Of a stretch of 64,000 nt of DNA, positions 1 to 64,000 are shown piece after piece; the first letter of the stretch is position 1, and each line of letters begins with the position of its first letter. The DNA comes from Lachnospiraceae bacterium. GTDB taxonomy: Bacteria > Bacillota > Clostridia > Lachnospirales > Lachnospiraceae. The notes under the pieces were generated by a model. The model saw only the letters and a program-made list of their open reading frames with translations, searched no databases and was not told the origin of the DNA. The stretch lies in assembly GCA_017936885.1 (NCBI GenBank), contig JAGBEO010000011.1, forward strand, positions 186,001-250,000. Direction: 5' to 3'. The position numbers and the translations under genes are program-made.

Positions 1-1818
1 TATTATATAGTTAATTTTATTATCAGGATCATTTTGGCGGTTGTTGTGTTTCTTCTATTTTTACACAGCATTTTCAGTACCAGTTTTATGGGATGGGTTG
101 ATAAGGAAGACGGCAGCCTGCAGAGCAGGACATTAAATATTGCGGACAGCCCGTGGAAGCATCTGTTAATCCTGCTTTTGATAACCTTTATTTTGGTATT
201 GTTTCGTACGATCAGTGCTAAAAGGAGAACCGATATCAAAGAAGAAGTTGGGATAATTGGAAAAGATGAACGTGTGCCATCTTACGAAAACAGAAAAAAA
301 TATGTAGGTATGGTGGGAATAATAGCGTTTGTGGGAATCGTTGCTGCAGCCGTTTGGATTTTGGTGACGCGTTTTCTTCCGGGGTCTGATCCCTCCAAGG
401 TATGTAACGTGGCATCCCAGTGGATGGCGGGAGATTTTTCGGCATTTGATGAGGGGCAATATCTTTTCTGTTATCCGTTTCAGTCAGGGATTGTGCTGTT
501 TTACTATTTGTTGTCGAAGGTATTTGGTGACGGGAACTATGTGGCAATGCAGTTTGTGAATTTGGCTGCACTGACTGCCTTTTATTATCTGCTTTTTAAG
601 ATATTCAGCAGATTCTGGAAATGGGAAAAGAAGGTTCTGCTTATTTCCTATCTCGCGCTGATTCTATGGGCTCCGCTCATGTTCTATGTCACTTATTTAT
701 ACGGTATTTTGCCGGGAATGGCATGTTCGATTGGTGCGGCATATCTGGCGGTGTGCTATTTGGAGACAAGAAAGTGGTGGTATATGTTCCCGGCGGCGCT
801 GCTTATGGGAATTGCCACGGTTCTTAAGATGAACTGTCTGATCTATCTGATTGCGATAGGTTGTTTTCTGGTCTATGATGCCATAGATATTCTGTTTATA
901 TCGAAGCAAAAGGGGAAGAAATGGATTGTTTCGCTTGCTTTTGTGGCGGCTATGGGGTTGGGAGTTTACGGCTGTAATCAGGCAACGAATGCATATGTGG
1001 AACATTTGTCAGGCTATGAAATGCCGGAAGGGGAAGTTATGCTTTCCTGGGTAGTTATGGGGTTGTCGGAGGCTCCTAATGCACCTGGAAACTATAATGG
1101 TTATATTGGGAATGTTTTTTTTGATAATCATTTTGATACAGAGCTTGCCACAGAACAGTCCAAGGCGGATTTGAAGAATATTATTAAGCGAATGATTAAG
1201 AGTCCTATTGACAGCGGCGTAACTTTTTTTGCTAGAAAGACGGCATATCAGTGGAATGATCCGACCTTTATTGCCATGGAGCGGATGGAAGGACGCAAGT
1301 CGACCATTGCCGTATCTGCACAGGTGAGGAGCTTGATCGAAGGAAAAGGAAGAGTCATTCTTTCCGTAATTTTAAATACAGTGCAGACTGTGATTTTGAC
1401 AGGAATGCTGTTTTATCTGTTGTTTACAAGGAAAAGTTCGAATTTAAACGAATTGCTTGTTGCGGTAGTATTTCTCGGAGGGTTTTTATTTCATATGGTA
1501 TGGGAGTCCAGCCCTTCCTATACGTTTCCTTATTTCGTGCTGCTGATTCCTTATGCGGTAAAAGGCTTTGCAGAGTACGGAAGATGGGCGGAACAGGCAT
1601 ACAGATGGGTTGCGGAAAGCTCAGCAGAGCAGAAGAAACAGGATATGAAGAAGTGGTTTTCTAAGAAAAATACGCCTGTGATAGGTGCTGTAGCTGTAAT
1701 TCTGGTTCTGCTTATATTGTTTGCACAGACGAATTTGTTTGACCGTACAATAGCATTGGATGACGGTGCAGATGCATGGAGGCAATTTTACCAGATGCAG
1801 GATAATATATCAGAGTAA
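1..1818 (+). CDS. Large polytopic membrane protein, probable GT-C-type glycosyltransferase (5' end outside window)
   Basis: The frame is open from base 1 with no upstream stop. The true start therefore lies before the window, and the TTG at 34 is probably internal. The product has many hydrophobic segments, including two close to the visible N-terminus, a dense group through the middle and one near the C-terminus. After the early segments comes an extracytoplasmic-looking stretch with GSDPSKVCNVASQWMAGDF, the place where GT-C enzymes carry their acidic catalytic motif. The C-terminus has a single hydrophobic helix and a short outer tail. This architecture fits polyprenyl-phosphate-sugar-dependent transferases of the ArnT/PMT type, which work on the outer membrane face. 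I cannot name the family or the sugar. The gene converges on the GT2 gene downstream. Confidence 0.7.
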   Translation, partial: YYIVNFIIRIILAVVVFLLFLHSIFSTSFMGWVDKEDGSLQSRTLNIADSPWKHLLILLLITFILVLFRTISAKRRTDIKEEVGIIGKDERVPSYENRKKYVGMVGIIAFVGIVAAAVWILVTRFLPGSDPSKVCNVASQWMAGDFSAFDEGQYLFCYPFQSGIVLFYYLLSKVFGDGNYVAMQFVNLAALTAFYYLLFKIFSRFWKWEKKVLLISYLALILWAPLMFYVTYLYGILPGMACSIGAAYLAVCYLETRKWWYMFPAALLMGIATVLKMNCLIYLIAIGCFLVYDAIDILFISKQKGKKWIVSLAFVAAMGLGVYGCNQATNAYVEHLSGYEMPEGEVMLSWVVMGLSEAPNAPGNYNGYIGNVFFDNHFDTELATEQSKADLKNIIKRMIKSPIDSGVTFFARKTAYQWNDPTFIAMERMEGRKSTIAVSAQVRSLIEGKGRVILSVILNTVQTVILTGMLFYLLFTRKSSNLNELLVAVVFLGGFLFHMVWESSPSYTFPYFVLLIPYAVKGFAEYGRWAEQAYRWVAESSAEQKKQDMKKWFSKKNTPVIGAVAVILVLLILFAQTNLFDRTIALDDGADAWRQFYQMQDNISE

Positions 1819-1924
1819 TTGTCCTGTTGCCAATATGTCCTGTTGCGGCATTGGAACCGAAACAAGGAAAACGAAAGAGAAATTCGCCCGGTTTTCCTGC
1901 GTGATAAACTATTTTGAAACAGAA

Positions 1925-2944
1925 TTAGTGTGCCAACAGAAGCTTGAATAAGAAGTATAATTTATATCGGATACAGAAAGCATAGAGCTTATTATGAATA
2001 CCGGTGATATCTCCTATTTTGATTGAAGCAAAAGCCTTGTGGATATGAGAATTCCTGCACTCGCCGTAAAATGTCTGCCTGAAATCAGAGCGATTTTTCA
2101 ACATTTGCTTAAAAACCGGAACAAAGGTCAGCAAGGTCTGGTATGCAAAGAAGTAATCAAACTGTTTGTCCATATAAGGATACTGTGCTGTATCGATGAT
2201 GCGGCGATAGGTATCAAACATGGTATGATTCTCGGATAAACGCTTTGAATCCATTGTAAGATGAGTGACGGATTCGGCATTGCTTCGGTAATAATAGAAA
2301 GCTTCGTCAAAGAAATAAATAGAGGATGCTTCCAGCATACAGCTATAAGAAGCAAGCCCGTCTTCTCCCACTACGACATTGTGGGGAACACGCAGCAGAT
2401 GTTTTTCCAGCAGAGTTCGCCGGAAGATTTTGTTACACATGCTGGGTGCAATTCCATAGACAAAAAAAGTGCCCGAATATATCATATAAGGATATACTTC
2501 CGAAGATAAACGTTTTTTATTATAGAAACCTGCGGAAAAAGGGCTGCTGCATTTTATCTCTTTATCCGGCATGGCGGCAGTATAATTGCAGTGCAGGATA
2601 TCGGCGTGGGTATCCTTGGCTGCCTGACACATACGGGTATACATATCCGAAGCAACCCAGTCGTCGCTGTCAACAAAGGTTACATATTCCCCGCGGCTTA
2701 GACGAAATCCCTGCTGTCTTGCCGCAGTGTGACCGCTGTTTGTTTGGTGATAACAGTGGATATGATCGTAGAGGGAAGCATATTCATCACACAATGAGGC
2801 AGAACCATCGGAGGAACCGTCATCCACTAATATAATTTCATAGTCGATCCATGTCTGTTTCAATATGCTTTCAAGACAGATTGAAAGGTATGATTTGGTG
2901 TTGTAAACCGGAATGATAATGCTTAAAAAAGGAATTTTAGACAT
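1925..2944 (-). CDS. Glycosyltransferase family 2
   Basis: A cytosolic GT-A-fold glycosyltransferase transferring a nucleotide-activated sugar to a growing glycan. The N-terminus has the hallmark SIIIPVYNTKSYL followed by VDDGSSDGS, and the metal-binding DSDD lies in VTFVDSDDWVA near residue 95. The protein is about 339 aa, normal for this family, and has no membrane segment. I chose the ATG at 2944 because AAGGAG stands about 7 bases upstream. The ATG six codons earlier has no ribosome site. It is transcribed alone on the minus strand, convergent with the gene before it and divergent from the GT4 gene after it. Donor and acceptor cannot be read from the sequence. Confidence 0.88.
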   Translation of the reverse strand: MSKIPFLSIIIPVYNTKSYLSICLESILKQTWIDYEIILVDDGSSDGSASLCDEYASLYDHIHCYHQTNSGHTAARQQGFRLSRGEYVTFVDSDDWVASDMYTRMCQAAKDTHADILHCNYTAAMPDKEIKCSSPFSAGFYNKKRLSSEVYPYMIYSGTFFVYGIAPSMCNKIFRRTLLEKHLLRVPHNVVVGEDGLASYSCMLEASSIYFFDEAFYYYRSNAESVTHLTMDSKRLSENHTMFDTYRRIIDTAQYPYMDKQFDYFFAYQTLLTFVPVFKQMLKNRSDFRQTFYGECRNSHIHKAFASIKIGDITGIHNKLYAFCIRYKLYFLFKLLLAH

Positions 2945-2994
2945 AGGATACTCCTTATTCATTGACTGCTATTCTATAATTTTTTGATATAATA

Positions 2995-3022
2995 AGTATA
3001 TTATTGATTTTTACCATTGTAA
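2995..3022 (-). promoter_or_regulatory. Candidate sigma-A promoter for the GT2 gene
   Basis: On the minus strand TTACAA (3022-3017) is followed after 16 bases by TATACT (3000-2995), about 50 bases before the GT2 start. The match is moderate and was picked by eye. Confidence 0.4.
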
Positions 3023-3196
3023 CTTTTCCTGACTGTATTTGCAAGGCAGAGTATTTTTGATGGGAAATTTAAGAAGCTGAGATAAATTGCGAAGTGAAGG
3101 AAATAGAAGATCAAAATGTGAAAGTTGACTAATAGATTTATGATAACGGTTTCATAATAAAAAATCGAAGGATGCGGGAAGGTATGGTAATCAGAA

Positions 3197-4255
3197 ATGG
3201 AAAGAATTGTATTTGTGATACCGGATATGCCCGGCGGCGGTACAGAACGCGTGGTGGCATATCTGGCAAATGAGTATTGTAAGAGAGAAATTCCGGTAAC
3301 CATTCTATTGTTTGCGGGACATGAGGTGGCCTATCCGCTGGATAAACGGATTGAGGTTGTCAGCGTTGGTTCTCCTTCCGGCGGCAGAATCCGAACCAGA
3401 GTAGACAGACTCCGCAGGATGCGGCAGTTTTACCGAAAGAATAAAAATTGTCAGATTTGGGCATTCAGTGTGATGGGAGCGGTTTTTTCGGCAGTTGCGG
3501 CGATAGGACAGAGACATTTTTTTCTTGTCTCCGAACGCAATGATCCGAACAGATATGATCATCCGAAAATCAGGAATTTCTTTTATCGCTTTGCAGATAT
3601 AATTGTGTGTCAGACACCGGATGCAGCGAAAAGTTTTCCGAAGGGAATAGAGCGCAAGTCTGTGGTCATTCCAAATCCTATCGTAGTGGAGGGGATTGAG
3701 GCTTATGATGGTGTCCGCGACAAGAGAATTGTGGCGGTTGGACGCTTGAATCCCCAAAAGAATCACAAACTGCTTCTAAGAGCATTTGCCGCTTTTGTGA
3801 AGCAGTATGAAGATTATATACTGGAGCTGTATGGCAAAGGGGAGTTGGAAGAGGAACTGAAAGGCTGTTCAAAGGAATTGGGGATAGAAGAGCAGGTTGT
3901 ATTTAAAGGGTTTTCGGATCATGTGATGGAGGAAATTAATCAGGCGGCGATGTTTGTTTTATCTTCTGATTATGAAGGAATATCCAATTCCATGACGGAA
4001 GCAATTGCACTGGGAGTGCCGACTATAGCTACGGACTGTCCTATTGGCGGTTCCAAAATGTTTATACAGGATCATTGTAATGGAATCATGGTGCCTGTCG
4101 GAGATGAAAAGGCACTTCTTAAGGCAATGTCGGAACTTGCAAAGAATCCGGAGCTTGGCAGGAGAATCAGCATGGAAGGAAGAAAGCTGCGGGAAGAAAA
4201 TACGGTGTCACAGATTGCAGACAGATTCCTTGCAGTGGCATCAAAGCATAAATGA
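3197..4255 (+). CDS. Glycosyltransferase family 4 (GT-B fold)
   Basis: A retaining cytosolic glycosyltransferase of the GT4 family. The N-terminal domain opens with IVFVIPDMPGGGTERVV, where the Gly-rich loop binds the acceptor side. The C-terminal Rossmann domain starts at VAVGRLNPQKNH and carries the donor-binding EGISNSMTEAIALGVP motif, with the usual glutamate pair. The length of 352 aa is typical. The ribosome site before 3197 is weak (GGAAGG about 15 bases away), but the start fits the family's N-terminus. It is followed 39 bases later by a second GT4 gene, so the two probably act in succession on one glycan. The specificity is unknown. Confidence 0.88.
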   Translation: MERIVFVIPDMPGGGTERVVAYLANEYCKREIPVTILLFAGHEVAYPLDKRIEVVSVGSPSGGRIRTRVDRLRRMRQFYRKNKNCQIWAFSVMGAVFSAVAAIGQRHFFLVSERNDPNRYDHPKIRNFFYRFADIIVCQTPDAAKSFPKGIERKSVVIPNPIVVEGIEAYDGVRDKRIVAVGRLNPQKNHKLLLRAFAAFVKQYEDYILELYGKGELEEELKGCSKELGIEEQVVFKGFSDHVMEEINQAAMFVLSSDYEGISNSMTEAIALGVPTIATDCPIGGSKMFIQDHCNGIMVPVGDEKALLKAMSELAKNPELGRRISMEGRKLREENTVSQIADRFLAVASKHK

Positions 4256-4264
4256 GAAGGGCAT

Positions 4265-4279
4265 CTGACAATTTGTCAG
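4265..4279. repeat. Small inverted repeat CTGACA-att-TGTCAG
   Basis: A perfect 6-base dyad with a 3-base spacer, sitting between two same-strand GT4 genes just upstream of the second. It resembles the TGACA-N4-TGTCA dyads scattered through the window. Its function is unknown. Confidence 0.4.
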
Positions 4280-4294
4280 TGTAAATGTCTGAGA

Positions 4295-5524
4295 ATGGAG
4301 AAGAGATTGAAAAATGTCTTGATCATCAATCCAATTTTATATACATCGGAAACCAATGAAATTCCCAAGGTGGATTCTATCAAGGATACCATGATTTACA
4401 CTATGTGCATGGGATTTTTGAAATTGGGACACCGGGTAACGTTAGTGGCAGCGGAGGACTATAAGCCGTGTGTGGGAGAGGAATATCCTTTTCCTGTGAT
4501 ATGGATGCATACTGTATGCCGTCGCGTGTTTTTGCCGAGATGTTTTCCGTATATGCCGGATTTGCGGAAGCTTTTGAAAGAACATGAGGAATATGATTTG
4601 ATAATTGCCAGTGAAATGTTTGCCACATGGTCTTATACTGCAGTGCGTCTGTGCCCGGAGAAAACCATAGTATGGCATGAACTGGCAGCACATAACCGCA
4701 TGCTTCATCAGATACCTTCCAAGATTTGGTACAATGTGATAGCACGTTTTATGATGAGAAAGGCGAGAGTTATTGCTCGCTCGAAGGAAGCACAGACGTT
4801 TATCAGCCGGTTTGTCGGAAACGTGTCACAGGAAGTTATTGATCATGGTGTGGAGTTGGAGAAGCTGCCCCGGATTGGGAGTGAATCAGAGGAAAGTGTG
4901 AAAAGTTCACATACAGAAGATTTTTTGAAGTCGAATTTGTGTTTAAATTCTCAGGCTGAGAAGGAATGGAAAATGATCAAGAAGGAAAACCAGTTTGCAG
5001 TGGTTTCCCAGTTGATTGAACGTAAGCAGATACACAGAACGATTGCAGCTTTTGCAGATTTTGCGATGCGGGGAAATGAAGACTATATCTTATATCTGAT
5101 CGGGCAGGGTGAAGAAGAGAGTTCCTTACGAAAAGCGGCTGCTGACAGAAAGATAGAGAGCCAAGTCCGGTTCTGCGGACAGATGACACATGAACAGCTT
5201 TTGCCCATTGTAGCCAAATCCAAGGCTCTGCTTGTCTATACAAAGAAAGACAATAATATGGTATCTATTGTAGAGAGTATTGCAGTGGGAACTCCGGTTG
5301 TAACCACATCAGTTCCCTATAATGCGGAATATATCAGGAGAGAAAAGTTGGGCATTGTAAAGGATTTGTGGGGAGCAGAAGAATTAGACCGGATTTGTGA
5401 ACAAAATGAGGTGTATGTACGGAATTGTTTGCAGTATCGGCAGAAGCTTTCTAATGTACACTGTGCGGAGATGTTTCTGCATTGCGCTCAGAATTTTGAC
5501 GGTAAAGCTGGGAGCGGAGACTGA
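4295..5524 (+). CDS. Glycosyltransferase family 4 (GT-B fold)
   Basis: A second GT4-type glycosyltransferase, 409 aa. The N-terminal half begins VLIINPILY and contains HELAAHNRM in the acceptor-side domain. The C-terminal donor domain contains FAVVSQLIERKQIHRTI and the signature NMVSIVESIAVGTPVV. A polar, serine- and glutamate-rich insert of about 30 residues (around residues 190-225) sits at the hinge between the two domains and is longer than usual. It has no membrane segment. It probably forms an operon with the preceding GT4 gene. Its ribosome site is weak, so some coupling to upstream translation is likely. The donor sugar and linkage cannot be predicted. Confidence 0.85.
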   Translation: MEKRLKNVLIINPILYTSETNEIPKVDSIKDTMIYTMCMGFLKLGHRVTLVAAEDYKPCVGEEYPFPVIWMHTVCRRVFLPRCFPYMPDLRKLLKEHEEYDLIIASEMFATWSYTAVRLCPEKTIVWHELAAHNRMLHQIPSKIWYNVIARFMMRKARVIARSKEAQTFISRFVGNVSQEVIDHGVELEKLPRIGSESEESVKSSHTEDFLKSNLCLNSQAEKEWKMIKKENQFAVVSQLIERKQIHRTIAAFADFAMRGNEDYILYLIGQGEEESSLRKAAADRKIESQVRFCGQMTHEQLLPIVAKSKALLVYTKKDNNMVSIVESIAVGTPVVTTSVPYNAEYIRREKLGIVKDLWGAEELDRICEQNEVYVRNCLQYRQKLSNVHCAEMFLHCAQNFDGKAGSGD

Positions 5525-5538
5525 TCCGGGCGATATAC

Positions 5539-5567
5539 TTGATTTTTAGTATATTGGATTGTACAAT
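5539..5567 (+). promoter_or_regulatory. Candidate sigma-A promoter for the CotH gene
   Basis: TTGATT (5539-5544), a 17-base spacer and TACAAT (5562-5567) lie about 70 bases before the CotH start. Spacing is ideal and the hexamers are close to consensus. Confidence 0.5.
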
Positions 5568-5638
5568 ATTAAGTAACTATGCTGTGGTGCAAAGTGTGAT
5601 GCGAACCGGCTATGAGAAATGGGAGAATGTGACAGATA

Positions 5639-7420
5639 ATGAGAAAAAAGTCTATCTGGATGGGATGTCTGGCAGTCATGCTTTTGTGCATTACCTTTGT
5701 AATGTGTAAAATAGATTCTGATAATGTAGACTCTGAGAGAGCAGATTCCGATACAGTAGATGCTGATGAAATTGACGAACTGAAGATTCAAGGAGAGGAT
5801 GACTTCCTTCCGGTTTATATCATAGCGGGTGGCAGCACTCTATCACAGAATATTAAGGTATATAGAGCAAAGGAGAGCTGTTACGTATTTTTGCCAAGTT
5901 ATACGGATTTATCAGCTCTTGTATGCAGCTATGGAGAGGCAGTTTCTTCAGTTTCCATAGGGGGACAAGCACTTTCTAACGGGGAGACAATAGAAAAAGT
6001 TGAGATTGGAAAAAATTATGAAATTATGATAACAGACAGAAAACAAAATGTTCTGAAATATCCTCTTATTTTTTTGCAATCCGAAAATCTGCCATCAGTT
6101 TTTATAGATACGGTTTCTGGGTCTATGGACTATATAAATGCGGTAAAAGGAAATGAAGAACCGGGTTATTTTACTTGTATTTGTGCGGATGGTGTGGTTG
6201 ACAGTCAGAGTTTGGTCAACAGAATAAGAGGAAGAGGAAATACCAGTTGGAGTAATGGCGGAGGTAAGAATCAGTATAATGTCCGTTTGAAGGAAGCTTC
6301 GGATGTGCTTGGGATGGGGAGTGCACGTAACTGGGTAATACAGTCGAACAAGTTTGATGTCTCTATGATGAAAAATAAGCTTTCTTATGATTTTGCCAAG
6401 GATATAGGAGTTCCGTATGCGATTGATTCTGAGTTTGCAGATCTGTACTTGAATGGGGGATATATGGGCACTTATTTGATATGTGAGAAAGTGGAGATAG
6501 CTGAAAACAGAATAGATCCCCATAATGAGTATTTGATAGAGAGAGATGACAGGGAAACCCTTCCGGAGGAGACTGTTGAATCATCTTATGGTAAATTTAT
6601 GGTTCACAATCCAAAAGAGATGACGGAAGGGGAATATGATTATATTACAGCATATCTGAACAGTACTTCGTGGAGTATTGAGAGTGCGGAATATAGTGAT
6701 GATTATACCAACTATATAGATGTAGAATCTTTTGCAAAGCTCTTTATTATGAATGAAATCAGCAATGATCCTGACGCTAACAGGCTCAGTTCCTTTTTTT
6801 ATAAGGAGGATGAGAATAACAGTAAACTCACTGCCGGACCTGTATGGGATTTTGACTGGGCATATGGAGTTGATGCGCGCAGCGGAGAAATTAAAGTGAG
6901 TGGTTTTGAAGACGGTTGGTTTGAGGATTTGTATAGAAGTCAGATATTTAGAGACTGTCTCGTTGAAATCTTTGAAAAAATTATGGATGAAACATATGAA
7001 AACTACGGTGATGATTATTTTGAAAGTGAGAAGGATTACCTGCTTCCATCATATTATATGAATATGATACGCTGGAAGACAGAAGGAGATATTGATACTG
7101 CTGCCAGTAATTTGGATAAGTCGGTGGAAGAAGTACAGGAATATTTCAGAAACCGGATAGAGTATTTGAGTGAAGTATTTGACGGAAATTGGACATATCA
7201 TAGAGTAAATTTTGTGTATGACAGCGGAAAGAATTTCACTCACACATATGTGAAGAATGGCACGACTATTCCTAAAGAAACCGTAGAGCACCTTCTTTCT
7301 GTCTACGGATGTGTTCCTGGCAGACTTACGAATGATGAGGAGATTGACTGGATTACGTATGTGATATTCGAAGACGTAGATCTGGAATGTCAAGTGCCGG
7401 AGACTGGGGCGGATGAATAG
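5639..7420 (+). CDS. Secreted CotH kinase family protein
   Basis: A CotH-fold (atypical protein-kinase-like) protein of 593 aa. An N-terminal hydrophobic segment at residues 6-24 ends in a Cys, so it is exported by a signal peptide or stays anchored; the lipobox match is poor. A beta-rich domain of about 150 residues precedes the CotH domain. The CotH domain shows IRGRGNTSW, the ATP-side lysine region (KNQYNVRLK), EKVEI, and the metal-binding DFDW in GPVWDFDWAYG. CotH proteins phosphorylate spore-coat proteins in Bacillus. The target here may be a surface protein or glycan, which is inference. The C-terminus after residue 510 is a small extra domain. It stands between glycosyltransferase genes and seems co-transcribed with the GT8 gene. 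Confidence 0.85.
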   Translation: MRKKSIWMGCLAVMLLCITFVMCKIDSDNVDSERADSDTVDADEIDELKIQGEDDFLPVYIIAGGSTLSQNIKVYRAKESCYVFLPSYTDLSALVCSYGEAVSSVSIGGQALSNGETIEKVEIGKNYEIMITDRKQNVLKYPLIFLQSENLPSVFIDTVSGSMDYINAVKGNEEPGYFTCICADGVVDSQSLVNRIRGRGNTSWSNGGGKNQYNVRLKEASDVLGMGSARNWVIQSNKFDVSMMKNKLSYDFAKDIGVPYAIDSEFADLYLNGGYMGTYLICEKVEIAENRIDPHNEYLIERDDRETLPEETVESSYGKFMVHNPKEMTEGEYDYITAYLNSTSWSIESAEYSDDYTNYIDVESFAKLFIMNEISNDPDANRLSSFFYKEDENNSKLTAGPVWDFDWAYGVDARSGEIKVSGFEDGWFEDLYRSQIFRDCLVEIFEKIMDETYENYGDDYFESEKDYLLPSYYMNMIRWKTEGDIDTAASNLDKSVEEVQEYFRNRIEYLSEVFDGNWTYHRVNFVYDSGKNFTHTYVKNGTTIPKETVEHLLSVYGCVPGRLTNDEEIDWITYVIFEDVDLECQVPETGADE

Positions 7421-7486
7421 ATTTGTGTTGGTGACAGAAGACCCGGATAAACAGCAGGCATAAAAATATATATCGATTGGCAGGGG

Positions 7487-8440
7487 ATGATAATAGGCTT
7501 GGATAACATAAAAGTAGCATTTTGCTTTGATGAAAATTTAATAACACAGGTGCAGGTGGCGGTAGCATCCTTGTTAGATGCCGTACAGAATGAGAATGTT
7601 CATTATGATATTTATTGTATTTGTACCAAAGAGGCAAGCAGTGTGAAAGAGTGTCTGGAGCATATTATTCAGGCGCGGGATCAAAAATCTATTCTGCATC
7701 TGCACAGCGTAGAAAATCCCTATGGAAATGCTTATGAGGTAAGAGGAATTTCAGCAGGAACTTATTTACGGTTAATGCTGCATCGGTTGTTGTCTGAGGT
7801 GGACAAAGTACTTTATATGGATGTGGATGTACTGGTCTGCGGCAGTCTGCTTCCTATCTGGCAGAAGAAACTTGGTGATCACATATTAGCGGCTGTAAAG
7901 GGAGCAGTAAATTTAGTTGATAAGTGGGAATGGAACAGTGACAGATCTTACTGGAAATTATTGGAAGGACAGAGAGGAAACTATATTAATGCCGGTGTGA
8001 CACTTATGAATCTGCAGGAGATTCGCCGTTTGCAGTTGGAGAGACAGTGGAACGAGTTGGCGAAAGAAAAATTATATTATCAGGATCAGGATATTTTGAA
8101 CATAACATGTCGAAATAAAATACTTTATTTGCCGCCTAAATATAATCGACTGGCATATATGGACTCTAACGATTATAATAGGTTTGTGGAAGAGGGTATT
8201 TATTCTGTCAGGGAATATGAGGAAGCGTTGCATAACCCTATTATTATCCATTATGCGGGAGACAAGCCGTGGAAACGATATGATACAAATTTGGGCAGTC
8301 TCTGGTGGGATTATGTGAATAGTCAGCCGGATCTTAAAGGATTGTTTGATGAGGCAGCAGCGCGCAGATATCATGGGCTAACATTGTGGGAGAGATGTAT
8401 GCGTAAGATGAAAAAAATGCTTGGCAGGGAGAAACTCTAA
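7487..8440 (+). CDS. Glycosyltransferase family 8
   Basis: A retaining GT8 enzyme (galactosyl- or glucosyltransferase family, as in LPS core synthesis) of 317 aa. It shows VAFCFDENLITQVQVAV at the N-terminus, the DxD metal motif in VLYMDVDVLV, NAGVTLMNL, the DQDILN motif, and the late HYAGDKPW that closes the UDP pocket. The C-terminal tail is basic and probably binds the membrane surface. The ATG at 7487 lies directly behind GGCAGGGG, which is too close for a normal ribosome site. A TTG four codons later (7499) is spaced better and could be the real start. It follows the CotH gene by 66 bases. Confidence 0.88.
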   Translation: MIIGLDNIKVAFCFDENLITQVQVAVASLLDAVQNENVHYDIYCICTKEASSVKECLEHIIQARDQKSILHLHSVENPYGNAYEVRGISAGTYLRLMLHRLLSEVDKVLYMDVDVLVCGSLLPIWQKKLGDHILAAVKGAVNLVDKWEWNSDRSYWKLLEGQRGNYINAGVTLMNLQEIRRLQLERQWNELAKEKLYYQDQDILNITCRNKILYLPPKYNRLAYMDSNDYNRFVEEGIYSVREYEEALHNPIIIHYAGDKPWKRYDTNLGSLWWDYVNSQPDLKGLFDEAAARRYHGLTLWERCMRKMKKMLGREKL

Positions 8441-8544
8441 CAATTTTAAACCCAAAATGTGCGGAAGCTAAATGATGCAGAGACTGGTATTAGCATGATA
8501 TAGAAAATGATAAAGGTAAAATAGTAGCGACAAGGAGAAAGAAA

Positions 8545-9855
8545 ATGAAAATAGCAGTAGCAGGAACAGGGTATGTAGGATTGGTGGCTGGTGTATGCTT
8601 TGCGGAGAAAGGGCACGATGTCACCTGTGTAGATGTGGATGAAGCTAAGGTGGAATTGATGCGCTCCGGTGTGACACCGATCTATGAGGAAGGGTTGGAA
8701 GAACTGATGCAGAAGAATAATGCTGCAGGAAGACTTCATTATACTACGGATTATCAGAGTGCGTACAAGGATGCCGAGGCAATCTTTATCGGGGTGGGTA
8801 CACCGGAGCAGCCGGATGGTTCCGCCAACTTAAGTTATATTGCTACGGTATCCAGACAGATTGCCGAGTCCATAGAGAGAGATTGTCTGGTGGTTGTGAA
8901 ATCAACAGTTCCCGTAGGAACGAATGATAAAGTTGAGCAATTTATCAGAGATTTTCTGGTGAAAGATGTAAAGGTAGAAGTGGCATCTAATCCGGAATTT
9001 CTGGCACAAGGCTCTGCTGTGCATGATACGTTGCATGCGGCAAGAATTATCATCGGAACGGAGAGCAAGGAAGCCGAGGCGATTTTAAAGAAAATCTATG
9101 AGCCCTTTGATTTACCGATTGTCTCCGTCAACAGACGTTCCGCGGAGATGATTAAATATGCCTGCAACGATTTTTTGGCTTTAAAGATTTCCTATATGAA
9201 CGATATTGCCAATCTGTGTGAGTTGGTGGGTGCCAATATTGATGCAGTAGCAGAGGGAATGAGTTATGATGCAAGAATTGGTGCTAAATTTTTAAATGCC
9301 GGTGTGGGTTATGGAGGAAGCTGTTTCCCTAAGGATACGAAAGCTCTTAAATATATTGCGAAACAGCATGGGTATACACTTCGTACGGTGGAAGCGGCAG
9401 TGGATGTCAATGCAGAGCAGAAGACGAAGCTGTTTTATAAGGCAAGCAACCGTATGATTACTTTTGAACATCTGCGGGTAGCCGTATTGGGTCTCGCTTT
9501 TAAGGCTGGAACGGATGATTTGCGGGAAGCTCCATCTTTAGATAATGTGAAGCTGCTTTTACAAAACGGAGCGGATATTTATGCCTATGATCCGGTGGCG
9601 GCAGATAATTTTAAGAAGAAATATCCGGAAGGTGTAAATTTAAAGGGTACCATTCATTACGTACAGACACCGGAGGAAGCTTTGCAGGATGCTAATATCT
9701 GTTTCATTTTCACGGAGTGGCAGGAGATCAAGGAGACAGCGCCTGAAACATTTAAGCAATGTATGAAGATTCCGCTGGTTTATGATGGGCGTAATGTATA
9801 TAGTGTGCAAGAGATGAAAGATGCAGGGATCGAATATTACAGCATCGGCAGATAG
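8545..9855 (+). CDS. ugd: UDP-glucose 6-dehydrogenase
   Basis: Oxidises UDP-glucose to UDP-glucuronate with two NAD+, giving the precursor of acidic sugars. The NAD-binding motif is AGTGYVGLVAGVCFAEKGH at the very start. The middle carries SNPEFLAQGSA, and the catalytic Cys lies in GYGGSCFPKDTKAL. The C-terminal UDP-binding domain has GLAFKAGTDDLREAPS. The length of 436 aa is normal. An AAGGAG ribosome site lies 8 bases upstream of the ATG. It is followed by a uronate epimerase-like gene, so the pathway probably continues to UDP-galacturonate. It matches both the Ugd and TuaD names; I use ugd for the reaction. Confidence 0.95.
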   Translation: MKIAVAGTGYVGLVAGVCFAEKGHDVTCVDVDEAKVELMRSGVTPIYEEGLEELMQKNNAAGRLHYTTDYQSAYKDAEAIFIGVGTPEQPDGSANLSYIATVSRQIAESIERDCLVVVKSTVPVGTNDKVEQFIRDFLVKDVKVEVASNPEFLAQGSAVHDTLHAARIIIGTESKEAEAILKKIYEPFDLPIVSVNRRSAEMIKYACNDFLALKISYMNDIANLCELVGANIDAVAEGMSYDARIGAKFLNAGVGYGGSCFPKDTKALKYIAKQHGYTLRTVEAAVDVNAEQKTKLFYKASNRMITFEHLRVAVLGLAFKAGTDDLREAPSLDNVKLLLQNGADIYAYDPVAADNFKKKYPEGVNLKGTIHYVQTPEEALQDANICFIFTEWQEIKETAPETFKQCMKIPLVYDGRNVYSVQEMKDAGIEYYSIGR

Positions 9856-9928
9856 CTTGATTATGATATTAATTTGAAGTGCTAGCTTGTATACATTTGG
9901 TAACAGGGAAAGCAAACGGAGGCATGGA

Positions 9929-10924
9929 ATGAATCCATTAGATGTAAATAAAACGTATTTGATTACGGGCGGAGCCGGATTTATAGGATTTCATCTGTCC
10001 AAAAGCCTGTTGGAAAAGGGTGCTAAAGTCATTGGTTTCGATAATATGAATGATTATTATGAGGTGAGCCTGAAGGAAGACCGTCTGGCAATTTTGGAGC
10101 AGTTTGATAATTATACCTTTATTAAAGGCGACTTGGCAGACAACGCCACAGTGATTAGCGTATTTCAAGAATATTGTCCTCAAATTGTAGTTAACTTGGG
10201 CGCTCAGGCGGGAGTAAGATACAGCATTGATAATCCTGAGGCATATATGCAGTCTAACATGATGGGCTTTTTCTATATTTTACAGGCATGTCGTTATTTT
10301 CCGGTGGAGCATTTGGTATATGCATCTTCCAGCTCTGTCTATGGAGGAAACGAAAAAGTTCCCTTTTCCACAGAGGATAAGGTAGATGAACCGGTGAGCC
10401 TCTACGCTGCCACAAAGAAATCCAATGAGCTTATGGCACATGCGTACAGCAAGCTTTATTCTATTCCGGTAACTGGATTAAGGTTTTTTACTGTGTATGG
10501 TCCTTTCGGAAGACCGGACATGGCATATTACAAGTTTACGAAGAAGATTATGGCAAATGAGCCAATACAGATATATAATAACGGAGATATGTATCGGGAT
10601 TTTACTTATATAGATGATATTGTGCGCGGGATTGAAAATATCCTGTGTAATCCGCCCGGGAAAAATGAAAAAGGGGCGGCTTATAAGCTGTACAATATCG
10701 GCAATAATAAGCCGGAGAAACTGATGGTATTTATTGAGATATTGGAGAAATGTCTTGGCAGGACGGCGGTGAAGGAATATTTGCCTATGCAGCCGGGAGA
10801 TGTATACCAGACATATGCGGATGTAAGTGAGCTTATGAAGGATTATGATTTTAAGCCGGACACTTCCATTGAAGAAGGACTCACAAAATTTGTTGAGTGG
10901 TATCGTGAATATTATAAAGAGTGA
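9929..10924 (+). CDS. NAD-dependent epimerase, probable UDP-glucuronate 4-epimerase
   Basis: An extended short-chain dehydrogenase/epimerase of 331 aa. It shows the NAD motif TGGAGFIGFHLSKSL, then FDNMNDYYEVSLKEDRL, a stretch typical of UDP-glucuronate 4-epimerases (LpsL/CapI type). The catalytic YAATK lies in EPVSLYAATKKSNE, and the substrate-loop region is LRFFTVYGPFGRPDMA. The ATG at 9929 has AACGGAGG just upstream and fits the family N-terminus; the frame opens 14 codons earlier but without a ribosome site. It directly follows ugd, whose product is its likely substrate. Substrate identity rests on these motifs and on context; another UDP-sugar is possible. Confidence 0.85.
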   Translation: MNPLDVNKTYLITGGAGFIGFHLSKSLLEKGAKVIGFDNMNDYYEVSLKEDRLAILEQFDNYTFIKGDLADNATVISVFQEYCPQIVVNLGAQAGVRYSIDNPEAYMQSNMMGFFYILQACRYFPVEHLVYASSSSVYGGNEKVPFSTEDKVDEPVSLYAATKKSNELMAHAYSKLYSIPVTGLRFFTVYGPFGRPDMAYYKFTKKIMANEPIQIYNNGDMYRDFTYIDDIVRGIENILCNPPGKNEKGAAYKLYNIGNNKPEKLMVFIEILEKCLGRTAVKEYLPMQPGDVYQTYADVSELMKDYDFKPDTSIEEGLTKFVEWYREYYKE

Positions 10925-10977
10925 TACCACAGAAAAGAAATAGTAGAAAACAGATACGGTAGAAAAGGACAGAGTAG

Positions 10978-12000
10978 ATGGAAAATAGTGCAAAAATACA
11001 GGAAAATATAAGAGAGGATGCAACAAATCGGAAGATTCCGGTCTTATATTTGGTGGTACCGTGCTATAACGAGGAAGAGGTCGTAGAAAAATCGGCGCAG
11101 GTCATGGGTGATAAGATCAAACGTCTGGAGCAGGAAGGAAAGATTGCGGCGGGCAGCAAGATTATGTTTGTCAATGATGGCAGCCGGGACAATACACTTC
11201 GTCTTCTTCATGGAATTGCGGCTAAAGATGCTATGTTTTCAGTGGTAAGCCTATCGGGAAATTACGGGCACCAGAGTGCTATTTTAGCGGGAATGATGAT
11301 GGCGAGAAAGTATGCGGATGCAGTCGTTACCATTGATGCCGATTTGCAGCAGGACATAGAAGCGCTTGATAAGTTTCTGGCAAGTTATATGGCAGGAAGC
11401 GAGGTTGTCTATGGAGTGCGCAACGACAGGCATTCAGACGGGACTTTTAAAAAGGGAACGGCAACGGCTTATTATAAACTGATGCATCTATTAGGGAGTA
11501 AGGTCATTGCGAATCATGCTGATTACCGGTTGATGTCCAGAAAAGCATTGGATGCGCTGGCAGAATATAAAGAAACGAATCTTTTTCTTCGGGGACTGAT
11601 CCCCACAATGGGATTTCCTTCGGATGTGGTATATTTTGATGTAAAAGCGAGAGAAGCAGGTCATTCCAAGTACACGTTAAGTAAGATGATGACGCTTGCA
11701 CTTGACGGAATTACTTCCATGAGCGTCAGACCGCTTAGAATGATTGCTGTTTTGGGATTTATCTTTTTCTTGTTTTTTGCGGTAGTGGGCGTTACGGTTA
11801 TTGTGGACTGGGTACAGGGCAACAATGTACCCGGATATACGACGACGCTTCTGGTATCCCTGCTGACAGGCGGTGTAACATTAGTATCTCTTGGCATTAT
11901 CGGTGAATATGTGGGTAAGATTTATATGGAGACGAAGCATAGACCGAGGTATATTATTGATACCTTTGTGTGGAAAGAGGAAAACCCAGAGGAGAAATAG
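10978..12000 (+). CDS. GtrB-like polyprenyl-phosphate glycosyltransferase (GT2, two C-terminal membrane helices)
   Basis: A membrane-anchored GT2 enzyme loading a sugar from a nucleotide donor onto undecaprenyl phosphate at the inner face. The catalytic domain has LYLVVPCYNEEEVVEKS, FVNDGSRDNT, GNYGHQSAILAGM and the metal site DADLQQD. The C-terminus has two membrane helices (about 250-275 and 285-310) and a basic tail with KHRPRYI, as in GtrB/DPM1 proteins. GGA lies 9 bases before the ATG. The next two genes, a large membrane protein starting 3 bases after this stop codon and a YdjC-type deacetylase, form an obvious set with it. The sugar could be an N-acetylhexosamine if the deacetylase acts on its product (inference). 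Confidence 0.9.
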   Translation: MENSAKIQENIREDATNRKIPVLYLVVPCYNEEEVVEKSAQVMGDKIKRLEQEGKIAAGSKIMFVNDGSRDNTLRLLHGIAAKDAMFSVVSLSGNYGHQSAILAGMMMARKYADAVVTIDADLQQDIEALDKFLASYMAGSEVVYGVRNDRHSDGTFKKGTATAYYKLMHLLGSKVIANHADYRLMSRKALDALAEYKETNLFLRGLIPTMGFPSDVVYFDVKAREAGHSKYTLSKMMTLALDGITSMSVRPLRMIAVLGFIFFLFFAVVGVTVIVDWVQGNNVPGYTTTLLVSLLTGGVTLVSLGIIGEYVGKIYMETKHRPRYIIDTFVWKEENPEEK

Positions 12001-12002
12001 TT

Positions 12003-13703
12003 ATGCTTATGGTGTTTTTTAGCTGGCTTGTAATTGGCGGGGCAGCTTATATCTTTGGGAAGGCAATAGTAGACAGGATCTATCAACAGGATATACAGAC
12101 AATGGGAAAACTGGACATATACATTGTGACAGGAATTGTATTTCTGAATGTATATGCGCAGTTTTTCAGTCTTTTTTATAAAGTGGCAGGAATTGCATGT
12201 GTGATTCTCGGTATCGCTGGAATTGGTATTGTGCTTCTGTACGTGATGCGGTATGTGACCGGAAGAAAGCGCCTGATGATGAACAGAAAAATGGTATGTG
12301 GCTGGCTTGCCATACACCGATGGAAGATAATTGTGATGATTCTGTGCCTGTTTGTCACCTTGGTGTGGACGACGCGCCAGCCATGGCATTATGACACCGG
12401 TTTATATCATGCACAGGCAATTCGGTGGATTGAGGAGTATGGTGTTGTTCCGGGGTTAGGCAATCTGCAGATGCGGCTTGCCTATAATAGTGCCTTTATG
12501 AGCCTTCAGGCATTGTTCAGTCTGGAATGGCTTTTGGGACAGTCTATGCATTCTCTGAATGGATTTTTCTGTTTCATAGGGCTTACATGGGCTTTGATAA
12601 CAATCAAGGGTAAGGGTGAGGGCTCATGGCAGACCTCGGATTTACTGAAGGTGGCCATGATTATCTATATTGTTACAGTGAGGAATTATATCTCGTCCTG
12701 CGGAACGGATATCTTGTCCATGCTGTTACTGCTCTATGTCAGTATTAAGTGGTGCGAATTGGCAGAAAAACAAACGGAATCCATTAACCCATGGTGCTTC
12801 TGCTGTCTGATTGCGGTATATGCTGTGACGGTAAAGTTGTCGACGGCAGTGATCGTTCTTTTGGTTATATATCCGGCATACTTGCTGATAAAGGGAAAAG
12901 CGTATAAGAGAATCATAGGATATCTGTTGACAGGTATTGCTATTGTACTTCCTTTTCTGATTCGTAATGTTATCATATCAGGCTATCTGATTTATCCTTA
13001 TTCCGGGCTTGATTTATTTAATGTGGACTGGAAGATGAATGAGGGAATTTTGGAGATGGACAAACAGGACATTACGATGTTTGGAAGAGGTATCACAAAT
13101 CCCAATGAGTATGATAAAACACTCGGCGAGTGGCTGCCGCAGTGGTTTGGAGCAAAGGAATGGAATGAAAAAGCAATCATTTTTTTCGGTGTTTTGGCGG
13201 CGGTGGTTGTGTGCTATAAGCTATTTGTGTATTTACACCGCAGGAACTTTGAAAAGACGACTTTTATGGTTGTCAGTATCGGTGGTTTGTTGTTTTGGAT
13301 GATATCAGCACCACTTATGCGGTATGGTGAGGTCTACTTTTTTGTTTTGATTGCTACTGCATTAGGGGAATGGCAGTATAAAAGTAGAGAGAAGCTGTTG
13401 GGAACTCTGGCGCTTGTACTTCTGATACCGTTTTTGGGAATGTATGTGGGAAAAGTAAAGGATTTGAACAAGCTGGAGTCCAAGTATTGGGTAAAACAGC
13501 CTGATTATATTGCATGGCAGGCATCGCAGTATGATGTAGACGGGCAGTATATTTGGCTTCCGGATGAAGGGGATCAGGTGGGGTATTTTGCTTTTCCTAA
13601 TACCTCCTCTGAGAGACAACTAAAAACACTTGCGTTGCGTGGCAGTTCTTTGAAGGAAGGCTTCCGGCATACGGAGAAAAGAGAACTTCGTAAGGCAGAG
13701 TAG
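12003..13703 (+). CDS. Polytopic membrane protein, resembles the LIC_10190/DUF8201 family
   Basis: A 566-aa integral membrane protein with roughly a dozen hydrophobic segments and a soluble C-terminal tail. The first outer loop carries TRQPWHYDTGLYHAQ and WIEEYGVVPGLGN, which I recognise from LIC_10190-type polysaccharide-locus membrane proteins; that identification is from memory. The acidic residue in YDTGLYH is placed as in GT-C transferases. It probably transfers a polyprenyl-linked sugar, or acts as a polymerase, on the outer face. The ATG at 12003 has AGAGGAG 8 bases upstream and follows the GtrB-like stop codon by two bases, so translation is coupled. The frame runs 11 codons further upstream without a good start. 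Confidence 0.75.
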   Translation: MLMVFFSWLVIGGAAYIFGKAIVDRIYQQDIQTMGKLDIYIVTGIVFLNVYAQFFSLFYKVAGIACVILGIAGIGIVLLYVMRYVTGRKRLMMNRKMVCGWLAIHRWKIIVMILCLFVTLVWTTRQPWHYDTGLYHAQAIRWIEEYGVVPGLGNLQMRLAYNSAFMSLQALFSLEWLLGQSMHSLNGFFCFIGLTWALITIKGKGEGSWQTSDLLKVAMIIYIVTVRNYISSCGTDILSMLLLLYVSIKWCELAEKQTESINPWCFCCLIAVYAVTVKLSTAVIVLLVIYPAYLLIKGKAYKRIIGYLLTGIAIVLPFLIRNVIISGYLIYPYSGLDLFNVDWKMNEGILEMDKQDITMFGRGITNPNEYDKTLGEWLPQWFGAKEWNEKAIIFFGVLAAVVVCYKLFVYLHRRNFEKTTFMVVSIGGLLFWMISAPLMRYGEVYFFVLIATALGEWQYKSREKLLGTLALVLLIPFLGMYVGKVKDLNKLESKYWVKQPDYIAWQASQYDVDGQYIWLPDEGDQVGYFAFPNTSSERQLKTLALRGSSLKEGFRHTEKRELRKAE

Positions 13704-13750
13704 ACAAGTTTGAAAGGAGCCTCCGGTTGCTGTAAAAATTGAGGAGAAAA

Positions 13751-14689
13751 ATGGAAAATATGGGTATGGTTAAAATAGATATTCATGCAGATGATTATGC
13801 ACTAACGGTTAATACCTCCAGGGATATGCTGGATTGTATGAAGGCCGGTAAATTGAATAGTATCAGTATTGTGCCGAACATGAGTTGTTTTGAACAGTGT
13901 ATGAATATGTTGTATGAGGAGATACCGAAGCTTCCGTTTCTTCCGCTAATGTCAGTACATCTTGATTTCGTGGAGGGGCGCAGTCTGGCAGGACGGGAGG
14001 AGGTTCCGCTTCTTATAGGAGAAGACAGCGACCTGATGGGGCTTTCATGGGGGGGATTGTTTCAACTATCTTATTTGCCGTGGAAGCGGCAAGAGGCTAA
14101 GAGGCAGATCAAGAAGGAAATTGAGGCGCAGATTGAGCGGGTTGAGGCAGCAGTACGGGTTTGTATGGAGATTGCAGACAAGCATCAGATACCCTGCAGA
14201 CAGAAAGGGATTAGAGTGGACAGCCATCAACACGCCCATATGATACCGGTTGTATGGGAGGCTCTGACGGAGGTGCTGGAACAGGAAAATTATAAGGTAG
14301 AATATATCAGAAACTCCAAGGAAGTATTAGGGGTGTTTCTTTCGGAGAAATCTTTGTGGAAAACGTATCGTCCTATTAATTTTGTGAAGAACAGACTTCT
14401 GGCGGTTTATTCCCACCGGGTAGATGGTTATATGAAAACACACGGTATGCAGCAGATGTATTTGTGGGGATTGATTATGAGCGGACATATGGATTACGGA
14501 CGAATACAGAAACTGTATGGAGCTATGCGGGACAAGGCGCAACGTGATAATAGAGTGTTGGAGATATTATTTCATCCGGGCATTACCCTGCCTGAGGAAG
14601 TGACGGAAGAGATTGCAAAGGAAGCTGTGGAGACATTCTATCTTCTGGAAGACAGACATGTAGAGAAAGAGGCTGTTATAAAGTTGTAG
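13751..14689 (+). CDS. YdjC/ChbG/HpnK family carbohydrate deacetylase
   Basis: A metal-dependent N-deacetylase of the YdjC family, 312 aa, with no signal peptide. The metal Asp pair lies in IDIHADDYALT, the metal histidines in VDSHQHAHMIP, and the late conserved motif is EILFHPG. Known members remove acetyl from N-acetyl sugars. Examples are ChbG on chitooligosaccharides and NaxD on undecaprenyl-phosphate-GalNAc in Francisella. Position directly behind a GtrB-like enzyme and a GT-C-like membrane protein makes a NaxD-like role on a lipid-linked amino sugar attractive (inference). GAGGAG sits just before the ATG at 13751. The gene ends at a hairpin shared with the convergent gene. Confidence 0.85.
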   Translation: MENMGMVKIDIHADDYALTVNTSRDMLDCMKAGKLNSISIVPNMSCFEQCMNMLYEEIPKLPFLPLMSVHLDFVEGRSLAGREEVPLLIGEDSDLMGLSWGGLFQLSYLPWKRQEAKRQIKKEIEAQIERVEAAVRVCMEIADKHQIPCRQKGIRVDSHQHAHMIPVVWEALTEVLEQENYKVEYIRNSKEVLGVFLSEKSLWKTYRPINFVKNRLLAVYSHRVDGYMKTHGMQQMYLWGLIMSGHMDYGRIQKLYGAMRDKAQRDNRVLEILFHPGITLPEEVTEEIAKEAVETFYLLEDRHVEKEAVIKL

Positions 14690-14695
14690 CCTGAT

Positions 14696-14724
14696 AAAGG
14701 CGGTACTAATCCAGTACCGCTTTT
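14696..14724. terminator. Bidirectional hairpin terminator between convergent genes
   Basis: A 12-base stem (one G-T pair) with loop AATCC is followed by TTTTAATT on the plus strand. It ends the deacetylase unit and overlaps the stop codon of the SGNH gene on the other strand. Confidence 0.65.
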
Positions 14725-15668
14725 AATTCGTCTACTTCGTCTCTGAGAATATCCATGAAATATGCCGCACCCTCTTCGTTCAGATGGTCAGAATCCGAGA
14801 AGTAATCCAGATTGCCGCGAAATCTTTCGTCATAAGAATAATCATAATAACTGACATATGTGTCAGTTGCAATTCCGGTTACTGTTTTCTCAAATTCCTG
14901 CAAGAATTCATCGGACACCAGATCCCGGTAATATTTGGAAAATGGTGTGGTAATCAGAACCGGCGTAATTTCGTGTGCTTTACAATAGTCGATAATTGCA
15001 TACAGTTCTTCGATTCGTTCCGGCAGGAAATATTCGTCTTTGTTATCAAAATGTCTGCTGTAACGTTCCTGCGCTCTTCTGGCAAATTCCTCCGCATCAA
15101 TCCCATCGTCGGCGGCATGAGCTGTCAATGATAATTTTAGATCGGGCATCAGGTCGATGATATCCTCCCCTGCTGAAAGAATCGGCATTTTATGTGTAAC
15201 TAAATCAATGTATGGATCATAATCCGGTATGTATTCCGGCGGCAGGAAATGATAGTAACGGATACTCATAGCCTGCTTCTCAGTATCATTTATTACTTCG
15301 TTGTTAAAAGAAAAGTAGGAAACAGGAATAAACAGAACACTGTCCTCTGCCATATATTGTCCGTATGCCTGAAGAATGGCATAGTCGTAGTTATAAGTCT
15401 GACTTGTGTTTGCAAAGTTAAAGCAGTTATAACCTTTTTTCAGTATATCATCATAGACGAAATCATAGGCACCATGGGAACTTCCCAGATTACCTACATG
15501 GATTTCCCAGTACTCTCTTCCCAACATATCAAATTTTATAACATCCGCGTATTTCTGCTCATCTATTTTCAGATAAGGCTTGTTCAGACAGTATAGGATA
15601 AGTACTGCTGCTGCCGGAATCAGGATACATTTCAGTACAAATTTTATTATATCGATTCTTTTTCTCAT
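14706..15668 (-). CDS. SGNH-fold membrane-anchored protein, probable partner of MBOAT acyltransferase
   Basis: A protein of about 320 aa with one N-terminal membrane helix (residues 7-25) and an outer SGNH/AlgX/DltD-like domain. The candidate nucleophile Ser lies in GNLGSSHGAYDF and the Asp/His pair in DSDHLNEEGA near the C-terminus, so a catalytic triad is plausible. Such proteins pass an acyl group from a membrane MBOAT protein to an extracellular glycan. It lies 84 bases behind the MBOAT gene on the same strand, matching PatA/PatB-like pairs. The frame starts at a TTG (15692), but the first ATG at 15668 fits better with GAGAAAGG 12 bases before it. Acyl-transfer function is inferred from family and context. 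Confidence 0.75.
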   Translation of the reverse strand: MRKRIDIIKFVLKCILIPAAAVLILYCLNKPYLKIDEQKYADVIKFDMLGREYWEIHVGNLGSSHGAYDFVYDDILKKGYNCFNFANTSQTYNYDYAILQAYGQYMAEDSVLFIPVSYFSFNNEVINDTEKQAMSIRYYHFLPPEYIPDYDPYIDLVTHKMPILSAGEDIIDLMPDLKLSLTAHAADDGIDAEEFARRAQERYSRHFDNKDEYFLPERIEELYAIIDYCKAHEITPVLITTPFSKYYRDLVSDEFLQEFEKTVTGIATDTYVSYYDYSYDERFRGNLDYFSDSDHLNEEGAAYFMDILRDEVDELKAVLD

Positions 15669-15752
15669 AATCGTGTCATACCTTTCTCTCAACCTTTATA
15701 TCAGAGCAGTGGGCTGCGTCTTTGATGCGTACACTGATGATAATCGGATATA

Positions 15753-17216
15753 TTAGAACTGGAAGTATATAAATTCCGTTGCCACGCCTTTGGGTGCAAA
15801 CAAGGCAATCGTGGCAAGCAACAGGATATATACCGGCCAGCGCACAAAACATTTCTGTTTTGAAAAGGTTGCAATAACATCACATTTTAATGCTGCATAA
15901 TCATAGACGCCAAGCAGCACAACGGATAAAGTCATGCCGATAGCAGCAATCGGAGACAGTTCCAGACAGACAACCGCAGTCTGCAGGTAGTTAAGCGGAC
16001 GGGAGGCATCCCAGAAGAGACGGGAAATGACCCATACTGCATCCGATAAGGTATTTGCCCGGAAGAAAATCCATGTAAAGCACAGCAGTATAAAGGTAAG
16101 GGGCAACTGCCACCAATGCCTGCGTTTCTGGAACCGTTCCGAACGGTTTGCTGTTTTAACATCTTTGGTACGGGGATAAAGGAATGTCTCTATGATCTGT
16201 AACAGTCCATGGAGACCGCCCCACATAAGATAGGTCATGCTGCTGCCGTGCCAGAAGCCGCTGACAAGAAAAGTAATCATCAGATTCAGACAGTGACGCC
16301 ATTTACTGACTCTGTTGCCGCCCAGCGGAATATACACGTAGTCGCGGAACCATGTGGACAGGGAAATATGCCATCTGCTCCAAAATTCTTTTATGGAGAA
16401 AGAAAAGTAGGGGCTTTTAAAATTGGCCATCAAATCAATGCCGAACAGCTTGGCACAGCCGATAGCGATATCGGAGTAGCCGGAAAAGTCACAGTATATT
16501 TCGATGGCAAACATGATCGTGACTACGATGAAAGCAAGTCCAACGTAGCTGTGTACATTGTTATACAGTCTGTCCACAGTCTGTGCAAAGACATCTGCAA
16601 TGACTAATTTTTTGAAGTATCCCCATGCCATTAATTTTAAGCCATAGGTTACTTTGTCATATTGGAAAGGATGCTCTTTCTTGTATTGAGGCAGCAGGGA
16701 GTCGGCCCTGCCGATAGGTCCTGCCAGAAGCTGCGGGAAGAAAGAAACAAACAGTGCATAGTAACCGAAATGTTTCTCGGCAGAAATCTTGCCCCGATAG
16801 ACATCAATCAGATAGCCCATGGACTGGAAGAAATAAAAGGAGATTCCAGCCGGAAGCAGAATCCGCAGTGTAATGGGTTGCATGGATAATCGTCTGGTGT
16901 CAATTAGGCTGTTAAGTTGATTGATTACGGGGCTTCCCAATTTATAGATAAGAAGGATCAGCACCAAGGGCAGAATGCCACTCAGAAGGCAATACTTTTT
17001 CTGTTGGGCGGAATCTGCCTTTTCGATCTTAAGTGCCAGTGTATAAGTCAGTACGGTAGTTGCAAAGAGCAGGATACCGTAGCCGATATGCAGATTCATG
17101 TAGAATACATAACTGGCAAGCAGTAGAAAACTCCACCTGTATTTATTTGGAACAAGATAATACAGGATAAATACGGCGATAATAAATATGCCGAACGTTA
17201 TAGAATTAAAAAGCAT
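15753..17216 (-). CDS. MBOAT family O-acyltransferase (AlgI/DltB type)
   Basis: A 487-aa polytopic membrane protein that moves acyl groups across the membrane for O-acylation of surface glycans. It opens with MLFNSITFGIF, the usual AlgI-type start. It carries the conserved EFWSRWHISLSTWFRDY, then YIPLGGNR, and the catalytic His (about residue 323) in SGFWHGSS. All hallmark residues are present. It lies between the GtrII-like gene upstream and the SGNH partner downstream, all on the minus strand, so the three probably form one operon. The acyl group (acetyl, D-alanyl or other) cannot be read from the sequence. Confidence 0.92.
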   Translation of the reverse strand: MLFNSITFGIFIIAVFILYYLVPNKYRWSFLLLASYVFYMNLHIGYGILLFATTVLTYTLALKIEKADSAQQKKYCLLSGILPLVLILLIYKLGSPVINQLNSLIDTRRLSMQPITLRILLPAGISFYFFQSMGYLIDVYRGKISAEKHFGYYALFVSFFPQLLAGPIGRADSLLPQYKKEHPFQYDKVTYGLKLMAWGYFKKLVIADVFAQTVDRLYNNVHSYVGLAFIVVTIMFAIEIYCDFSGYSDIAIGCAKLFGIDLMANFKSPYFSFSIKEFWSRWHISLSTWFRDYVYIPLGGNRVSKWRHCLNLMITFLVSGFWHGSSMTYLMWGGLHGLLQIIETFLYPRTKDVKTANRSERFQKRRHWWQLPLTFILLCFTWIFFRANTLSDAVWVISRLFWDASRPLNYLQTAVVCLELSPIAAIGMTLSVVLLGVYDYAALKCDVIATFSKQKCFVRWPVYILLLATIALFAPKGVATEFIYFQF

Positions 17217-17245
17217 GATTATTTTCCTCCCAGGAAATCAAGGTA

Positions 17246-18766
17246 TTATTGTTCGACTTCATTAAAATGAATCATAATTTTATCTTGATAGGTATAACAA
17301 GAGTAGATGGTGTTAGAAAATACGGGGTTAGTGTTTTTAATTGCAGTCGCTTCGGATTCGCTTATGCTGCTGAATTCTAAATCGTACTGCATGTAGTGTT
17401 GTAACAAAGCACCTCCAAGATAGGAGGAGTTGGTAATATAAACAGGAATTAACTCAGTAAAAAGAGGATATTTTTCACACAGCATGGAAGTTTCTCTGGA
17501 GCGGAGCATTTTGCCATCCACAGATAAATAGTGATATTGGCTATCGGTGTTGATACTTTCGATATCATGTACGATATTGTAGGTCATATATTCTTCATAC
17601 TGTTTCTGACTCCGGGAGGCATTCCCGTAAGTATAGGAAAAGGTCATGCTAAAGAGCAGACAGGGAATAAGTAGGAGTAGAGTAAGCTTTTCCACACTAC
17701 TTGAAAGAAAATAAACCATAATACCTGCCCATAGTCCAAAACTGCAAAGTACAATTAGCGTGTGAGCACTCATACTGAAATTGGAAGGTGTTAAAACCAG
17801 TAGCGGCAGAATAGAGCCCAACACAATCAATACCGGAAGAACCAGCGTATAAAAAATACCAAAGCCGCTGTATTTGTTATGGGAGTGCCAAATAGTAACG
17901 CCTGCCATTACCATGCCGCTTGCTGTCAGGAAACAAAACAGCAAGATAATGGGAGTGGGAACTCCCTCAAGATATAGATGAATCAGATCAGCAAAATTAT
18001 AAAAATTCTGCATCACAGAGCTCCAAAGTCCGGTATTGCCATGGAAGGAAAACTGATAAGCATTCTGCTGCCAGCCTTCCTCCGTGATATAGTGTCTCAT
18101 AATAACAAAATAGTATAGGAGCGTACTGATTCCAAGTGAAATGACTCTTATCACAAGGCGTATCCAGTCAATTTTGGAAGTAAGTATCATGAAAAACAGC
18201 TCCAGACAGCACAGAGCGATATAGATACCGCAGCAAGGCTGGTAAGTAACCAAAATAATCATGCACATTACAGAGGAAAAGCAAAAGACTTTCCAGGGAG
18301 CAATTCTGTCAGGCAGCACATAAGGTATTATGGCGGCGCATAGTGCAAGAACCATTGTGAAACAATCATACCGATAGGACAGATTGGAAAGAAAAAAAGG
18401 ATTAGCAATTACTAAGAAGCCCATAGATAACAATACCCAGACAGAATGAGCCTGGGGCAGGTTTTGGTGTAAGTACAGAGTCAGGATATAAGCCAGCATC
18501 AGAACAGATAACAATAACGGCAAAGGAGCGATATCGCCGATAGGGGTTCCTCCGCAAAGCCACTTCATAATCTGCTCTGTTAAAGGACGTGCGTCATTAT
18601 TCCAGCCGGTAATCCCGCGCAGACTTCTGGAGAGATCATCCTGATAATAACGGTTTGCCAGAATGATCGGCAGGACATAGAGACCAAACAGTACGACCAG
18701 GGCATAGAAGATATGCTGATAGTTCCGATTCAGTTTCAGCCAGTTTGGCAAGGTTATCTTTTTCAT
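17246..18766 (-). CDS. GtrII-like membrane glucosyltransferase
   Basis: A 506-aa polytopic membrane protein. The first outer loop after the first helix has NRYYQDDLSRSLRGITGWNNDARPL, which I recognise as the start of the glucosyltransferase GtrII family (acceptor-specific phage-type O-antigen glucosyltransferases). GtrII proteins take glucose from polyprenyl-phosphate-glucose on the outer face; DD and ND in this loop are the likely catalytic acids. The C-terminus is a short outer domain. It is the first gene of a minus-strand operon with MBOAT and SGNH genes. A GtrA-type protein and GtrB-like enzymes occur elsewhere in the window and could supply the lipid-linked donor. Confidence 0.7.
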   Translation of the reverse strand: MKKITLPNWLKLNRNYQHIFYALVVLFGLYVLPIILANRYYQDDLSRSLRGITGWNNDARPLTEQIMKWLCGGTPIGDIAPLPLLLSVLMLAYILTLYLHQNLPQAHSVWVLLSMGFLVIANPFFLSNLSYRYDCFTMVLALCAAIIPYVLPDRIAPWKVFCFSSVMCMIILVTYQPCCGIYIALCCLELFFMILTSKIDWIRLVIRVISLGISTLLYYFVIMRHYITEEGWQQNAYQFSFHGNTGLWSSVMQNFYNFADLIHLYLEGVPTPIILLFCFLTASGMVMAGVTIWHSHNKYSGFGIFYTLVLPVLIVLGSILPLLVLTPSNFSMSAHTLIVLCSFGLWAGIMVYFLSSSVEKLTLLLLIPCLLFSMTFSYTYGNASRSQKQYEEYMTYNIVHDIESINTDSQYHYLSVDGKMLRSRETSMLCEKYPLFTELIPVYITNSSYLGGALLQHYMQYDLEFSSISESEATAIKNTNPVFSNTIYSCYTYQDKIMIHFNEVEQ

Positions 18767-18829
18767 TAATTGATATACTCCTCAATAGATATAGTTTTCG
18801 GCAATAAAAATCATTTAATATTTTTATTC

Positions 18830-18858
18830 ATTTTACTTTATTTCAAAGTAATATGCAA
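18830..18858 (-). promoter_or_regulatory. Candidate promoter for the GtrII-MBOAT-SGNH operon
   Basis: On the minus strand TTGCAT (18858-18853), 17 bases and TAAAAT (18835-18830) lie about 65 bases before the gene. The perfect palindrome GCAAATATTTGC (18855-18866) overlaps the -35 box and could be an operator. Confidence 0.45.
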
Positions 18859-18937
18859 ATATTTGCGATTTTTTCTAAGCTTTTCATTAAAAAAACAGGA
18901 ATTTGTGAAAAATGTTTATTTCAGATTCCTTTTATGA

Positions 18938-18943
18938 TAAAAT
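18938..18943 (+). promoter_or_regulatory. Possible extended -10 element upstream of the MBOAT gene
   Basis: TAAAAT preceded by TGA (extended -10 type) lies about 90 bases before the plus-strand MBOAT gene. There is a weak -35 (TTTATT) 17 bases upstream and a second TATAAT at 18964 without a partner. The 267-base divergent intergenic region is strongly AT-rich. Confidence 0.3.
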
Positions 18944-19033
18944 TCTACTAATACAGAAAATCTTATAATAATTAAGACTATTGTATCCGATTTAGGATAA
19001 AGATAAGAAATAGGTTGAAATAGAAATGGATTT

Positions 19034-20575
19034 ATGCTTATGGGAATTACCTCATTTTATTTTTTGTGTTTTTTTGCAGCCATGCTGATACTGTATTACT
19101 GTATCCCCAAGAAGCTTCAATGGGGATTTCTTTTGGTGTGCAGCGTGGCTTATTATCTGATGACCGGCAACGGGCTTCTGATTCTCTATCCGATTGTGTC
19201 GGTGAGCGCCTGTTATCTGGGGATTCGGTTTCTTTCTAATCTGCCTGCGGAGAAAGAAAAGGAGCGAAAATGGGTTCTTCTGATAACGATACTGGTCAAT
19301 ATCGGTATCTTGGCGGTATTGAAATATGTGAATTTCGGTATCTATACGATAGATGGGATTGCCCATCTGTTCGGCAGCTCCGATACATTAATTGAGAGTG
19401 TGGATTTTCTGGTACCTTTGGGAGTGTCTTTTTATACATTCTCCCTGTTAGGCTATGTAGTGGATGTCTACTACGGGATTGCCGCTCCCCAGAAAAATTA
19501 CCTGAAGCTGGCATTATATGGAATGTATTTTCCGGTGATTATATCCGGACCTATCTTAAAATACAGAGAGCATGGGGAACAGTTTTTTGAACCCCATCCC
19601 TTTGATTATCGTCAGGTAAGCTATGGTTTGCAGCGTATGATTTGGGGATTTTTTAAGAAGCTGGTGATCGCTGAGAGGCTGGGGATGTTAGTCGATACGG
19701 TGTATGGACAGTATACGGATTATCCCGGAGTATATATTTGGGTTGCGACCATATGCTATGCTTTTCAATTATATACGGATTTCTCCGGCTGTATGGATAT
19801 TGTACTAGGTATGTCCGAGAGCTTAGGTATTATTCTGCCGGAGAACTTTAACACACCGTTTTTTGCTAAGAGCGTTGCGGAATATTGGAGAAGGTGGCAT
19901 ATTACACTGGGCGTGTGGATGAAGGATTATGTGTTCTATCCGGTGCTGCGATCCGGATTTTTCACGAAGCTCAATCGGTCATGGAAGGAGAAATTCGGCA
20001 AGAAAAGGGGCAAACAGTATGCAACTTTCGTTGCCATGTTTATCCTGTGGCTGACGGTAGGTATCTGGCATGGCGGAGACTGGAAGTTTGTAATCGGTTC
20101 CGGTTTACTCCACTGGTTCTATATTGTGATGGAAGAATTGCTTGCGCCGCCCTGTGCGAAAATGATGGATAAGCTTCATATCGATGGGAAAGGAAGGACG
20201 GTCAATGTGATCCGCATGCTTAGAACCTTTCTTTTAGTGTGCATCGGTGATCTGTTTTTCAGAGCGGCATCGGTAGGAGATGCCTTTGCCATGCTGAGAG
20301 GGGCGGTAACAACATGGAATTGGCCGGTATTATGGGATGGTTCTTTGCTGCAGCTCGGGCTGGATATGGTGGAGATGGCAATTACGGTGGTATCGTTGCT
20401 TATCTTATATGGAGTATCCCTGTTGCAGCAGAAAGGTTCCGTGCGGGATAAAATAGCGAAGAAACCATTGCCGGTTCGCTGGCTTCTCTGGTATGCGCTG
20501 CTGTTCTATGTGATCCTGCTGGGATGTTACGGACCTGGCTACAGTGCATCGGAGTTTATTTATCAGGGATTTTAA
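19034..20575 (+). CDS. MBOAT family O-acyltransferase, divergent type
   Basis: A 513-aa polytopic membrane protein of the MBOAT superfamily. It carries EYWRRWHITLGVWMKDYVFY and the catalytic His (residue 346) in VGIWHGGDW. Unlike the other three MBOAT proteins here, the YIPLGGNR element is replaced by a longer basic stretch (PVLRSGFFTKLNRSW), so it belongs to a different subfamily. No SGNH gene lies beside it. The nearest is at 25777, in a separate unit. It is followed 92 bases later by a polyprenyl-phosphate GT2 gene. I chose the ATG at 19034; the ATG at 19040 would be equally acceptable. Confidence 0.88.
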   Translation: MLMGITSFYFLCFFAAMLILYYCIPKKLQWGFLLVCSVAYYLMTGNGLLILYPIVSVSACYLGIRFLSNLPAEKEKERKWVLLITILVNIGILAVLKYVNFGIYTIDGIAHLFGSSDTLIESVDFLVPLGVSFYTFSLLGYVVDVYYGIAAPQKNYLKLALYGMYFPVIISGPILKYREHGEQFFEPHPFDYRQVSYGLQRMIWGFFKKLVIAERLGMLVDTVYGQYTDYPGVYIWVATICYAFQLYTDFSGCMDIVLGMSESLGIILPENFNTPFFAKSVAEYWRRWHITLGVWMKDYVFYPVLRSGFFTKLNRSWKEKFGKKRGKQYATFVAMFILWLTVGIWHGGDWKFVIGSGLLHWFYIVMEELLAPPCAKMMDKLHIDGKGRTVNVIRMLRTFLLVCIGDLFFRAASVGDAFAMLRGAVTTWNWPVLWDGSLLQLGLDMVEMAITVVSLLILYGVSLLQQKGSVRDKIAKKPLPVRWLLWYALLFYVILLGCYGPGYSASEFIYQGF

Positions 20576-20667
20576 GATATAAAAATACAATAGTAATGTT
20601 CAGGGTTTTGTGATAGAATAATAAGTGTTTTATTATTTAGGAAAAATGCTGAAGGAATGGAGTAAAG

Positions 20668-21603
20668 ATGGATAAGATAGCTGTATTAATTCCATGCTAT
20701 AACGAAGAAAAAACGATTGCCAAGGTGGTAAAGGATGCTAAAGAAGCCCTGCCGGAGGCGGTGATCTATGTTTATGACAATAATTCGAAAGACCGTACCG
20801 TAGAGCTGGCAGCAGAAGCAGGGGCAGTAATCCGTTACGAATATATGCAGGGTAAAGGCAATGTAATCCGCAGAATGTTTCGGGAGATTGAGGCAGAATG
20901 TTATATTATGGTGGACGGAGATGACACTTATCCCATGGAATATGCCAGAGAGATGGCGGATAAAGTGCTTAAGCACAATGCGGATATGGTAGTCGGAGAC
21001 AGGCTTTCTTCCACCTATTTTACGGAAAATAAGCGTCCTTTTCATAATTTCGGTAATACGATTGTACGAAGCAGTATTAACCGGCTGTTCCATTGTGAGA
21101 TCAAGGATATTATGACAGGTTACCGTGCATTCAGTTATGGGTTTGTTAAGACCTTTCCGGTATTGTCCACAGGATTTGAGATTGAAACAGAAATGACGAT
21201 TCATGCGGTCTACAATAATATGCAGATTGAGAATGTAATTGTGGATTACCGCGACAGACCGGAAGGCAGTGAATCCAAGTTAAATACCTTTTCCGATGGC
21301 TTTAAGGTGCTGCACACGATCCTAAAACTGTATCGGGACTATAAGCCGCTTGAATTTTTCGGATTGTGTTCCGCGATTCTGGCAATTGTGGCAGTTGTAC
21401 TGTTTGTTCCCATTTTCGTCTCTTATATTGAGACAGGTCTGGTGCTTCGGTTCCCTACTCTGTTTGTCAGCGGGTTTATTGCGCTGGCGGCGATTCAGTC
21501 GCTGTTTGCCGGGCTGATTTTATCGAATATGGCGTTGAAGAACCGAAGGGATTTCGAGTATCGTCTGGCGCTTGTTACGCGCAGAGTGCAGCGCGGGGAG
21601 TAG
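20668..21603 (+). CDS. Polyprenyl-phosphate glycosyltransferase-like GT2 with two membrane helices
   Basis: A 311-aa membrane-linked GT2. The catalytic domain begins IAVLIPCYNEEKTIAKVV, with YDNNSKDRT and the metal-binding MVDGDDTYP, followed by MVVGDRLSS and MTGYRAFS. Two C-terminal membrane helices (about 225-250 and 265-290) place it with DPM1-like enzymes that make polyprenyl-phosphate sugars. GGAGTAAAG stands just before the ATG. It is followed 38 bases on by a large DUF6020-type membrane protein. The pair looks like donor synthesis plus outer-face transfer. It differs clearly from the GtrB-like protein at 10978, so a different sugar is likely. Confidence 0.88.
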   Translation: MDKIAVLIPCYNEEKTIAKVVKDAKEALPEAVIYVYDNNSKDRTVELAAEAGAVIRYEYMQGKGNVIRRMFREIEAECYIMVDGDDTYPMEYAREMADKVLKHNADMVVGDRLSSTYFTENKRPFHNFGNTIVRSSINRLFHCEIKDIMTGYRAFSYGFVKTFPVLSTGFEIETEMTIHAVYNNMQIENVIVDYRDRPEGSESKLNTFSDGFKVLHTILKLYRDYKPLEFFGLCSAILAIVAVVLFVPIFVSYIETGLVLRFPTLFVSGFIALAAIQSLFAGLILSNMALKNRRDFEYRLALVTRRVQRGE

Positions 21604-21640
21604 ATAAGCAGAGGCAGGCGGCGCAGATTGGGAAATTAAG

Positions 21641-23563
21641 ATGGATAAAATACAACAACGTTTTACAAAAAGAGAACTGATTATTACAATTGGGGCGGCA
21701 TGTGCCGCATTGGCGGTTGCTTTTCGTATTTTTTTATTGCTGCACATGGAAGGTAATTTATATACGATGGGTATTTTCCCGTTGGCAATTCTGCTGGGAT
21801 TATATTGTTTATGGAAAAAGACTTTGTTTCTTCAGGAAGTCTTTTTTTCTGTTTGGGTGAGAATGCTTCTTGCTGTTGTCTTCACGGCATTGCAGGTTAT
21901 TGGTATGTGGTGGAGTAATCCGGGAATGGAAGCATGTATCAGCTGGGGTGAAATATGTCTGTGGATTGTGTGTTTTACGCCGCTTACTTTTGCAGGACAG
22001 AATGCTTTGTTTGCATGGACGAAGAAGGTATATTGTCCGGCTAAAAGGAGCGTGTCCTGCCAAGATATCAATGGCGTGGACGGTCAGGAACATAGGCAGG
22101 GCAGAATAGTCCGGTGGTTTCGGAGGTTTGGCAGGATGCGGCAAGAGTTTTCGGCAGGGAAAGGCTTTCTGGGAGCTTTTGCGGTTATCATGGTTGGTTT
22201 TATGATTCCGTTTGCAACGTATTATCCGGCGATCATGGCATATGACGTGATCCCGCAGCTAGATCAGATCAAGATCAGCGGTTATACGACGCATCATCCG
22301 CTTGTGCATACGCTGCTGCTGTCCTTGTGTTTGAAGATCGGAGAGATTCTGCCCTTGGTGAGCAATGCAGACCGTGCAGGACTGGCTGTTTATTCTCTGC
22401 TGCAAATGGCGGTCATGGCGGGGAGTTTTGCCTATGTGTATGTTTTTTTGCGTAAGAGGCATGTGAACCGTTATCTGTGTTACTTCTATGTGTTGTGTGT
22501 GGCATTCTATCCTACCCACGGTATGTTGGCAGTTTCTATTACGAAGGACAGTATTTATGCAGTTCTGGTGATGATGTTTACGGTGTGGGTGTACGATGCC
22601 GTGACGGAAGGTAAAGAGAGAGTCTTATCTGCAGGCTGGCTGACAGCCTATACGGTTATCACGGTTTTATTGTTACTGTTTCGCAATAACAGTATCTATG
22701 CATGGGTATTGTTTGTATTGGTCTATGGGGCAGCAGCGCGAAGATCGCGCAGTTATCGGAAAATGATGTGTGTTCATGCGCTTGCATTGATTTTATATTT
22801 GGTTTTCAATGTGGGATTGATCAATTTGGCGGGTGCTACCAGCGCCACTTATGCGAGGGAGATGCTGAGTGTACCGACGCAGCAGATTGCGAGAGTGGTG
22901 GCATATCACGGTGAGGAACTGACAGAAGAAGAGTATGACAAGATAGGGGCTGTCTGGGGAGAGGATAATCTGCCGGAATATGTGCCGGCTATAGCGGACC
23001 GCAGCAAGCGGGATATTTCGAATGACCCTGAAGAATTAAGAAATCTCGCAAGTTTGTGGGTGGATTTGGGAAGACGGTATCCGGGAGAGTATGTGAAGGC
23101 ATTTATGCTCAAGAGTAAGGGAATGTGGTATCTGGAAGATACAAGTTATCTGTTTGATGTGTATTCTTATACTAAGGGATATTTGCAGATTACATATCCC
23201 AGCGATCAGCAGGAATATATAGAGGCGCTGGCGCCGGGTTACTATAGGCATCAGAAACTGCAATTGCTGCAGGCAGTGTACCGATTCTTTGCGGCGGGGG
23301 ATGCCGTATGGCGGTATATACCGTTCTTGGCAGTTGTAATGCAGCCGGCCTTCTACTGTTTTCTTTTATTATATTATGCACTTGTGTGTATCGGTCTGAA
23401 ACGTTATCAATGTCTTGTACCGGTCATATATCTTACGGCATTGGCCGGAACATTGTTGTTAGGCCCCTGTGTGCTGGTACGATATATGTATCCGATTATG
23501 CTGGCGATTACGGTGTTGACGCTGGCAGACAGCCGGCCGGCAACGGAACCATCCAAGGCATAG
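21641..23563 (+). CDS. DUF6020-like polytopic membrane protein, probable glycosyltransferase
   Basis: A 640-aa integral membrane protein with about a dozen hydrophobic segments. The region YYPAIMAYDVIPQLDQIKI followed by TTHHPLVHTLLLSL is what I associate with DUF6020, a family common in Lachnospiraceae surface loci; identification is from memory. The outer loop with Asp and paired His is placed like the GT-C catalytic loop. A soluble stretch of about 130 residues follows near residues 410-520. It is preceded by a polyprenyl-phosphate GT2 gene in the same operon, suggesting it uses that product. Its end converges on a minus-strand membrane protein gene. Confidence 0.7.
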   Translation: MDKIQQRFTKRELIITIGAACAALAVAFRIFLLLHMEGNLYTMGIFPLAILLGLYCLWKKTLFLQEVFFSVWVRMLLAVVFTALQVIGMWWSNPGMEACISWGEICLWIVCFTPLTFAGQNALFAWTKKVYCPAKRSVSCQDINGVDGQEHRQGRIVRWFRRFGRMRQEFSAGKGFLGAFAVIMVGFMIPFATYYPAIMAYDVIPQLDQIKISGYTTHHPLVHTLLLSLCLKIGEILPLVSNADRAGLAVYSLLQMAVMAGSFAYVYVFLRKRHVNRYLCYFYVLCVAFYPTHGMLAVSITKDSIYAVLVMMFTVWVYDAVTEGKERVLSAGWLTAYTVITVLLLLFRNNSIYAWVLFVLVYGAAARRSRSYRKMMCVHALALILYLVFNVGLINLAGATSATYAREMLSVPTQQIARVVAYHGEELTEEEYDKIGAVWGEDNLPEYVPAIADRSKRDISNDPEELRNLASLWVDLGRRYPGEYVKAFMLKSKGMWYLEDTSYLFDVYSYTKGYLQITYPSDQQEYIEALAPGYYRHQKLQLLQAVYRFFAAGDAVWRYIPFLAVVMQPAFYCFLLLYYALVCIGLKRYQCLVPVIYLTALAGTLLLGPCVLVRYMYPIMLAITVLTLADSRPATEPSKA

Positions 23564-23653
23564 ATGTTTTAGAACAATAATTTCTTTCTGAGAGAGGATG
23601 ACAGAATATTAATAAAAGATAATAGTAATAAATAATAATAAACATAAGAAGAA

Positions 23654-23677
23654 CAGCTGCAGCTAGGGCTGCAGCTG
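23654..23677 (-). terminator. Hairpin at the 3' end of the minus-strand membrane protein gene
   Basis: A perfect 10-base stem (CAGCTGCAGC / GCTGCAGCTG) with loop TAGG. It overlaps the stop codon of the minus-strand gene and is followed on that strand by T-rich sequence. Confidence 0.5.
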
Positions 23678-25492
23678 ATATACGTTATAGATAGCGTTTC
23701 CGGCAGTAAAGCTGTCCGTCTGATGCAGTCCGGCATGATAGCGGTGCCGCAGATACATAATGACCGGATGTTCTTCCGGATAGGGTGCTTCTTCCAAAAT
23801 GAAATAGATATTATCACTTTCTATAAGATCTTGTCCGAAATCCCCGATTCCGTGGGAAGACAATTTCTTTTTGCTGTTGGGGTTACATACTACGCCCCAG
23901 TTTGTATAGAAGAAGTTGTTGTAAGTATCAAGACTCATATCAAAAGGCGATTCGCAGTAGTTATCCAATGTATTTCCGTCATAAGTCCAAATATAGAAAT
24001 TGTCCGGATGGGCATGGCAATAGTCTTTTAATCCTTCCCAATTAGCCTGCTTTGTGTGATAATTGGCATCAATGTCTGTCTTGGTAAAGTACAGGGATGC
24101 TGCACTAAGCAGTAACAGACAGGGAAAAAGGACGGCATACGGTTTGGCTTTTTCCAGTCTGATAAGATTAAAACTAAACAGGATGCCAAACAGTATCATA
24201 TAATCTACCGTGATTAGCGGCTGGGAAATCCGTTTCGGGAAGCGTCCTTCGTACAATACATACCCCCAGCTTACCGTACGTCCCAACAGATAGAACAGAT
24301 ACACCAAAAGTGCGCTGTAATTACGTCTGACTAAAATCAAAACCAGGGTATTGAACAGCAAAAGGGCAAGCAGTATGTTTGCAGGCTGCATACCATCCTG
24401 ATAAAGAAAGACAGTGATACTTCCCGTAATAATATTTTTGATGCGGTCTTTGGTATCGGTACGTTTCAGATAGCAGTCTCTGGCAATATCATGCATTTGC
24501 TGCCAATCTTCCAAGGACATTTCATAACCGATGTAAGGAGCTCCGTTTTTACGGTACATGTAGTCTTCCTCAGAAATACCGAGGGTGGTAAGTTCATCCG
24601 CACATTCTTCATAGTCAGGCCAGGTATAGAAGTCTCCTACGCGCTCGCGGTAATGGTTGATTTTTCGGAAGTCGGCCCATTCCGTATCAGAATAGGCAAT
24701 GAGATGCAGTCCCAGCAAAATTCCCATTCCTGCAAGGAGAATCAGTGCAAAACTCCATAGCTTAAGGCCAATCTGCCCACTGCCGTTTTTGTAAGCAATG
24801 ATCCATTTGGACAGCCAGAGCATACCTGCCATGGGGAGAATCAGATAGAACATATTTTGCCGCATACTGTAGGCGATCAGGGCAAAGGCGAGAGTAGGAA
24901 TATTATGTTTTAAGAATTCCGCAGTGGGAGCATTCATTTTGGTCGTAATAAAGTTAAACAAAGCGGTTGCTGCGGCAACTCCCGCAGTTGTCGTATATTG
25001 GGCTTCCGAGATTATATTCAAGTCAATCAGGAAGAATAGTGCCATAAGAATAGCCAAAGCCGGTTTCCAGACAGCATCAGAAGTATTGTGTTTACGCCAC
25101 AATGTGAGAGCACGGCTGTAGATACAGTATATGCATGCGATATGTATTCCGTGCTGAAACAGTCCGTACCATGGGATGAAACTGCATATCTTATAAAACT
25201 GGCATAATAGCCAGGATAGTGGATACAGGAAAAAGAGGACGTGGGCATCGGGATAACCCAGATAGGCACCTGACAGGGTACTGTACATACCCCAGTCATC
25301 ATTGATGCCGTCTACGGGCTTAATCCATAATAATTCAATACCGTAAAAGACAATGACAAAGATAAGGAAAAGAAGGCGCTGCAATATCAGTGATCTTCCC
25401 AAAGAAGATGATGTGCCGTCTTTGCGTTTTCTGTTTTGTGCGATGGGTAAGGATGCCATAGTAGGATCGGCTCCGGGATGAATAAGTGCCAT
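23663..25492 (-). CDS. Polytopic membrane protein of unknown family, GT-C-like
   Basis: A 609-aa integral membrane protein. After the first helix the outer loop reads IKPVDGINDDWGMYSTLSG, with an NDDW motif in the place where GtrII/GT-C enzymes keep catalytic acids. The C-terminal 120 residues are an outer soluble domain. A lipid-linked-sugar transferase is the best guess, but I do not recognise the family. The start at 25492 has GAAAGGA about 9 bases upstream; the frame extends 12 codons further without support. A good promoter precedes it. It is monocistronic and lies between two plus-strand units. Confidence 0.65.
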   Translation of the reverse strand: MALIHPGADPTMASLPIAQNRKRKDGTSSSLGRSLILQRLLFLIFVIVFYGIELLWIKPVDGINDDWGMYSTLSGAYLGYPDAHVLFFLYPLSWLLCQFYKICSFIPWYGLFQHGIHIACIYCIYSRALTLWRKHNTSDAVWKPALAILMALFFLIDLNIISEAQYTTTAGVAAATALFNFITTKMNAPTAEFLKHNIPTLAFALIAYSMRQNMFYLILPMAGMLWLSKWIIAYKNGSGQIGLKLWSFALILLAGMGILLGLHLIAYSDTEWADFRKINHYRERVGDFYTWPDYEECADELTTLGISEEDYMYRKNGAPYIGYEMSLEDWQQMHDIARDCYLKRTDTKDRIKNIITGSITVFLYQDGMQPANILLALLLFNTLVLILVRRNYSALLVYLFYLLGRTVSWGYVLYEGRFPKRISQPLITVDYMILFGILFSFNLIRLEKAKPYAVLFPCLLLLSAASLYFTKTDIDANYHTKQANWEGLKDYCHAHPDNFYIWTYDGNTLDNYCESPFDMSLDTYNNFFYTNWGVVCNPNSKKKLSSHGIGDFGQDLIESDNIYFILEEAPYPEEHPVIMYLRHRYHAGLHQTDSFTAGNAIYNVYQLQP

Positions 25493-25557
25493 AAGTAGAT
25501 TCCTTTCGCAACAGGCTATGAATAACACCCTGTATTATGCATAATTTTATCTTATTT

Positions 25558-25586
25558 ATTATATACTATAGTACGAATAGGTACAA
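25558..25586 (-). promoter_or_regulatory. Sigma-A promoter for the minus-strand membrane protein
   Basis: On the minus strand TTGTAC (25586-25581), a 17-base spacer and a perfect TATAAT (25563-25558) lie about 65 bases upstream of the start codon. Confidence 0.6.
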
Positions 25587-25776
25587 ATAGAAATGGCAGT
25601 CAATTCTTAAGATTTATGAAAGGATTTGTTAATAAATTCAAAGAGGGATATTCAAAAATATGAAAATGTGGTAAGGTAACAAAAGAAGTAAAGGGTTACT
25701 AATATCAATACATAGAACCGGAATAATCATATTTTCGGAATTCCAAGATTGATAAGAAAGGTGAGGATATATAGAT

Positions 25777-26892
25777 ATGGAACAGAGAGGACGCGGGAGA
25801 AAGGGAAAGTATCAAAATAACATTTTACTTCTGACTGTACTCATTGGATTTTGCATTCTGGCGCTCATTGAGATTGGGTATGGACATGCACAGATGAAAG
25901 TGGAGAAAGAACGGCTTGCATTGGAAGAATCCAACAATCAGGCGATGCAGGAGCTGAAGCAGGAGTGGAATCAGATCAAAGACGGTACCAGTGTGGTGAC
26001 CGATGAACAGGGGCAGGAAGAAGCAGTCAGCAGCGGGCAAAATGCAGATGCAGAGCCGTCTAAGGTAGTAGCAAAAGCTGATAATGAAAACGGTGAGGAA
26101 GAGAAAGATCAAGATTTACCGGACGAAGATAAGGATTACGATATGCAGATAGTCATCCTGGGTGACAGCATCATGGATAATGACAGATCGGAGAGTGGTG
26201 TGGCTTCTATCATTGGCGAGGAATGCAATGCCAAAGTCTATAATATGGCGATGGGCGGTACCACGGCGGCACTAATGCCTACAGAGCAATACAATTATGC
26301 GACTTGGGATTCTCGGTGTCTTTTGGGAGTGGTTAACGCCATTCTGGGCAATATCAATATAGAGATTTTCGATGATTATCCTGCCGGAAAAATTCTTAAG
26401 GAATGTGATTTTGATAAGACAGATTACTTTATTATAGAATACGGTGTGAACGATTTCCTGACCGGACAGATACCGCAGAGCAGATATCTGGAAGGCGGAG
26501 AAACGTTATCGGTGGATGATGTACACACCTATACCGGAGCTTTGGAGAATGCCGTCGTCCTGTTGCAGGACAGATTCCCGGATGCTAAGATATTGCTGAT
26601 TGCACCGCACTATTGCCAGATTTTCAATGGCACTACTTTTATGGGAGACGGTTATTCGATAGATTACGGATTCGGTCCGCTCATTAACTTTGCAAGAGGT
26701 ACAGGTTATATTTATGAGCAGCATAAGGATGAAAATGTGATCTTTTATAATGCTTTTGAAGAAAGTGGTATCAATGCGGAGACGGCAGACCAGTATTTGG
26801 AGGATGGTGTGCATCTGACGCCGGAAGGAAGCAGAGCTTATGCAGATTATGCAGCCAGATTAATTAATGCGGATTTCAGACCGGAAGAATAA
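25777..26892 (+). CDS. SGNH/GDSL hydrolase family protein, membrane-anchored
   Basis: A 371-aa protein with one N-terminal membrane helix (about 15-35) and a charged, probably coiled-coil stalk (about 38-65). An acidic linker follows to residue 125, then an outer SGNH domain. The catalytic blocks are all present: ILGDSIMDND (Ser), NMAMGGTT (Gly), IEYGVNDFL (Asn) and LEDGVHLTPEG (Asp/His). The family includes esterases and acyl carriers acting on surface glycans. It stands before the FkbH-like gene, separated by a possible weak terminator. It resembles the SGNH protein at 46326 in layout, but that one lacks the Ser. Confidence 0.82.
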   Translation: MEQRGRGRKGKYQNNILLLTVLIGFCILALIEIGYGHAQMKVEKERLALEESNNQAMQELKQEWNQIKDGTSVVTDEQGQEEAVSSGQNADAEPSKVVAKADNENGEEEKDQDLPDEDKDYDMQIVILGDSIMDNDRSESGVASIIGEECNAKVYNMAMGGTTAALMPTEQYNYATWDSRCLLGVVNAILGNINIEIFDDYPAGKILKECDFDKTDYFIIEYGVNDFLTGQIPQSRYLEGGETLSVDDVHTYTGALENAVVLLQDRFPDAKILLIAPHYCQIFNGTTFMGDGYSIDYGFGPLINFARGTGYIYEQHKDENVIFYNAFEESGINAETADQYLEDGVHLTPEGSRAYADYAARLINADFRPEE

Positions 26893-26912
26893 TGGCAGAT
26901 TAGATGGAGAGT

Positions 26913-26945
26913 AAAAGGGGCTTACCGTTTCAGGCAAGTCCTTTT
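26913..26945 (+). terminator. Possible intrinsic terminator after the SGNH gene
   Basis: AAAAGGGGCTT and AAGTCCTTTT can pair over about 10 bases with one bulge and one G-T pair, ending in TTTTAT. The stem is imperfect and the T tract short. Confidence 0.4.
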
Positions 26946-27114
26946 ATAATAGGGAAAAAGTATAGATATTATCAGGGCAGACCGGGTTAATGATCTGATT
27001 GCAGAAATGGCAGATGATGTGATATCATAAGTGACAGTATGATGATAACAAAACAGCGTGTAAACAGAGGACTTGTATATAAAATATATAAGAAGACGGG
27101 TGGGATTAAAACAT

Positions 27115-28974
27115 ATGCAGGAATTAGAATATCCTTTTGACAGTGAAGATATCTTAAAAAAGTCTAAGAAAATCAAACGACAGCTTCTGGAAGAAGGGAC
27201 AAGCCTTCTTCCGAAAAAAATTGCGGTGCTGGGCGGCAGTACGACCCATGATATCATCAGGGTACTGGAGGTTTTCTTATTAAATCAGGGAATACAGCCG
27301 GAATTCTATGAGTCGGAGTATGCCCAGTACTGGCAGGATATCATGTTTGATAATCCTGAGTTGACAGCGTTTGCGCCGGATTTGATCTTTATCCATACGT
27401 CGAACCGTAATATTACGGCATTTCCCAATGTGGCAGACAGCGAGGATCAGATTGAGGATATGCTTACAGAGCAGTATGAGCATTTCAGGGTAATGTGGGA
27501 TAAGATTGCTAAGGCGTATCATTGTCCGGTGATCCAGAATAATTTTGAGTATCCTTTTTACAGAGTACTGGGAAACAGGGATGCGTCTGATATTCACGGA
27601 AGAATTTGTTTTATTAACCGTCTTAACGAACTGTTCTACGGTTATGCAAGAGAGCATCAGAATTTCTATATCAATGATATGAATTATATGGCATCTGCTT
27701 ACGGACTGGATAAGTGGGCAGACCCACTGTACTGGCATATGTATAAATACGCTATGTGTATGCAGGCGATTCCCGAATTTGCTTATAATCTGACTAACAT
27801 TATTAAAGCGATTTTCGGTAAAAATAAGAAGGCGCTGGTACTGGATCTGGACAATACCCTTTGGGGCGGTATCGTGGGCGATGACGGTGTGGAGAATCTG
27901 GAGATCGGACAGGAAACCTCTATGGGACAGGTCTATTCGGAATTTCAGAATTATATTAAGGCACAAAAAGACATCGGCGTTATGCTCAATATCAATTCCA
28001 AGAACGAATATGACAATGCCATTGCGGGGTTGAATCATCCTGACGGCAGTCTGCATCCTGATGATTTTATTATCATTAAGGCGAACTGGGACCCTAAGAG
28101 CAAGAATATTGTGGATATTGCCAATGAACTCAATATTATGCCGGATAGTCTGGTGTTTGTGGACGATAATCCTGCGGAACGTGAGATTATTAAGAGTCAG
28201 GTGAGTGGCGTGTCGGTGCCGGAGATCGGCACACCGGAGCAGTACATCCGTGTGTTGGATCACTCAGGATTTTTCGAGGTGGTCAGTCTGTCCGAGGATG
28301 ACAGAAAGCGCAATGAGATGTATAAGGCGAATATGCAGCGGCAGAAACAGCAGCAGAATTTTGGGGACTATAGGGAATATTTGTTATCGCTTAACATGCA
28401 GGGAACGATCAAGGCATTTGAACCGATGTATATGGCGCGGATCGCTCAGCTTTCCAATAAGAGCAATCAGTTTAACCTGACCACCAGAAGATTCACCCAG
28501 AGCGATATTGAGTGGTTCGCGGCGGATGGAGCTTATATCACGCGGTATGGTAAGCTGGAAGACAAATTTGGTGATAATGGTGTTGTCTCGGTGGTAATCG
28601 GCAGGAAGGGTAAGGCGGAAGATGCCGCAGTGTATCAGAAGAAGGAGGCAGTGACGGGAGCAGTTTCTTCTGAAGAATGTGATGTGCTGCATCTGGAACT
28701 GTGGCTGATGAGCTGTCGGGTACTGAAACGTGACATGGAATATGCCATGATGGACAGTGTTGTGCAGGCGTGCAGAGAGTGTGGCATCAGCACGATTATG
28801 GGGTACTATTATCCCACTGCAAAGAATAACATGGTCAAAGATTTCTATGGCCTGCAGGGCTTTACGAAGGTTGCCGAAGACGCAGAAGGCAACAGCACAT
28901 GGCAGTTTATCATTCCTGATGATTATGAGCGGAAAAATACGGTTATTGCAGTAAACGGAGAGACATTGGATTGA
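27115..28974 (+). CDS. FkbH-like HAD-IIIC family enzyme with N-terminal SGNH-like and C-terminal GNAT-like domains
   Basis: A 619-aa cytosolic protein. The N-terminal third has an SGNH-like fold start (VLGGSTTHDIIRVLEVF). The central HAD core has the signature LDLDNTLWGGIVGDDG, with Asp244 and Asp246 as nucleophile and acid, then FVDDNPAEREII. The C-terminal third looks like the GNAT-type domain of this family. Known FkbH-like enzymes take 1,3-bisphosphoglycerate, dephosphorylate it and load the glyceryl group onto an acyl carrier protein, starting methoxymalonyl or tetronate units. An ACP gene lies just downstream, which supports glyceryl-ACP or a related product. The start at 27115 (MQELEYPFDSED) matches the family; the TTG at 27073 is unlikely. 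Confidence 0.88.
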   Translation: MQELEYPFDSEDILKKSKKIKRQLLEEGTSLLPKKIAVLGGSTTHDIIRVLEVFLLNQGIQPEFYESEYAQYWQDIMFDNPELTAFAPDLIFIHTSNRNITAFPNVADSEDQIEDMLTEQYEHFRVMWDKIAKAYHCPVIQNNFEYPFYRVLGNRDASDIHGRICFINRLNELFYGYAREHQNFYINDMNYMASAYGLDKWADPLYWHMYKYAMCMQAIPEFAYNLTNIIKAIFGKNKKALVLDLDNTLWGGIVGDDGVENLEIGQETSMGQVYSEFQNYIKAQKDIGVMLNINSKNEYDNAIAGLNHPDGSLHPDDFIIIKANWDPKSKNIVDIANELNIMPDSLVFVDDNPAEREIIKSQVSGVSVPEIGTPEQYIRVLDHSGFFEVVSLSEDDRKRNEMYKANMQRQKQQQNFGDYREYLLSLNMQGTIKAFEPMYMARIAQLSNKSNQFNLTTRRFTQSDIEWFAADGAYITRYGKLEDKFGDNGVVSVVIGRKGKAEDAAVYQKKEAVTGAVSSEECDVLHLELWLMSCRVLKRDMEYAMMDSVVQACRECGISTIMGYYYPTAKNNMVKDFYGLQGFTKVAEDAEGNSTWQFIIPDDYERKNTVIAVNGETLD

Positions 28975-29064
28975 ATGAAGGATTCCGATGTATGTTTAAG
29001 CGTATGTATGGCGGCAAATCGGTGTGAAATTGCGGCTGCCTGGTAGTGATATAGGAATTAGATG

Positions 29065-29093
29065 TTGCTAAAATATAAAAAAAACGTTATAGT
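29065..29093 (+). promoter_or_regulatory. Sigma-A promoter for the acyl carrier protein gene
   Basis: TTGCTA (29065-29070), a 17-base A-rich spacer and TATAGT (29088-29093) lie about 95 bases before the ACP start, suggesting the ACP can be expressed apart from the FkbH-like gene. Confidence 0.5.
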
Positions 29094-29189
29094 GTTTATG
29101 TTGAAGTGTTGCGGCAACAATAAAAGATAAACATAAGAGATCTTATGAATTCGTTGTACAAAGTGATAGAAAGGCATGGTAGCTATAAT

Positions 29190-29432
29190 ATGACCAGAGA
29201 AGAAGTATTCGAGAAATTAAATGAAGTTTTTCAGGATGTATTTGATGATGAAAGTATTACCGTAACGGAGGCCACTACTGCGGATGACATTGAGGAATGG
29301 GATTCCTTAGAGCATATAAATTTACTGGCTGCCGTAGAGCAGGAATTTGGTATGAAGTTTAACATGGGACAGGTTGTGTCCATGAAGAATGTAGGAGAGA
29401 TGGCAGATATCATTATGAGTCAGATCGGCTGA
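29190..29432 (+). CDS. Acyl carrier protein
   Basis: An 80-aa acidic four-helix carrier. The phosphopantetheine site is Ser39 in EEWDSLEHINLL, and helix III follows with QEFGMKFNMGQV. Holo-ACP carries acyl groups as thioesters. Next to the FkbH-like gene it probably carries a glyceryl or derived acyl group, not fatty acids; a DltC-like role feeding an MBOAT protein is also possible. Both are inference. I chose the ATG at 29190, which gives the usual ACP length. The frame opens at 29145 with 15 extra residues and a poor ribosome site. It has its own promoter and is followed by a terminator. Confidence 0.85.
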   Translation: MTREEVFEKLNEVFQDVFDDESITVTEATTADDIEEWDSLEHINLLAAVEQEFGMKFNMGQVVSMKNVGEMADIIMSQIG

Positions 29433-29514
29433 CAGGCTGTATATGTGGCGTATAGATGCGGTGTCATTTGAAACAAAGAAGATGTGACCCGTCGATGTGA
29501 TAAGGGATGAAAGG

Positions 29515-29545
29515 AAGAGTAAGCGTGGAAACCTTACTCTTTTTC
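29515..29545 (+). terminator. Intrinsic terminator after the acyl carrier protein gene
   Basis: A 9-base stem AAGAGTAAG / CTTACTCTT with loop CGTGGAAAC, running directly into TTTTT. Placed 80 bases after the ACP stop. Confidence 0.65.
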
Positions 29546-29631
29546 AATATATGGTTTGTTTTGAACATACCGGCTCAGAAAGAAAGACTGTATAACAGAA
29601 TGAAAAGAGAGGAGAGGTTGGCTGAGGGGTA

Positions 29632-31173
29632 ATGGCAGAAATAATTATCACGAGATTTCAAAATATATATGCTGCATTAGAAAGACTGGGTAAAAAGAAA
29701 GAAGCCGTAATCGTGTGGATATTTTTTTCATTGCTTGTATTCGGAGTCGTAATCGGCATGGGTACGCTGACCTCCGGTTTCCATCTGGTGGACGACTGGG
29801 AGTTTGCTAAATATGTGGAGTGGATGAGAGTGGAACACCGGAGCATCCGGGACTGCTTGAAAGAGGCGGTCGGGTATGATCTGACCATGCGTTTCAGACC
29901 GCTATATTATATCAATCGAGTGCTGATGGCAGCCGTGTTTGGTATTAATCTGACAGCTATGTCAGTTGTGAAAGCATATGAGATTGTAATTGCGCTTACG
30001 GCGCTGTATTATTGTGCCAGACAGATGAAATGCAACATGGTATATGCGGCACTTTTTGCCATGACCGTGATGGTGGGATATCAGTCGGCGGTATGGTGGA
30101 AACTGGGACCGCAGGAATCCTATGATATTATGATGTTTGCCATAGGATTTTATCTGCTTTTAAAGTGGCTTAGGACAGGCAAGAAATGGTATAGCTTCGC
30201 CAGTATAGGCGCCTTTTTCCTGATGTCGATTTATAAAGAACCGTTTATTTTGTTATTGCCCTTCGTGGGGCTATATGTGCTGTATGAGGAAATGCAGGGC
30301 AGGAGAGTGACGTGGAAGAATCTGTGGGCAGCGATCCGGGCAAGACTGCCATTTTTGCTTACGCTTGGTATCATCTTTGCGGTGGAAATGTACCTGATTG
30401 TGTTTGTGATAGGCACCAACAATTACTCCTATGTGGGTTTGGATGAAAGTATGACGCTTGAGGAATACAAGCAGGTTTGGAGCAATGCCATGGGAGCTGA
30501 TCTGAAATGGTATGTGCGATTTGGGACCTTGATGCTGCTTATTTTGCTGACCTATTGGGAACAGCTTAAAAAGTGCGGATGGGAAGTTCTGCTCGCGGCG
30601 GCGATTATTGTGCCGCAGTGCATTACTTACAGTAAGACTTCGATAGAGGAACGGTATATCCTTCCTGTTGTCTTGGGATTTGCTTTCTGGTTTGTGATAA
30701 TGGGATGTAATTTCAGACCTTTATCAGGCAAAAGGAGAATTGTTTATATGTTGTGTCTGCTATTGATGTTGGCGGCACATGGCAGAGTAGTAATCCGGGA
30801 AGCAGATTATTTTGCATATAGGGGAGAGAGTATTGCGACAATGTTAGAGACTACGCTGGATCTGGTGGAGGGCACGGACAAGAGAGTTTTATCTTGTTTT
30901 GCACCGAATCAGGAAGGCAACAAAACAATGTACTATTGGTTCCTGGTACACGGATACGATGAGGTGTTCTACTGGAATGAGCAGAAACAAAAGATCGGCA
31001 GAAGCTATGGGCCGAGAGAAGATGAGACGGATATACTTGATAACATGGATATTGTCGTGATGTACAATGAGGAAGACCGTCATTGGTGTTATACCCCCAG
31101 TCTGGATTTGACGGGCTTCATGGAGATAAAGTGCGGTACGATAACCATGTATATACGTTACACTGTGCGGTAG
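29632..31173 (+). CDS. Polytopic membrane protein, probable GT-C-type glycosyltransferase
   Basis: A 513-aa integral membrane protein. Behind the first helix the outer loop reads HLVDDWEFAKYVEWMRVEH, with a DDW motif where GT-C transferases keep catalytic acids. After several helices comes MSIYKEPFILLL, and a short outer domain closes the protein. It has the same general plan as the products at 17246 and 23663 but low evident identity. Acting on polyprenyl-linked sugars at the outer face is the best inference; the family is not recognised. It stands between an ACP terminator and a convergent terminator, so it is transcribed alone. Confidence 0.65.
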   Translation: MAEIIITRFQNIYAALERLGKKKEAVIVWIFFSLLVFGVVIGMGTLTSGFHLVDDWEFAKYVEWMRVEHRSIRDCLKEAVGYDLTMRFRPLYYINRVLMAAVFGINLTAMSVVKAYEIVIALTALYYCARQMKCNMVYAALFAMTVMVGYQSAVWWKLGPQESYDIMMFAIGFYLLLKWLRTGKKWYSFASIGAFFLMSIYKEPFILLLPFVGLYVLYEEMQGRRVTWKNLWAAIRARLPFLLTLGIIFAVEMYLIVFVIGTNNYSYVGLDESMTLEEYKQVWSNAMGADLKWYVRFGTLMLLILLTYWEQLKKCGWEVLLAAAIIVPQCITYSKTSIEERYILPVVLGFAFWFVIMGCNFRPLSGKRRIVYMLCLLLMLAAHGRVVIREADYFAYRGESIATMLETTLDLVEGTDKRVLSCFAPNQEGNKTMYYWFLVHGYDEVFYWNEQKQKIGRSYGPREDETDILDNMDIVVMYNEEDRHWCYTPSLDLTGFMEIKCGTITMYIRYTVR

Positions 31174-31236
31174 GCATAAAAGTTGTTAAATGAGAAAACA
31201 GTCAGCAGTGGACGGTGCAGGCTGTGAATGATAAAA

Positions 31237-31265
31237 CTGCCGGCAGCGAAAAGACCGGCAGCGGT
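31237..31265. terminator. Convergent hairpin between a membrane-protein gene and the VOC gene
   Basis: The 7-base stem CTGCCGG / CCGGCAG has an 11-base loop. The plus strand continues into TATTATTTT. It lies between two converging genes and may serve both. Confidence 0.5.
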
Positions 31266-31266
31266 A

Positions 31267-31662
31267 TTATTTTAACAGTTCAATGATGCCGGCTGTTGCA
31301 CTGTTTAGAAATACAACTTCACGTCCTTTCATTGCAGGTGCGGATGTGGGAGTGTCGATGGCAATGAAGCCGTTTGCTGTGAGAGAGGCATAATCAGTAT
31401 CAAAATCGGCGGTTTCATAGCAGATATGATAGGGGCAGTTTTTATACTTTTTCATCAGACCCGACACAACGGAATCCTCAGAAACCGGAGATACTAATTC
31501 TATGCGGTACCCGTCTTTGATCAGAAAGCAGATATTTACTTTGCGGATGTCATCATAGGTTGTCTCCTGTTCTATTTCGTAGCCCAGCGATTGAAAGGTT
31601 TGTATTGCTTTCTCTATTTTTTTGACTAAATAACCGATGTGGTGTACTGTTAATGTTGACAT
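31267..31662 (-). CDS. VOC family (glyoxalase/methylmalonyl-CoA epimerase-like) protein
   Basis: A 131-aa single-module vicinal-oxygen-chelate protein. It begins LTVHHIGYLVKKIEKAI with the first metal His, continues with INxELV-like RIELVSP (acidic ligand), has CPYHICYETADF with the second His, and ends in IIELL. These four positions match the metal ligands of methylmalonyl-CoA epimerases and glyoxalases. I chose the ATG at 31662 because AGGAGA lies before it. VOC proteins are often found near FkbH/ACP genes, so this one may act on the acyl-ACP product (inference). It is on the opposite strand to the ACP gene but less than 2 kb away. Confidence 0.85.
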   Translation of the reverse strand: MSTLTVHHIGYLVKKIEKAIQTFQSLGYEIEQETTYDDIRKVNICFLIKDGYRIELVSPVSEDSVVSGLMKKYKNCPYHICYETADFDTDYASLTANGFIAIDTPTSAPAMKGREVVFLNSATAGIIELLK

Positions 31663-31930
31663 GGCTGATCTCCTGTTTGGGTTCGACTTTTCGGGCACCG
31701 GATGGCCTGCTGACCGTTATAATACCATGAATCAGAGAGTCATGATCGGTATTGCCGTTTGTTACTCTGGCAGGCTGTTTGTCCTGTGACTTTCATCCGG
31801 CATTTACTTTATCATAAAGCAAAATAAGGAAGAATGGTAGAGGCAATTCGAAGTTTTGCGATTTTTACATGAAAGAACCGTAAGCTCTGGTCACGCATAA
31901 TGTGCGGGGTGGGTTGAAAGGAAGGAATTT

Positions 31931-32395
31931 ATGAAGAAAATCAAAGAGTTATACGCAGAATATAAGGATTTCATTATGGAGGTAATTCATTTTGGCATAG
32001 TCGGCGTACTGAATACCCTGATCGGATGGGTGATCATGGCAGGGTTATATAATCTGGCACATTTCAATTACTGGCTTGCCAGTGGTATCTCTTATTTTGT
32101 AGGAAGTGTTTACTCTTATTATATGAACAGCAGACTGACCTTTAAAGTGGAAAATAAGGACAAATGGCTTCCCTGGCGTTTCGCGGTTAATATTATCGTG
32201 TGCTATGCGGTTGCGTTTGGAATCGCCAAACCGACGGTGAGATATCTGTTGGCATCACAGCCTGTTATGATTGTGGAAAACGTGGCGATGCTTCTGGGTA
32301 TGTGCCTGTTTATTGTGATGAATTTCTTCGGGCAGAAATTGTTTGTATTTAGGAAAAAGGGTATCCGCTCTGCCGGAAAAGTGGATGCAGAATAG
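31931..32395 (+). CDS. GtrA family membrane protein
   Basis: A 154-aa protein with four membrane helices, typical of GtrA, proposed to flip polyprenyl-phosphate sugars across the membrane. Hallmarks are HFGIVGVLNTLIGWVIM at the first helix, the polar SYFVGSVYSYYMNSRLTF, and NFFGQKLFVFRK at the end. GAAAGGAAGG precedes the ATG. It heads a unit with a DUF6044 membrane protein and a radical SAM enzyme. GtrB-like enzymes at 10978 and 20668 and several outer-face transferases in the window could complete three-part glycosylation systems with it. Confidence 0.9.
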   Translation: MKKIKELYAEYKDFIMEVIHFGIVGVLNTLIGWVIMAGLYNLAHFNYWLASGISYFVGSVYSYYMNSRLTFKVENKDKWLPWRFAVNIIVCYAVAFGIAKPTVRYLLASQPVMIVENVAMLLGMCLFIVMNFFGQKLFVFRKKGIRSAGKVDAE

Positions 32396-32506
32396 AAAAG
32401 TAGTCCAAAACGGGAAGTTTTAAAATCGGCAGGCAGAGAAACAGCGGCAATCAGGCTTCCGTGAGAAGATAAACGGATGTAGCCTGGAGTGTAAAGGGAG
32501 AAGCAT

Positions 32507-34249
32507 ATGCAAGGGTTAGTGAAGCGAAAATGGTTTATATGGCTGACAAAATATTGGTTTTTGTTTCCGATTACAGGGTTTATACTGTTGACAGCAGGGG
32601 TGTTCTTTGGTTATGGAGAGCACAGTTATATTGCAGTCCATGATAATATGGACTTGTTTCTGGCGCAGTATCAGATGCTTAAAAACACTGGTTCCTTTTG
32701 GAAGCATGGTGTGGATGTGCCGTTTCTGGGCGGTATCAGCAGGGATAATCTGCCTTCGGAGCTTTCTTTATACAGTATGCTATATATGATTTTCCCGACT
32801 TATACCGCGTATGTATTAGGAATTATCGGTAAAATTATACTGGGGATGTTTTCTTTCAGGCTGCTTGCGAAGGAACTGTATCCTGATCAGTATAAGACAT
32901 ACCGCCCGATTATTTATATGGTGGGATTTGCCTACGGCATTCTGTGGTTTTTCCCGGCATTTGGGTTTGCTTTTGCATCAATTCCGCTGTGCGTATATGT
33001 GCTTATTAAAATATACAGGCAGCAGGGAAGATGGTGGTATCTGGCACTGTTTGCTTATCCGCTGGTATCTTATTTTTCTTACCATGGGATCTTTATTCTG
33101 GGGTATCTGGTTATTGCTATTCTGTGGATTTCGATCCGGGACAGAAAGATTGCCAAATCATTGATTGCAGCGCTTTTTGTATTGGCGGCGGGTTATGTGG
33201 TATGCGAATATCGTCTGTTTGGACAAATGTTGTTGAGTGAGGAGGTAACGATCCGTTCTACGATGGTGAATCCTTCCCTGACGATTGGGGAAGCGGCAGC
33301 AGAGGCGGCGGATGTGTGGAAAAACGGCATTTTCCACGCGGATGGTGTGCATGGCAAGGTGGTTTTGCCGATTTGTCTTGTCTATTTTGCAGTGCAGAAT
33401 CTTTGTTATTTATTTAAGAAACAGTGGAAGAGGATTTTTCACGATCCCTTTAATTTTGTGATGCTGTTTCTTATTTTTAATAGTGTTATCTATGGTCTCT
33501 ATGATTTCGAACCGCTGAGGAGTCTGGTTGAGACTCTTATTCCGCCTCTTCAGGGATGGCAGTTTAACAGGACGGTCTTTTTCAATCCGTTTCTATGGTA
33601 CTGTGCCTTATTCCTGATATTGATCCGTCTGTATGACAGTGGAATAGTGATGTTGTGGGTGGCTAACATCATAATTTGTCTGGCTGTTTTGGTGGTGATT
33701 CTTACACCGACCAGATATAATGATTTGTATGCAACCTGTAGTAATCAGTTGCGCGGTTTTGAGATTAATGAATATAATTATGAGCAGTTTTATGCAGTGA
33801 ATTTATTTGAGCAGATCAAAGAGGATATCGGCTACGACGGGGAATGGTCAGTTGCTTACGGGATGCATCCGGCGGTGTTGGAATACAATGATATCGCCAC
33901 TTTGGACGGTTATCTCGGTTTCTATTCCCAACAGTACAAAGAAGAGTTCCGTAAAATTATTGCCCCGGCGCTGGAGCGGGTGGAAGCAAGCCGCATTTAT
34001 TATGATGACTGGGGGGCCAGAGTGTATCTGTATTCCGGTACCGATGAGAGCGTGGTGAGTTCTGCCAAAACAGTTTATGCCACAGACCGGACATTATATA
34101 TTGATGCGGAAGCGTTTAAGGCATTGGGCGGAACCTATATTTTTTCCAGAATTGAAGTATCTAATACGGAGGAACTTGGACTTGTGCAATTAGGTACATA
34201 TACCGCAGAGGACGGAAGCTGTGCGGTGTATGTGTATGAAGCGCTGTAA
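32507..34249 (+). CDS. DUF6044-like polytopic membrane protein
   Basis: A 580-aa integral membrane protein with about a dozen helices and an outer C-terminal domain of about 170 residues. The first outer loop has YGEHSYIAVHDNMDLFLAQ and the following GVDVPFLGGISRDNLPSE, which I associate with DUF6044 from memory. HDNMD is in the expected place of GT-C acidic residues. GGGAGAAG precedes the ATG. It follows GtrA in the same operon, so a role as the transferase of a GtrA-dependent side-chain glycosylation is plausible. The sugar is unknown. Confidence 0.72.
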   Translation: MQGLVKRKWFIWLTKYWFLFPITGFILLTAGVFFGYGEHSYIAVHDNMDLFLAQYQMLKNTGSFWKHGVDVPFLGGISRDNLPSELSLYSMLYMIFPTYTAYVLGIIGKIILGMFSFRLLAKELYPDQYKTYRPIIYMVGFAYGILWFFPAFGFAFASIPLCVYVLIKIYRQQGRWWYLALFAYPLVSYFSYHGIFILGYLVIAILWISIRDRKIAKSLIAALFVLAAGYVVCEYRLFGQMLLSEEVTIRSTMVNPSLTIGEAAAEAADVWKNGIFHADGVHGKVVLPICLVYFAVQNLCYLFKKQWKRIFHDPFNFVMLFLIFNSVIYGLYDFEPLRSLVETLIPPLQGWQFNRTVFFNPFLWYCALFLILIRLYDSGIVMLWVANIIICLAVLVVILTPTRYNDLYATCSNQLRGFEINEYNYEQFYAVNLFEQIKEDIGYDGEWSVAYGMHPAVLEYNDIATLDGYLGFYSQQYKEEFRKIIAPALERVEASRIYYDDWGARVYLYSGTDESVVSSAKTVYATDRTLYIDAEAFKALGGTYIFSRIEVSNTEELGLVQLGTYTAEDGSCAVYVYEAL

Positions 34250-34436
34250 AGCTTATCCGGCAGCGTCATAGCAGTGAGACAGAATACCGGATAACAGCAA
34301 AAGGAATGGCAGCGTATAGAAGGTTGCCCGGACGGACAGGCTGTTGTATAATGAGTTCAACTTATTGTATTTGCAGGAGTGAGACAACAGATAGAATTTT
34401 ATTGTTGAAAATATTGATAGGAGAAAGGATATAAAT

Positions 34437-35420
34437 ATGCCAATCAGAGTACACAATTTCGGTGGTGTGATGGGCTGGAATGCCAAAAAATATCTTCCGA
34501 AATTATCCAGTGACAGTTATTTGAAGCTGCAGTTTGTCAGCAGAAGAAAATCCCAGAAGAAATATATTGATTATTTTATGAGTCATAAGGAGGCGCCACA
34601 TCCGTTGGTGGTTAATCTGGAGACTGTGAACCGCTGCAACAGTACCTGTGAGTTCTGTACCGCCAATATCCATGCGGAGAAGCGTCCTTATAAGAAGATG
34701 GAGGATGAACTTTATTATTCTATCATAGATCAGCTTAGTGAGTGGGGATATAAGGGACATCTGACGCTTTACGGCAACAATGAACCGTGGCTTGATAAAC
34801 GTATTGTGGAATTTCATAAGTATGCAAGGGAGAAACTGCCGGATGCCTTTATTTTCATGTCTACGAATGGATTGCTGCTGGATATCGATAAAGTGAAGTC
34901 TATTATTCCTTATGTAGACCAGTTGATTATAAATAATTATTGCCTGAATATGAAGATGCACGACAATATTCAGGTCATCTATGAGTATGTAAAGGCACAT
35001 CCGGAGGAATTTAAGGATGTGGATATCCTAGTGCAGATCCGTTACTTGAAAGAGGTTTTGACAAATCGTGCGGGCAGTGCACCAAATAAACAGTCCAAAG
35101 GTAAAGTGATCAAGGAAACCTGCCTGATGCCTTTTACGGATTTATGGATCATGCCTAACGGCAAGCTGGGAATCTGCTGCTGTGATAACTTTGAGGTGAC
35201 TGACCTTGCGGATTTGAGTCAAGTTTCCTTGAAGGAAGGCTGGAACAGTGCGAAATATAAAGAGCTGCGACAGGCGATTACAGACGGAAGACAAAACTAT
35301 CCGTTCTGCAAGTATTGTGATTTTATTGATGCAGGGCTTAGAATGGACGCGGTGGATGATGTGCTGAAGCACAGGGATAAGATGCATGGTGCCAGACAGT
35401 CGATGTTTAAGAAGAAATAG
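34437..35420 (+). CDS. Radical SAM protein with SPASM domain
   Basis: A 327-aa radical S-adenosylmethionine enzyme. The first [4Fe-4S] cluster is bound by Cys67, Cys71 and Cys74 in NRCNSTCEFC (CX3CX2C). The C-terminal SPASM-type region has GKLGICCCDNFEV and FCKYCDF to hold an auxiliary cluster. Basic residues near the N-terminus (RRKSQKKYIDY) precede the barrel. Family members oxidise or rearrange sugars, peptides and cofactors. Nothing here looks like a peptide substrate gene, so a sugar, lipid-linked or acyl substrate of the surface polymer is more likely (inference). GAAAGGA precedes the ATG. It is followed 36 bases later by an SGNH lipoprotein gene, implying co-transcription. Confidence 0.87.
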   Translation: MPIRVHNFGGVMGWNAKKYLPKLSSDSYLKLQFVSRRKSQKKYIDYFMSHKEAPHPLVVNLETVNRCNSTCEFCTANIHAEKRPYKKMEDELYYSIIDQLSEWGYKGHLTLYGNNEPWLDKRIVEFHKYAREKLPDAFIFMSTNGLLLDIDKVKSIIPYVDQLIINNYCLNMKMHDNIQVIYEYVKAHPEEFKDVDILVQIRYLKEVLTNRAGSAPNKQSKGKVIKETCLMPFTDLWIMPNGKLGICCCDNFEVTDLADLSQVSLKEGWNSAKYKELRQAITDGRQNYPFCKYCDFIDAGLRMDAVDDVLKHRDKMHGARQSMFKKK

Positions 35421-35456
35421 AGGATTAAAAGGTACAAATAATATAGGAGAGAAGGT

Positions 35457-36440
35457 ATGAGGTATAACAAAAGATGGAAGCTGACAGTGGGAGCGTTCAT
35501 GACTGTTGTCATCTGTACCTGTGCAGGATGTGGAAAAGAAGAAGACAGTCAGCCTGCGGAACAGAGAAATGAGCAGGAAAAAGAAGCAGCGGATTTGCCG
35601 GAGGTATCGGAAACTGAAATGCAGATGAAAACGGATGCAAAATTGCCTGAGGAAACAGAGCCTGCGGAGCCGGAGAACGGAGAAGAAGAGACATTGAATG
35701 AAAGGGAGACATCCGGGTTGGAAGGAATAACCGTATCCATTCATGGAGACAGTATTTCCACCTTTGAGAACTGGATTCCTTATGGGTATAACAATTTCTA
35801 TCCTATGAGCGGTGAAGTGAATGATATTAATGATACATGGTGGATTCGGATGTTTGATAATACCGGTATGAAATTGTGTGCCAACGCATCCAGCGCGGGC
35901 TGTACCTGTGCCGGAGATTCTACCGATGCAGAAGATCCGCAGGTGGGATGTGATGATTTCAGAATTACGGATTTGAGTGATAAGAATGGCACATATCCGG
36001 ATATTATTGTGGTATTTATGGGAACCAATGATCTGCTGACCAATGTTATGCTGGGGGACAACGACGGGACGTCTGCGGTGGAAGAAGGGTTTATTGATAA
36101 TTTCTCGGATGCTTATTCTCTTATGCTGGATAAATTGGAGAACTACTATCCTTGCACGGATATCTATTGCTGTACACTATTGCAGGTGGGGGATTATGGA
36201 ACAGACACGCCTTATGTTGCTTTTACAAACGAGCAGGGGCTTACGGCAGAGGATTATACCAACCGGATTCGTACAATTGCGCAAAATAAGGGATATTCCG
36301 TGGTTGATTTGTATCATTGCGGCATAGAGATTGATAATTTGCAGAATATGACTTCGGATGGGGTACATCCCAATGCGGAAGGAATGTGGTACATTGCAGA
36401 GGCTGTAACAGATACTATTATGAGTCAATATAGCCGATAG
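35457..36440 (+). CDS. SGNH/GDSL hydrolase family lipoprotein
   Basis: A 327-aa exported protein. The N-terminal signal ends in TCAGCGKEED, a plausible lipobox with the Cys as lipidation site. An acidic, Glu/Pro-rich linker runs to about residue 80. The SGNH domain then shows ISIHGDSISTFENW-like Ser block (VSIHGDSISTF), VVFMGTNDLL (Asn block) and SDGVHPNAEG (Asp/His block), so it should be active. It probably de-acylates or trims surface glycans on the outer face. It shares an operon with the radical SAM gene and ends at a hairpin shared with the convergent flavoprotein gene. Confidence 0.82.
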   Translation: MRYNKRWKLTVGAFMTVVICTCAGCGKEEDSQPAEQRNEQEKEAADLPEVSETEMQMKTDAKLPEETEPAEPENGEEETLNERETSGLEGITVSIHGDSISTFENWIPYGYNNFYPMSGEVNDINDTWWIRMFDNTGMKLCANASSAGCTCAGDSTDAEDPQVGCDDFRITDLSDKNGTYPDIIVVFMGTNDLLTNVMLGDNDGTSAVEEGFIDNFSDAYSLMLDKLENYYPCTDIYCCTLLQVGDYGTDTPYVAFTNEQGLTAEDYTNRIRTIAQNKGYSVVDLYHCGIEIDNLQNMTSDGVHPNAEGMWYIAEAVTDTIMSQYSR

Positions 36441-36508
36441 AGCGGGCTATATGACAAGGACTGTAACAGAATAGAGGTAATTTTGTGAGTTTATAGAAAC
36501 GAATTTAT

Positions 36509-36537
36509 AAAAGGCCTAGCAAAACGCTAAGCCTTTT
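36509..36537. terminator. Bidirectional hairpin terminator
   Basis: AAAAGGCCTAGC and GCTAAGCCTTTT form a stem with one mismatch around loop AAAAC, and both sides run into T or A tracts. It separates two convergent genes and includes the stop codon of the minus-strand one. Confidence 0.7.
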
Positions 36538-38083
36538 CTTCATGATACGCTTTCTCCGTATTCACATTCCAAATATTATCTTTATTTGCAATACCGTTCA
36601 CGATATTCTTTACCGTTTCAAAAGAAGTTACCATGGAATGATCAATATTATTATACCGATGCTGCCCATTGCGGCCCACACAATACAGGTTATCAATGGA
36701 TTTCAGATAAGCAACCAGTGTATCCATATCCTTATAAGTATCGAAATATGCGGGATACGCTTTCTTTACCCGTTCTACATGGGAATCCATCACATCGGCA
36801 GGGGAATCAATCAGTCCCATGCTGACAATTTCATCAATTGCAAATTTCGTAAAGGTTTCATCCGACATGGACCAGTACCTGTCCCCTTCAAAACAGAAAT
36901 ATTCCAGACCAATCCATACAGTATGTTCCAAGTCCTTAATCATGTAAGGGGACCAGTTGTTATAAATCTGGAAACGTCCTAATTGTACATTACGGTCATG
37001 AACATAGACCCAGCAATCCGGTACAATATTTCCTATCGTCTTTAATTTGGTCTTGTTTTTCAAATTTAACTTGGGTAAAAGAAGTCCCACAGTCATATAA
37101 TCCCGATAAGGAAGTCCGGCAGCAATTTCCGCTTCTGTCTTGGGGACATCATTCATACCTGCTACCAGATCCTTGACCGGCATCGAGGAAATAAAGATAT
37201 CACCCTCTACAGTCACTTCCGCACCATTGTTCTCATAAGTAAGAGCAGTAATATGGTTTTGTGCATTTTTATGAAGTTTGGTTACCTTGCAGTTCCTAAG
37301 GATTGTGCCGCCCATCTTCTGAATTTCTTCAGCAGTTACATCCCATAACTGACCGGGGCCAAGCTTCGGATAGCTGAACTCTTCAATCAGGGATGTCTCT
37401 ACTTCCCGATTCTTTTTGCCGGGGCCCATCTTCGCAAACACATCCTTGAGAATAGCTGTAATGGATAGACCTTTCACCCGCTGGGCACCCCAGTCCGGTG
37501 CGATTTCGCTGGGGTGACGTCCCCATAGATTTTCCGTGTAGTTTTCAAAAAACATAGAATAAAGCTTCTTACCAAAGCGGTTGATATAGAAATCCTCCAG
37601 TGAGTTCTCTTTCCGCTTGTGAATCAAGGATGCAAGATAACTGAATCCCACCTCCAGGGTAGTAAGAAAGCCCATATTGATAAAGGTTTCCGGTTTTAAG
37701 GAAATCGGATAATCAAAGAATTTTCTTTTAAAATAAATGCGGGATACACGGTTTCTGCGAAGCATGACCCGATCCTCTTTCTCAGGATCAGGACCGCCCG
37801 GAGTAAGCGTCATCTCGCGGTCTAGTACTATATCGTCATAGGTCGGAGAACCCTGAAGCGGCAGCATGTGATTCCACCATTCATTGACTTCCGGTACTTT
37901 GGAGAAGAAGCGGTGTCCGCCCATATCCATACGGTTGCCTTTATAATTGACGGTTTTGGAAATCCCGCCCATCGCGCTGCTTTCTTCTAACACTACAACT
38001 TCGTATTCTTTACTTTGCTTTAATAATTCGTATGCGGCAGTCAGCCCTGCGGGGCCTGCACCGATTACATATACTTTTCTCAT
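36527..38083 (-). CDS. FAD-dependent oxidoreductase, UDP-galactopyranose-mutase/protoporphyrinogen-oxidase-like
   Basis: A 518-aa flavoprotein. The dinucleotide-binding start is [17 protein letters not shown], followed by [15 protein letters not shown] and [16 protein letters not shown]. It contains [15 protein letters not shown] and a late FAD-contact region [16 protein letters not shown]. The order resembles UDP-galactopyranose mutase and amine-oxidase-type enzymes, but it is about 130 residues longer than Glf. In polysaccharide loci such proteins may interconvert or oxidise a lipid- or nucleotide-linked sugar; the substrate is not known. The ATG at 38083 has GAGGT 7 bases upstream; the frame starts 21 codons earlier without support. 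It is transcribed alone against its neighbours. Confidence 0.8.
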
Positions 38084-38260
38084 GAAATACCTCGCATTTA
38101 TGAGGATAAAACAGGTTATTAAATATGTTTGCCCATATTTATCCATAGATATAAATAGTTTATCATGTTTGACAGGGGATGTACAGAGTGGCTTTGAGTA
38201 ATTTGTGTGCGCGATTTATGTGATGTTTCATGGATTTTAATAGAAAACTGTAGACAGATA

Positions 38261-38269
38261 TGCTATAGT
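38261..38269 (+). promoter_or_regulatory. Possible extended -10 promoter for the AT-rich MBOAT-SGNH unit
   Basis: TGCTATAGT is an extended -10 type element 37 bases before the MBOAT start. No clear -35 box is present. Confidence 0.35.
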
Positions 38270-38305
38270 AGTACTAGTTTTATGTCAAATGAAGGAGAAA
38301 AATTA

Positions 38306-39802
38306 ATGCTTTTTAATTCGGTGCATTTTTTGTTTTTTTTCCCTATCGTTGTGGGAATCTATTATTTGTTGCCATACAAAATCAGAAATTACTGGCTGTT
38401 GGTTGCAAGCTACTATTTTTATATGTGTTGGAATGCAAAGTATCTATTGCTTCTTTTATTTTCAACAACGGTAACTTTTGTCTCTGGTCTTGCTGTTGAA
38501 AGAATAAAACAGATGGATCTGGAAGAAAGGTTGTGCAGACGATACAAAAAAATGTGTGTTGCCACAAGTTTTATACTAAATCTTTCCATATTATTTTTTT
38601 TCAAATATATGAATTTTGGAATGGAAAGTTTAAATCAGATATTAGAGAAGTTTCATATAGTATTAAATACGCCAAGATTTGACTTTCTGTTGCCGGTAGG
38701 TATATCCTTTTATACGTTTCAGGCATTGGGGTATACTGTGGATGTATACAGGGATCAAATATATGCTGAGAAAAATTTTTTCAGATATGCGTTATTTGTA
38801 TCTTTTTTTCCACAGTTGGTGGCAGGACCGATAGAACGCTCCAGAAACCTTCTAAAACAATTGGCAGAACAGAGAAAAGCTTCCTTTGATAATTTCCGTG
38901 ACGGTATATTGCTTATGCTTTGGGGGTACTTTTTAAAAGTTGTATTAGCAGATCGCATTGCTATTTTTGTAGATACGGCATATGGAGATATTGAAACATA
39001 TACGGGAACATATCTGTTGATTGCAACAATGTTATTTGCGATACAAATATATTGCGATTTTTCGGGATATTCAGTAATTGCTATGGGTACGGCAAAGATA
39101 TTAGGGATAGATTTGATGGAGAACTTCAGTTCACCGTATTTGTCTGAGTCCGTAGCCGAATTTTGGCGCAGATGGCATATTTCCCTGTCTGGTTGGTTTA
39201 AGGACTATCTGTATATTCCCTTGGGAGGAAACCGCAAAGGGAAAAAGCGAAAATACATAAATCTGTTAATTACATTTGGTGTGAGTGGTTTATGGCATGG
39301 TGCAAACTGGACATATGTGGTTTGGGGATTTTTGAATGGAATATTTCAAATCATTGGTGATTTGTTACTTCCGCTTAAGAGAAGAGCGGTGGTACTTTTG
39401 GATATTAAGACAAACAGTCTGAGTCATAAGATGATGAAGACTGTTGCGACATTTTTATTGGTTGATTTTACGTGGATTTTCTTTAGAGCATCTTCTATTC
39501 GTGAATCGCTCAGAATTATTAAAAGAATAGTTACGGTGCAAAATCCGTGGATTCTTTTGGATGGCTCTTTGTATACATGTGGTTTGGATCAGAAGAATTT
39601 TCAATTGATGATATGGGGCATCATTTTGTTAATGACCGCAGACGTATGTAAATACAAGGGGATTAAATTGAGAAAAGTGATTGCAGAACAGGATTATTGG
39701 GCCCAATGTTTCCTTGTAGTAGTTTTTTCAATAGGTATTCTGTTATTTGGAATTTGGGGCATTGGTTATGATGCAGCAAATTTTATTTATTTTCAATTTT
39801 GA
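38306..39802 (+). CDS. MBOAT family O-acyltransferase (AlgI type), AT-rich gene
   Basis: A 498-aa polytopic membrane acyltransferase. It starts MLFNSVHFLFFFPIVV and has EFWRRWHISLSGWFKDY, YIPLGGNRKG and the catalytic His331 in SGLWHGANW. GAAGGAGA stands 7-8 bases before the ATG at 38306; the frame is open 33 codons further upstream but lacks a start with support. It is followed by an SGNH partner only 12 bases after its stop codon, so the two are translated together. Base and codon use (many TTT, ATA, TTA codons) differ visibly from most of the window, suggesting separate acquisition. Confidence 0.92.
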   Translation: MLFNSVHFLFFFPIVVGIYYLLPYKIRNYWLLVASYYFYMCWNAKYLLLLLFSTTVTFVSGLAVERIKQMDLEERLCRRYKKMCVATSFILNLSILFFFKYMNFGMESLNQILEKFHIVLNTPRFDFLLPVGISFYTFQALGYTVDVYRDQIYAEKNFFRYALFVSFFPQLVAGPIERSRNLLKQLAEQRKASFDNFRDGILLMLWGYFLKVVLADRIAIFVDTAYGDIETYTGTYLLIATMLFAIQIYCDFSGYSVIAMGTAKILGIDLMENFSSPYLSESVAEFWRRWHISLSGWFKDYLYIPLGGNRKGKKRKYINLLITFGVSGLWHGANWTYVVWGFLNGIFQIIGDLLLPLKRRAVVLLDIKTNSLSHKMMKTVATFLLVDFTWIFFRASSIRESLRIIKRIVTVQNPWILLDGSLYTCGLDQKNFQLMIWGIILLMTADVCKYKGIKLRKVIAEQDYWAQCFLVVVFSIGILLFGIWGIGYDAANFIYFQF

Positions 39803-39814
39803 TTGGAGTTTTTT

Positions 39815-41266
39815 ATGAGAAAAATCAACAAAATTTTATGTGTGGTTATATCACTTTTATTGTTTTGCCAAGGAATACATGTATTGAGTTTTTTGACGGA
39901 AAATAAGAAGCTGTCTTATAGCAAAACAAGTGAGTTTATCGCGACAGGTAACGAGTACGATATATTATTTTTTGGTACGAGTCATATGGCAATGAGTGTG
40001 TATCCAATGGAGTTGTGGAAAGATTATGGTATTACATCTTATAATTTAGCGGGAAATGGGCATCCGATAGCAGCTTCTTATTGGGTCATGATGAATGCGT
40101 TTGATTATTCCTCACCTAAGTTGGTTGTCATAGACTGTTATCAATTGGAGGGAAATTCGAAAGTACCTGATGATGGTAAATTTACGCATGAATCATTTGA
40201 TGCGTTTCCCCTAAGTGTGACTAAATATCAAGCTATATGCGATTTGTTTGAGAATATGGAGGAAAGAGTAGAATATTTGTGGGATTTTTCGATGTATCAT
40301 AGCAGATGGTATGAACTTGAACATGATGATTTTGAACCGAAATATGGAATGGGAAAAGGTGCATATTATAATGAATTTGTAGAAGTCCCAGATAAAATTC
40401 CGCAAATTGGTCAGGAATCTGAGATTGAGCTTAATTCAACCAGTGTTGTATATTTGGAAAAGATGATAAAAGAATGTAAGAAAAGAGATATAGAGGTGCT
40501 ATTGACTTACATGCCTTTTCCGGCGCAGGAAGAAGATCAGTTAGTGGCGAAATGTATAAATTACATAGCAGAGGAATATGATGTTAATTATATCAATTTT
40601 TTGGAGCATGGTGTTGTAAATTATAATGTTGACTGTAACGACTCGAATTCACACTTAAATGCATCTGGTGCAAGAAAGGTGACAGAATATTTGGGGAGCT
40701 ATATGCAGGAAGAATATGATATCCCAGATCATAGAGGAGAAACAGAATACAATAGTTGGAATGATGATTATTCGGATTATTTAGTATATAAGAAAGAAAG
40801 GTTGCAAAGCAAAGAATCTTTAAAAAATTATATTATGTTGTTGGCAGATAAAAATTATAGTTATTGTGTTTTTGTGAGGAAAGATATAAGGATATGGGAG
40901 GATGATGCACAATATCAAGAGTTGTTTGTTAATCTTGCATTAGGAAAAACATTAAATAAATTATCAGATTCAATTGAACAACAGGAAGACTATTTTGTTG
41001 TTGTGGATAATGAAAATGGGCAAGTTTTGGAGTGCATGGGAGATGAGGAACTTGAGAAAATTGCAACTTCATTTGGAACACTTACCTATCTATCAGAGAA
41101 GGATAATAGACAGCTATATTTTGAAGATAATGAGGAAGATTATATAATAGAGCAGTTTGAGGATAGCGGAGAACCTGAAATACAAATTATTGTTTTCGAT
41201 AATGCAGATGGTAAGATTATTGATGTGGCAAGATTCGATGAAACACTAACATATATTAGAAAATAA
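39815..41266 (+). CDS. SGNH/DltD-like membrane-anchored partner of MBOAT
   Basis: A 483-aa protein with one N-terminal membrane helix (about 7-25) and an outer SGNH-like domain. The Ser lies in ILFFGTSHMAMSV and the Asp/His pair in NDSNSHLNASGA (around residue 280). After the SGNH domain come about 180 extra residues that are acidic and have no recognised domain, an unusual C-terminal addition compared with the partners at 14706 and 45166. It probably moves the acyl group delivered by the preceding MBOAT protein to a glycan. GGAG precedes the ATG at 39815. The gene is strikingly AT-rich like its partner. Confidence 0.78.
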   Translation: MRKINKILCVVISLLLFCQGIHVLSFLTENKKLSYSKTSEFIATGNEYDILFFGTSHMAMSVYPMELWKDYGITSYNLAGNGHPIAASYWVMMNAFDYSSPKLVVIDCYQLEGNSKVPDDGKFTHESFDAFPLSVTKYQAICDLFENMEERVEYLWDFSMYHSRWYELEHDDFEPKYGMGKGAYYNEFVEVPDKIPQIGQESEIELNSTSVVYLEKMIKECKKRDIEVLLTYMPFPAQEEDQLVAKCINYIAEEYDVNYINFLEHGVVNYNVDCNDSNSHLNASGARKVTEYLGSYMQEEYDIPDHRGETEYNSWNDDYSDYLVYKKERLQSKESLKNYIMLLADKNYSYCVFVRKDIRIWEDDAQYQELFVNLALGKTLNKLSDSIEQQEDYFVVVDNENGQVLECMGDEELEKIATSFGTLTYLSEKDNRQLYFEDNEEDYIIEQFEDSGEPEIQIIVFDNADGKIIDVARFDETLTYIRK

Positions 41267-41279
41267 AAGAGGAAAATCA

Positions 41280-42569
41280 ATGATATCAATTATCAGTTTA
41301 CTTTTTTGGCTGCTCATCATCCCTTTTTGTATCGGGCTGATACCGGCTAATTTCATATTACCATATAAAAGAAATCCGGGAGTCGTGATCCTTGCGGGAT
41401 ATTTTTGCATGTGGGCGCTTTTTGAAGTGATCACAATACCGGCGGTGCTCTGGGTACAGTATCATAATTTCAGTGTGGCTTCTAATTGTTTTACGGTACT
41501 TAGTATTGCCGGTGCAATCGGCGGGCTGCTTGTTTGGCAGCGCAATACGAAAAAGGGAAAACCGGGACTGCTATTTGGGAGCAATAAGAAGAAAAATGAC
41601 ACTTGTGTCACAAGAAAAGAACCAATGCATCGCTTTGCTGAAATAAAAGCAACTGAAATAAAAAATGACGATTATGTCATAAAAAAGAAAAGAATGAAGC
41701 ATCTTATAGACATGACATGGGCAGAATGTGTAGAATGGTTGCTTTTTCTTGCACTGGTAGGATTTCAGTTATATAAGGCGCTTGCTTATTCCTCTTTTGA
41801 CGGAGATGATGCGTATTATGTGGTAGAATCCCTGCTGGCTCAGCAGGCGGATGTGATGTACCGCATTCTGCCCTATACGGGAGGCTCCACGGGGCTGGAT
41901 GTGCGTCATGTGCTGGCGGTATTTCCCATGTGGGTAGCCTTTGTGGCAGTAAAGAGTGGCATTCATGCAACCATCGTATCTCATGTGGTTATGCCGATCG
42001 TGCTGATCCCGCTGACCTATCTTGTGTATTATGAGATCGGGAAAATGCTGTTTGCCGGTAAGCCCAGCAGAGAAGCCGGCCAGGCAAAGGAAAATGAGAA
42101 GAAAGAGACCGGAAAGGGACGGGACAAAAACAGCAGCCTGCCGGGACAACAGGAAAATCTGCCCGTGTTTATGATTGTTATGGCAATGTTCCAGATCTTT
42201 GGCAATGTGTCCATCTATACCAACGAGACTTTCTTCCTAACCAGAACATGGCAGGGCAAGGCGGTCGCGGGGAGTCTTGTGATTCCGGCATTTTTATGGC
42301 TGTTTTTGTGGATTTATGACGGCGTGAAAAAAGAGAAAAGAGCAGATGCCGGGCTGTGGATTCTTTTTGTATGTGTCAATATGACGGCGGGAATCTGCAG
42401 TTCTATCGCGGTGTTCATTGTTTCGATTCTGATTGTGGTAACTGCCTTTTGCCTGATGCTTGCGGAACGGGATATTAAGGTGCTTTTTAAGATAGGAGCC
42501 GCCTGTATTCCAAATGTTATTTACATGGGAATTTACGTGGTCATGGCGTACAGTTATCTGTTGTCATAG
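41280..42569 (+). CDS. DUF6077-like membrane protein, N-terminal part (possible broken gene)
   Basis: A 429-aa polytopic membrane protein that I associate with DUF6077 from memory. It starts with two helices, has a charged cytosolic insert (about 95-145), then SSFDGDDAYYVVESLLAQQ, an acidic outer loop like those of GT-C transferases. More helices follow up to a TAG at 42567. The protein stops in the middle of a helix-rich region. The reading frame 42601-43389 continues with matching character in another frame. Together they would make one protein of about 690 aa, usual for such transferases. Either the gene is disrupted or the two parts are made separately. GAGGA precedes the ATG. Confidence 0.65.
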   Translation: MISIISLLFWLLIIPFCIGLIPANFILPYKRNPGVVILAGYFCMWALFEVITIPAVLWVQYHNFSVASNCFTVLSIAGAIGGLLVWQRNTKKGKPGLLFGSNKKKNDTCVTRKEPMHRFAEIKATEIKNDDYVIKKKRMKHLIDMTWAECVEWLLFLALVGFQLYKALAYSSFDGDDAYYVVESLLAQQADVMYRILPYTGGSTGLDVRHVLAVFPMWVAFVAVKSGIHATIVSHVVMPIVLIPLTYLVYYEIGKMLFAGKPSREAGQAKENEKKETGKGRDKNSSLPGQQENLPVFMIVMAMFQIFGNVSIYTNETFFLTRTWQGKAVAGSLVIPAFLWLFLWIYDGVKKEKRADAGLWILFVCVNMTAGICSSIAVFIVSILIVVTAFCLMLAERDIKVLFKIGAACIPNVIYMGIYVVMAYSYLLS

Positions 42570-42600
42570 GGAATGAAGAATCTGGAAATGGAGCAGACTC

Positions 42601-43389
42601 ATGTGGGGTATTTTTTTAGAGAGTGTAGTGATATTTAAAAATTATATGGGCTTTCATGAGGGCAGCTATCTGGCAGGCATTTATCTTTTTATCCTGCTGT
42701 ATTTATGGCTGACGGAGAAGGACAAGCACAGACGTGCCATTTTTGTCTATGCACCGACCCTGTTGCTTCTTATGTTTTTCTGTCCGTTGTTTCGTAAGCT
42801 TTTTGTGCGGGTACTGGATGATTCGGAGACTTATTACCGGCTGCTGTGGCTTCTGCAGATGAGTCTTGTCAGTGCTTACGGAATGGTTAAGCTGTGCGGC
42901 AGACACCGCAGAATCGGCCTTATCATTATATGTGTGGCGGTCATTGCCTGCGGTAATTACGTGTATGACAGTGAGCACATTACGAAAGCGGAGAATATTT
43001 ACCATCTGCCTCAGGAAGCCATTGATATCGTAGACATGATAGAACCGGAGGAAGGGCGTATTACCGTGCTGGTACCGGCAGATTTGATCTATTATGTGCG
43101 GCAGTACAGCACGAATATAGAGCTACCCTACGGCAGGGAGATGCTGATTGCCAGATGGGATTATTATCATGCCATGTATGAAGCGATGGAAAAGGCGGAA
43201 GTCATAGAAACAGAGAGCTTTGTGGAACTGACCAGGGATGCGGAAGTGAACGGGGGACATCCCTGTACTTATGTGGTGTTAAAGGAAGACCGTGAGATAG
43301 AGGAGCCTTTGACAGATTACGGATTTGAGATATATGGTCAGGTGGGGGAGTTTGTTGTTTACAAAGATATGACATTAACGAATTCTTGA
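42601..43389 (+). CDS. C-terminal continuation of the DUF6077-like protein, separate frame
   Basis: A 262-aa frame with several membrane helices followed by an outer soluble domain of about 120 residues, the usual C-terminal layout of the large membrane proteins in this locus. It begins 31 bases after the stop of 41280-42569 in a different frame. It has GGAG about 9 bases before its ATG, so independent translation is possible. A seven-T run at 42611-42617 is close to the junction. Deleting one T would join this frame to codons right behind the TAG, though the TAG would remain. I regard it as the second half of a split gene, intact or decayed. Confidence 0.55.
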   Translation: MWGIFLESVVIFKNYMGFHEGSYLAGIYLFILLYLWLTEKDKHRRAIFVYAPTLLLLMFFCPLFRKLFVRVLDDSETYYRLLWLLQMSLVSAYGMVKLCGRHRRIGLIIICVAVIACGNYVYDSEHITKAENIYHLPQEAIDIVDMIEPEEGRITVLVPADLIYYVRQYSTNIELPYGREMLIARWDYYHAMYEAMEKAEVIETESFVELTRDAEVNGGHPCTYVVLKEDREIEEPLTDYGFEIYGQVGEFVVYKDMTLTNS

Positions 43390-43421
43390 GTGTGGGTTTT
43401 CAAGAGCACGGACTACATATG

Positions 43422-43435
43422 TGACATATATGTCA
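43422..43435. promoter_or_regulatory. Perfect 14-base palindrome upstream of an MBOAT gene
   Basis: TGACATATATGTCA is perfectly self-complementary and lies in the 173-base gap before the MBOAT gene at 43563. It could be an operator. The same dyad pattern TGACA-N4-TGTCA recurs inside several genes of the window, so a purely local operator role is uncertain. Confidence 0.4.
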
Positions 43436-43562
43436 TGATCAAATGTTCCATGACAGAGAGGGAAGCAGCACTGTAAAGAAATAAGAGAATAGATTATGAC
43501 ACGAACGCTATATTTGATTTTGAGTAACATTACAATTTTAGCATAGGAGTATTCTGTGGGAT

Positions 43563-45077
43563 ATGTTATTTAATTCTTATATTTTTGTTTTCATATTTTT
43601 TCCTATATGTCTGTTGGGATATTACGGGCTGCTGCATTATAAGCAGGAAAAGGCGGCAAAATTATTTCTGACAGTTATGTCACTTTGGTTTTACGGCTAT
43701 TTTAATGTATCCTATCTGCTGATCATGGTGGGGAGTATTCTGGTGAATTATTTCTTTCACCGGGTTCTGTCCCGGAATCCGAAAAAGCAGCTTATGATTC
43801 TGGCGGTAGTATGTAATCTGGGCGTTTTGTTCTACTTTAAATATTTTGATTTCTTTCTTGCCACGGTGAACAGTGTGTTTGGCACATCTTTGCTGCTGCG
43901 GGGAATCTTATTGCCGCTGGGAATCAGTTTTTTCACGTTCCAGCAGATTTCTTTCGTGGTGGACACCTACCGCGGTGAAATCCGGGACTGCGGTCTGATC
44001 GAATATGCACTGTTTGTATCTTTTTTCCCGCAGCTGATTGCGGGACCGATCGTGAATCACAGCGAAATGTTGCCTCAGTTTGATGCGATCGGGCACAAAC
44101 CTGTTTTGTGGGAACGGATAGCAGAAGGCATGGGTCTTTTTATCTTAGGGCTGGCGAAAAAGGTGTTGATCGCGGATACTTTTGGCGGGGGTGTTGACTA
44201 TGGGTATGCTAATTTGGCACAGCTTGGACGGATAGATGCCATACTGGTAATTTGTTTTTACACGCTGCAGTTGTATTTTGATTTCAGCGGTTATTGTGAT
44301 ATGGCGCGTGGAATCGGCAAGATGCTTGGCATCGAGATTCCGGTTAATTTTAATTCACCCTACAAAGCCACAAATATTATTGATTTTTGGAAAAGATGGC
44401 ATATTACCCTGAACCGTTTCTTTATGAAATATGTTTACATACCCCTTGGAGGCAACCGGAAAGGCGCGGCGCGGACTTACCTGAATCTGCTGATCGTATT
44501 CCTGTTGAGCGGTTTGTGGCACGGCGCAGGATGGAATTATATTGTCTGGGGAGCACTGCACGGTGTGTTGTATGTGATCACCAGATTTTGGCAGAAGCGA
44601 TTTGGAGGAATCCGGTCAAAATCAGAAAGACCTGAGAGTTGTCGTGAGGATGGTAACCGGAAATATCATGCTGCGGATCAGAAATGGGTGTCACGTGTTA
44701 TGCTTTTTGCTTACGTAAGCGTGGCATGGGTCTATTTCCGTGCAGAAAGTATCAGGCAGGCAAATCAAATGCTGCTTACGGCAATAAAAGGCCCAGTACA
44801 GAAAATATCGCTGGATCTGGCGGAATGTTTCCAGTTAGATGAGTTCTGGTATGTGATTAAGATACTGCATCTGGATCAGATGGTATACAGCAGATATATT
44901 CTGATGGCGGTTATTCTGATGGCAGGGCTTTACCTTGCTATGGTGGGGGCAAATGCGACACAGCGGATGGAACGGATGAAGTATAAGCCTGCTTCGGTGG
45001 TGGTTTTTGCGGTGCTTATGATATGGTGTGTATTGACATTTTCCCAGGTCAGCACTTTCCTGTATTTTAATTTTTAG
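43563..45077 (+). CDS. MBOAT family O-acyltransferase (AlgI type)
   Basis: A 504-aa polytopic membrane acyltransferase. It starts MLFNSYIFVFIFFPI and has DFWKRWHITLNRFFMKY, YIPLGGNRKG and the catalytic His320 in SGLWHGAGW. A basic cytosolic insert of about 35 residues (KSERPESCREDGNRK) sits after the core. The ribosome site is weak (AGGAG about 12 bases away). An SGNH partner follows 88 bases later in the same direction. GC content is like the rest of the locus, unlike the AT-rich MBOAT at 38306. It shares the AlgI-type motifs with 38306 and 15753 but differs in loops, so it is not a recent copy. Confidence 0.92.
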   Translation: MLFNSYIFVFIFFPICLLGYYGLLHYKQEKAAKLFLTVMSLWFYGYFNVSYLLIMVGSILVNYFFHRVLSRNPKKQLMILAVVCNLGVLFYFKYFDFFLATVNSVFGTSLLLRGILLPLGISFFTFQQISFVVDTYRGEIRDCGLIEYALFVSFFPQLIAGPIVNHSEMLPQFDAIGHKPVLWERIAEGMGLFILGLAKKVLIADTFGGGVDYGYANLAQLGRIDAILVICFYTLQLYFDFSGYCDMARGIGKMLGIEIPVNFNSPYKATNIIDFWKRWHITLNRFFMKYVYIPLGGNRKGAARTYLNLLIVFLLSGLWHGAGWNYIVWGALHGVLYVITRFWQKRFGGIRSKSERPESCREDGNRKYHAADQKWVSRVMLFAYVSVAWVYFRAESIRQANQMLLTAIKGPVQKISLDLAECFQLDEFWYVIKILHLDQMVYSRYILMAVILMAGLYLAMVGANATQRMERMKYKPASVVVFAVLMIWCVLTFSQVSTFLYFNF

Positions 45078-45165
45078 AACGGTTTGTTATGCCTTGGCGC
45101 AGCAGTTTTTGGCGGGAAAGATAAGGTTGTAAAAATTTGCTAAGTAGAAAAGGTAAGATTATCCG

Positions 45166-46221
45166 ATGCACAAACATAAGAAGTGGCTGTTTGCCACAAT
45201 CCTTACATTTTTAATAGGTCTGATTGCAGAAGCAGCGGTGGTGGTTTATGTAGATCCGTTTTTCCAGTATCATGCGCCCCTTGAGAACTTTCCTTATCTG
45301 GTAGATAATCAGCTAAGCCAGAATCCGGGTATGGCGAAGAACATGACATACGACAGCGTGATTCTGGGATCCTCCATGACTGTGAATTTTAATACCAACT
45401 GGTTTGATGAACTGATGGGACTGGATACCGTTAAGCTGAATTACAGCGGTGCATATCCCAAAGATCAGGCGAACATCATGGAGCGGATATTTTCCAGTGA
45501 TAATCAGGTGAAAGCAGTGTTTTTGGGTGTGGATGTAATGACGTACACTGGCGGTGTGGAGGAGACGAAGTATCCGATTCCTGAGTATCTTTATGATGAT
45601 TCTGTCTGGAATGATGCAGAGTATTTGTGGAATAAGGATGTGTTCTTAAATTATATACTGCGTCCGATTGCAGACCCTGATAAGACTGATCTGGCAACGG
45701 TGTATCAGAGTTGGTGGACGGATGAGTACTATAATATCCAGTGGGTAATGCACAACTATGAACAGCCGGAACAGATAGCAGAAGAAACGCGGGCGGATGC
45801 TTATATTGAAAGCGTGCGCAAGAACTTGGATACGAATATCTGCCCTTATATTGAGCGGAATCCGGATACGACTTTTTACATTTTCTTCCCACCTTACAGC
45901 ATCCTTTATTGGAATGATGTGATACGGGAGAATCACTTGGAGGCGACTATGGCGGAGTATCAGTATATTGCAGACAGAATGTTTGCTTATGACAATGTGA
46001 GGGTGTTTTATTTCCCGAATCAGGAATGGATTGTGACGGATCTGAACAATTATGCTGATTACAGCCATTATCACAGGGATATCAATTATTATATGACGCA
46101 GTGTTTTGCAGACGGAAGCTGCGAGGTTGCCGATTCAAAGGAGATGGTGCAGGCACTGGAACGGATGAGGGAGATTATTGAAGCATTTGATTTTGAAGAA
46201 CTGTTTTCGGTTGAATATTAG
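45166..46221 (+). CDS. SGNH/DltD-like membrane-anchored partner of MBOAT
   Basis: A 351-aa protein with an N-terminal membrane helix (residues 8-28) and an outer domain. Conserved landmarks are VYVDPFFQYH behind the helix, the candidate Ser in DSVILGSSMTVNF, and DYSHYHRDINYYM near the C-terminus, which supplies Asp and His. This combination is common in small SGNH proteins next to MBOAT genes of Firmicutes. It probably receives the acyl group from the MBOAT made by the gene before it. It ends the operon at a strong terminator. Confidence 0.75.
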   Translation: MHKHKKWLFATILTFLIGLIAEAAVVVYVDPFFQYHAPLENFPYLVDNQLSQNPGMAKNMTYDSVILGSSMTVNFNTNWFDELMGLDTVKLNYSGAYPKDQANIMERIFSSDNQVKAVFLGVDVMTYTGGVEETKYPIPEYLYDDSVWNDAEYLWNKDVFLNYILRPIADPDKTDLATVYQSWWTDEYYNIQWVMHNYEQPEQIAEETRADAYIESVRKNLDTNICPYIERNPDTTFYIFFPPYSILYWNDVIRENHLEATMAEYQYIADRMFAYDNVRVFYFPNQEWIVTDLNNYADYSHYHRDINYYMTQCFADGSCEVADSKEMVQALERMREIIEAFDFEELFSVEY

Positions 46222-46278
46222 TTTCCTTTTGTGAGAGAGAGCTAAAAGTTATTCTCTGATCATGTTTCATGAATTAAT

Positions 46279-46322
46279 AAAGCCTGTGTGATACAGTGTC
46301 GCACAGGCTTAAATTTTTTTTT
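46279..46322 (+). terminator. Strong intrinsic terminator
   Basis: A 12-base stem AAGCCTGTGTGA / TCGCACAGGCTT (one G-T pair) with a short loop, followed by AAA and nine T. It ends the MBOAT-SGNH operon just before a convergent gene. Confidence 0.85.
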
Positions 46323-46325
46323 ACC

Positions 46326-47348
46326 TTATTCGTCCGCGCCATCGGATACCAGATCCGGGAAAATACATTGAACAAATCTGTCTGCCAATAATTCTCTTCC
46401 GGCATCATTGAAGTGAATATAATCGGTCATGTAGTCCAGATAATTATCTTCGTTGACAGAACCGTAGAAATTATCGATAAAGGATACGCCGCAGTCGCTG
46501 GTGGCATCCAGTTCTTTCTGCAAATAATGGCTTAAGGTTCCGTTTCCTAAATCAACGCGGTCGCCGTTTTCGAAGTTACCTTCTTCATTGATAGTATGGC
46601 AGAAGGTGTGGGACATCACAACGATACGGATATGCGGATAGGCTTCCTGAATCGCTCTGACACCGGATCTCAGGGCGCCGGTGTAAGTGATAATTGCCTC
46701 CGGATCATTGGGGTCATCACAAGGTCTTTTATTGATATAATCACTGCCGTCATACATAATACAGAGTATATCGACGGTGTTCATATCTATTCCCTCCAGC
46801 ATGGCTGTGGTGCGCGGGAAAGCCTCATCGTAGCTGTAAGAGGCAGCGGTCTTCATCAGATCAAAGTCGCCGGAGGCAAGGCTTTGTGCAACATAGGAGA
46901 AGGAAAAAGCATCCAGAATGTAACCGTCATTGTAAGATTCAAACTGAGCTGCCATGGTAGTGCCCGTAAAAGAACCGTTGTAGACAGTTGCTCCGGTTTT
47001 AGCTGCAATTTGCTCGGCGAGTCCGCCTTCTCCCTGATCCAGTGAAAAAGGATCGTCACCCAGGCATAGGATTGTAGTCACACCGTCATCCTCATGTCCC
47101 TCCAGTTTGTCCGGCGCAAGAGGGATAATGTTGTCCATGGCCTCAACATCGAAGTCAGTCGTCTGATAGTTCGGGTCGTAATCTGACGGTACTCCTTTGT
47201 TCCATTTATAAAGTCTATAGGCTGAGAATCCGGCAATCAGTACAATAATGCACAAAAGAACGATGTGAATATTGATGTGAAAGCTTCTTTTCTCTTTTTT
47301 TGAAGTGAGTTCGGTTTCCCGATTGTTTATTTCCTGATTTGGTTTCAT
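46326..47348 (-). CDS. SGNH-fold membrane-anchored protein lacking the usual nucleophile serine
   Basis: A 340-aa protein with a short basic cytosolic start, one membrane helix (about 27-46) and an outer SGNH-like domain. Where active relatives have GDS, this one reads LCLGDDPFSLDQ, so the nucleophile Ser position is Asp. The later blocks are YNGSFTGTTMAAQ, IMYDGSDYIN in place of the G-x-N-D block, and DYIHFNDAGREL, which keeps Asp and His. The overall plan matches the SGNH protein at 25777. It may be a catalytically dead binding protein, or use another residue. The ribosome site is GAAAGGT about 13 bases before the ATG. It is transcribed alone. Confidence 0.75.
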   Translation of the reverse strand: MKPNQEINNRETELTSKKEKRSFHINIHIVLLCIIVLIAGFSAYRLYKWNKGVPSDYDPNYQTTDFDVEAMDNIIPLAPDKLEGHEDDGVTTILCLGDDPFSLDQGEGGLAEQIAAKTGATVYNGSFTGTTMAAQFESYNDGYILDAFSFSYVAQSLASGDFDLMKTAASYSYDEAFPRTTAMLEGIDMNTVDILCIMYDGSDYINKRPCDDPNDPEAIITYTGALRSGVRAIQEAYPHIRIVVMSHTFCHTINEEGNFENGDRVDLGNGTLSHYLQKELDATSDCGVSFIDNFYGSVNEDNYLDYMTDYIHFNDAGRELLADRFVQCIFPDLVSDGADE

Positions 47349-47656
47349 AAATAATTACCATACCTTTCTTTGTAGCAGATTGAAAAACAATTCTGTCCCA
47401 TTATTCTACTATGAAATCTTGTAAAAATCCATGGCCTGCCATTATTTTAATAAAATATTTCGTTTTTACAGAATATTTCGGGGGAGAAATCCCGCATTGC
47501 GGTTTTTAACCCTTTTTTGAGGAATATATTTGAAGGATATAAAAAGAGTACATCCAAAAATTTGTCGATTTTTGGATGTACTCCTGACAGGTCTCATCTG
47601 GTGATGATAGGTCCATTGATACTGCGTTTTCCATCGTGGTTGGTTTGATTTTGGAA
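47349..47656. other. 308-base gap without a gene
   Basis: It lies between two minus-strand genes. It holds the strong hairpin terminator of the zinc-ribbon gene (47541-47583) and AT-rich sequence before the SGNH gene that should contain its promoter. No coding frame in it looks real. Confidence 0.5.
47541..47583 (-). terminator. Strong intrinsic terminator of the zinc-ribbon gene
   Basis: A perfect 16-base stem (GAGTACATCCAAAAAT and its complement, loop of 6) at 47546-47583. On the minus strand it is followed directly by TTTTT, so it ends transcription from the gene at 47657-47932. Confidence 0.8.
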
Positions 47657-47932
47657 CTAGGCGATGATTGCCGGCTGAGGGACTTGTTTCTGTAAATCTT
47701 TGTACCACTTGCTATACTTATACATACGGTAGGTAGTACTTAATTTCTGGAGCTGTTCTTCATCAGCGCAACAGATATTTAACTGCGCTCTCGCTTCCTG
47801 ATTCATGGATACATAGTCCATATAGGAAAGCTTCAGCTCTGTGATTGTCTCCCGGCATTTCGGACAAGTCTGTTTGTGCCCGTTTAGCATATAAACCCGA
47901 TGGCAACGCTTACAATAGTGCATGTACATCAT
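47657..47932 (-). CDS. Small zinc-ribbon protein of unknown function
   Basis: A 91-aa soluble protein. The N-terminal third is a zinc ribbon with two Cys pairs, HYCKRCHRVY and TCPKCRETI. The rest is helical and polar, with NICCADEEQ and a basic YKYSKWYKDLQK stretch near the end. GGGGA lies 7 bases before the ATG at 47932; the frame extends seven codons upstream without its own ribosome site. It is transcribed alone, with a strong terminator behind it. It shows no link to polysaccharide synthesis beyond position and may be a housekeeping or regulatory protein left between two blocks of the locus. Confidence 0.65.
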   Translation of the reverse strand: MMYMHYCKRCHRVYMLNGHKQTCPKCRETITELKLSYMDYVSMNQEARAQLNICCADEEQLQKLSTTYRMYKYSKWYKDLQKQVPQPAIIA

Positions 47933-48115
47933 GAAAAATTCCCCTTTTCTCATTAAAATGTTGAAATTGTAATGTTGCTCTTATATTGTGTCAGTTATAG
48001 GAGATAAAGTCAAGCGGATTTTAACAAAAAATGGTATATTCGGCGATGTAAAATATCGCGCAACAAGAATAATATTATGTAAATCTTGCCAGAAACAGAA
48101 AAATGGCAAATAACC

Positions 48116-48144
48116 TTGATAGTAAGACCATTCTATGCTATAAT
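48116..48144 (+). promoter_or_regulatory. Strong sigma-A promoter with extended -10 for the GH25 gene
   Basis: TTGATA (48116-48121), a 17-base spacer and a perfect TATAAT (48139-48144) preceded by TG one base away. The start codon lies 35 bases downstream. Confidence 0.75.
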
Positions 48145-48179
48145 TTTACAAAATTGTTACAAATGAGAGGTTTACATAA

Positions 48180-50975
48180 ATGCAAAACAAAAAGAATAAT
48201 AAGAAAAGAGAAAAGCTTCGGGATATATCATTTGAAGAACTGCTCATGGATGAAGACGGAGCGTTTGATGATGAGGACGCGGATACTGTCACGGATGATA
48301 CGCTGGAATTCTTAAGTCTTGATGATGAAATGATCGAGACTTATAACCGAAGTCATAAAGCATCTAAGGGAAAGGCAACTGCCGCCAGAGAGCTTGATGA
48401 AGAGTACGAAGACGAAGAAGACGACGAATACGGCGATGAAGAAGATGACGAGTACGGCGACGAAGAGGACGATGAGTACGAGGATGACGAGTACGGCGAC
48501 GAAGAAGACGATGAGTACGAGGATGAAGAGTACGAAGACGAAGAAGACGATGAGTACGAGGATGAAGAGTACGAAGACGAAGAAGACGATGAGTACGAAG
48601 ATGAAGAGTACGATGACGACGAGTACGAATATGACGCCTACGCAGAGGACAGTGCTTTTGTAAGATTCAAGGAATTTTTGGGGAATATGAGTACCCTTGA
48701 CGTGGTAGTGGCAATGCTCGGCATTGTAGTGCTGGTAGGTGTGTTTGTTACCGGAAGTCTTTATGTCAATGCCAGGATGACGGAGAAGCAGGTGGAGGCT
48801 TTCGCATCAGTAGGAGATGAAATCAAAGGCGTATCCGTGATCGGAGAAGGCGGATTGATTGCCGTGTCGGAATCTGCGAAGCTGACCCACATGGTTGAGG
48901 CAGAGGAAGAAGAACAGGAGCAGGAAGAAGAAAAAGAAGAGAAAAAAGAAACGATTGAGGTATCCCTGCGTCTGACTTCCATCCAATCTGATTTAAAGAT
49001 CAAATTTGTCAATCAGGAAACAGGCAAACTGATCGGCAGCGTACCTTTTGAGGTAGAAGTTGCCGGCGGTAAGAAGACATATAATCTGAAAGATGAAGAT
49101 AAAGACGGTATCATCTATCAGACGGGAATAGAATCCGGAAGCTATAAGGTGACAATTAAGCCTTTTACCGGAACTGATTATCAGGAATATAAGCTGCCTT
49201 CTCAGGCAAGTGCTGTGGAGGTTACGGATAAGATCGCATACAAGAAGGTAGATGTGGCGGACGAGGTTAAGACAGAAGCGGAAGTGAATGCGGCAGCAGA
49301 GGATACTGCACAGCAGAATACAGTGGTAGAGTCTGTATTGACAGATACCGTGGAGTGGGTGGAGTCCACTAAGACACCGATTGAGGATGGCGAGGAAAGC
49401 TATGAGAAGGTGCCGGAGAGTGATATTCCTAATCCGTGGACGGTAAGCAGTGCTTATAGAAAGCTTGTGGAAGAAGGCTTGGAGGAAGAACAGCCGGAGA
49501 CACGCCCGGAGGATGTGACGGTGTCCTTGGATAAGAGCAGTGTTACATTGAAGAAGGGAGAAAGTACTTCCGTGAAAGTGTCTGTAAGCGACAGCAGTGC
49601 CCGGTATGTAGTGGAATGGAGCAGCGCGGATTCTTCCATTGCTACAGTCAGTGACGGCAGTGTTACCGGTGTGGGTGTGGGAAGTACCTCGATTACTGCC
49701 AGAGTTGCCGTGGGCAGTATAGTTACGGATTTGTCATGTTCTGTGACTGTAGAAGAAGCACAGAAAGATGATGATAAAGAAGAGGAAAAGGATGAGGATG
49801 CCGATAAAGACGATGATGATAAAAAAGATGAAGATAAAGAAGTAGTCTATACCAAAGTCTCTATCGATGGAAGTAAAGAGGTTGCGGTAGGTAAAACCAT
49901 AACGCTGAAGGCATCCACGGAACCCAAAGACGGCAAGGTAAGCTGGAGCAGTGAGAATGAGAAGATTGCGAAGGTAGATAAGAATGGTGTGGTAACCGGT
50001 GTGGCAGAAGGAACGGTTAAGATCAAGGCTGTCTGCAAGAATGAGGAGACAGACGATGTTTCTGCTTCTTATGAGATAACGGTTAAAAAGGAGGCAACGG
50101 CAGACGGCAGCACAAAGCTGAAAGATAAGGACGGTAACCAATTGTATTACCGTAATTCCAACAAGGAATATATAGAAGCGACCTATGATGACTACGGTAA
50201 GAAGGAGACCTTCTATAAGAAGACCACTAAGGTATCCAAGTATAAATATACCGGATGGCAGACAATTGACGGACATGTTTATTATTATGACAAAAACGGT
50301 AACGTGGTAACCGGAGAGCAGGTTATTCAGGGGGCGAAATACAATTTCGGCAGTGACGGTAAATTGTCCTCTAATTCCGGTTCCATGGGAATAGACGTAT
50401 CCAAGTGGAACGGTTCTATCGACTGGAATGCGGTGAAGAATTCCGGCGTATCCTATGTTATTATCCGGTGCGGCTACAGAGGTTCTTCCACGGGTGTTTT
50501 GGTTGAAGACCCGAAGTTTAAGAGTAATATTAAAGGCGCCAAGGCTGCGGGACTTAAGGTAGGTGCTTATTTCTTCAGTCAGGCAACAAATGAAGTGGAA
50601 GCGGTAGAAGAGGCATCCATGGCGGTTAATCTGGTCAGCGGTTACGGACTGAATTATCCGATTTTCCTGGATGTGGAAGCCAGCGGCGGACGCGGTGACA
50701 GCATCAGTAAGGAGACAAGAACTGCTGTATGTAAAGCTTTCTGTGCAACAGTACAAAACTCCGGTTACTCTGCAGGTATTTACGCCAACAAGACATGGCT
50801 TACGGAGAAGATCAATACGGGCAGCTTGACATCATATAAGATCTGGCTGGCACAATACGCCAGTGCGCCGACCTATAAGGCTACCAGATATGATATGTGG
50901 CAGTACTCTTCCAAAGGAAAAGTGAGCGGTATCAGCGGCAGTGTGGATATGAACATCAGTTATCTGAATTATTAG
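48180..50975 (+). CDS. Membrane-anchored GH25 lysozyme-type wall hydrolase with acidic repeat tract and Ig-like domains
   Basis: A 931-aa protein. The cytosolic N-terminus carries a very acidic Asp/Glu/Tyr repeat tract (about residues 71-155). One membrane helix follows (about 175-197). Outside come an acidic stretch, a prealbumin-like/SpaA-type beta domain (about 268-340), two BIG2-type Ig-like domains (about 445-530 and 555-640) and a repeat like choline- or wall-binding modules (GWQTIDGHVYYYDKNGN). Last is a GH25 muramidase domain with Asp739 in [14 protein letters not shown] and the DxE pair Asp831/Glu833 in FLDVEASGG. It should cleave the MurNAc-GlcNAc bond in peptidoglycan. GAGAGG precedes the ATG, and a strong promoter is present. 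Confidence 0.9.
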   Translation: MQNKKNNKKREKLRDISFEELLMDEDGAFDDEDADTVTDDTLEFLSLDDEMIETYNRSHKASKGKATAARELDEEYEDEEDDEYGDEEDDEYGDEEDDEYEDDEYGDEEDDEYEDEEYEDEEDDEYEDEEYEDEEDDEYEDEEYDDDEYEYDAYAEDSAFVRFKEFLGNMSTLDVVVAMLGIVVLVGVFVTGSLYVNARMTEKQVEAFASVGDEIKGVSVIGEGGLIAVSESAKLTHMVEAEEEEQEQEEEKEEKKETIEVSLRLTSIQSDLKIKFVNQETGKLIGSVPFEVEVAGGKKTYNLKDEDKDGIIYQTGIESGSYKVTIKPFTGTDYQEYKLPSQASAVEVTDKIAYKKVDVADEVKTEAEVNAAAEDTAQQNTVVESVLTDTVEWVESTKTPIEDGEESYEKVPESDIPNPWTVSSAYRKLVEEGLEEEQPETRPEDVTVSLDKSSVTLKKGESTSVKVSVSDSSARYVVEWSSADSSIATVSDGSVTGVGVGSTSITARVAVGSIVTDLSCSVTVEEAQKDDDKEEEKDEDADKDDDDKKDEDKEVVYTKVSIDGSKEVAVGKTITLKASTEPKDGKVSWSSENEKIAKVDKNGVVTGVAEGTVKIKAVCKNEETDDVSASYEITVKKEATADGSTKLKDKDGNQLYYRNSNKEYIEATYDDYGKKETFYKKTTKVSKYKYTGWQTIDGHVYYYDKNGNVVTGEQVIQGAKYNFGSDGKLSSNSGSMGIDVSKWNGSIDWNAVKNSGVSYVIIRCGYRGSSTGVLVEDPKFKSNIKGAKAAGLKVGAYFFSQATNEVEAVEEASMAVNLVSGYGLNYPIFLDVEASGGRGDSISKETRTAVCKAFCATVQNSGYSAGIYANKTWLTEKINTGSLTSYKIWLAQYASAPTYKATRYDMWQYSSKGKVSGISGSVDMNISYLNY
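48390..48640 (+). repeat. In-frame coding repeat encoding an Asp/Glu/Tyr tract
   Basis: Degenerate tandem units of GAAGAAGACGATGAGTACG type. The protein repeats are first EEDDEYGD-like, then EEDDEYEDEEYED-like, each three times with small variations. Such arrays change length by slippage, always keeping frame if whole codon units are gained or lost. Confidence 0.8.
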
Positions 50976-50977
50976 AC

Positions 50978-51006
50978 TTGGAATTCTGTGCCATTTCTAC
51001 TATAAT
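50978..51006 (+). promoter_or_regulatory. Sigma-A promoter for rfbB and the downstream cassette
   Basis: TTGGAA (50978-50983), 17 bases and a perfect TATAAT (51001-51006), starting just 3 bases after the GH25 stop codon. No terminator is seen between the two genes, so read-through is possible too. Confidence 0.6.
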
Positions 51007-51136
51007 AGAGCAGAAAGACGATGGCACAAAGAGGCAGACCGCATTGAGCGGAATGTACATTTTGTCAGGTGAGTTTGCGGATGCGCTGCGACCGCAGGCC
51101 TGATATTATCAAAGCAGCGCAGAAATGAGGAAGAAG

Positions 51137-52219
51137 ATGAGAACATACCTTGTAACAGGCGGTGCCGGATTTATCGGTTCCAATTATATTCATTATATGT
51201 TTAAGAAATATGACAATGAGATCAGAATCATTAATGTGGATGCATTAACCTATGCAGGCAATCTGGAGAACCTCAAAGATATAGAGGATCGGGAGAACTA
51301 TACTTTTGTAAAGGCGGACATCTGTGACAAAGAGGCGATTGCTGAAATCTTTGCAGAGAATGATATTGACAGAGTGGTACACTTTGCGGCAGAAAGTCAT
51401 GTGGACAGAAGCATTAAGAATCCGGAAGTGTTCGTGCAGACTAATGTACTTGGCACGGCTGTGATGCTTAACTGCGCCAAAGCGGCATGGGAGCTTCCTG
51501 ATGGCACCTATAAAGAGGGCAAGAAGTTTCTCCATGTGTCTACCGATGAAGTGTACGGTTCCTTAGAGGAAGACGGCGGTTATTTCTATGAGACAACCCC
51601 ATATGCGCCCCATAGTCCCTATTCGGCAAGCAAGGCAAGCTCGGATATGCTTGTAAAAGCTTATATGGACACCTATAAATTCCCGGCAAATATTACCAAC
51701 TGTTCCAACAATTACGGACCCTATCAGTTCCCGGAGAAGCTGATTCCGTTAATTATCAATAATGCTTTGCAGGGCAAGAAGCTTCCCGTGTACGGTGACG
51801 GCAAGAATGTGCGTGACTGGTTATATGTAGAAGACCATGCCAAGGCTATCGATATGGTACAGGAACAGGGCAGACTGTTTGAAACCTACAATGTGGGCGG
51901 ACATAATGAGAAGCAGAATATTGAGATTATTAAGATTATTCTTGAGACTTTGCAGGAGATGCTTGCAGAAGATGATCCCCGTAAGGCGCTCGTCAGCGAA
52001 GATCTGATTACCTATGTGGAGGATCGTAAAGGGCATGACAGAAGATATGCCATTGCACCGGACAAGATCAAAGCGGAGATCGGCTGGGAGCCGGAAACGA
52101 TGTTCAAGGAAGGTATCCGCCGCACAATCCAGTGGTTCTTCGAACATGAGGACTGGATGAAAAATGTGACAAGCGGCGATTATCAGAAGTATTACGAAGA
52201 TATGTACAAGACAAAATAG
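51137..52219 (+). CDS. rfbB: dTDP-glucose 4,6-dehydratase
   Basis: Second step of dTDP-L-rhamnose synthesis: dTDP-glucose to dTDP-4-keto-6-deoxyglucose. The NAD motif is YLVTGGAGFIGSNY. The substrate and catalytic region has HFAAESHVDRS, VSTDEVYGSL and YSASKASSD (the Y-x3-K pair). The late part has NCSNNYGPYQFPEKLIP, strongly typical of RfbB/RmlB. It is 360 aa. GAGGAAG directly before the ATG at 51137 decides the start over one four codons upstream. rfbA and rfbC follow further downstream, separated by the CotH/VTC cassette. rfbD is not found in this window. Confidence 0.95.
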   Translation: MRTYLVTGGAGFIGSNYIHYMFKKYDNEIRIINVDALTYAGNLENLKDIEDRENYTFVKADICDKEAIAEIFAENDIDRVVHFAAESHVDRSIKNPEVFVQTNVLGTAVMLNCAKAAWELPDGTYKEGKKFLHVSTDEVYGSLEEDGGYFYETTPYAPHSPYSASKASSDMLVKAYMDTYKFPANITNCSNNYGPYQFPEKLIPLIINNALQGKKLPVYGDGKNVRDWLYVEDHAKAIDMVQEQGRLFETYNVGGHNEKQNIEIIKIILETLQEMLAEDDPRKALVSEDLITYVEDRKGHDRRYAIAPDKIKAEIGWEPETMFKEGIRRTIQWFFEHEDWMKNVTSGDYQKYYEDMYKTK

Positions 52220-52239
52220 AAACATGGCAGGGATGTGAG

Positions 52240-54939
52240 ATGAGTCAGTTGACAGCAGGAATTGTTTTATTCCTAATACCGGGGCTGATGCCTGCACATG
52301 TACAGTATAAGAGAGATGAGAAGGGCAGTCGGTTATCTTTGGCAGTAAATGCGTTGACAGATGCCTTTCTCATTCTTGTTTGTACCTATGGCTGTATGTG
52401 GCTTTTGTTTGGAGACGCTGCACTTTCTTTGGTGAAAGGGGCAAAACCGGATTCCTTTTATAATCATTATATATTGTTGTATGTTCTTTATTTTGTGGCG
52501 GCATATGGCTTTTCCTTTTTGCTGATGCTATGGACCGCATGGAAGTACCGGAAGGAAGTGCTGATTGACAGAAGACATTCTTTTCTGTTTCTGGTGACGG
52601 TATTGTGGGTTATTTTGTTTGCAGGAATCGGATACGATGATTATGCCGGGAAGCATATTGTGATTAATGAGGTGTGCAGTCACAATCTGTCCCTGATTTT
52701 GGATGATGACGGAGAAAACAGTGATTATATTGAGATATATAACCCTTCCTTTACGACAGTGTCGCTGGATGGCTGGTATTTGGCAGATCATGAGAATGTG
52801 CTGCAGTCAAAACCCTTGTCGGGCATCTATATTGAACCCCGTTCCTATCTGGTGTTATTTGCCGGAGGAAATGCCGGGGGAAGCGGCTTGTCCGGGGAAC
52901 AGGAGGAGCAATACGGCTATCTGGACTTTAAACTGAAAGAAGCGGGAGAAACACTGACACTGGCAGATGAGGACGGACGTGTGGTTGACCGGGTGGAGGT
53001 GCCCGTACTTACAACAGATGTTTCCTATGCAAGATTGCAGGACGGGCAGGATTGCTGGAGTATTGTCCGAAACGGTACGCCCGGTAAAACAAATGAAGGA
53101 CTTGCCGCTTATGTGATTCCAACGCTGGAGGAACCGGTGTTTTCAGTAGAAAGTGGATTTTATGAAGAACCTTTTGTGTTGTCACTGACAGCAGGAAAGG
53201 ACGAAAAGGTATATTACACACTGGACGGTTCCGAGCCGACGACCGAATCCAAATGCTATACGGAACCGATTGCCATACAGGATAACAGTGACACGGAGAA
53301 TTATTATGCCAATATAGGGGGCATTGCGAGAGAAGGCGACTATCAGCCCGCTTACCGGATTGATAAAGGCACTGTGGTAAAAGCAATATGTGTAAATGAG
53401 ACAGGAGAGGTCAGTGAAGTTGCTTCACAGGTATATTTTGTCGGCTTTGATGAAAAATCAGGATATGACAATGTGAAAATAATGTCCGTGGTAGGTAACC
53501 CGGCGGATTTTTTCTCGGACGAGAGGGGCATCTATGTTTTGGGAGAAGACTATCATGAGTGGAAGGATTACAGGGAAAGTCTTGGATATTCCTTCGCTGC
53601 CAATTACACGGATACGGATAAAACAGGGGAAAGAGCGGTAATGGTTACCCTTTTTGATGCGGATAAAGACATGCTGTCGCAGGAGAAGATCGGTGTCAGA
53701 ATCCGCGGCGGAGCGTCTAAGGGATTGAGACAGAAGGGATTTAATTTCTATGCGCGCACGGAGTACGGCGAGGACGTTCTGGATCTGTGCCGTAAGATGC
53801 TGCGGACATCGGGTTCCATTGATACGAACAAAACCATGCTGCGGGATGTCTTCAATCAGTCTCTGGTGGCAGACCGGGATCTGGAGACACAGCCCGGGGA
53901 ACCCTGTGTACTTTTTCTGAACGGTGAATACTGGGGATTATATAATTTACAGGCGCGTTTTACAGAGGATTATTTTGAAGAAAAGTATGGGATAACAGAA
54001 GATAATCTGATTATGATCAAGCAGGATCGGCGTGTTTCCATCGGGGAAGAGGCAGATATGGAGCTGTATACGGAGTTGGTTTCCTATGCGCAGCAGCAGG
54101 ATCTGTCGCAGGAAGATACGTATGAGACGATCGGGCAGATGATGGATGTCCAGAGCTTTATCGACCATTACTGCTTCGAAATCTATATTGGGAATACGGA
54201 CTGGCCGTTAAATAATGTGTGCTGCTGGCGCAGCAGAGAGAGCGGCGGAGATTCTGTGTATACGGACGGCAGATGGCGCTGGGGTGTCTATGATACGGAC
54301 GAATCCACGGGAATCTATCCGGAGGGCATGAGCACCTATTCTTCCAATGCATTTTTAGAGGAAGCACACTGGTTTGGAAGCCCTACGACCATGCCGCTTA
54401 TGTCTAATCTGCTGGAAAACGCGGAATTTAAGAAGCAGTTTGTGCTTACCTTTATGGATATGGCAAATGAGAATTTTGTCTATGAAAAGGTACATGAGAA
54501 GCTGTATGAACTGGCATCCGTGTACGCAGAGCCCATGGTAGAGACTTATCACCGGTTTAACGGGGATGAGTATACATTAGATACTTTCTATGAAAATATA
54601 GGGAGAATAGATGAGTTTTACCGATACCGCTATGAATATATTGTGCCGTATATGGCAGAGGCAATGGAACTGACGGGCAGTCTTGAAACAGTGACGCTGC
54701 AGACTACACCCGGCGGCAGTATTGTGCTTAATACGATAGAACCGGATCTGGTTTCGGGACAATGGAGCGGCTCTTATTATACGGATTATCCGGTTACGGC
54801 AACCGCGGTTGCAGAAGAAGGGTATCGTTTTGCCGGATGGCAGGGAAGCTGTGAGAGTACGCAGGAGACGATAGCAGCGGAAGTGACAGAGGGCGGTATC
54901 GTGCTGAGCGCGGTTTTTGTACCGGTGAATGGAGACTAA
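52240..54939 (+). CDS. Membrane-anchored lamin-tail/CotH kinase-like protein, first tandem copy
   Basis: An 899-aa protein. The N-terminus has about four membrane helices (residues 5-125). Outside follow a lamin-tail domain (about 135-270: INEVCSHNLSLILDDDGENS), a chitobiase C-terminal-like beta domain (YYTLDGSEPTTES) and a CotH kinase-like domain. That domain has IRGGASKGLRQKGFNFYAR, MLRDVFNQSL, EYWGLYNLQARF, and the metal-side DTDEST in WGVYDTDEST. At the C-terminus is an InlB-type B-repeat (GYRFAGWQGSCEST). CotH proteins are kinases; the target here is unknown. It starts 20 bases behind rfbB and sits 2 bases from a tandem paralogue. Confidence 0.85.
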   Translation: MSQLTAGIVLFLIPGLMPAHVQYKRDEKGSRLSLAVNALTDAFLILVCTYGCMWLLFGDAALSLVKGAKPDSFYNHYILLYVLYFVAAYGFSFLLMLWTAWKYRKEVLIDRRHSFLFLVTVLWVILFAGIGYDDYAGKHIVINEVCSHNLSLILDDDGENSDYIEIYNPSFTTVSLDGWYLADHENVLQSKPLSGIYIEPRSYLVLFAGGNAGGSGLSGEQEEQYGYLDFKLKEAGETLTLADEDGRVVDRVEVPVLTTDVSYARLQDGQDCWSIVRNGTPGKTNEGLAAYVIPTLEEPVFSVESGFYEEPFVLSLTAGKDEKVYYTLDGSEPTTESKCYTEPIAIQDNSDTENYYANIGGIAREGDYQPAYRIDKGTVVKAICVNETGEVSEVASQVYFVGFDEKSGYDNVKIMSVVGNPADFFSDERGIYVLGEDYHEWKDYRESLGYSFAANYTDTDKTGERAVMVTLFDADKDMLSQEKIGVRIRGGASKGLRQKGFNFYARTEYGEDVLDLCRKMLRTSGSIDTNKTMLRDVFNQSLVADRDLETQPGEPCVLFLNGEYWGLYNLQARFTEDYFEEKYGITEDNLIMIKQDRRVSIGEEADMELYTELVSYAQQQDLSQEDTYETIGQMMDVQSFIDHYCFEIYIGNTDWPLNNVCCWRSRESGGDSVYTDGRWRWGVYDTDESTGIYPEGMSTYSSNAFLEEAHWFGSPTTMPLMSNLLENAEFKKQFVLTFMDMANENFVYEKVHEKLYELASVYAEPMVETYHRFNGDEYTLDTFYENIGRIDEFYRYRYEYIVPYMAEAMELTGSLETVTLQTTPGGSIVLNTIEPDLVSGQWSGSYYTDYPVTATAVAEEGYRFAGWQGSCESTQETIAAEVTEGGIVLSAVFVPVNGD

Positions 54940-54941
54940 AT

Positions 54942-57671
54942 ATGTCAGACTTAGTGATGGGTATTTTATTTTTTGTTTTGCCCGGAATCGTACCGGTTTG
55001 CATCCGGCAGGGAGTGGGTGATATCAGGAAATCTGCTGCCGGATCAATTGTTTCGGTATGCATCTATGATCTTGCCGCCCTGCTGTGCGGCTATGGTACG
55101 TGTCTGCTGCTGTTTGGCGAAAATGTGTTTTCTCCGGGATTCGGTACACCGGAGGGGACGTTAGCAGCGGAATATGTTCTGTTTTATGTTGTTTATCTGG
55201 TGGCAGCGTACATGGCGGCATTGCTTTTGGCTGTGGCAAAGAGCGCGCTTGTCCGCGAACGAATCAACGGCAAGGCTTGCACGGCAGTGTGTACGGTGCT
55301 TCTTAGTCTCCTGGCAGCGGGAATCGGTTATGATTCCTATGCGGGGAAGCATATTCTGATCAGCGAGGTATGCAGCAATAACCTGACGATTACGCTGGAT
55401 CTGTATGGAGAGAGCAGTGATTATATAGAACTGTACAATCCGTCCCAAACCGGTGTATCTCTGGAAGGTTTTATGCTTACGGAGAAAGAGGGAACCGAAG
55501 GCGTATCCCTTGACGGGTATTATCTGCCGCCCCGTTCCTATTTGCTGCTGTATGCCAATGGAAGGGCAGAGGCAGAAACCAATTCCATTGCGCTGCAGAT
55601 CAGTGCGGAAGGAGAAAGCCTTTATTTGTATGACGCAAATGGCGTTTGTGTTGATAGTATTCAAATCCCGAAATTACCGGCAGATACGGTGTATGCACGT
55701 ATTGGAGAAGATATGGGAACGTGGAGCAGCGCCCGATATGGCTCCCCGGGGGAAGATAATTTTACTCTGACTGCTTATACGGTACCCAGTCTTATGGAAC
55801 CTGTGCTTTCGGCTGAGAGCGGATTTTATGACGGGGCCTTTATGCTCTCCATGGAATGCGGAGAGGGAGAAACTGTTTATTATACACTGGACGGCTCCCT
55901 GCCTACCAAACAGTCCCTGGTTTATACGGAACCGATTGAGATAACGGATGTGAGCGGACGAGACAACTACTATGCCGGTATACAGAATACTTCTATCTAT
56001 GGGAATTATGCTCCGTCAGATTTACTTGATAAGGCATGTGTCGTGCAGGCAATAAGTGTGAACCAGTCGGGCGAGATGAGTGATGTTGCAACAGCCGTTT
56101 ATTTCATTGGATATGACGAAAAGGCTGGTTACGAACATATTAAAGTACTTGCCATGAACGTAGATCCGGTGGATTTATTTTCAGAGGAAAGAGGGATCTA
56201 TGTTCTGGGGGAGACTTACGAGGCTTATCTTCAGGACTGTGAGGAACCGGAATATACAGCCAATACGCCGGCTAATTATGGAAATCGAGGCAGGACGGCG
56301 GAGCGTACGGCGCAGATTGCATTGTTTGACAGTGCAGGGACGCTTTGCGTAGAAGGCAAAGTAGGGATTCGCATTCATGGCGGGTCCACGAGAAGCTACA
56401 GGCAGAAGGGCTTTAATTTCTATAGCAGAGAGCAGTATGGGGAAGAAACTGCGGATATGGGGAAATATATGCTCAGGACCTCCGGAGCGAAGGATACGTA
56501 TCTGACCATGCTGCGGGATGTCTTTATCCAGTCTCTTGTGGAAGACCGCGCCGCTGCCATTCAAAGGGGAGAACCCTGCGCACTGTTTATCAACGGAGAG
56601 TACTGGGGGCTGTATAATCTGCAGGAACGATATTCAGCGGCTTATTTTGAAGAACATTATCAGATTCCTGAAAATAATCTGATCGTGTTAAAGGATTCCA
56701 GAGCCAACGATGTCACAACGACGAAAGTGTCTGTGGGAAGAGAAGCGGATAAGGAGGCCTATGAGGCGTTATTGTCATATGCGCGGGAGACGGATTTAAG
56801 TATCTCGGAGAATTACCGCGAAATCGCTGCGATGATGGACATGCAGAGCTTTATTGATTATTTTGTGACAGAAATGTATGTGGGGAATACGGACTGGCCC
56901 GTGAACAATGTCTGTCGGTTCCGCAGCCGTGAAGTCAGGGGAGGTTCTGCTTATGAGGACGGCAGATGGCGCTGGGCGCTTTATGATACGGATGAATCCA
57001 CGGGAGGCGGCAGTACCGGATATGATATGAATCCCTTTGTGGGGGAAACCTATTATCATAAGGTCAGTCCGCTGGATACGGAGCTGATGGCGAATCTGCT
57101 GGAGAATGAAGCGTTCAGGCAGCAGTTTGTCATAACTTTTCTGGATATGATAAATAAAAACTTTGCGTATTCGCAAGTTCATGATAAACTATATGAGATG
57201 GCAGATGTCTATGCACTGCCTATGGTAAACAGTTATCACAGATTTAACAAGGAAGAATTTACGCAGGACAGCTTCTGGGATAATATTGCGGTTCTGGATG
57301 AGTATATGAAAAACCGTCCTGATTACATGATCTCCTATCTGGCAGAAGCTATGGGATTATCCGGTGACACAGGAAAGGTAAGGCTTGAGACGGTGTGCAG
57401 GAATCGGGCAGAGGATGCCGGAGCGGAAGCTGTTGAATCGTCTAAAGACGGCGGTTATATTATCCTCAATACGATTACCCCTGTATTAGATCAGGGGGAG
57501 TGGGAAGGAGATTATCTGACGGATTATCCTGTTACGGCGACGGCCGTTGCCGGGGAAGGGTATCGGTTTGTCTGTTGGGAAGGAAGCGCAGAATCGACAG
57601 AGGAAACAATAGAGGCTGACGTGCCGGAAGAAGGCATATGTCTGCGGGCTGTTTTTGAATTAAAAGAATAG
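54942..57671 (+). CDS. Membrane-anchored lamin-tail/CotH kinase-like protein, second tandem copy
   Basis: A 909-aa paralogue of the preceding protein with the same order: four N-terminal helices, lamin-tail domain (ISEVCSNNLTITLDLYGES), chitobiase-like beta domain (YYTLDGSLPTKQS), CotH domain and C-terminal B-repeat. The CotH landmarks are IRIHGGSTRSYRQKGFNFY, MLRDVFIQSL, EYWGLYNLQERY and WALYDTDEST. Similar residues run through the full length, so the pair arose by tandem duplication. They have diverged beyond recent copying, which suggests distinct roles. GGAG precedes the ATG, and the stop of the first copy is 2 bases away. Confidence 0.85.
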   Translation: MSDLVMGILFFVLPGIVPVCIRQGVGDIRKSAAGSIVSVCIYDLAALLCGYGTCLLLFGENVFSPGFGTPEGTLAAEYVLFYVVYLVAAYMAALLLAVAKSALVRERINGKACTAVCTVLLSLLAAGIGYDSYAGKHILISEVCSNNLTITLDLYGESSDYIELYNPSQTGVSLEGFMLTEKEGTEGVSLDGYYLPPRSYLLLYANGRAEAETNSIALQISAEGESLYLYDANGVCVDSIQIPKLPADTVYARIGEDMGTWSSARYGSPGEDNFTLTAYTVPSLMEPVLSAESGFYDGAFMLSMECGEGETVYYTLDGSLPTKQSLVYTEPIEITDVSGRDNYYAGIQNTSIYGNYAPSDLLDKACVVQAISVNQSGEMSDVATAVYFIGYDEKAGYEHIKVLAMNVDPVDLFSEERGIYVLGETYEAYLQDCEEPEYTANTPANYGNRGRTAERTAQIALFDSAGTLCVEGKVGIRIHGGSTRSYRQKGFNFYSREQYGEETADMGKYMLRTSGAKDTYLTMLRDVFIQSLVEDRAAAIQRGEPCALFINGEYWGLYNLQERYSAAYFEEHYQIPENNLIVLKDSRANDVTTTKVSVGREADKEAYEALLSYARETDLSISENYREIAAMMDMQSFIDYFVTEMYVGNTDWPVNNVCRFRSREVRGGSAYEDGRWRWALYDTDESTGGGSTGYDMNPFVGETYYHKVSPLDTELMANLLENEAFRQQFVITFLDMINKNFAYSQVHDKLYEMADVYALPMVNSYHRFNKEEFTQDSFWDNIAVLDEYMKNRPDYMISYLAEAMGLSGDTGKVRLETVCRNRAEDAGAEAVESSKDGGYIILNTITPVLDQGEWEGDYLTDYPVTATAVAGEGYRFVCWEGSAESTEETIEADVPEEGICLRAVFELKE

Positions 57672-57745
57672 AGATGGTATAGGACGAAGCCGGATTGATA
57701 AACTGATGACAGTCAGAATTTACGGCGCTTCGGAATGGAGGAAAA

Positions 57746-58084
57746 ATGGTTTGTGTCATTATTTTATTATTGTTAGTACCGGGTATGCTCACATGGAAAA
57801 TTGCAGGTAAGCAGGAGCTGTCAACATGGAAGGATGTGGTCAGGGCATTGGCAGGCTGGCTGGTGCATGATCTGATCATTGTCTGTCTGGTGTATGCAGT
57901 ACTGTACGTTACCAAAGGGGTTAATACAGTCAGCTTTTCTACGGCTTATCTGGGAGAAGAAGTGTACTATTCTATTTATGACATCAGCTTCGTATTCCGG
58001 TATTCTGCACTGGCGCTGTGTGCGGCAGCAGGGCTGGGTATCCTGGAGAGAATCATCGGAAAGCTGATCGGCAGGAGAAAGTGA
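57746..58084 (+). CDS. Small membrane protein resembling the N-terminal module of the CotH proteins
   Basis: A 112-aa protein with about three helices: residues 1-15 (ending in VPGMLTWK), 32-53 and 83-102. The pattern of a hydrophobic start with a PG motif, an Asp-Leu in helix two, a Gly-x-x-S outer loop and a final helix followed by a basic tail matches the N-terminal 125 residues of both CotH proteins upstream (IPGLMP, LPGIVP). It could be a free copy of that anchor. A perfect GGAGG precedes the ATG. The next gene begins 5 bases after its stop. No function is known. Confidence 0.7.
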   Translation: MVCVIILLLLVPGMLTWKIAGKQELSTWKDVVRALAGWLVHDLIIVCLVYAVLYVTKGVNTVSFSTAYLGEEVYYSIYDISFVFRYSALALCAAAGLGILERIIGKLIGRRK

Positions 58085-58088
58085 GCAT

Positions 58089-58940
58089 ATGAGCGCTAGA
58101 GTAAGAGAAAAGAGCATGATTGCCATATTGTGTGCCGGGATGCTGCTGTGTGCCTGCGCGGGCAGTCCCTCTGACAGTGGAGAAACTGCGGCGGATCAGG
58201 AAGAGTATGCGGGCTTTGTGATTACAAGACAGGATCAGCAAACGGATGCCGCAGAGGCAGAAGAGATAGACTTGGGTACCTGCGGTGAGAGGCTTATGAT
58301 TACGGAAGGCGGAGAGTATCTTCTGCATGGCAGTATGGAAGGACAAGTCATCATAGATACCTATGAGGATGAGCTGGTACACCTGTATCTGTCGGGTGTG
58401 GAGATAGATTCCTTGCAAGGCCCGGCAATCAGTGCAGTTTCAGCTTCAAAATTGATTGTGACACTTGTGTCAGATACAGAAAATATCCTGTCCGATACAC
58501 CTGATTATGAGGGGTATGAGGATACGGAGAGCTGCCTTTACAGTGCCGCAGATCTTACGATAAACGGAGACGGTGCACTGTCGGTGTACAGTTATCACGA
58601 GGACGGCATCCGCAGTAAGGACAGGGTCAAAATCATAGACGGTAAAATTGCTGTACAGGCGAAAGGCGATGGTATTCGCGGCAATGACGGTATTGTCATG
58701 AAGGCGGGGACGGTGCAGATTCAAAGTGAGGCAAACGGTCTGCGTACGGTCAACCACAGTGTAAATCCCAGAGGCTGTGTGGAAATATCCGGAGGCAGTA
58801 TTCAGATTACGTCCGGCAGAAACGGAATCAGTGCGGCTTCCGATTTGCATATCCGCGGCGGCAGATGCAGCGTGTATAGTGTGGAAGAAGCTATCTGGGC
58901 AGAAGGTACAAAATATATTGACGAAGGTTGTGTAGAGTGA
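58089..58940 (+). CDS. Lipoprotein with carbohydrate-binding-like beta-helix domain (DUF4353-like)
   Basis: A 283-aa exported protein with lipobox LLCACAGS; the mature part begins at the Cys. After a short acidic linker come beta strands in repeat form: IIDTYEDELVHLYLSGVEI, SASKLIVTLVSDTENIL, LTINGDGALSVYSYHEDGI, and ISGGSIQITSGRNGI. I associate these with the carbohydrate-binding domain of the DUF4353 type that accompanies CotH and VTC genes. It is cut off after about seven rungs, slightly short for the family. It overlaps the following VTC gene by four bases, so the two are translationally coupled. Confidence 0.75.
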   Translation: MSARVREKSMIAILCAGMLLCACAGSPSDSGETAADQEEYAGFVITRQDQQTDAAEAEEIDLGTCGERLMITEGGEYLLHGSMEGQVIIDTYEDELVHLYLSGVEIDSLQGPAISAVSASKLIVTLVSDTENILSDTPDYEGYEDTESCLYSAADLTINGDGALSVYSYHEDGIRSKDRVKIIDGKIAVQAKGDGIRGNDGIVMKAGTVQIQSEANGLRTVNHSVNPRGCVEISGGSIQITSGRNGISAASDLHIRGGRCSVYSVEEAIWAEGTKYIDEGCVE

Positions 58941-59644
58941 ACGCGGTAAAATACAGACACGAATATAAATATCTGATTGATGCCATGCAGCAGGGAATGC
59001 TCAGAATGTATGCTGCGGGAACCCTGCAGCCGGATGCACATGCGGATGAGAACGGAGAGTATCTGATTCGCAGCCTGTATTTCGACAGCCTGGAAGACGC
59101 CTGTTTTTATGAGAATGAGAATGGCGATGATCCCCGGGAAAAGTATCGGATACGGTTTTACAACTGCGACAGCAGCCGCATCAGTCTGGAATGTAAGGCG
59201 AAGACGAGGACCATGACGAGGAAGACTTCCTGTCCGATTACGATAAATCAGTGCAGAAGCTTTATGGACGGAAGGATACCGGAACCGGACAGAAGCGTCT
59301 CACCCAGGCAGGCAGCGATGTTTTGCCAGATGAAGCTTCGGACATTAAGGCCGGTTGTCATAGTGCAGTATATGAGAACACCGTATATCCATAAAGCAGG
59401 GAATGTCCGGGTCACATTTGACTATAACATTGCCTCTTCCAATGATATAGCAGGATTTCTGGACTCTGAGATATCTCTTAGACAGATATTGCCCACAGGG
59501 CAGAGTATCCTGGAGGTGAAATGGGATGAATTCCTGCCATCCTACATCAAGGAGCAGTTAGAACTGGACTCTTTGCAGTGGACCAGTTTTTCTAAATATT
59601 ATTTGTGCAGAAAATATAATTGCTACGGAGGAATCAGAGTATGA
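58937..59644 (+). CDS. VTC domain polyphosphate polymerase-like protein
   Basis: A 235-aa cytosolic protein consisting of a VTC domain only. The tunnel-lining motifs are all visible: RHEYKYLID, IRSLYFDS, EKYRIRFYN, ISLECKAK, VIVQYMRTPY, VRVTFDYNI and ILEVKWDEFLP, that is the basic residues and Glu pairs of the polyphosphate-polymerase fold. Yeast Vtc4 makes polyphosphate from ATP. The GTG start at 58937 overlaps the stop of the lipoprotein gene, with GAAGG upstream. The frame opens three codons earlier at a TTG. It overlaps the DUF4956 gene by four bases, a conserved pairing in bacteria. Confidence 0.88.
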   Translation: MNAVKYRHEYKYLIDAMQQGMLRMYAAGTLQPDAHADENGEYLIRSLYFDSLEDACFYENENGDDPREKYRIRFYNCDSSRISLECKAKTRTMTRKTSCPITINQCRSFMDGRIPEPDRSVSPRQAAMFCQMKLRTLRPVVIVQYMRTPYIHKAGNVRVTFDYNIASSNDIAGFLDSEISLRQILPTGQSILEVKWDEFLPSYIKEQLELDSLQWTSFSKYYLCRKYNCYGGIRV

Positions 59645-60315
59645 ATTTTGCAGATATTTTTAAGAAGTCTTTTTTGGAAGGGTATGCTTCCAGCCGGATT
59701 GACGTGGCGGAAATTATTATTTGTATGTTGATTACGGTGCTGATCGCTGCGTATATCTTTATGGTTTACCGCATTTTAAACAGAAATGCATTTTATAACC
59801 GGAATTTCAACCTGTCTTTGATAGCACTGGCTGTCATTACAGCGGCGATTATTCTGACCATTCAGTCTAATATTGTTATTTCCCTCGGTATGGTGGGTGC
59901 TTTGTCTATTGTAAGATTCCGTACGGCAATCAAAGATCCCATGGATCTGGTGTTTTTATTCTGGGCGATCAGCATCGGTATTATCTGCGGAGCAGGATTT
60001 GCCATTGTAGCAGTGATTGCATCGGTTATCATAACTGTGATAGTATTATTATTTGAAAGAATATCCGTTGATAAGGCGGCAGTGATTCTTTTGGTAAATA
60101 CCACTGATTACAAGACGGAGAGTCAGATCATGAACATCGTGGAAAGCCATTGCAGTATGTATAAGGTAAAAGCGAGAAATCTGACGAAGACGAAACTGGA
60201 TATGGCAGTCGAAGTCAAAACTGACAAGGGTGCCGGTATGGTAGAGAAGCTGATGGATTTGGAATGTGTTACTTCTGCATCCCTGGTAGATCATGACGGG
60301 GAGGTAACCTTCTAA
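59641..60315 (+). CDS. DUF4956 membrane protein
   Basis: A 224-aa protein with about four membrane helices in residues 20-140 and a soluble C-terminal ACT-like domain. It shows VISLGMVGALSIVRFRTAIK, with a conserved charged loop (RFRTAIKDPMD), as in DUF4956. The family is typically encoded beside VTC genes, and a role in polymer translocation or as a membrane partner of the polymerase is plausible (inference). The ATG at 59641 overlaps the VTC stop, with GGAGG 8 bases upstream. Transcription probably ends or pauses in the 160-base gap behind it. Confidence 0.88.
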   Translation: MNFADIFKKSFLEGYASSRIDVAEIIICMLITVLIAAYIFMVYRILNRNAFYNRNFNLSLIALAVITAAIILTIQSNIVISLGMVGALSIVRFRTAIKDPMDLVFLFWAISIGIICGAGFAIVAVIASVIITVIVLLFERISVDKAAVILLVNTTDYKTESQIMNIVESHCSMYKVKARNLTKTKLDMAVEVKTDKGAGMVEKLMDLECVTSASLVDHDGEVTF

Positions 60316-60332
60316 AAGATCGGGTTTTGTCA

Positions 60333-60358
60333 GGAAGAATGCATTTGCGGATTCTTCC
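60333..60358 (+). other. Hairpin in the DUF4956-rfbA gap
   Basis: GGAAGAAT and ATTCTTCC can form a perfect 8-base stem over a 10-base loop. No T tract follows, so it is more likely an RNA-processing or attenuation element than a terminator. Confidence 0.35.
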
Positions 60359-60475
60359 CATGAAATGACAGCATGTTTAAGAGAAGGACATAAATTCGCA
60401 CAATTAGGTAGACGCTGTGACGCGTTTCGCATATGCCTATAAATTTGAGGATGAGAAAGGAGAATGGTTATAGAC

Positions 60476-61345
60476 ATGAAAGGTATTATACTTGCAGGCG
60501 GTTCCGGTACAAGATTGTACCCGCTGACGAAGGCGATTTCAAAACAAATTATGCCGGTGTACGATAAGCCCATGATTTACTACCCGCTGTCAACATTGAT
60601 GCTGGCAGGGATCAGAGATATACTCATTATCTCTACTCCGAGAGATTTGCCGGTATTTAAGGAGCTCTTCGGCACAGGAGAGCAGTTGGGACTGCGGATG
60701 GAATATGCGGTACAGGAATATCCGAGAGGACTTGCCGATGCTTTTATTATCGGTGCGGATTTTATCGGGGATGACAGTGTTGCTTTGGTTCTGGGCGATA
60801 ATATATTCTATGGACAGAGTTTCTCCAAAGTACTGCGGGAAGTAGCGTCCAGGGAACAGGGAGCGACTATTTTCGGCTATTATGTAAGAGATCCCAGAGA
60901 GTATGGTGTGGTTGAGTTTGATGAAAACGGCATGGCGCTTTCCATTGAAGAGAAGCCGGAACAGCCCAAGAGTAATTATGCAGTGCCGGGATTATATTTC
61001 TATGACAATGATGTGGTGGAGATTGCTAAGAATGTGAAGCCCTCTGCCAGAGGTGAGATAGAGATTACCAGCATCAATAATGAATATCTGCGCAGAGGAA
61101 CGCTGCGGGTGGAGACATTGGGACGAGGTTTTGCGTGGTTAGATACCGGCAATCACGATTCCCTGTTAGACGCGGCGGATTTCGTGGCGGCATTCCAGAA
61201 GAGACAGGGACTGTACATTTCCTGTATCGAAGAGATTGCATACAGGAGAGGATTTATTACCAAGGAACAGCTGCTTGCATTGGCCGAACCGCTGATGAAG
61301 ACAGCCTATGGCCAGTATATTGTAGAGGTTGCAAATGGGCTCTAA
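60476..61345 (+). CDS. rfbA: Glucose-1-phosphate thymidylyltransferase
   Basis: First step of dTDP-rhamnose synthesis: dTTP plus glucose-1-phosphate to dTDP-glucose. The nucleotide-binding motif is [16 protein letters not shown], then [16 protein letters not shown], the metal Asp in LGDNIFYG, and [19 protein letters not shown]. Family-typical [12 protein letters not shown] comes near the end. It is 289 aa, full length. AAGGAG stands 12 bases before the ATG at 60476; another ATG four codons earlier touches this ribosome site and is less likely. It overlaps the GH25 gene that follows. Confidence 0.95.
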
Positions 61346-62684
61346 GAGTATAAAAAGAACAATGCTCGCCATGATAGCAATGTTTATCGTGCTGGTTGCG
61401 GTGATAGCCTTCACCAATCTGGACATGGTAAAGCAAAAGCTTGGTTTTTCTGCACCGGAACAGGCGCAGGAGACGGCGGTGATAGCGGAAGCGGATACGG
61501 ACGGTGGACAGATAGGTAATGATTTGTCTGCTTTCCTGCGTGATGAGACTTTTTTCGATCCGGAAGTGAAATTCAAGAGTATTGAAACATATTCCGGCAA
61601 AAACGTATTTCTCGTGATGAGTTCCGTGGCGAAGGATCTGCGCATTATGGTTGTGGACAGCGTGGGAAAGCTGGTAACGGGAGCCGCTTTTAAGGTAAAA
61701 ATACAAGGGGCAGGCGAGTATGAAGATACGGATGAGGACGGTATCATCTATATTGACGGTTTGCGTGCCGGTGAATACAGCGTGTCCTTAGAGGAGATAG
61801 AGGGATATATTGTCCCGAATACCATCACTACAATTCAGGTGCGTCAGGAGATTGAATACCGGGTTCTGGATGAGATCGAATATCTGATGCTGACGGAGGA
61901 TGATGTTGACGCGGATAAGGAAGATAAGGCTGTAAACGGTGCACAAGAAGCAGCAGACGGCAGTGAACATACAGAATTACAATTCGGTAAAGGCAGCGCT
62001 AAGCTGGGAATTGATGTTTCGAAATGGAATGAAGAGATTGACTGGCAGGCTGTCAAAGAAGCGGGTGTGGAGTTTGCCATTATTCGGTGTGGTTACCGCG
62101 GCGCATCCTCCGGTGCATTGGTTATTGATCCGCTGTACGAGCAAAACATTAAGGGAGCCATTGAGGCAGAAATTCCGGTAGGTGTGTATTTCTTTACACA
62201 GGCGTTGAACGAAGTGGAGGCTGTGGAAGAAGCCAGCATGGTGATACGCCTTATAGAAGAATATGACGTAGACTATCCGGTTTTCTTGGACAGTGAGAGT
62301 GCGGGCGGCAAAGGCCGTGCGGACGGATTGGATGCGGAGGAGAGAACGAAGATTCACAAGGCATTTCTGGAGACCGTTTCGGAGGCAGGATATGAGACCG
62401 GTATCTATGCGTCTAGGAACTGGCTGAATGATGAGGTGGATATGACAGAACTGTCAGAATATAGGACATGGCTGGCAGAATACGCAGATGTGCCGACTTA
62501 TGATGAATATTATCATATGTGGCAGTATACTTCTAAAGGAACCGTAGACGGCATTGATACGCGCGTGGATCTGAATCTTTGCTATATGAACATTGATACA
62601 TCGATTAACCATGCTAAGGGTGCTGCGGGATATTCAGGCGTAGTAAGCGGAGACAGCGGCAATGTGCCTACGGGAGACGATTAA
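61335..62684 (+). CDS. Membrane-anchored GH25 lysozyme-type protein, shorter paralogue
   Basis: A 449-aa protein: a short cytosolic start, one membrane helix (about 10-30), a prealbumin-like beta domain (about 95-165), an acidic linker and a C-terminal GH25 muramidase domain. GH25 landmarks are [14 protein letters not shown] (Asp227), [23 protein letters not shown] and the DxE pair Asp319/Glu321 in FLDSESAGG. It shares these with the protein at 48180 but lacks the acidic repeat tract and the Ig-like domains. GAGG precedes the ATG at 61335, which lies inside rfbA, so translation is coupled. It lies between rfbA and rfbC. Confidence 0.9.
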
Positions 62685-62737
62685 AAGATATTATTACGCG
62701 GCAGAATCAAACATAAGGGAAAGGAATTTAGACGAAA

Positions 62738-63301
62738 ATGGGTAAGATAACAGTTGAAACATGTGAAATTGAAGGATTAAAAGTGATCACACCGACCGTC
62801 TTCGGAGACGCAAGAGGTTATTTCATGGAGACTTATAACTACAATGATTATAAGGCGGCAGGAATCGATCAGGTTTTCGTACAGGACAATCAGTCATCTT
62901 CTACGAAAGATGTGCTGCGCGGACTGCATTTCCAGATTAATCATCCCCAGGATAAGCTGGTGCGCGTGTTGAGCGGAGAAGTGTTCGATGTTGCGGTGGA
63001 TCTCAGACCTGGGTCTGCAACCTACGGAAAATGGTTTGGAGTGATCCTCTCCGCTGAGAATAAGAAACAGTTTTTTATTCCGAAGAATTTTGCCCACGGT
63101 TTCTTTGTATTATCCGATTATGCCGAGTTTGCTTATAAATGTACGGACTTCTATCATCCCAATGATGAGGGCGGTATCATCTGGAACGATCCGGATATCG
63201 GTATCGAGTGGCCTATTCCGGAGGGGACGAAGCTCGTTATGTCTGAAAAGGACACGAAGTGGGAAGGCATTCAGGCTTTTACACAGAAATACCGCAACTG
63301 A
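62738..63301 (+). CDS. rfbC: dTDP-4-dehydrorhamnose 3,5-epimerase
   Basis: Third step of dTDP-L-rhamnose synthesis. It is a 187-aa cupin with the family signature VFGDARGYFMETYN, FVQDNQSSSTKDVLRGLHFQ, DVAVDLRPGSATYGKWFG, and FFIPKNFAHGFFVLSD holding the active-site region. The His in RGLHFQ and the Asp in VAVDLR are the usual catalytic pair. The ATG has AAGGAAT about 12 bases upstream. Without rfbD in sight, the last reduction step must be encoded downstream or elsewhere. Confidence 0.95.
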   Translation: MGKITVETCEIEGLKVITPTVFGDARGYFMETYNYNDYKAAGIDQVFVQDNQSSSTKDVLRGLHFQINHPQDKLVRVLSGEVFDVAVDLRPGSATYGKWFGVILSAENKKQFFIPKNFAHGFFVLSDYAEFAYKCTDFYHPNDEGGIIWNDPDIGIEWPIPEGTKLVMSEKDTKWEGIQAFTQKYRN

Positions 63302-63311
63302 TGCGGTATTT
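63287..63311 (+). terminator. Hairpin at the rfbC stop codon, possible weak terminator
   Basis: AAATACCGCA and TGCGGTATTT pair perfectly over 10 bases with loop ACTGA. The stop codon ends in the loop. Only a short T run is present, so termination is probably partial. Confidence 0.4.
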
Positions 63312-63467
63312 AGCGGCAGATCAAATGTAGATCTGTATCTGGTTTACAATCATGGAAGCGATGCATGAGAAACTGCCAAACTGGAGCAGAGTTTTGGCAT
63401 GAAGCAAAAGTCCGCTTGTAAGAGTATACGGTCTGTAAATCAACAGAATAACTGTAAGGTCAGAAAG

Positions 63468-64000
63468 ATGAGCAGAAATAAAACAGAACAAAAAGATAAT
63501 TCCAACAGAAAAATAAGAAATTTTCCTAAGCCCGCAGCGATCGCCATATTCTGGGGGCTTGGTCTGATTTTGGCGCTTGTGCTTGTAAATCATCACAACC
63601 CGTTGGCGGATCAGGTGACGGAGCGGATGAAAAAGGTCAGCGGCTGTGTGCTGATCACCTTTACCTGTATCATTTATACCATTTATTACGAGAGGATCAT
63701 GACCATTCCCGTGGAGCTTTGGCAAAGCAGGAAGCTGATCTGGAAGCTTGCGAAGAATGATTTCAAGAAACGGTATGCAGGGTCCTATTTGGGAATTGTC
63801 TGGGCGATGGCGCAGCCGGTTGTTACGGTGGTTATGTACTGGATCGTATTTGATAAAGTGTTTGATACGAGAAGCCAGTTGGTGGCAAGCGGTATTGAAG
63901 TGCCGTATGTGCTTTATTTGACGGCGGGGTTAGTGCCGTGGTTTTACTTTTCAGAGGCGATCACCCAGGGAACGATGGCGCTTGTGGAATACAATTATTT
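63468..64000 (+). CDS. ABC-2 type polysaccharide/teichoic acid export permease (3' end outside window)
   Basis: The frame is open from the ATG at 63468 to the window end, giving 177 residues. After a polar start come two hydrophobic segments (about 27-45 and 62-82), an extension not usual in this family. Then follows the family entry point LWQSRKLIWKLAKNDFKKRYAGSYLG, with IVWAMAQPVVTVVMYWIVF as first permease helix, and YLTAGLVPWFYFSEAI. This is the Wzm/TarG-type permease that exports lipid-linked surface polysaccharide with an ATPase partner, which should lie downstream. It is the only polymer exporter seen in the window. Confidence 0.88.
   Translation, partial: MSRNKTEQKDNSNRKIRNFPKPAAIAIFWGLGLILALVLVNHHNPLADQVTERMKKVSGCVLITFTCIIYTIYYERIMTIPVELWQSRKLIWKLAKNDFKKRYAGSYLGIVWAMAQPVVTVVMYWIVFDKVFDTRSQLVASGIEVPYVLYLTAGLVPWFYFSEAITQGTMALVEYNY

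Follow-up and report, generated by a model that had tools for sequence, protein, structure and literature searches.

The closest described relatives of the locus analysed here are accessory genes of Pel exopolysaccharide clusters. In Gram-positive pel clusters, genes for CotH, a poly-phosphate polymerase, DUF4956 and DUF4832 adjoin pelDEADAFG, according to the excerpts available to us (Whitfield et al. 2020, PMC7112168). The available excerpts of a 2025 paper describe SIR_1592 of S. intermedius as an MgtC-type membrane part plus ACT; deletion of its gene gives more Pel, deletion of SIR_1594 (CotH) gives less, and aggregation is altered (PMC12345266). In the same excerpts, a strain deleted for SIR_1593 (the VTC gene) still aggregates and makes Pel, the effect of the deletion being unreported, and CotH-VTC-DUF4956 synteny is said not to have been found outside the Pel locus (PMC12345266). 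From the MgtC-plus-ACT description and the 2020 paper, we infer that SIR_1592 is a DUF4956 protein. As far as these excerpts go, both papers leave open the role of CotH, the polyphosphate polymerase and DUF4956 (PMC7112168, PMC12345266).

Other systems share parts of this set. The available part of the account of C. perfringens NELoc-2 places VTC, CotH and glycosyltransferase genes together, with two VTC genes, both having a tubulin/FtsZ-annotated gene after them, and a resolvase gene between; unlike at our locus, rml genes are not mentioned in that part (PMC2879425). Our guess is that the tubulin/FtsZ-annotated genes are DUF4956-sized. In the yeast VTC complex, as excerpted, cytosolic synthesis is coupled to a membrane part in which basic residues of the helices matter for translocation, and Vtc4 R264A/R266A/E426N is catalytically impaired (PMC9911596). 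For the spore-coat kinase CotH, the excerpts available state that D228Q and D251A inactivate the B. subtilis protein and call its ATP source an unanswered question (PMC7821199).

The window, the whole stretch of DNA that was analysed, is 64,000 nucleotides long and sits on contig C23 of a 3.57-Mb Lachnospiraceae genome. Its rhamnose genes and their surroundings contain the following features.

48180..50975, + strand: surface protein with GH25, Big_2 and choline-binding-repeat parts, encoded upstream of rfbB; belongs to the operon chassis
50978..51006, + strand: promoter-like site TTGGAA-17-TATAAT upstream of rfbB; a consensus match only; the region has 32 such sites, its shuffled versions 20.1 on average
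51125..52219, + strand: rfbB/rmlB, dTDP-glucose 4,6-dehydratase; likely start 51137; TIGR01181, 492 bits, over cut-off (NCBIfam)
52240..54939, + strand: CotH protein 1, 899 aa; Pfam, membrane-domain profile and hydropathy
54942..57671, + strand: CotH protein 2, 909 aa; Pfam, same architecture as protein 1
57746..58084, + strand: 112-aa membrane protein with three hydrophobic segments; MemN profile, E 1.9e-17
58089..58940, + strand: lipoprotein whose carbohydrate-binding Cthe_2159 domain (PF14262) is short; Pfam, E 7.4e-55, lipobox in the sequence
58937..59644, + strand: VTC-domain protein, predicted cytoplasmic; GTG start; PF09359, 126.9 bits against a cut-off of 23
59641..60315, + strand: DUF4956 membrane protein; ATG start; PF16316, 46.1 bits against a cut-off of 30.6
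60464..61345, + strand: rfbA/rmlA, glucose-1-phosphate thymidylyltransferase; likely start 60476; TIGR01207, 493.5 bits
61329..62684, + strand: GH25 muramidase-like protein between rfbA and rfbC; Pfam; operon chassis, in the same place with or without the cassette
62738..63301, + strand: rfbC/rmlC, dTDP-4-dehydrorhamnose 3,5-epimerase; TIGR01221, 255 bits
63399..64000, + strand: ABC-2 (Wzm-like) export permease, start only; Pfam on locus L069

A preliminary description of this DNA had placed a cassette of six tightly packed genes between rfbB and rfbA, and its gene content and named families were confirmed with Pfam (NCBIfam for rfbB, rfbA and rfbC). All cassette genes and their rml neighbours are on one strand. 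The first CotH gene follows rfbB after 20 bp, and four of the five junctions inside the cassette are tight: CotH1/CotH2 (+2 bp), 112-aa gene/lipoprotein (+4 bp), lipoprotein/VTC (-4 bp, GTGA) and VTC/DUF4956 (-4 bp, ATGA). The exceptions to tight packing are the 74 bp between CotH2 and the 112-aa gene and the interval from DUF4956 to rfbA, which is 148 bp (ATG 60464) or 160 bp (ATG 60476) and contained no terminator-like site on the forward strand. The VTC start (GTG 58937) and the DUF4956 start (ATG 59641) both differ from those of the longest open frames. Nine other genomes of the genus show the order CotH (1 or 2)-112aa-Cthe-VTC-DUF4956-rfbA, preceded by rfbB wherever the contig extends that far; the contig of a tenth, L278, is limited to VTC-DUF4956-rfbA-GH25-rfbC. 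Since the same order recurs across these genomes, it is not due to chance.

The dTDP-rhamnose pathway is complete, with rfbB, rfbA and rfbC in the window and rmlD elsewhere on the contig (C23:3644-4474). Because rfbC is followed by the ABC-2 permease gene and then, beyond the window, by genes for Wzt_C ATPase, methyltransferase-domain and GT2 proteins (Pfam, L069), the operon product would be a rhamnose polysaccharide exported by an ABC transporter.

Like the Pel accessory module, this locus brings CotH, VTC and DUF4956 together at an exopolysaccharide locus. The three families are contiguous in the Pel module, whereas here CotH is separated from VTC by the 112-aa and Cthe_2159 genes. The cassette also differs from the module by its additional components, namely the LTD and N-terminal membrane domain of its CotH proteins, the 112-aa subunit and the Cthe_2159 lipoprotein, and by lying inside rml genes with an ABC exporter, so that its neighbours are rml, GH25 and exporter genes. 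PelG, by which alone the absence of Pel was judged, had 0 matches in the window genome, and Pfam found no DUF4832 among the ten genes scanned from rfbB to rfbC. Across 295 genomes, PelG was matched in 23 (20 over cut-off) versus 187 for VTC. CotH lies directly beside the VTC-DUF4956 pair at 16 of 40 order-level loci, 15 of them in genomes without a PelG match (L126, L138, L143, L144, L146, L149, L151, L152, L156, L159, L160 and L162 to L165), although some genomes are incomplete and PelG may be missed in single cases. The genome of the sixteenth, L150 (G277), has PelG on another contig. One listed VTC gene, G277:C4:20187, is about 2 kb away from PelG. What is new relative to the published association is a cassette without Pel, nested in rml genes, with a free membrane subunit and a lipoprotein. 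In a literature search on rhamnose, CotH and polyphosphate polymerase, none of the matches listed had all three together. As an independent module in PelG-free genomes, the set offers a function that can be tested free of Pel.

We lean, tentatively, towards a self-contained envelope module in a rhamnose operon, in which VTC-DUF4956 would provide polyphosphate and its export and CotH would phosphorylate a surface polymer; this reading is slightly more apt to be wrong than right. The operon itself bears on what that polymer may be. In the genus, rmlA was present in all 60 genomes searched, and the main rml locus has the common frame GH25-rfbB-...-rfbA-GH25-rfbC. The slot between rfbB and rfbA was examined in 44 of the 60. 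It holds the cassette in 11 (the window, L091, L092, L103, L114, L166 to L170 and L278, with L168 and L278 counted as filled though rfbB falls past the contig end), is visibly empty in 30, where rfbA directly follows rfbB, and holds another insert in 3 (L174, with epimerase, EAL/GGDEF and hybrid kinase genes; L179, with an epimerase gene; and L274). Because the rml operon is cassette-free in 30 of the 44 genomes, rhamnose synthesis goes on without need of the cassette, and the 11 filled and 30 empty slots at one operon provide a clean natural comparison. When rfbA, rfbB and rfbC of 25 of these loci were used for a tree, two changes were required to account for which loci carry the cassette, so the cassette has mostly been inherited. 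The module would have entered the slot once or twice in the lineage and then been kept, and its entry and retention in a rhamnose operon make the rhamnose polysaccharide or the surrounding wall a plausible target.

Rhamnose loci seem to have been joined more than once. A FastTree phylogeny of 188 DUF4956-VTC rows requires three changes for adjacency to rml: one for the clade that includes the window (12 rows), one for L208 and one for L238. In L208 the rfbB-rfbA slot is filled by another kind of cassette (a 653-aa polytopic protein, VTC, DUF4956 and CotH), and in L238 VTC-DUF4956-CotH is directly upstream of rfbA. The repeated adjacency argues for either a repeated tie to rhamnose loci or an insertion hotspot. 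Next to the VTC-DUF4956 pair of L208 and of L067 is a gene of 653 and 665 aa, respectively; neither had a Pfam match, and both products look polytopic by hydropathy. L255 has the order DUF4956-rfbA-rfbB; its DUF4956 frame is overlong, no VTC gene occurs before the contig end, and we give it little weight.

For a wider view, the top-scoring VTC matches in the order and in the genus supplied the loci, a non-random sample of 99 VTC genes at 97 loci (gene calling lost 1 of 100 VTC matches). Of the 99 genes, 95 have DUF4956 as their direct neighbour in the same orientation and 97 have it within seven genes; within the same distance are CotH for 51, Cthe_2159 for 32 and rfbA for 5. The association of VTC, DUF4956 and CotH, which had been called recurrent, is so in this sample. 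Cultured commensals that carry a cassette include Kineothrix alysoides (L219) and Butyrivibrio hungatei (L262). By the refuting condition given in the preliminary description, the strong form of the rml link is not supported, as homologous cassettes lie mostly away from rml, with rfbA near only 5 of the 99 sampled VTC genes. Among 100 sampled cassette-adjoining genes (of 148), 11 encode response regulator, 8 HisKA and 4 GT2 domains, versus 2 HisKA and at most 1 each of response regulator and GT2 among 100 far genes (of 126), counting the 25 commonest families per set and leaving out four rml-type loci in range. With GT2 at 4 versus at most 1 per 100 genes, the idea that these cassettes in general mark polysaccharide loci was rejected.

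The six tree rows nearest the rml clade are L195, L192, L193, L191, L189 and L190, and neighbours were viewed in four of them, with Pfam run on ten selected neighbour genes. The sister cassette of L192 lies between acetate kinase and pheST, and that of L189 near cstA and nrdD. In L193 the cassette follows a GT2 gene and precedes genes for ribosomal L23 and L2; in L195 it follows a Wzt_C ABC ATPase gene and precedes a sugar transferase gene. Close sisters thus occur in both housekeeping and polysaccharide-export settings. The few glycosyltransferase neighbours and the position of L189 and L192 among housekeeping genes count against the preferred reading.

A possible alternative is that the rhamnose location is incidental: the slot would tolerate insertions and the module would act on the envelope generally, which denies only the target and is compatible with the same chemistry. 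We take this as a serious possibility that we would not quite adopt. It fits the housekeeping sisters L192 and L189, the sampled cassettes that are mostly away from rml, and the unrelated genes held by the slot in L174 and L179. It fits less well with the separate branches that adjoin rfbA (within one and the same slot for the window clade and L208, immediately upstream for L238), with an arrangement present in 11 species genomes, or with sister L195 in an exporter locus. The link to rhamnose proposed in the preliminary description therefore stands only in part: three separate rml adjacencies on the cassette tree favour it, but rfbA accompanies 5 of 99 VTC genes and glycosyltransferase neighbours are few. 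Its further proposal, a rhamnose polymer modified with phosphate or polyphosphate, is no more than a possibility.

CotH1 and CotH2, which are 51% identical, share an architecture of N-terminal membrane domain, LTD, a chitobiase/Fn3-type module (CHB_HEX_C_1/Fn3_assoc), CotH domain and InlB-type repeat. Since CotH1 is closer to the single CotH of the rml-type cassettes L092 and L114 (62%, versus 50% for CotH2), CotH2 looks like a duplicate, common to L091. The CotH domain (residues 486-801 in CotH1, about 464-807 in CotH2) is a PF08757 match, and the CotH profile matches B. cereus CotH (5jd9, E 2.8e-20). A structure model (pLDDT 89.7) has the CotH fold, with TM 0.74-0.75 to 5jd9 and 5jda. The catalytic Asp equivalents, placed by the profile alignment with 5jd9 and the 23-residue spacing in that chain, are D654 (NTDWP) and D685 (YDTDE) in CotH1 and D651 and D682 in CotH2. 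D228 and D251 equivalents are kept in all 91 CotH sequences retained from 149 matches. The ATP site, which the preliminary description had proposed to check in a structure model, thus retains both catalytic Asp.

The cassette proteins share with the Bacillus spore-coat kinase the fold and both catalytic Asp; they differ in being predicted membrane-anchored and extracytoplasmic, in their LTD and chitobiase/Fn3-type modules and in lying in an operon of sugar genes. By hydropathy scan, a hydrophobic segment precedes the CotH domain in 129 of 133 cassette CotH proteins; among the other 4, three frames start at the domain itself (L079, L211 and L216), and the fourth, L071, lacks such a segment. Given the N-terminal segments and a basic stretch that separates segments three and four in both window CotH proteins, CotH is predicted to lie outside the cell, in agreement with the earlier suggestion of outer kinases or transferases. 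Held there by its membrane domain, which also occurs as the separate 112-aa subunit, CotH would phosphorylate a surface polymer or protein.

The 112-aa protein has no Pfam family above its cut-off and matches the CotH N-terminal membrane domain (E 1.9e-17) with the MemN profile, which was made by iteration over these same cassette loci. In L086, L095, L105 and L112, a CotH-type membrane domain is found at the C-terminus of a CotH protein. Since N-terminal, C-terminal and stand-alone forms occur, this domain appears to be a modular part, used at either end or free. The design parallels that of yeast VTC, where Vtc1 stands alone as a small membrane subunit and resembles the membrane domain found in a larger protein. 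We rejected the 112-aa protein as a Vtc1-like DUF202 subunit, as it had no DUF202 match at E 0.01 and belongs to the CotH membrane domain.

The window VTC protein found no solved structure as a single sequence at E 1; a profile of 30 VTC proteins matches the yeast Vtc4 structure 3g3q (E 1.4e-17). Vtc4 K200 was taken as the alignment anchor, and the residues compared are tunnel and metal residues of Vtc4, R264, R266 and E426 among them. K11, R71, R73, K87, K96 and Y145 of the window protein correspond to Vtc4 K200, R264, R266, K281, K294 and Y359, and R147, R158, E193, K195, S219 and K220 to R361, R373, E426, K428, S457 and K458. All 178 sequences compared share the equivalents of K200, R264, R266, K281, K294, R361, R373, E426 and K428; those of Y359, S457 and K458 are each kept in 176 (186 matches, less short or ambiguous sequences and duplicate loci). 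The tunnel on which the earlier proposal depended is therefore intact by alignment, with nine of the 12 positions invariant. With ATP as its substrate, VTC would synthesize polyphosphate on the cytoplasmic side of the membrane. Hydropathy places a membrane segment before or after the VTC domain in none of 175 cassette proteins (L071, whose frame is masked, enters only the CotH count), and VTC and CotH are predicted to be on opposite sides of the membrane. The L071 frame was rejected as a VTC-CotH fusion that would prove a joint unit; its junction codon is TAN, N-masked and likely a stop.

The likeness to yeast VTC lies in the TTM domain and the tunnel residues. In contrast to the yeast complex, the window VTC had no SPX or DUF202 match (Pfam found the VTC domain alone), its membrane partner is DUF4956, and the 112-aa subunit is related to CotH rather than to VTC. 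The lack of an SPX or DUF202 match, with a DUF4956 membrane part that is modelled only moderately, counts against the preferred reading. The same genome also carries PPK1, so VTC would not be needed for ordinary polyphosphate, which argues for a special role.

DUF4956 carries the motif GALSIVRFR, and its C-terminal domain is predicted to be ACT-like. R92 and R94 do not vary across the 185 sequences kept of 191 matches. The structure model has a pLDDT of 70.6, its membrane part being only moderate; the best 50 structure matches listed have E 3.4e-3 or worse and seem to fit the ACT-like half. From its pairing with VTC and the conserved Arg only, DUF4956 may be a channel, acting in translocation as the yeast membrane helices do. 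As the membrane partner of VTC, it would probably carry or meter the chain across, with the ACT-like domain as a regulatory input.

The same ACT-like half, with a weak MgtC match under the cut-off, also suits a regulatory module, in which VTC-DUF4956 would be an intracellular phosphate or energy sensor and CotH would phosphorylate the export or anchoring machinery, tuning the export or retention of a polymer with no polyphosphate exported. The excess of response regulator domains beside cassettes (11 of 100 flanking genes versus at most 1 of 100 far genes) points the same way, as do the Pel phenotypes in the available excerpts, with more Pel upon SIR_1592 deletion, less upon CotH deletion and an unreported effect for VTC (PMC12345266). 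We nevertheless find this rather doubtful, since it leaves unexplained both a fully conserved polymerase tunnel and the donor for an extracytoplasmic kinase.

The preferred reading of an envelope module with polyphosphate export raises the question of that donor, to which the conserved polymerase partner suggests a testable answer. As ATP is not at hand outside the cell, polyphosphate from VTC is an attractive donor for an external CotH. In its fullest form, VTC-DUF4956 would be a plasma-membrane counterpart of yeast VTC, its exported polyphosphate would be the donor with which CotH phosphorylates the rhamnose polysaccharide, and the CotH membrane domain and its 112-aa version would tether the kinase to the exporter; we consider this extension unlikely. 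A donor on which CotH depends is a poor fit because the SIR_1593 deletion strain, in the excerpts available, still aggregates and makes Pel (PMC12345266). CotH is known as an ATP user, which counts against the preferred reading.

In bacterial VTC, the yeast RQTTK is replaced by RxExK, with E in 178 of 178 sequences; the reaction may thus be of another phosphoryl chemistry, which counts against the preferred reading. This motif resembles the ExExK of other triphosphate-tunnel enzymes, and pseudokinase-fold enzymes with other chemistries exist. Another possible explanation is thus that CotH transfers a different group (such as a nucleotide or an amino acid), that VTC is a tripolyphosphatase or phosphotransferase supplying or removing activated phosphate, and that the surface modification is not a phosphate. 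The invariant Glu and the precedent of pseudokinase-fold enzymes would suit it; both CotH Asp, whose loss inactivates the B. subtilis protein, are intact, and we think it quite improbable.

In the preferred reading, the Cthe_2159 lipoprotein would bind an anionic glycan. Its Pfam alignment covers profile positions 2-204 of 262. The short protein was rejected as a frameshift remnant, since the short form, 283-332 aa in length, is common to the rml-type cassettes measured.

Two GH25 proteins lie on either side of the rml genes in the window:

48180-50975, GH25 protein
61329-62684, GH25 protein

Where contigs extend far enough, both keep their position with and without the cassette, and the pair is a constant component of the rml operon across the genus. 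In certain species, the slot between rfbB and rfbA is occupied by other genes, as seen at two loci from related genomes:

L174, 5780-12157, epimerase, EAL/GGDEF protein and hybrid histidine kinase
L179, 8190-9161, epimerase

The genome that contains the window carries an additional VTC-DUF4956 pair on the same contig, located upstream of the window at a distance of about 16 kb (G000:C23:169318-169971; L067:9270-10720). This second pair is preceded by a PIG-L deacetylase gene, and downstream of it lie genes for a 665-aa polytopic protein that matches no Pfam family and for a Big_2 protein of 1619 aa. The 20-kb stretch around this pair gave no CotH match. Three more CotH proteins are encoded in this genome outside the cassette:

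window 5639-7420, CotH as the only Pfam match
G000:C23:131521, CotH protein
G000:C9:25615, CotH protein

Within the stretches inspected around these three, no VTC match was close by.

Two-component genes were enriched among the genes directly adjoining the VTC-DUF4956 cassettes L086 to L165 of related genomes. A response regulator domain was present in 11 of 100 genes sampled next to these cassettes, compared to at most 1 of 100 sampled away from them. VTC-DUF4956 pairs close to the Lachnospiraceae ones were also observed on MAG contigs labelled Treponema (L201 and L239), with DUF4956 identities to the window protein of 52% and 48%, respectively, reflecting either transfer or mis-binning.
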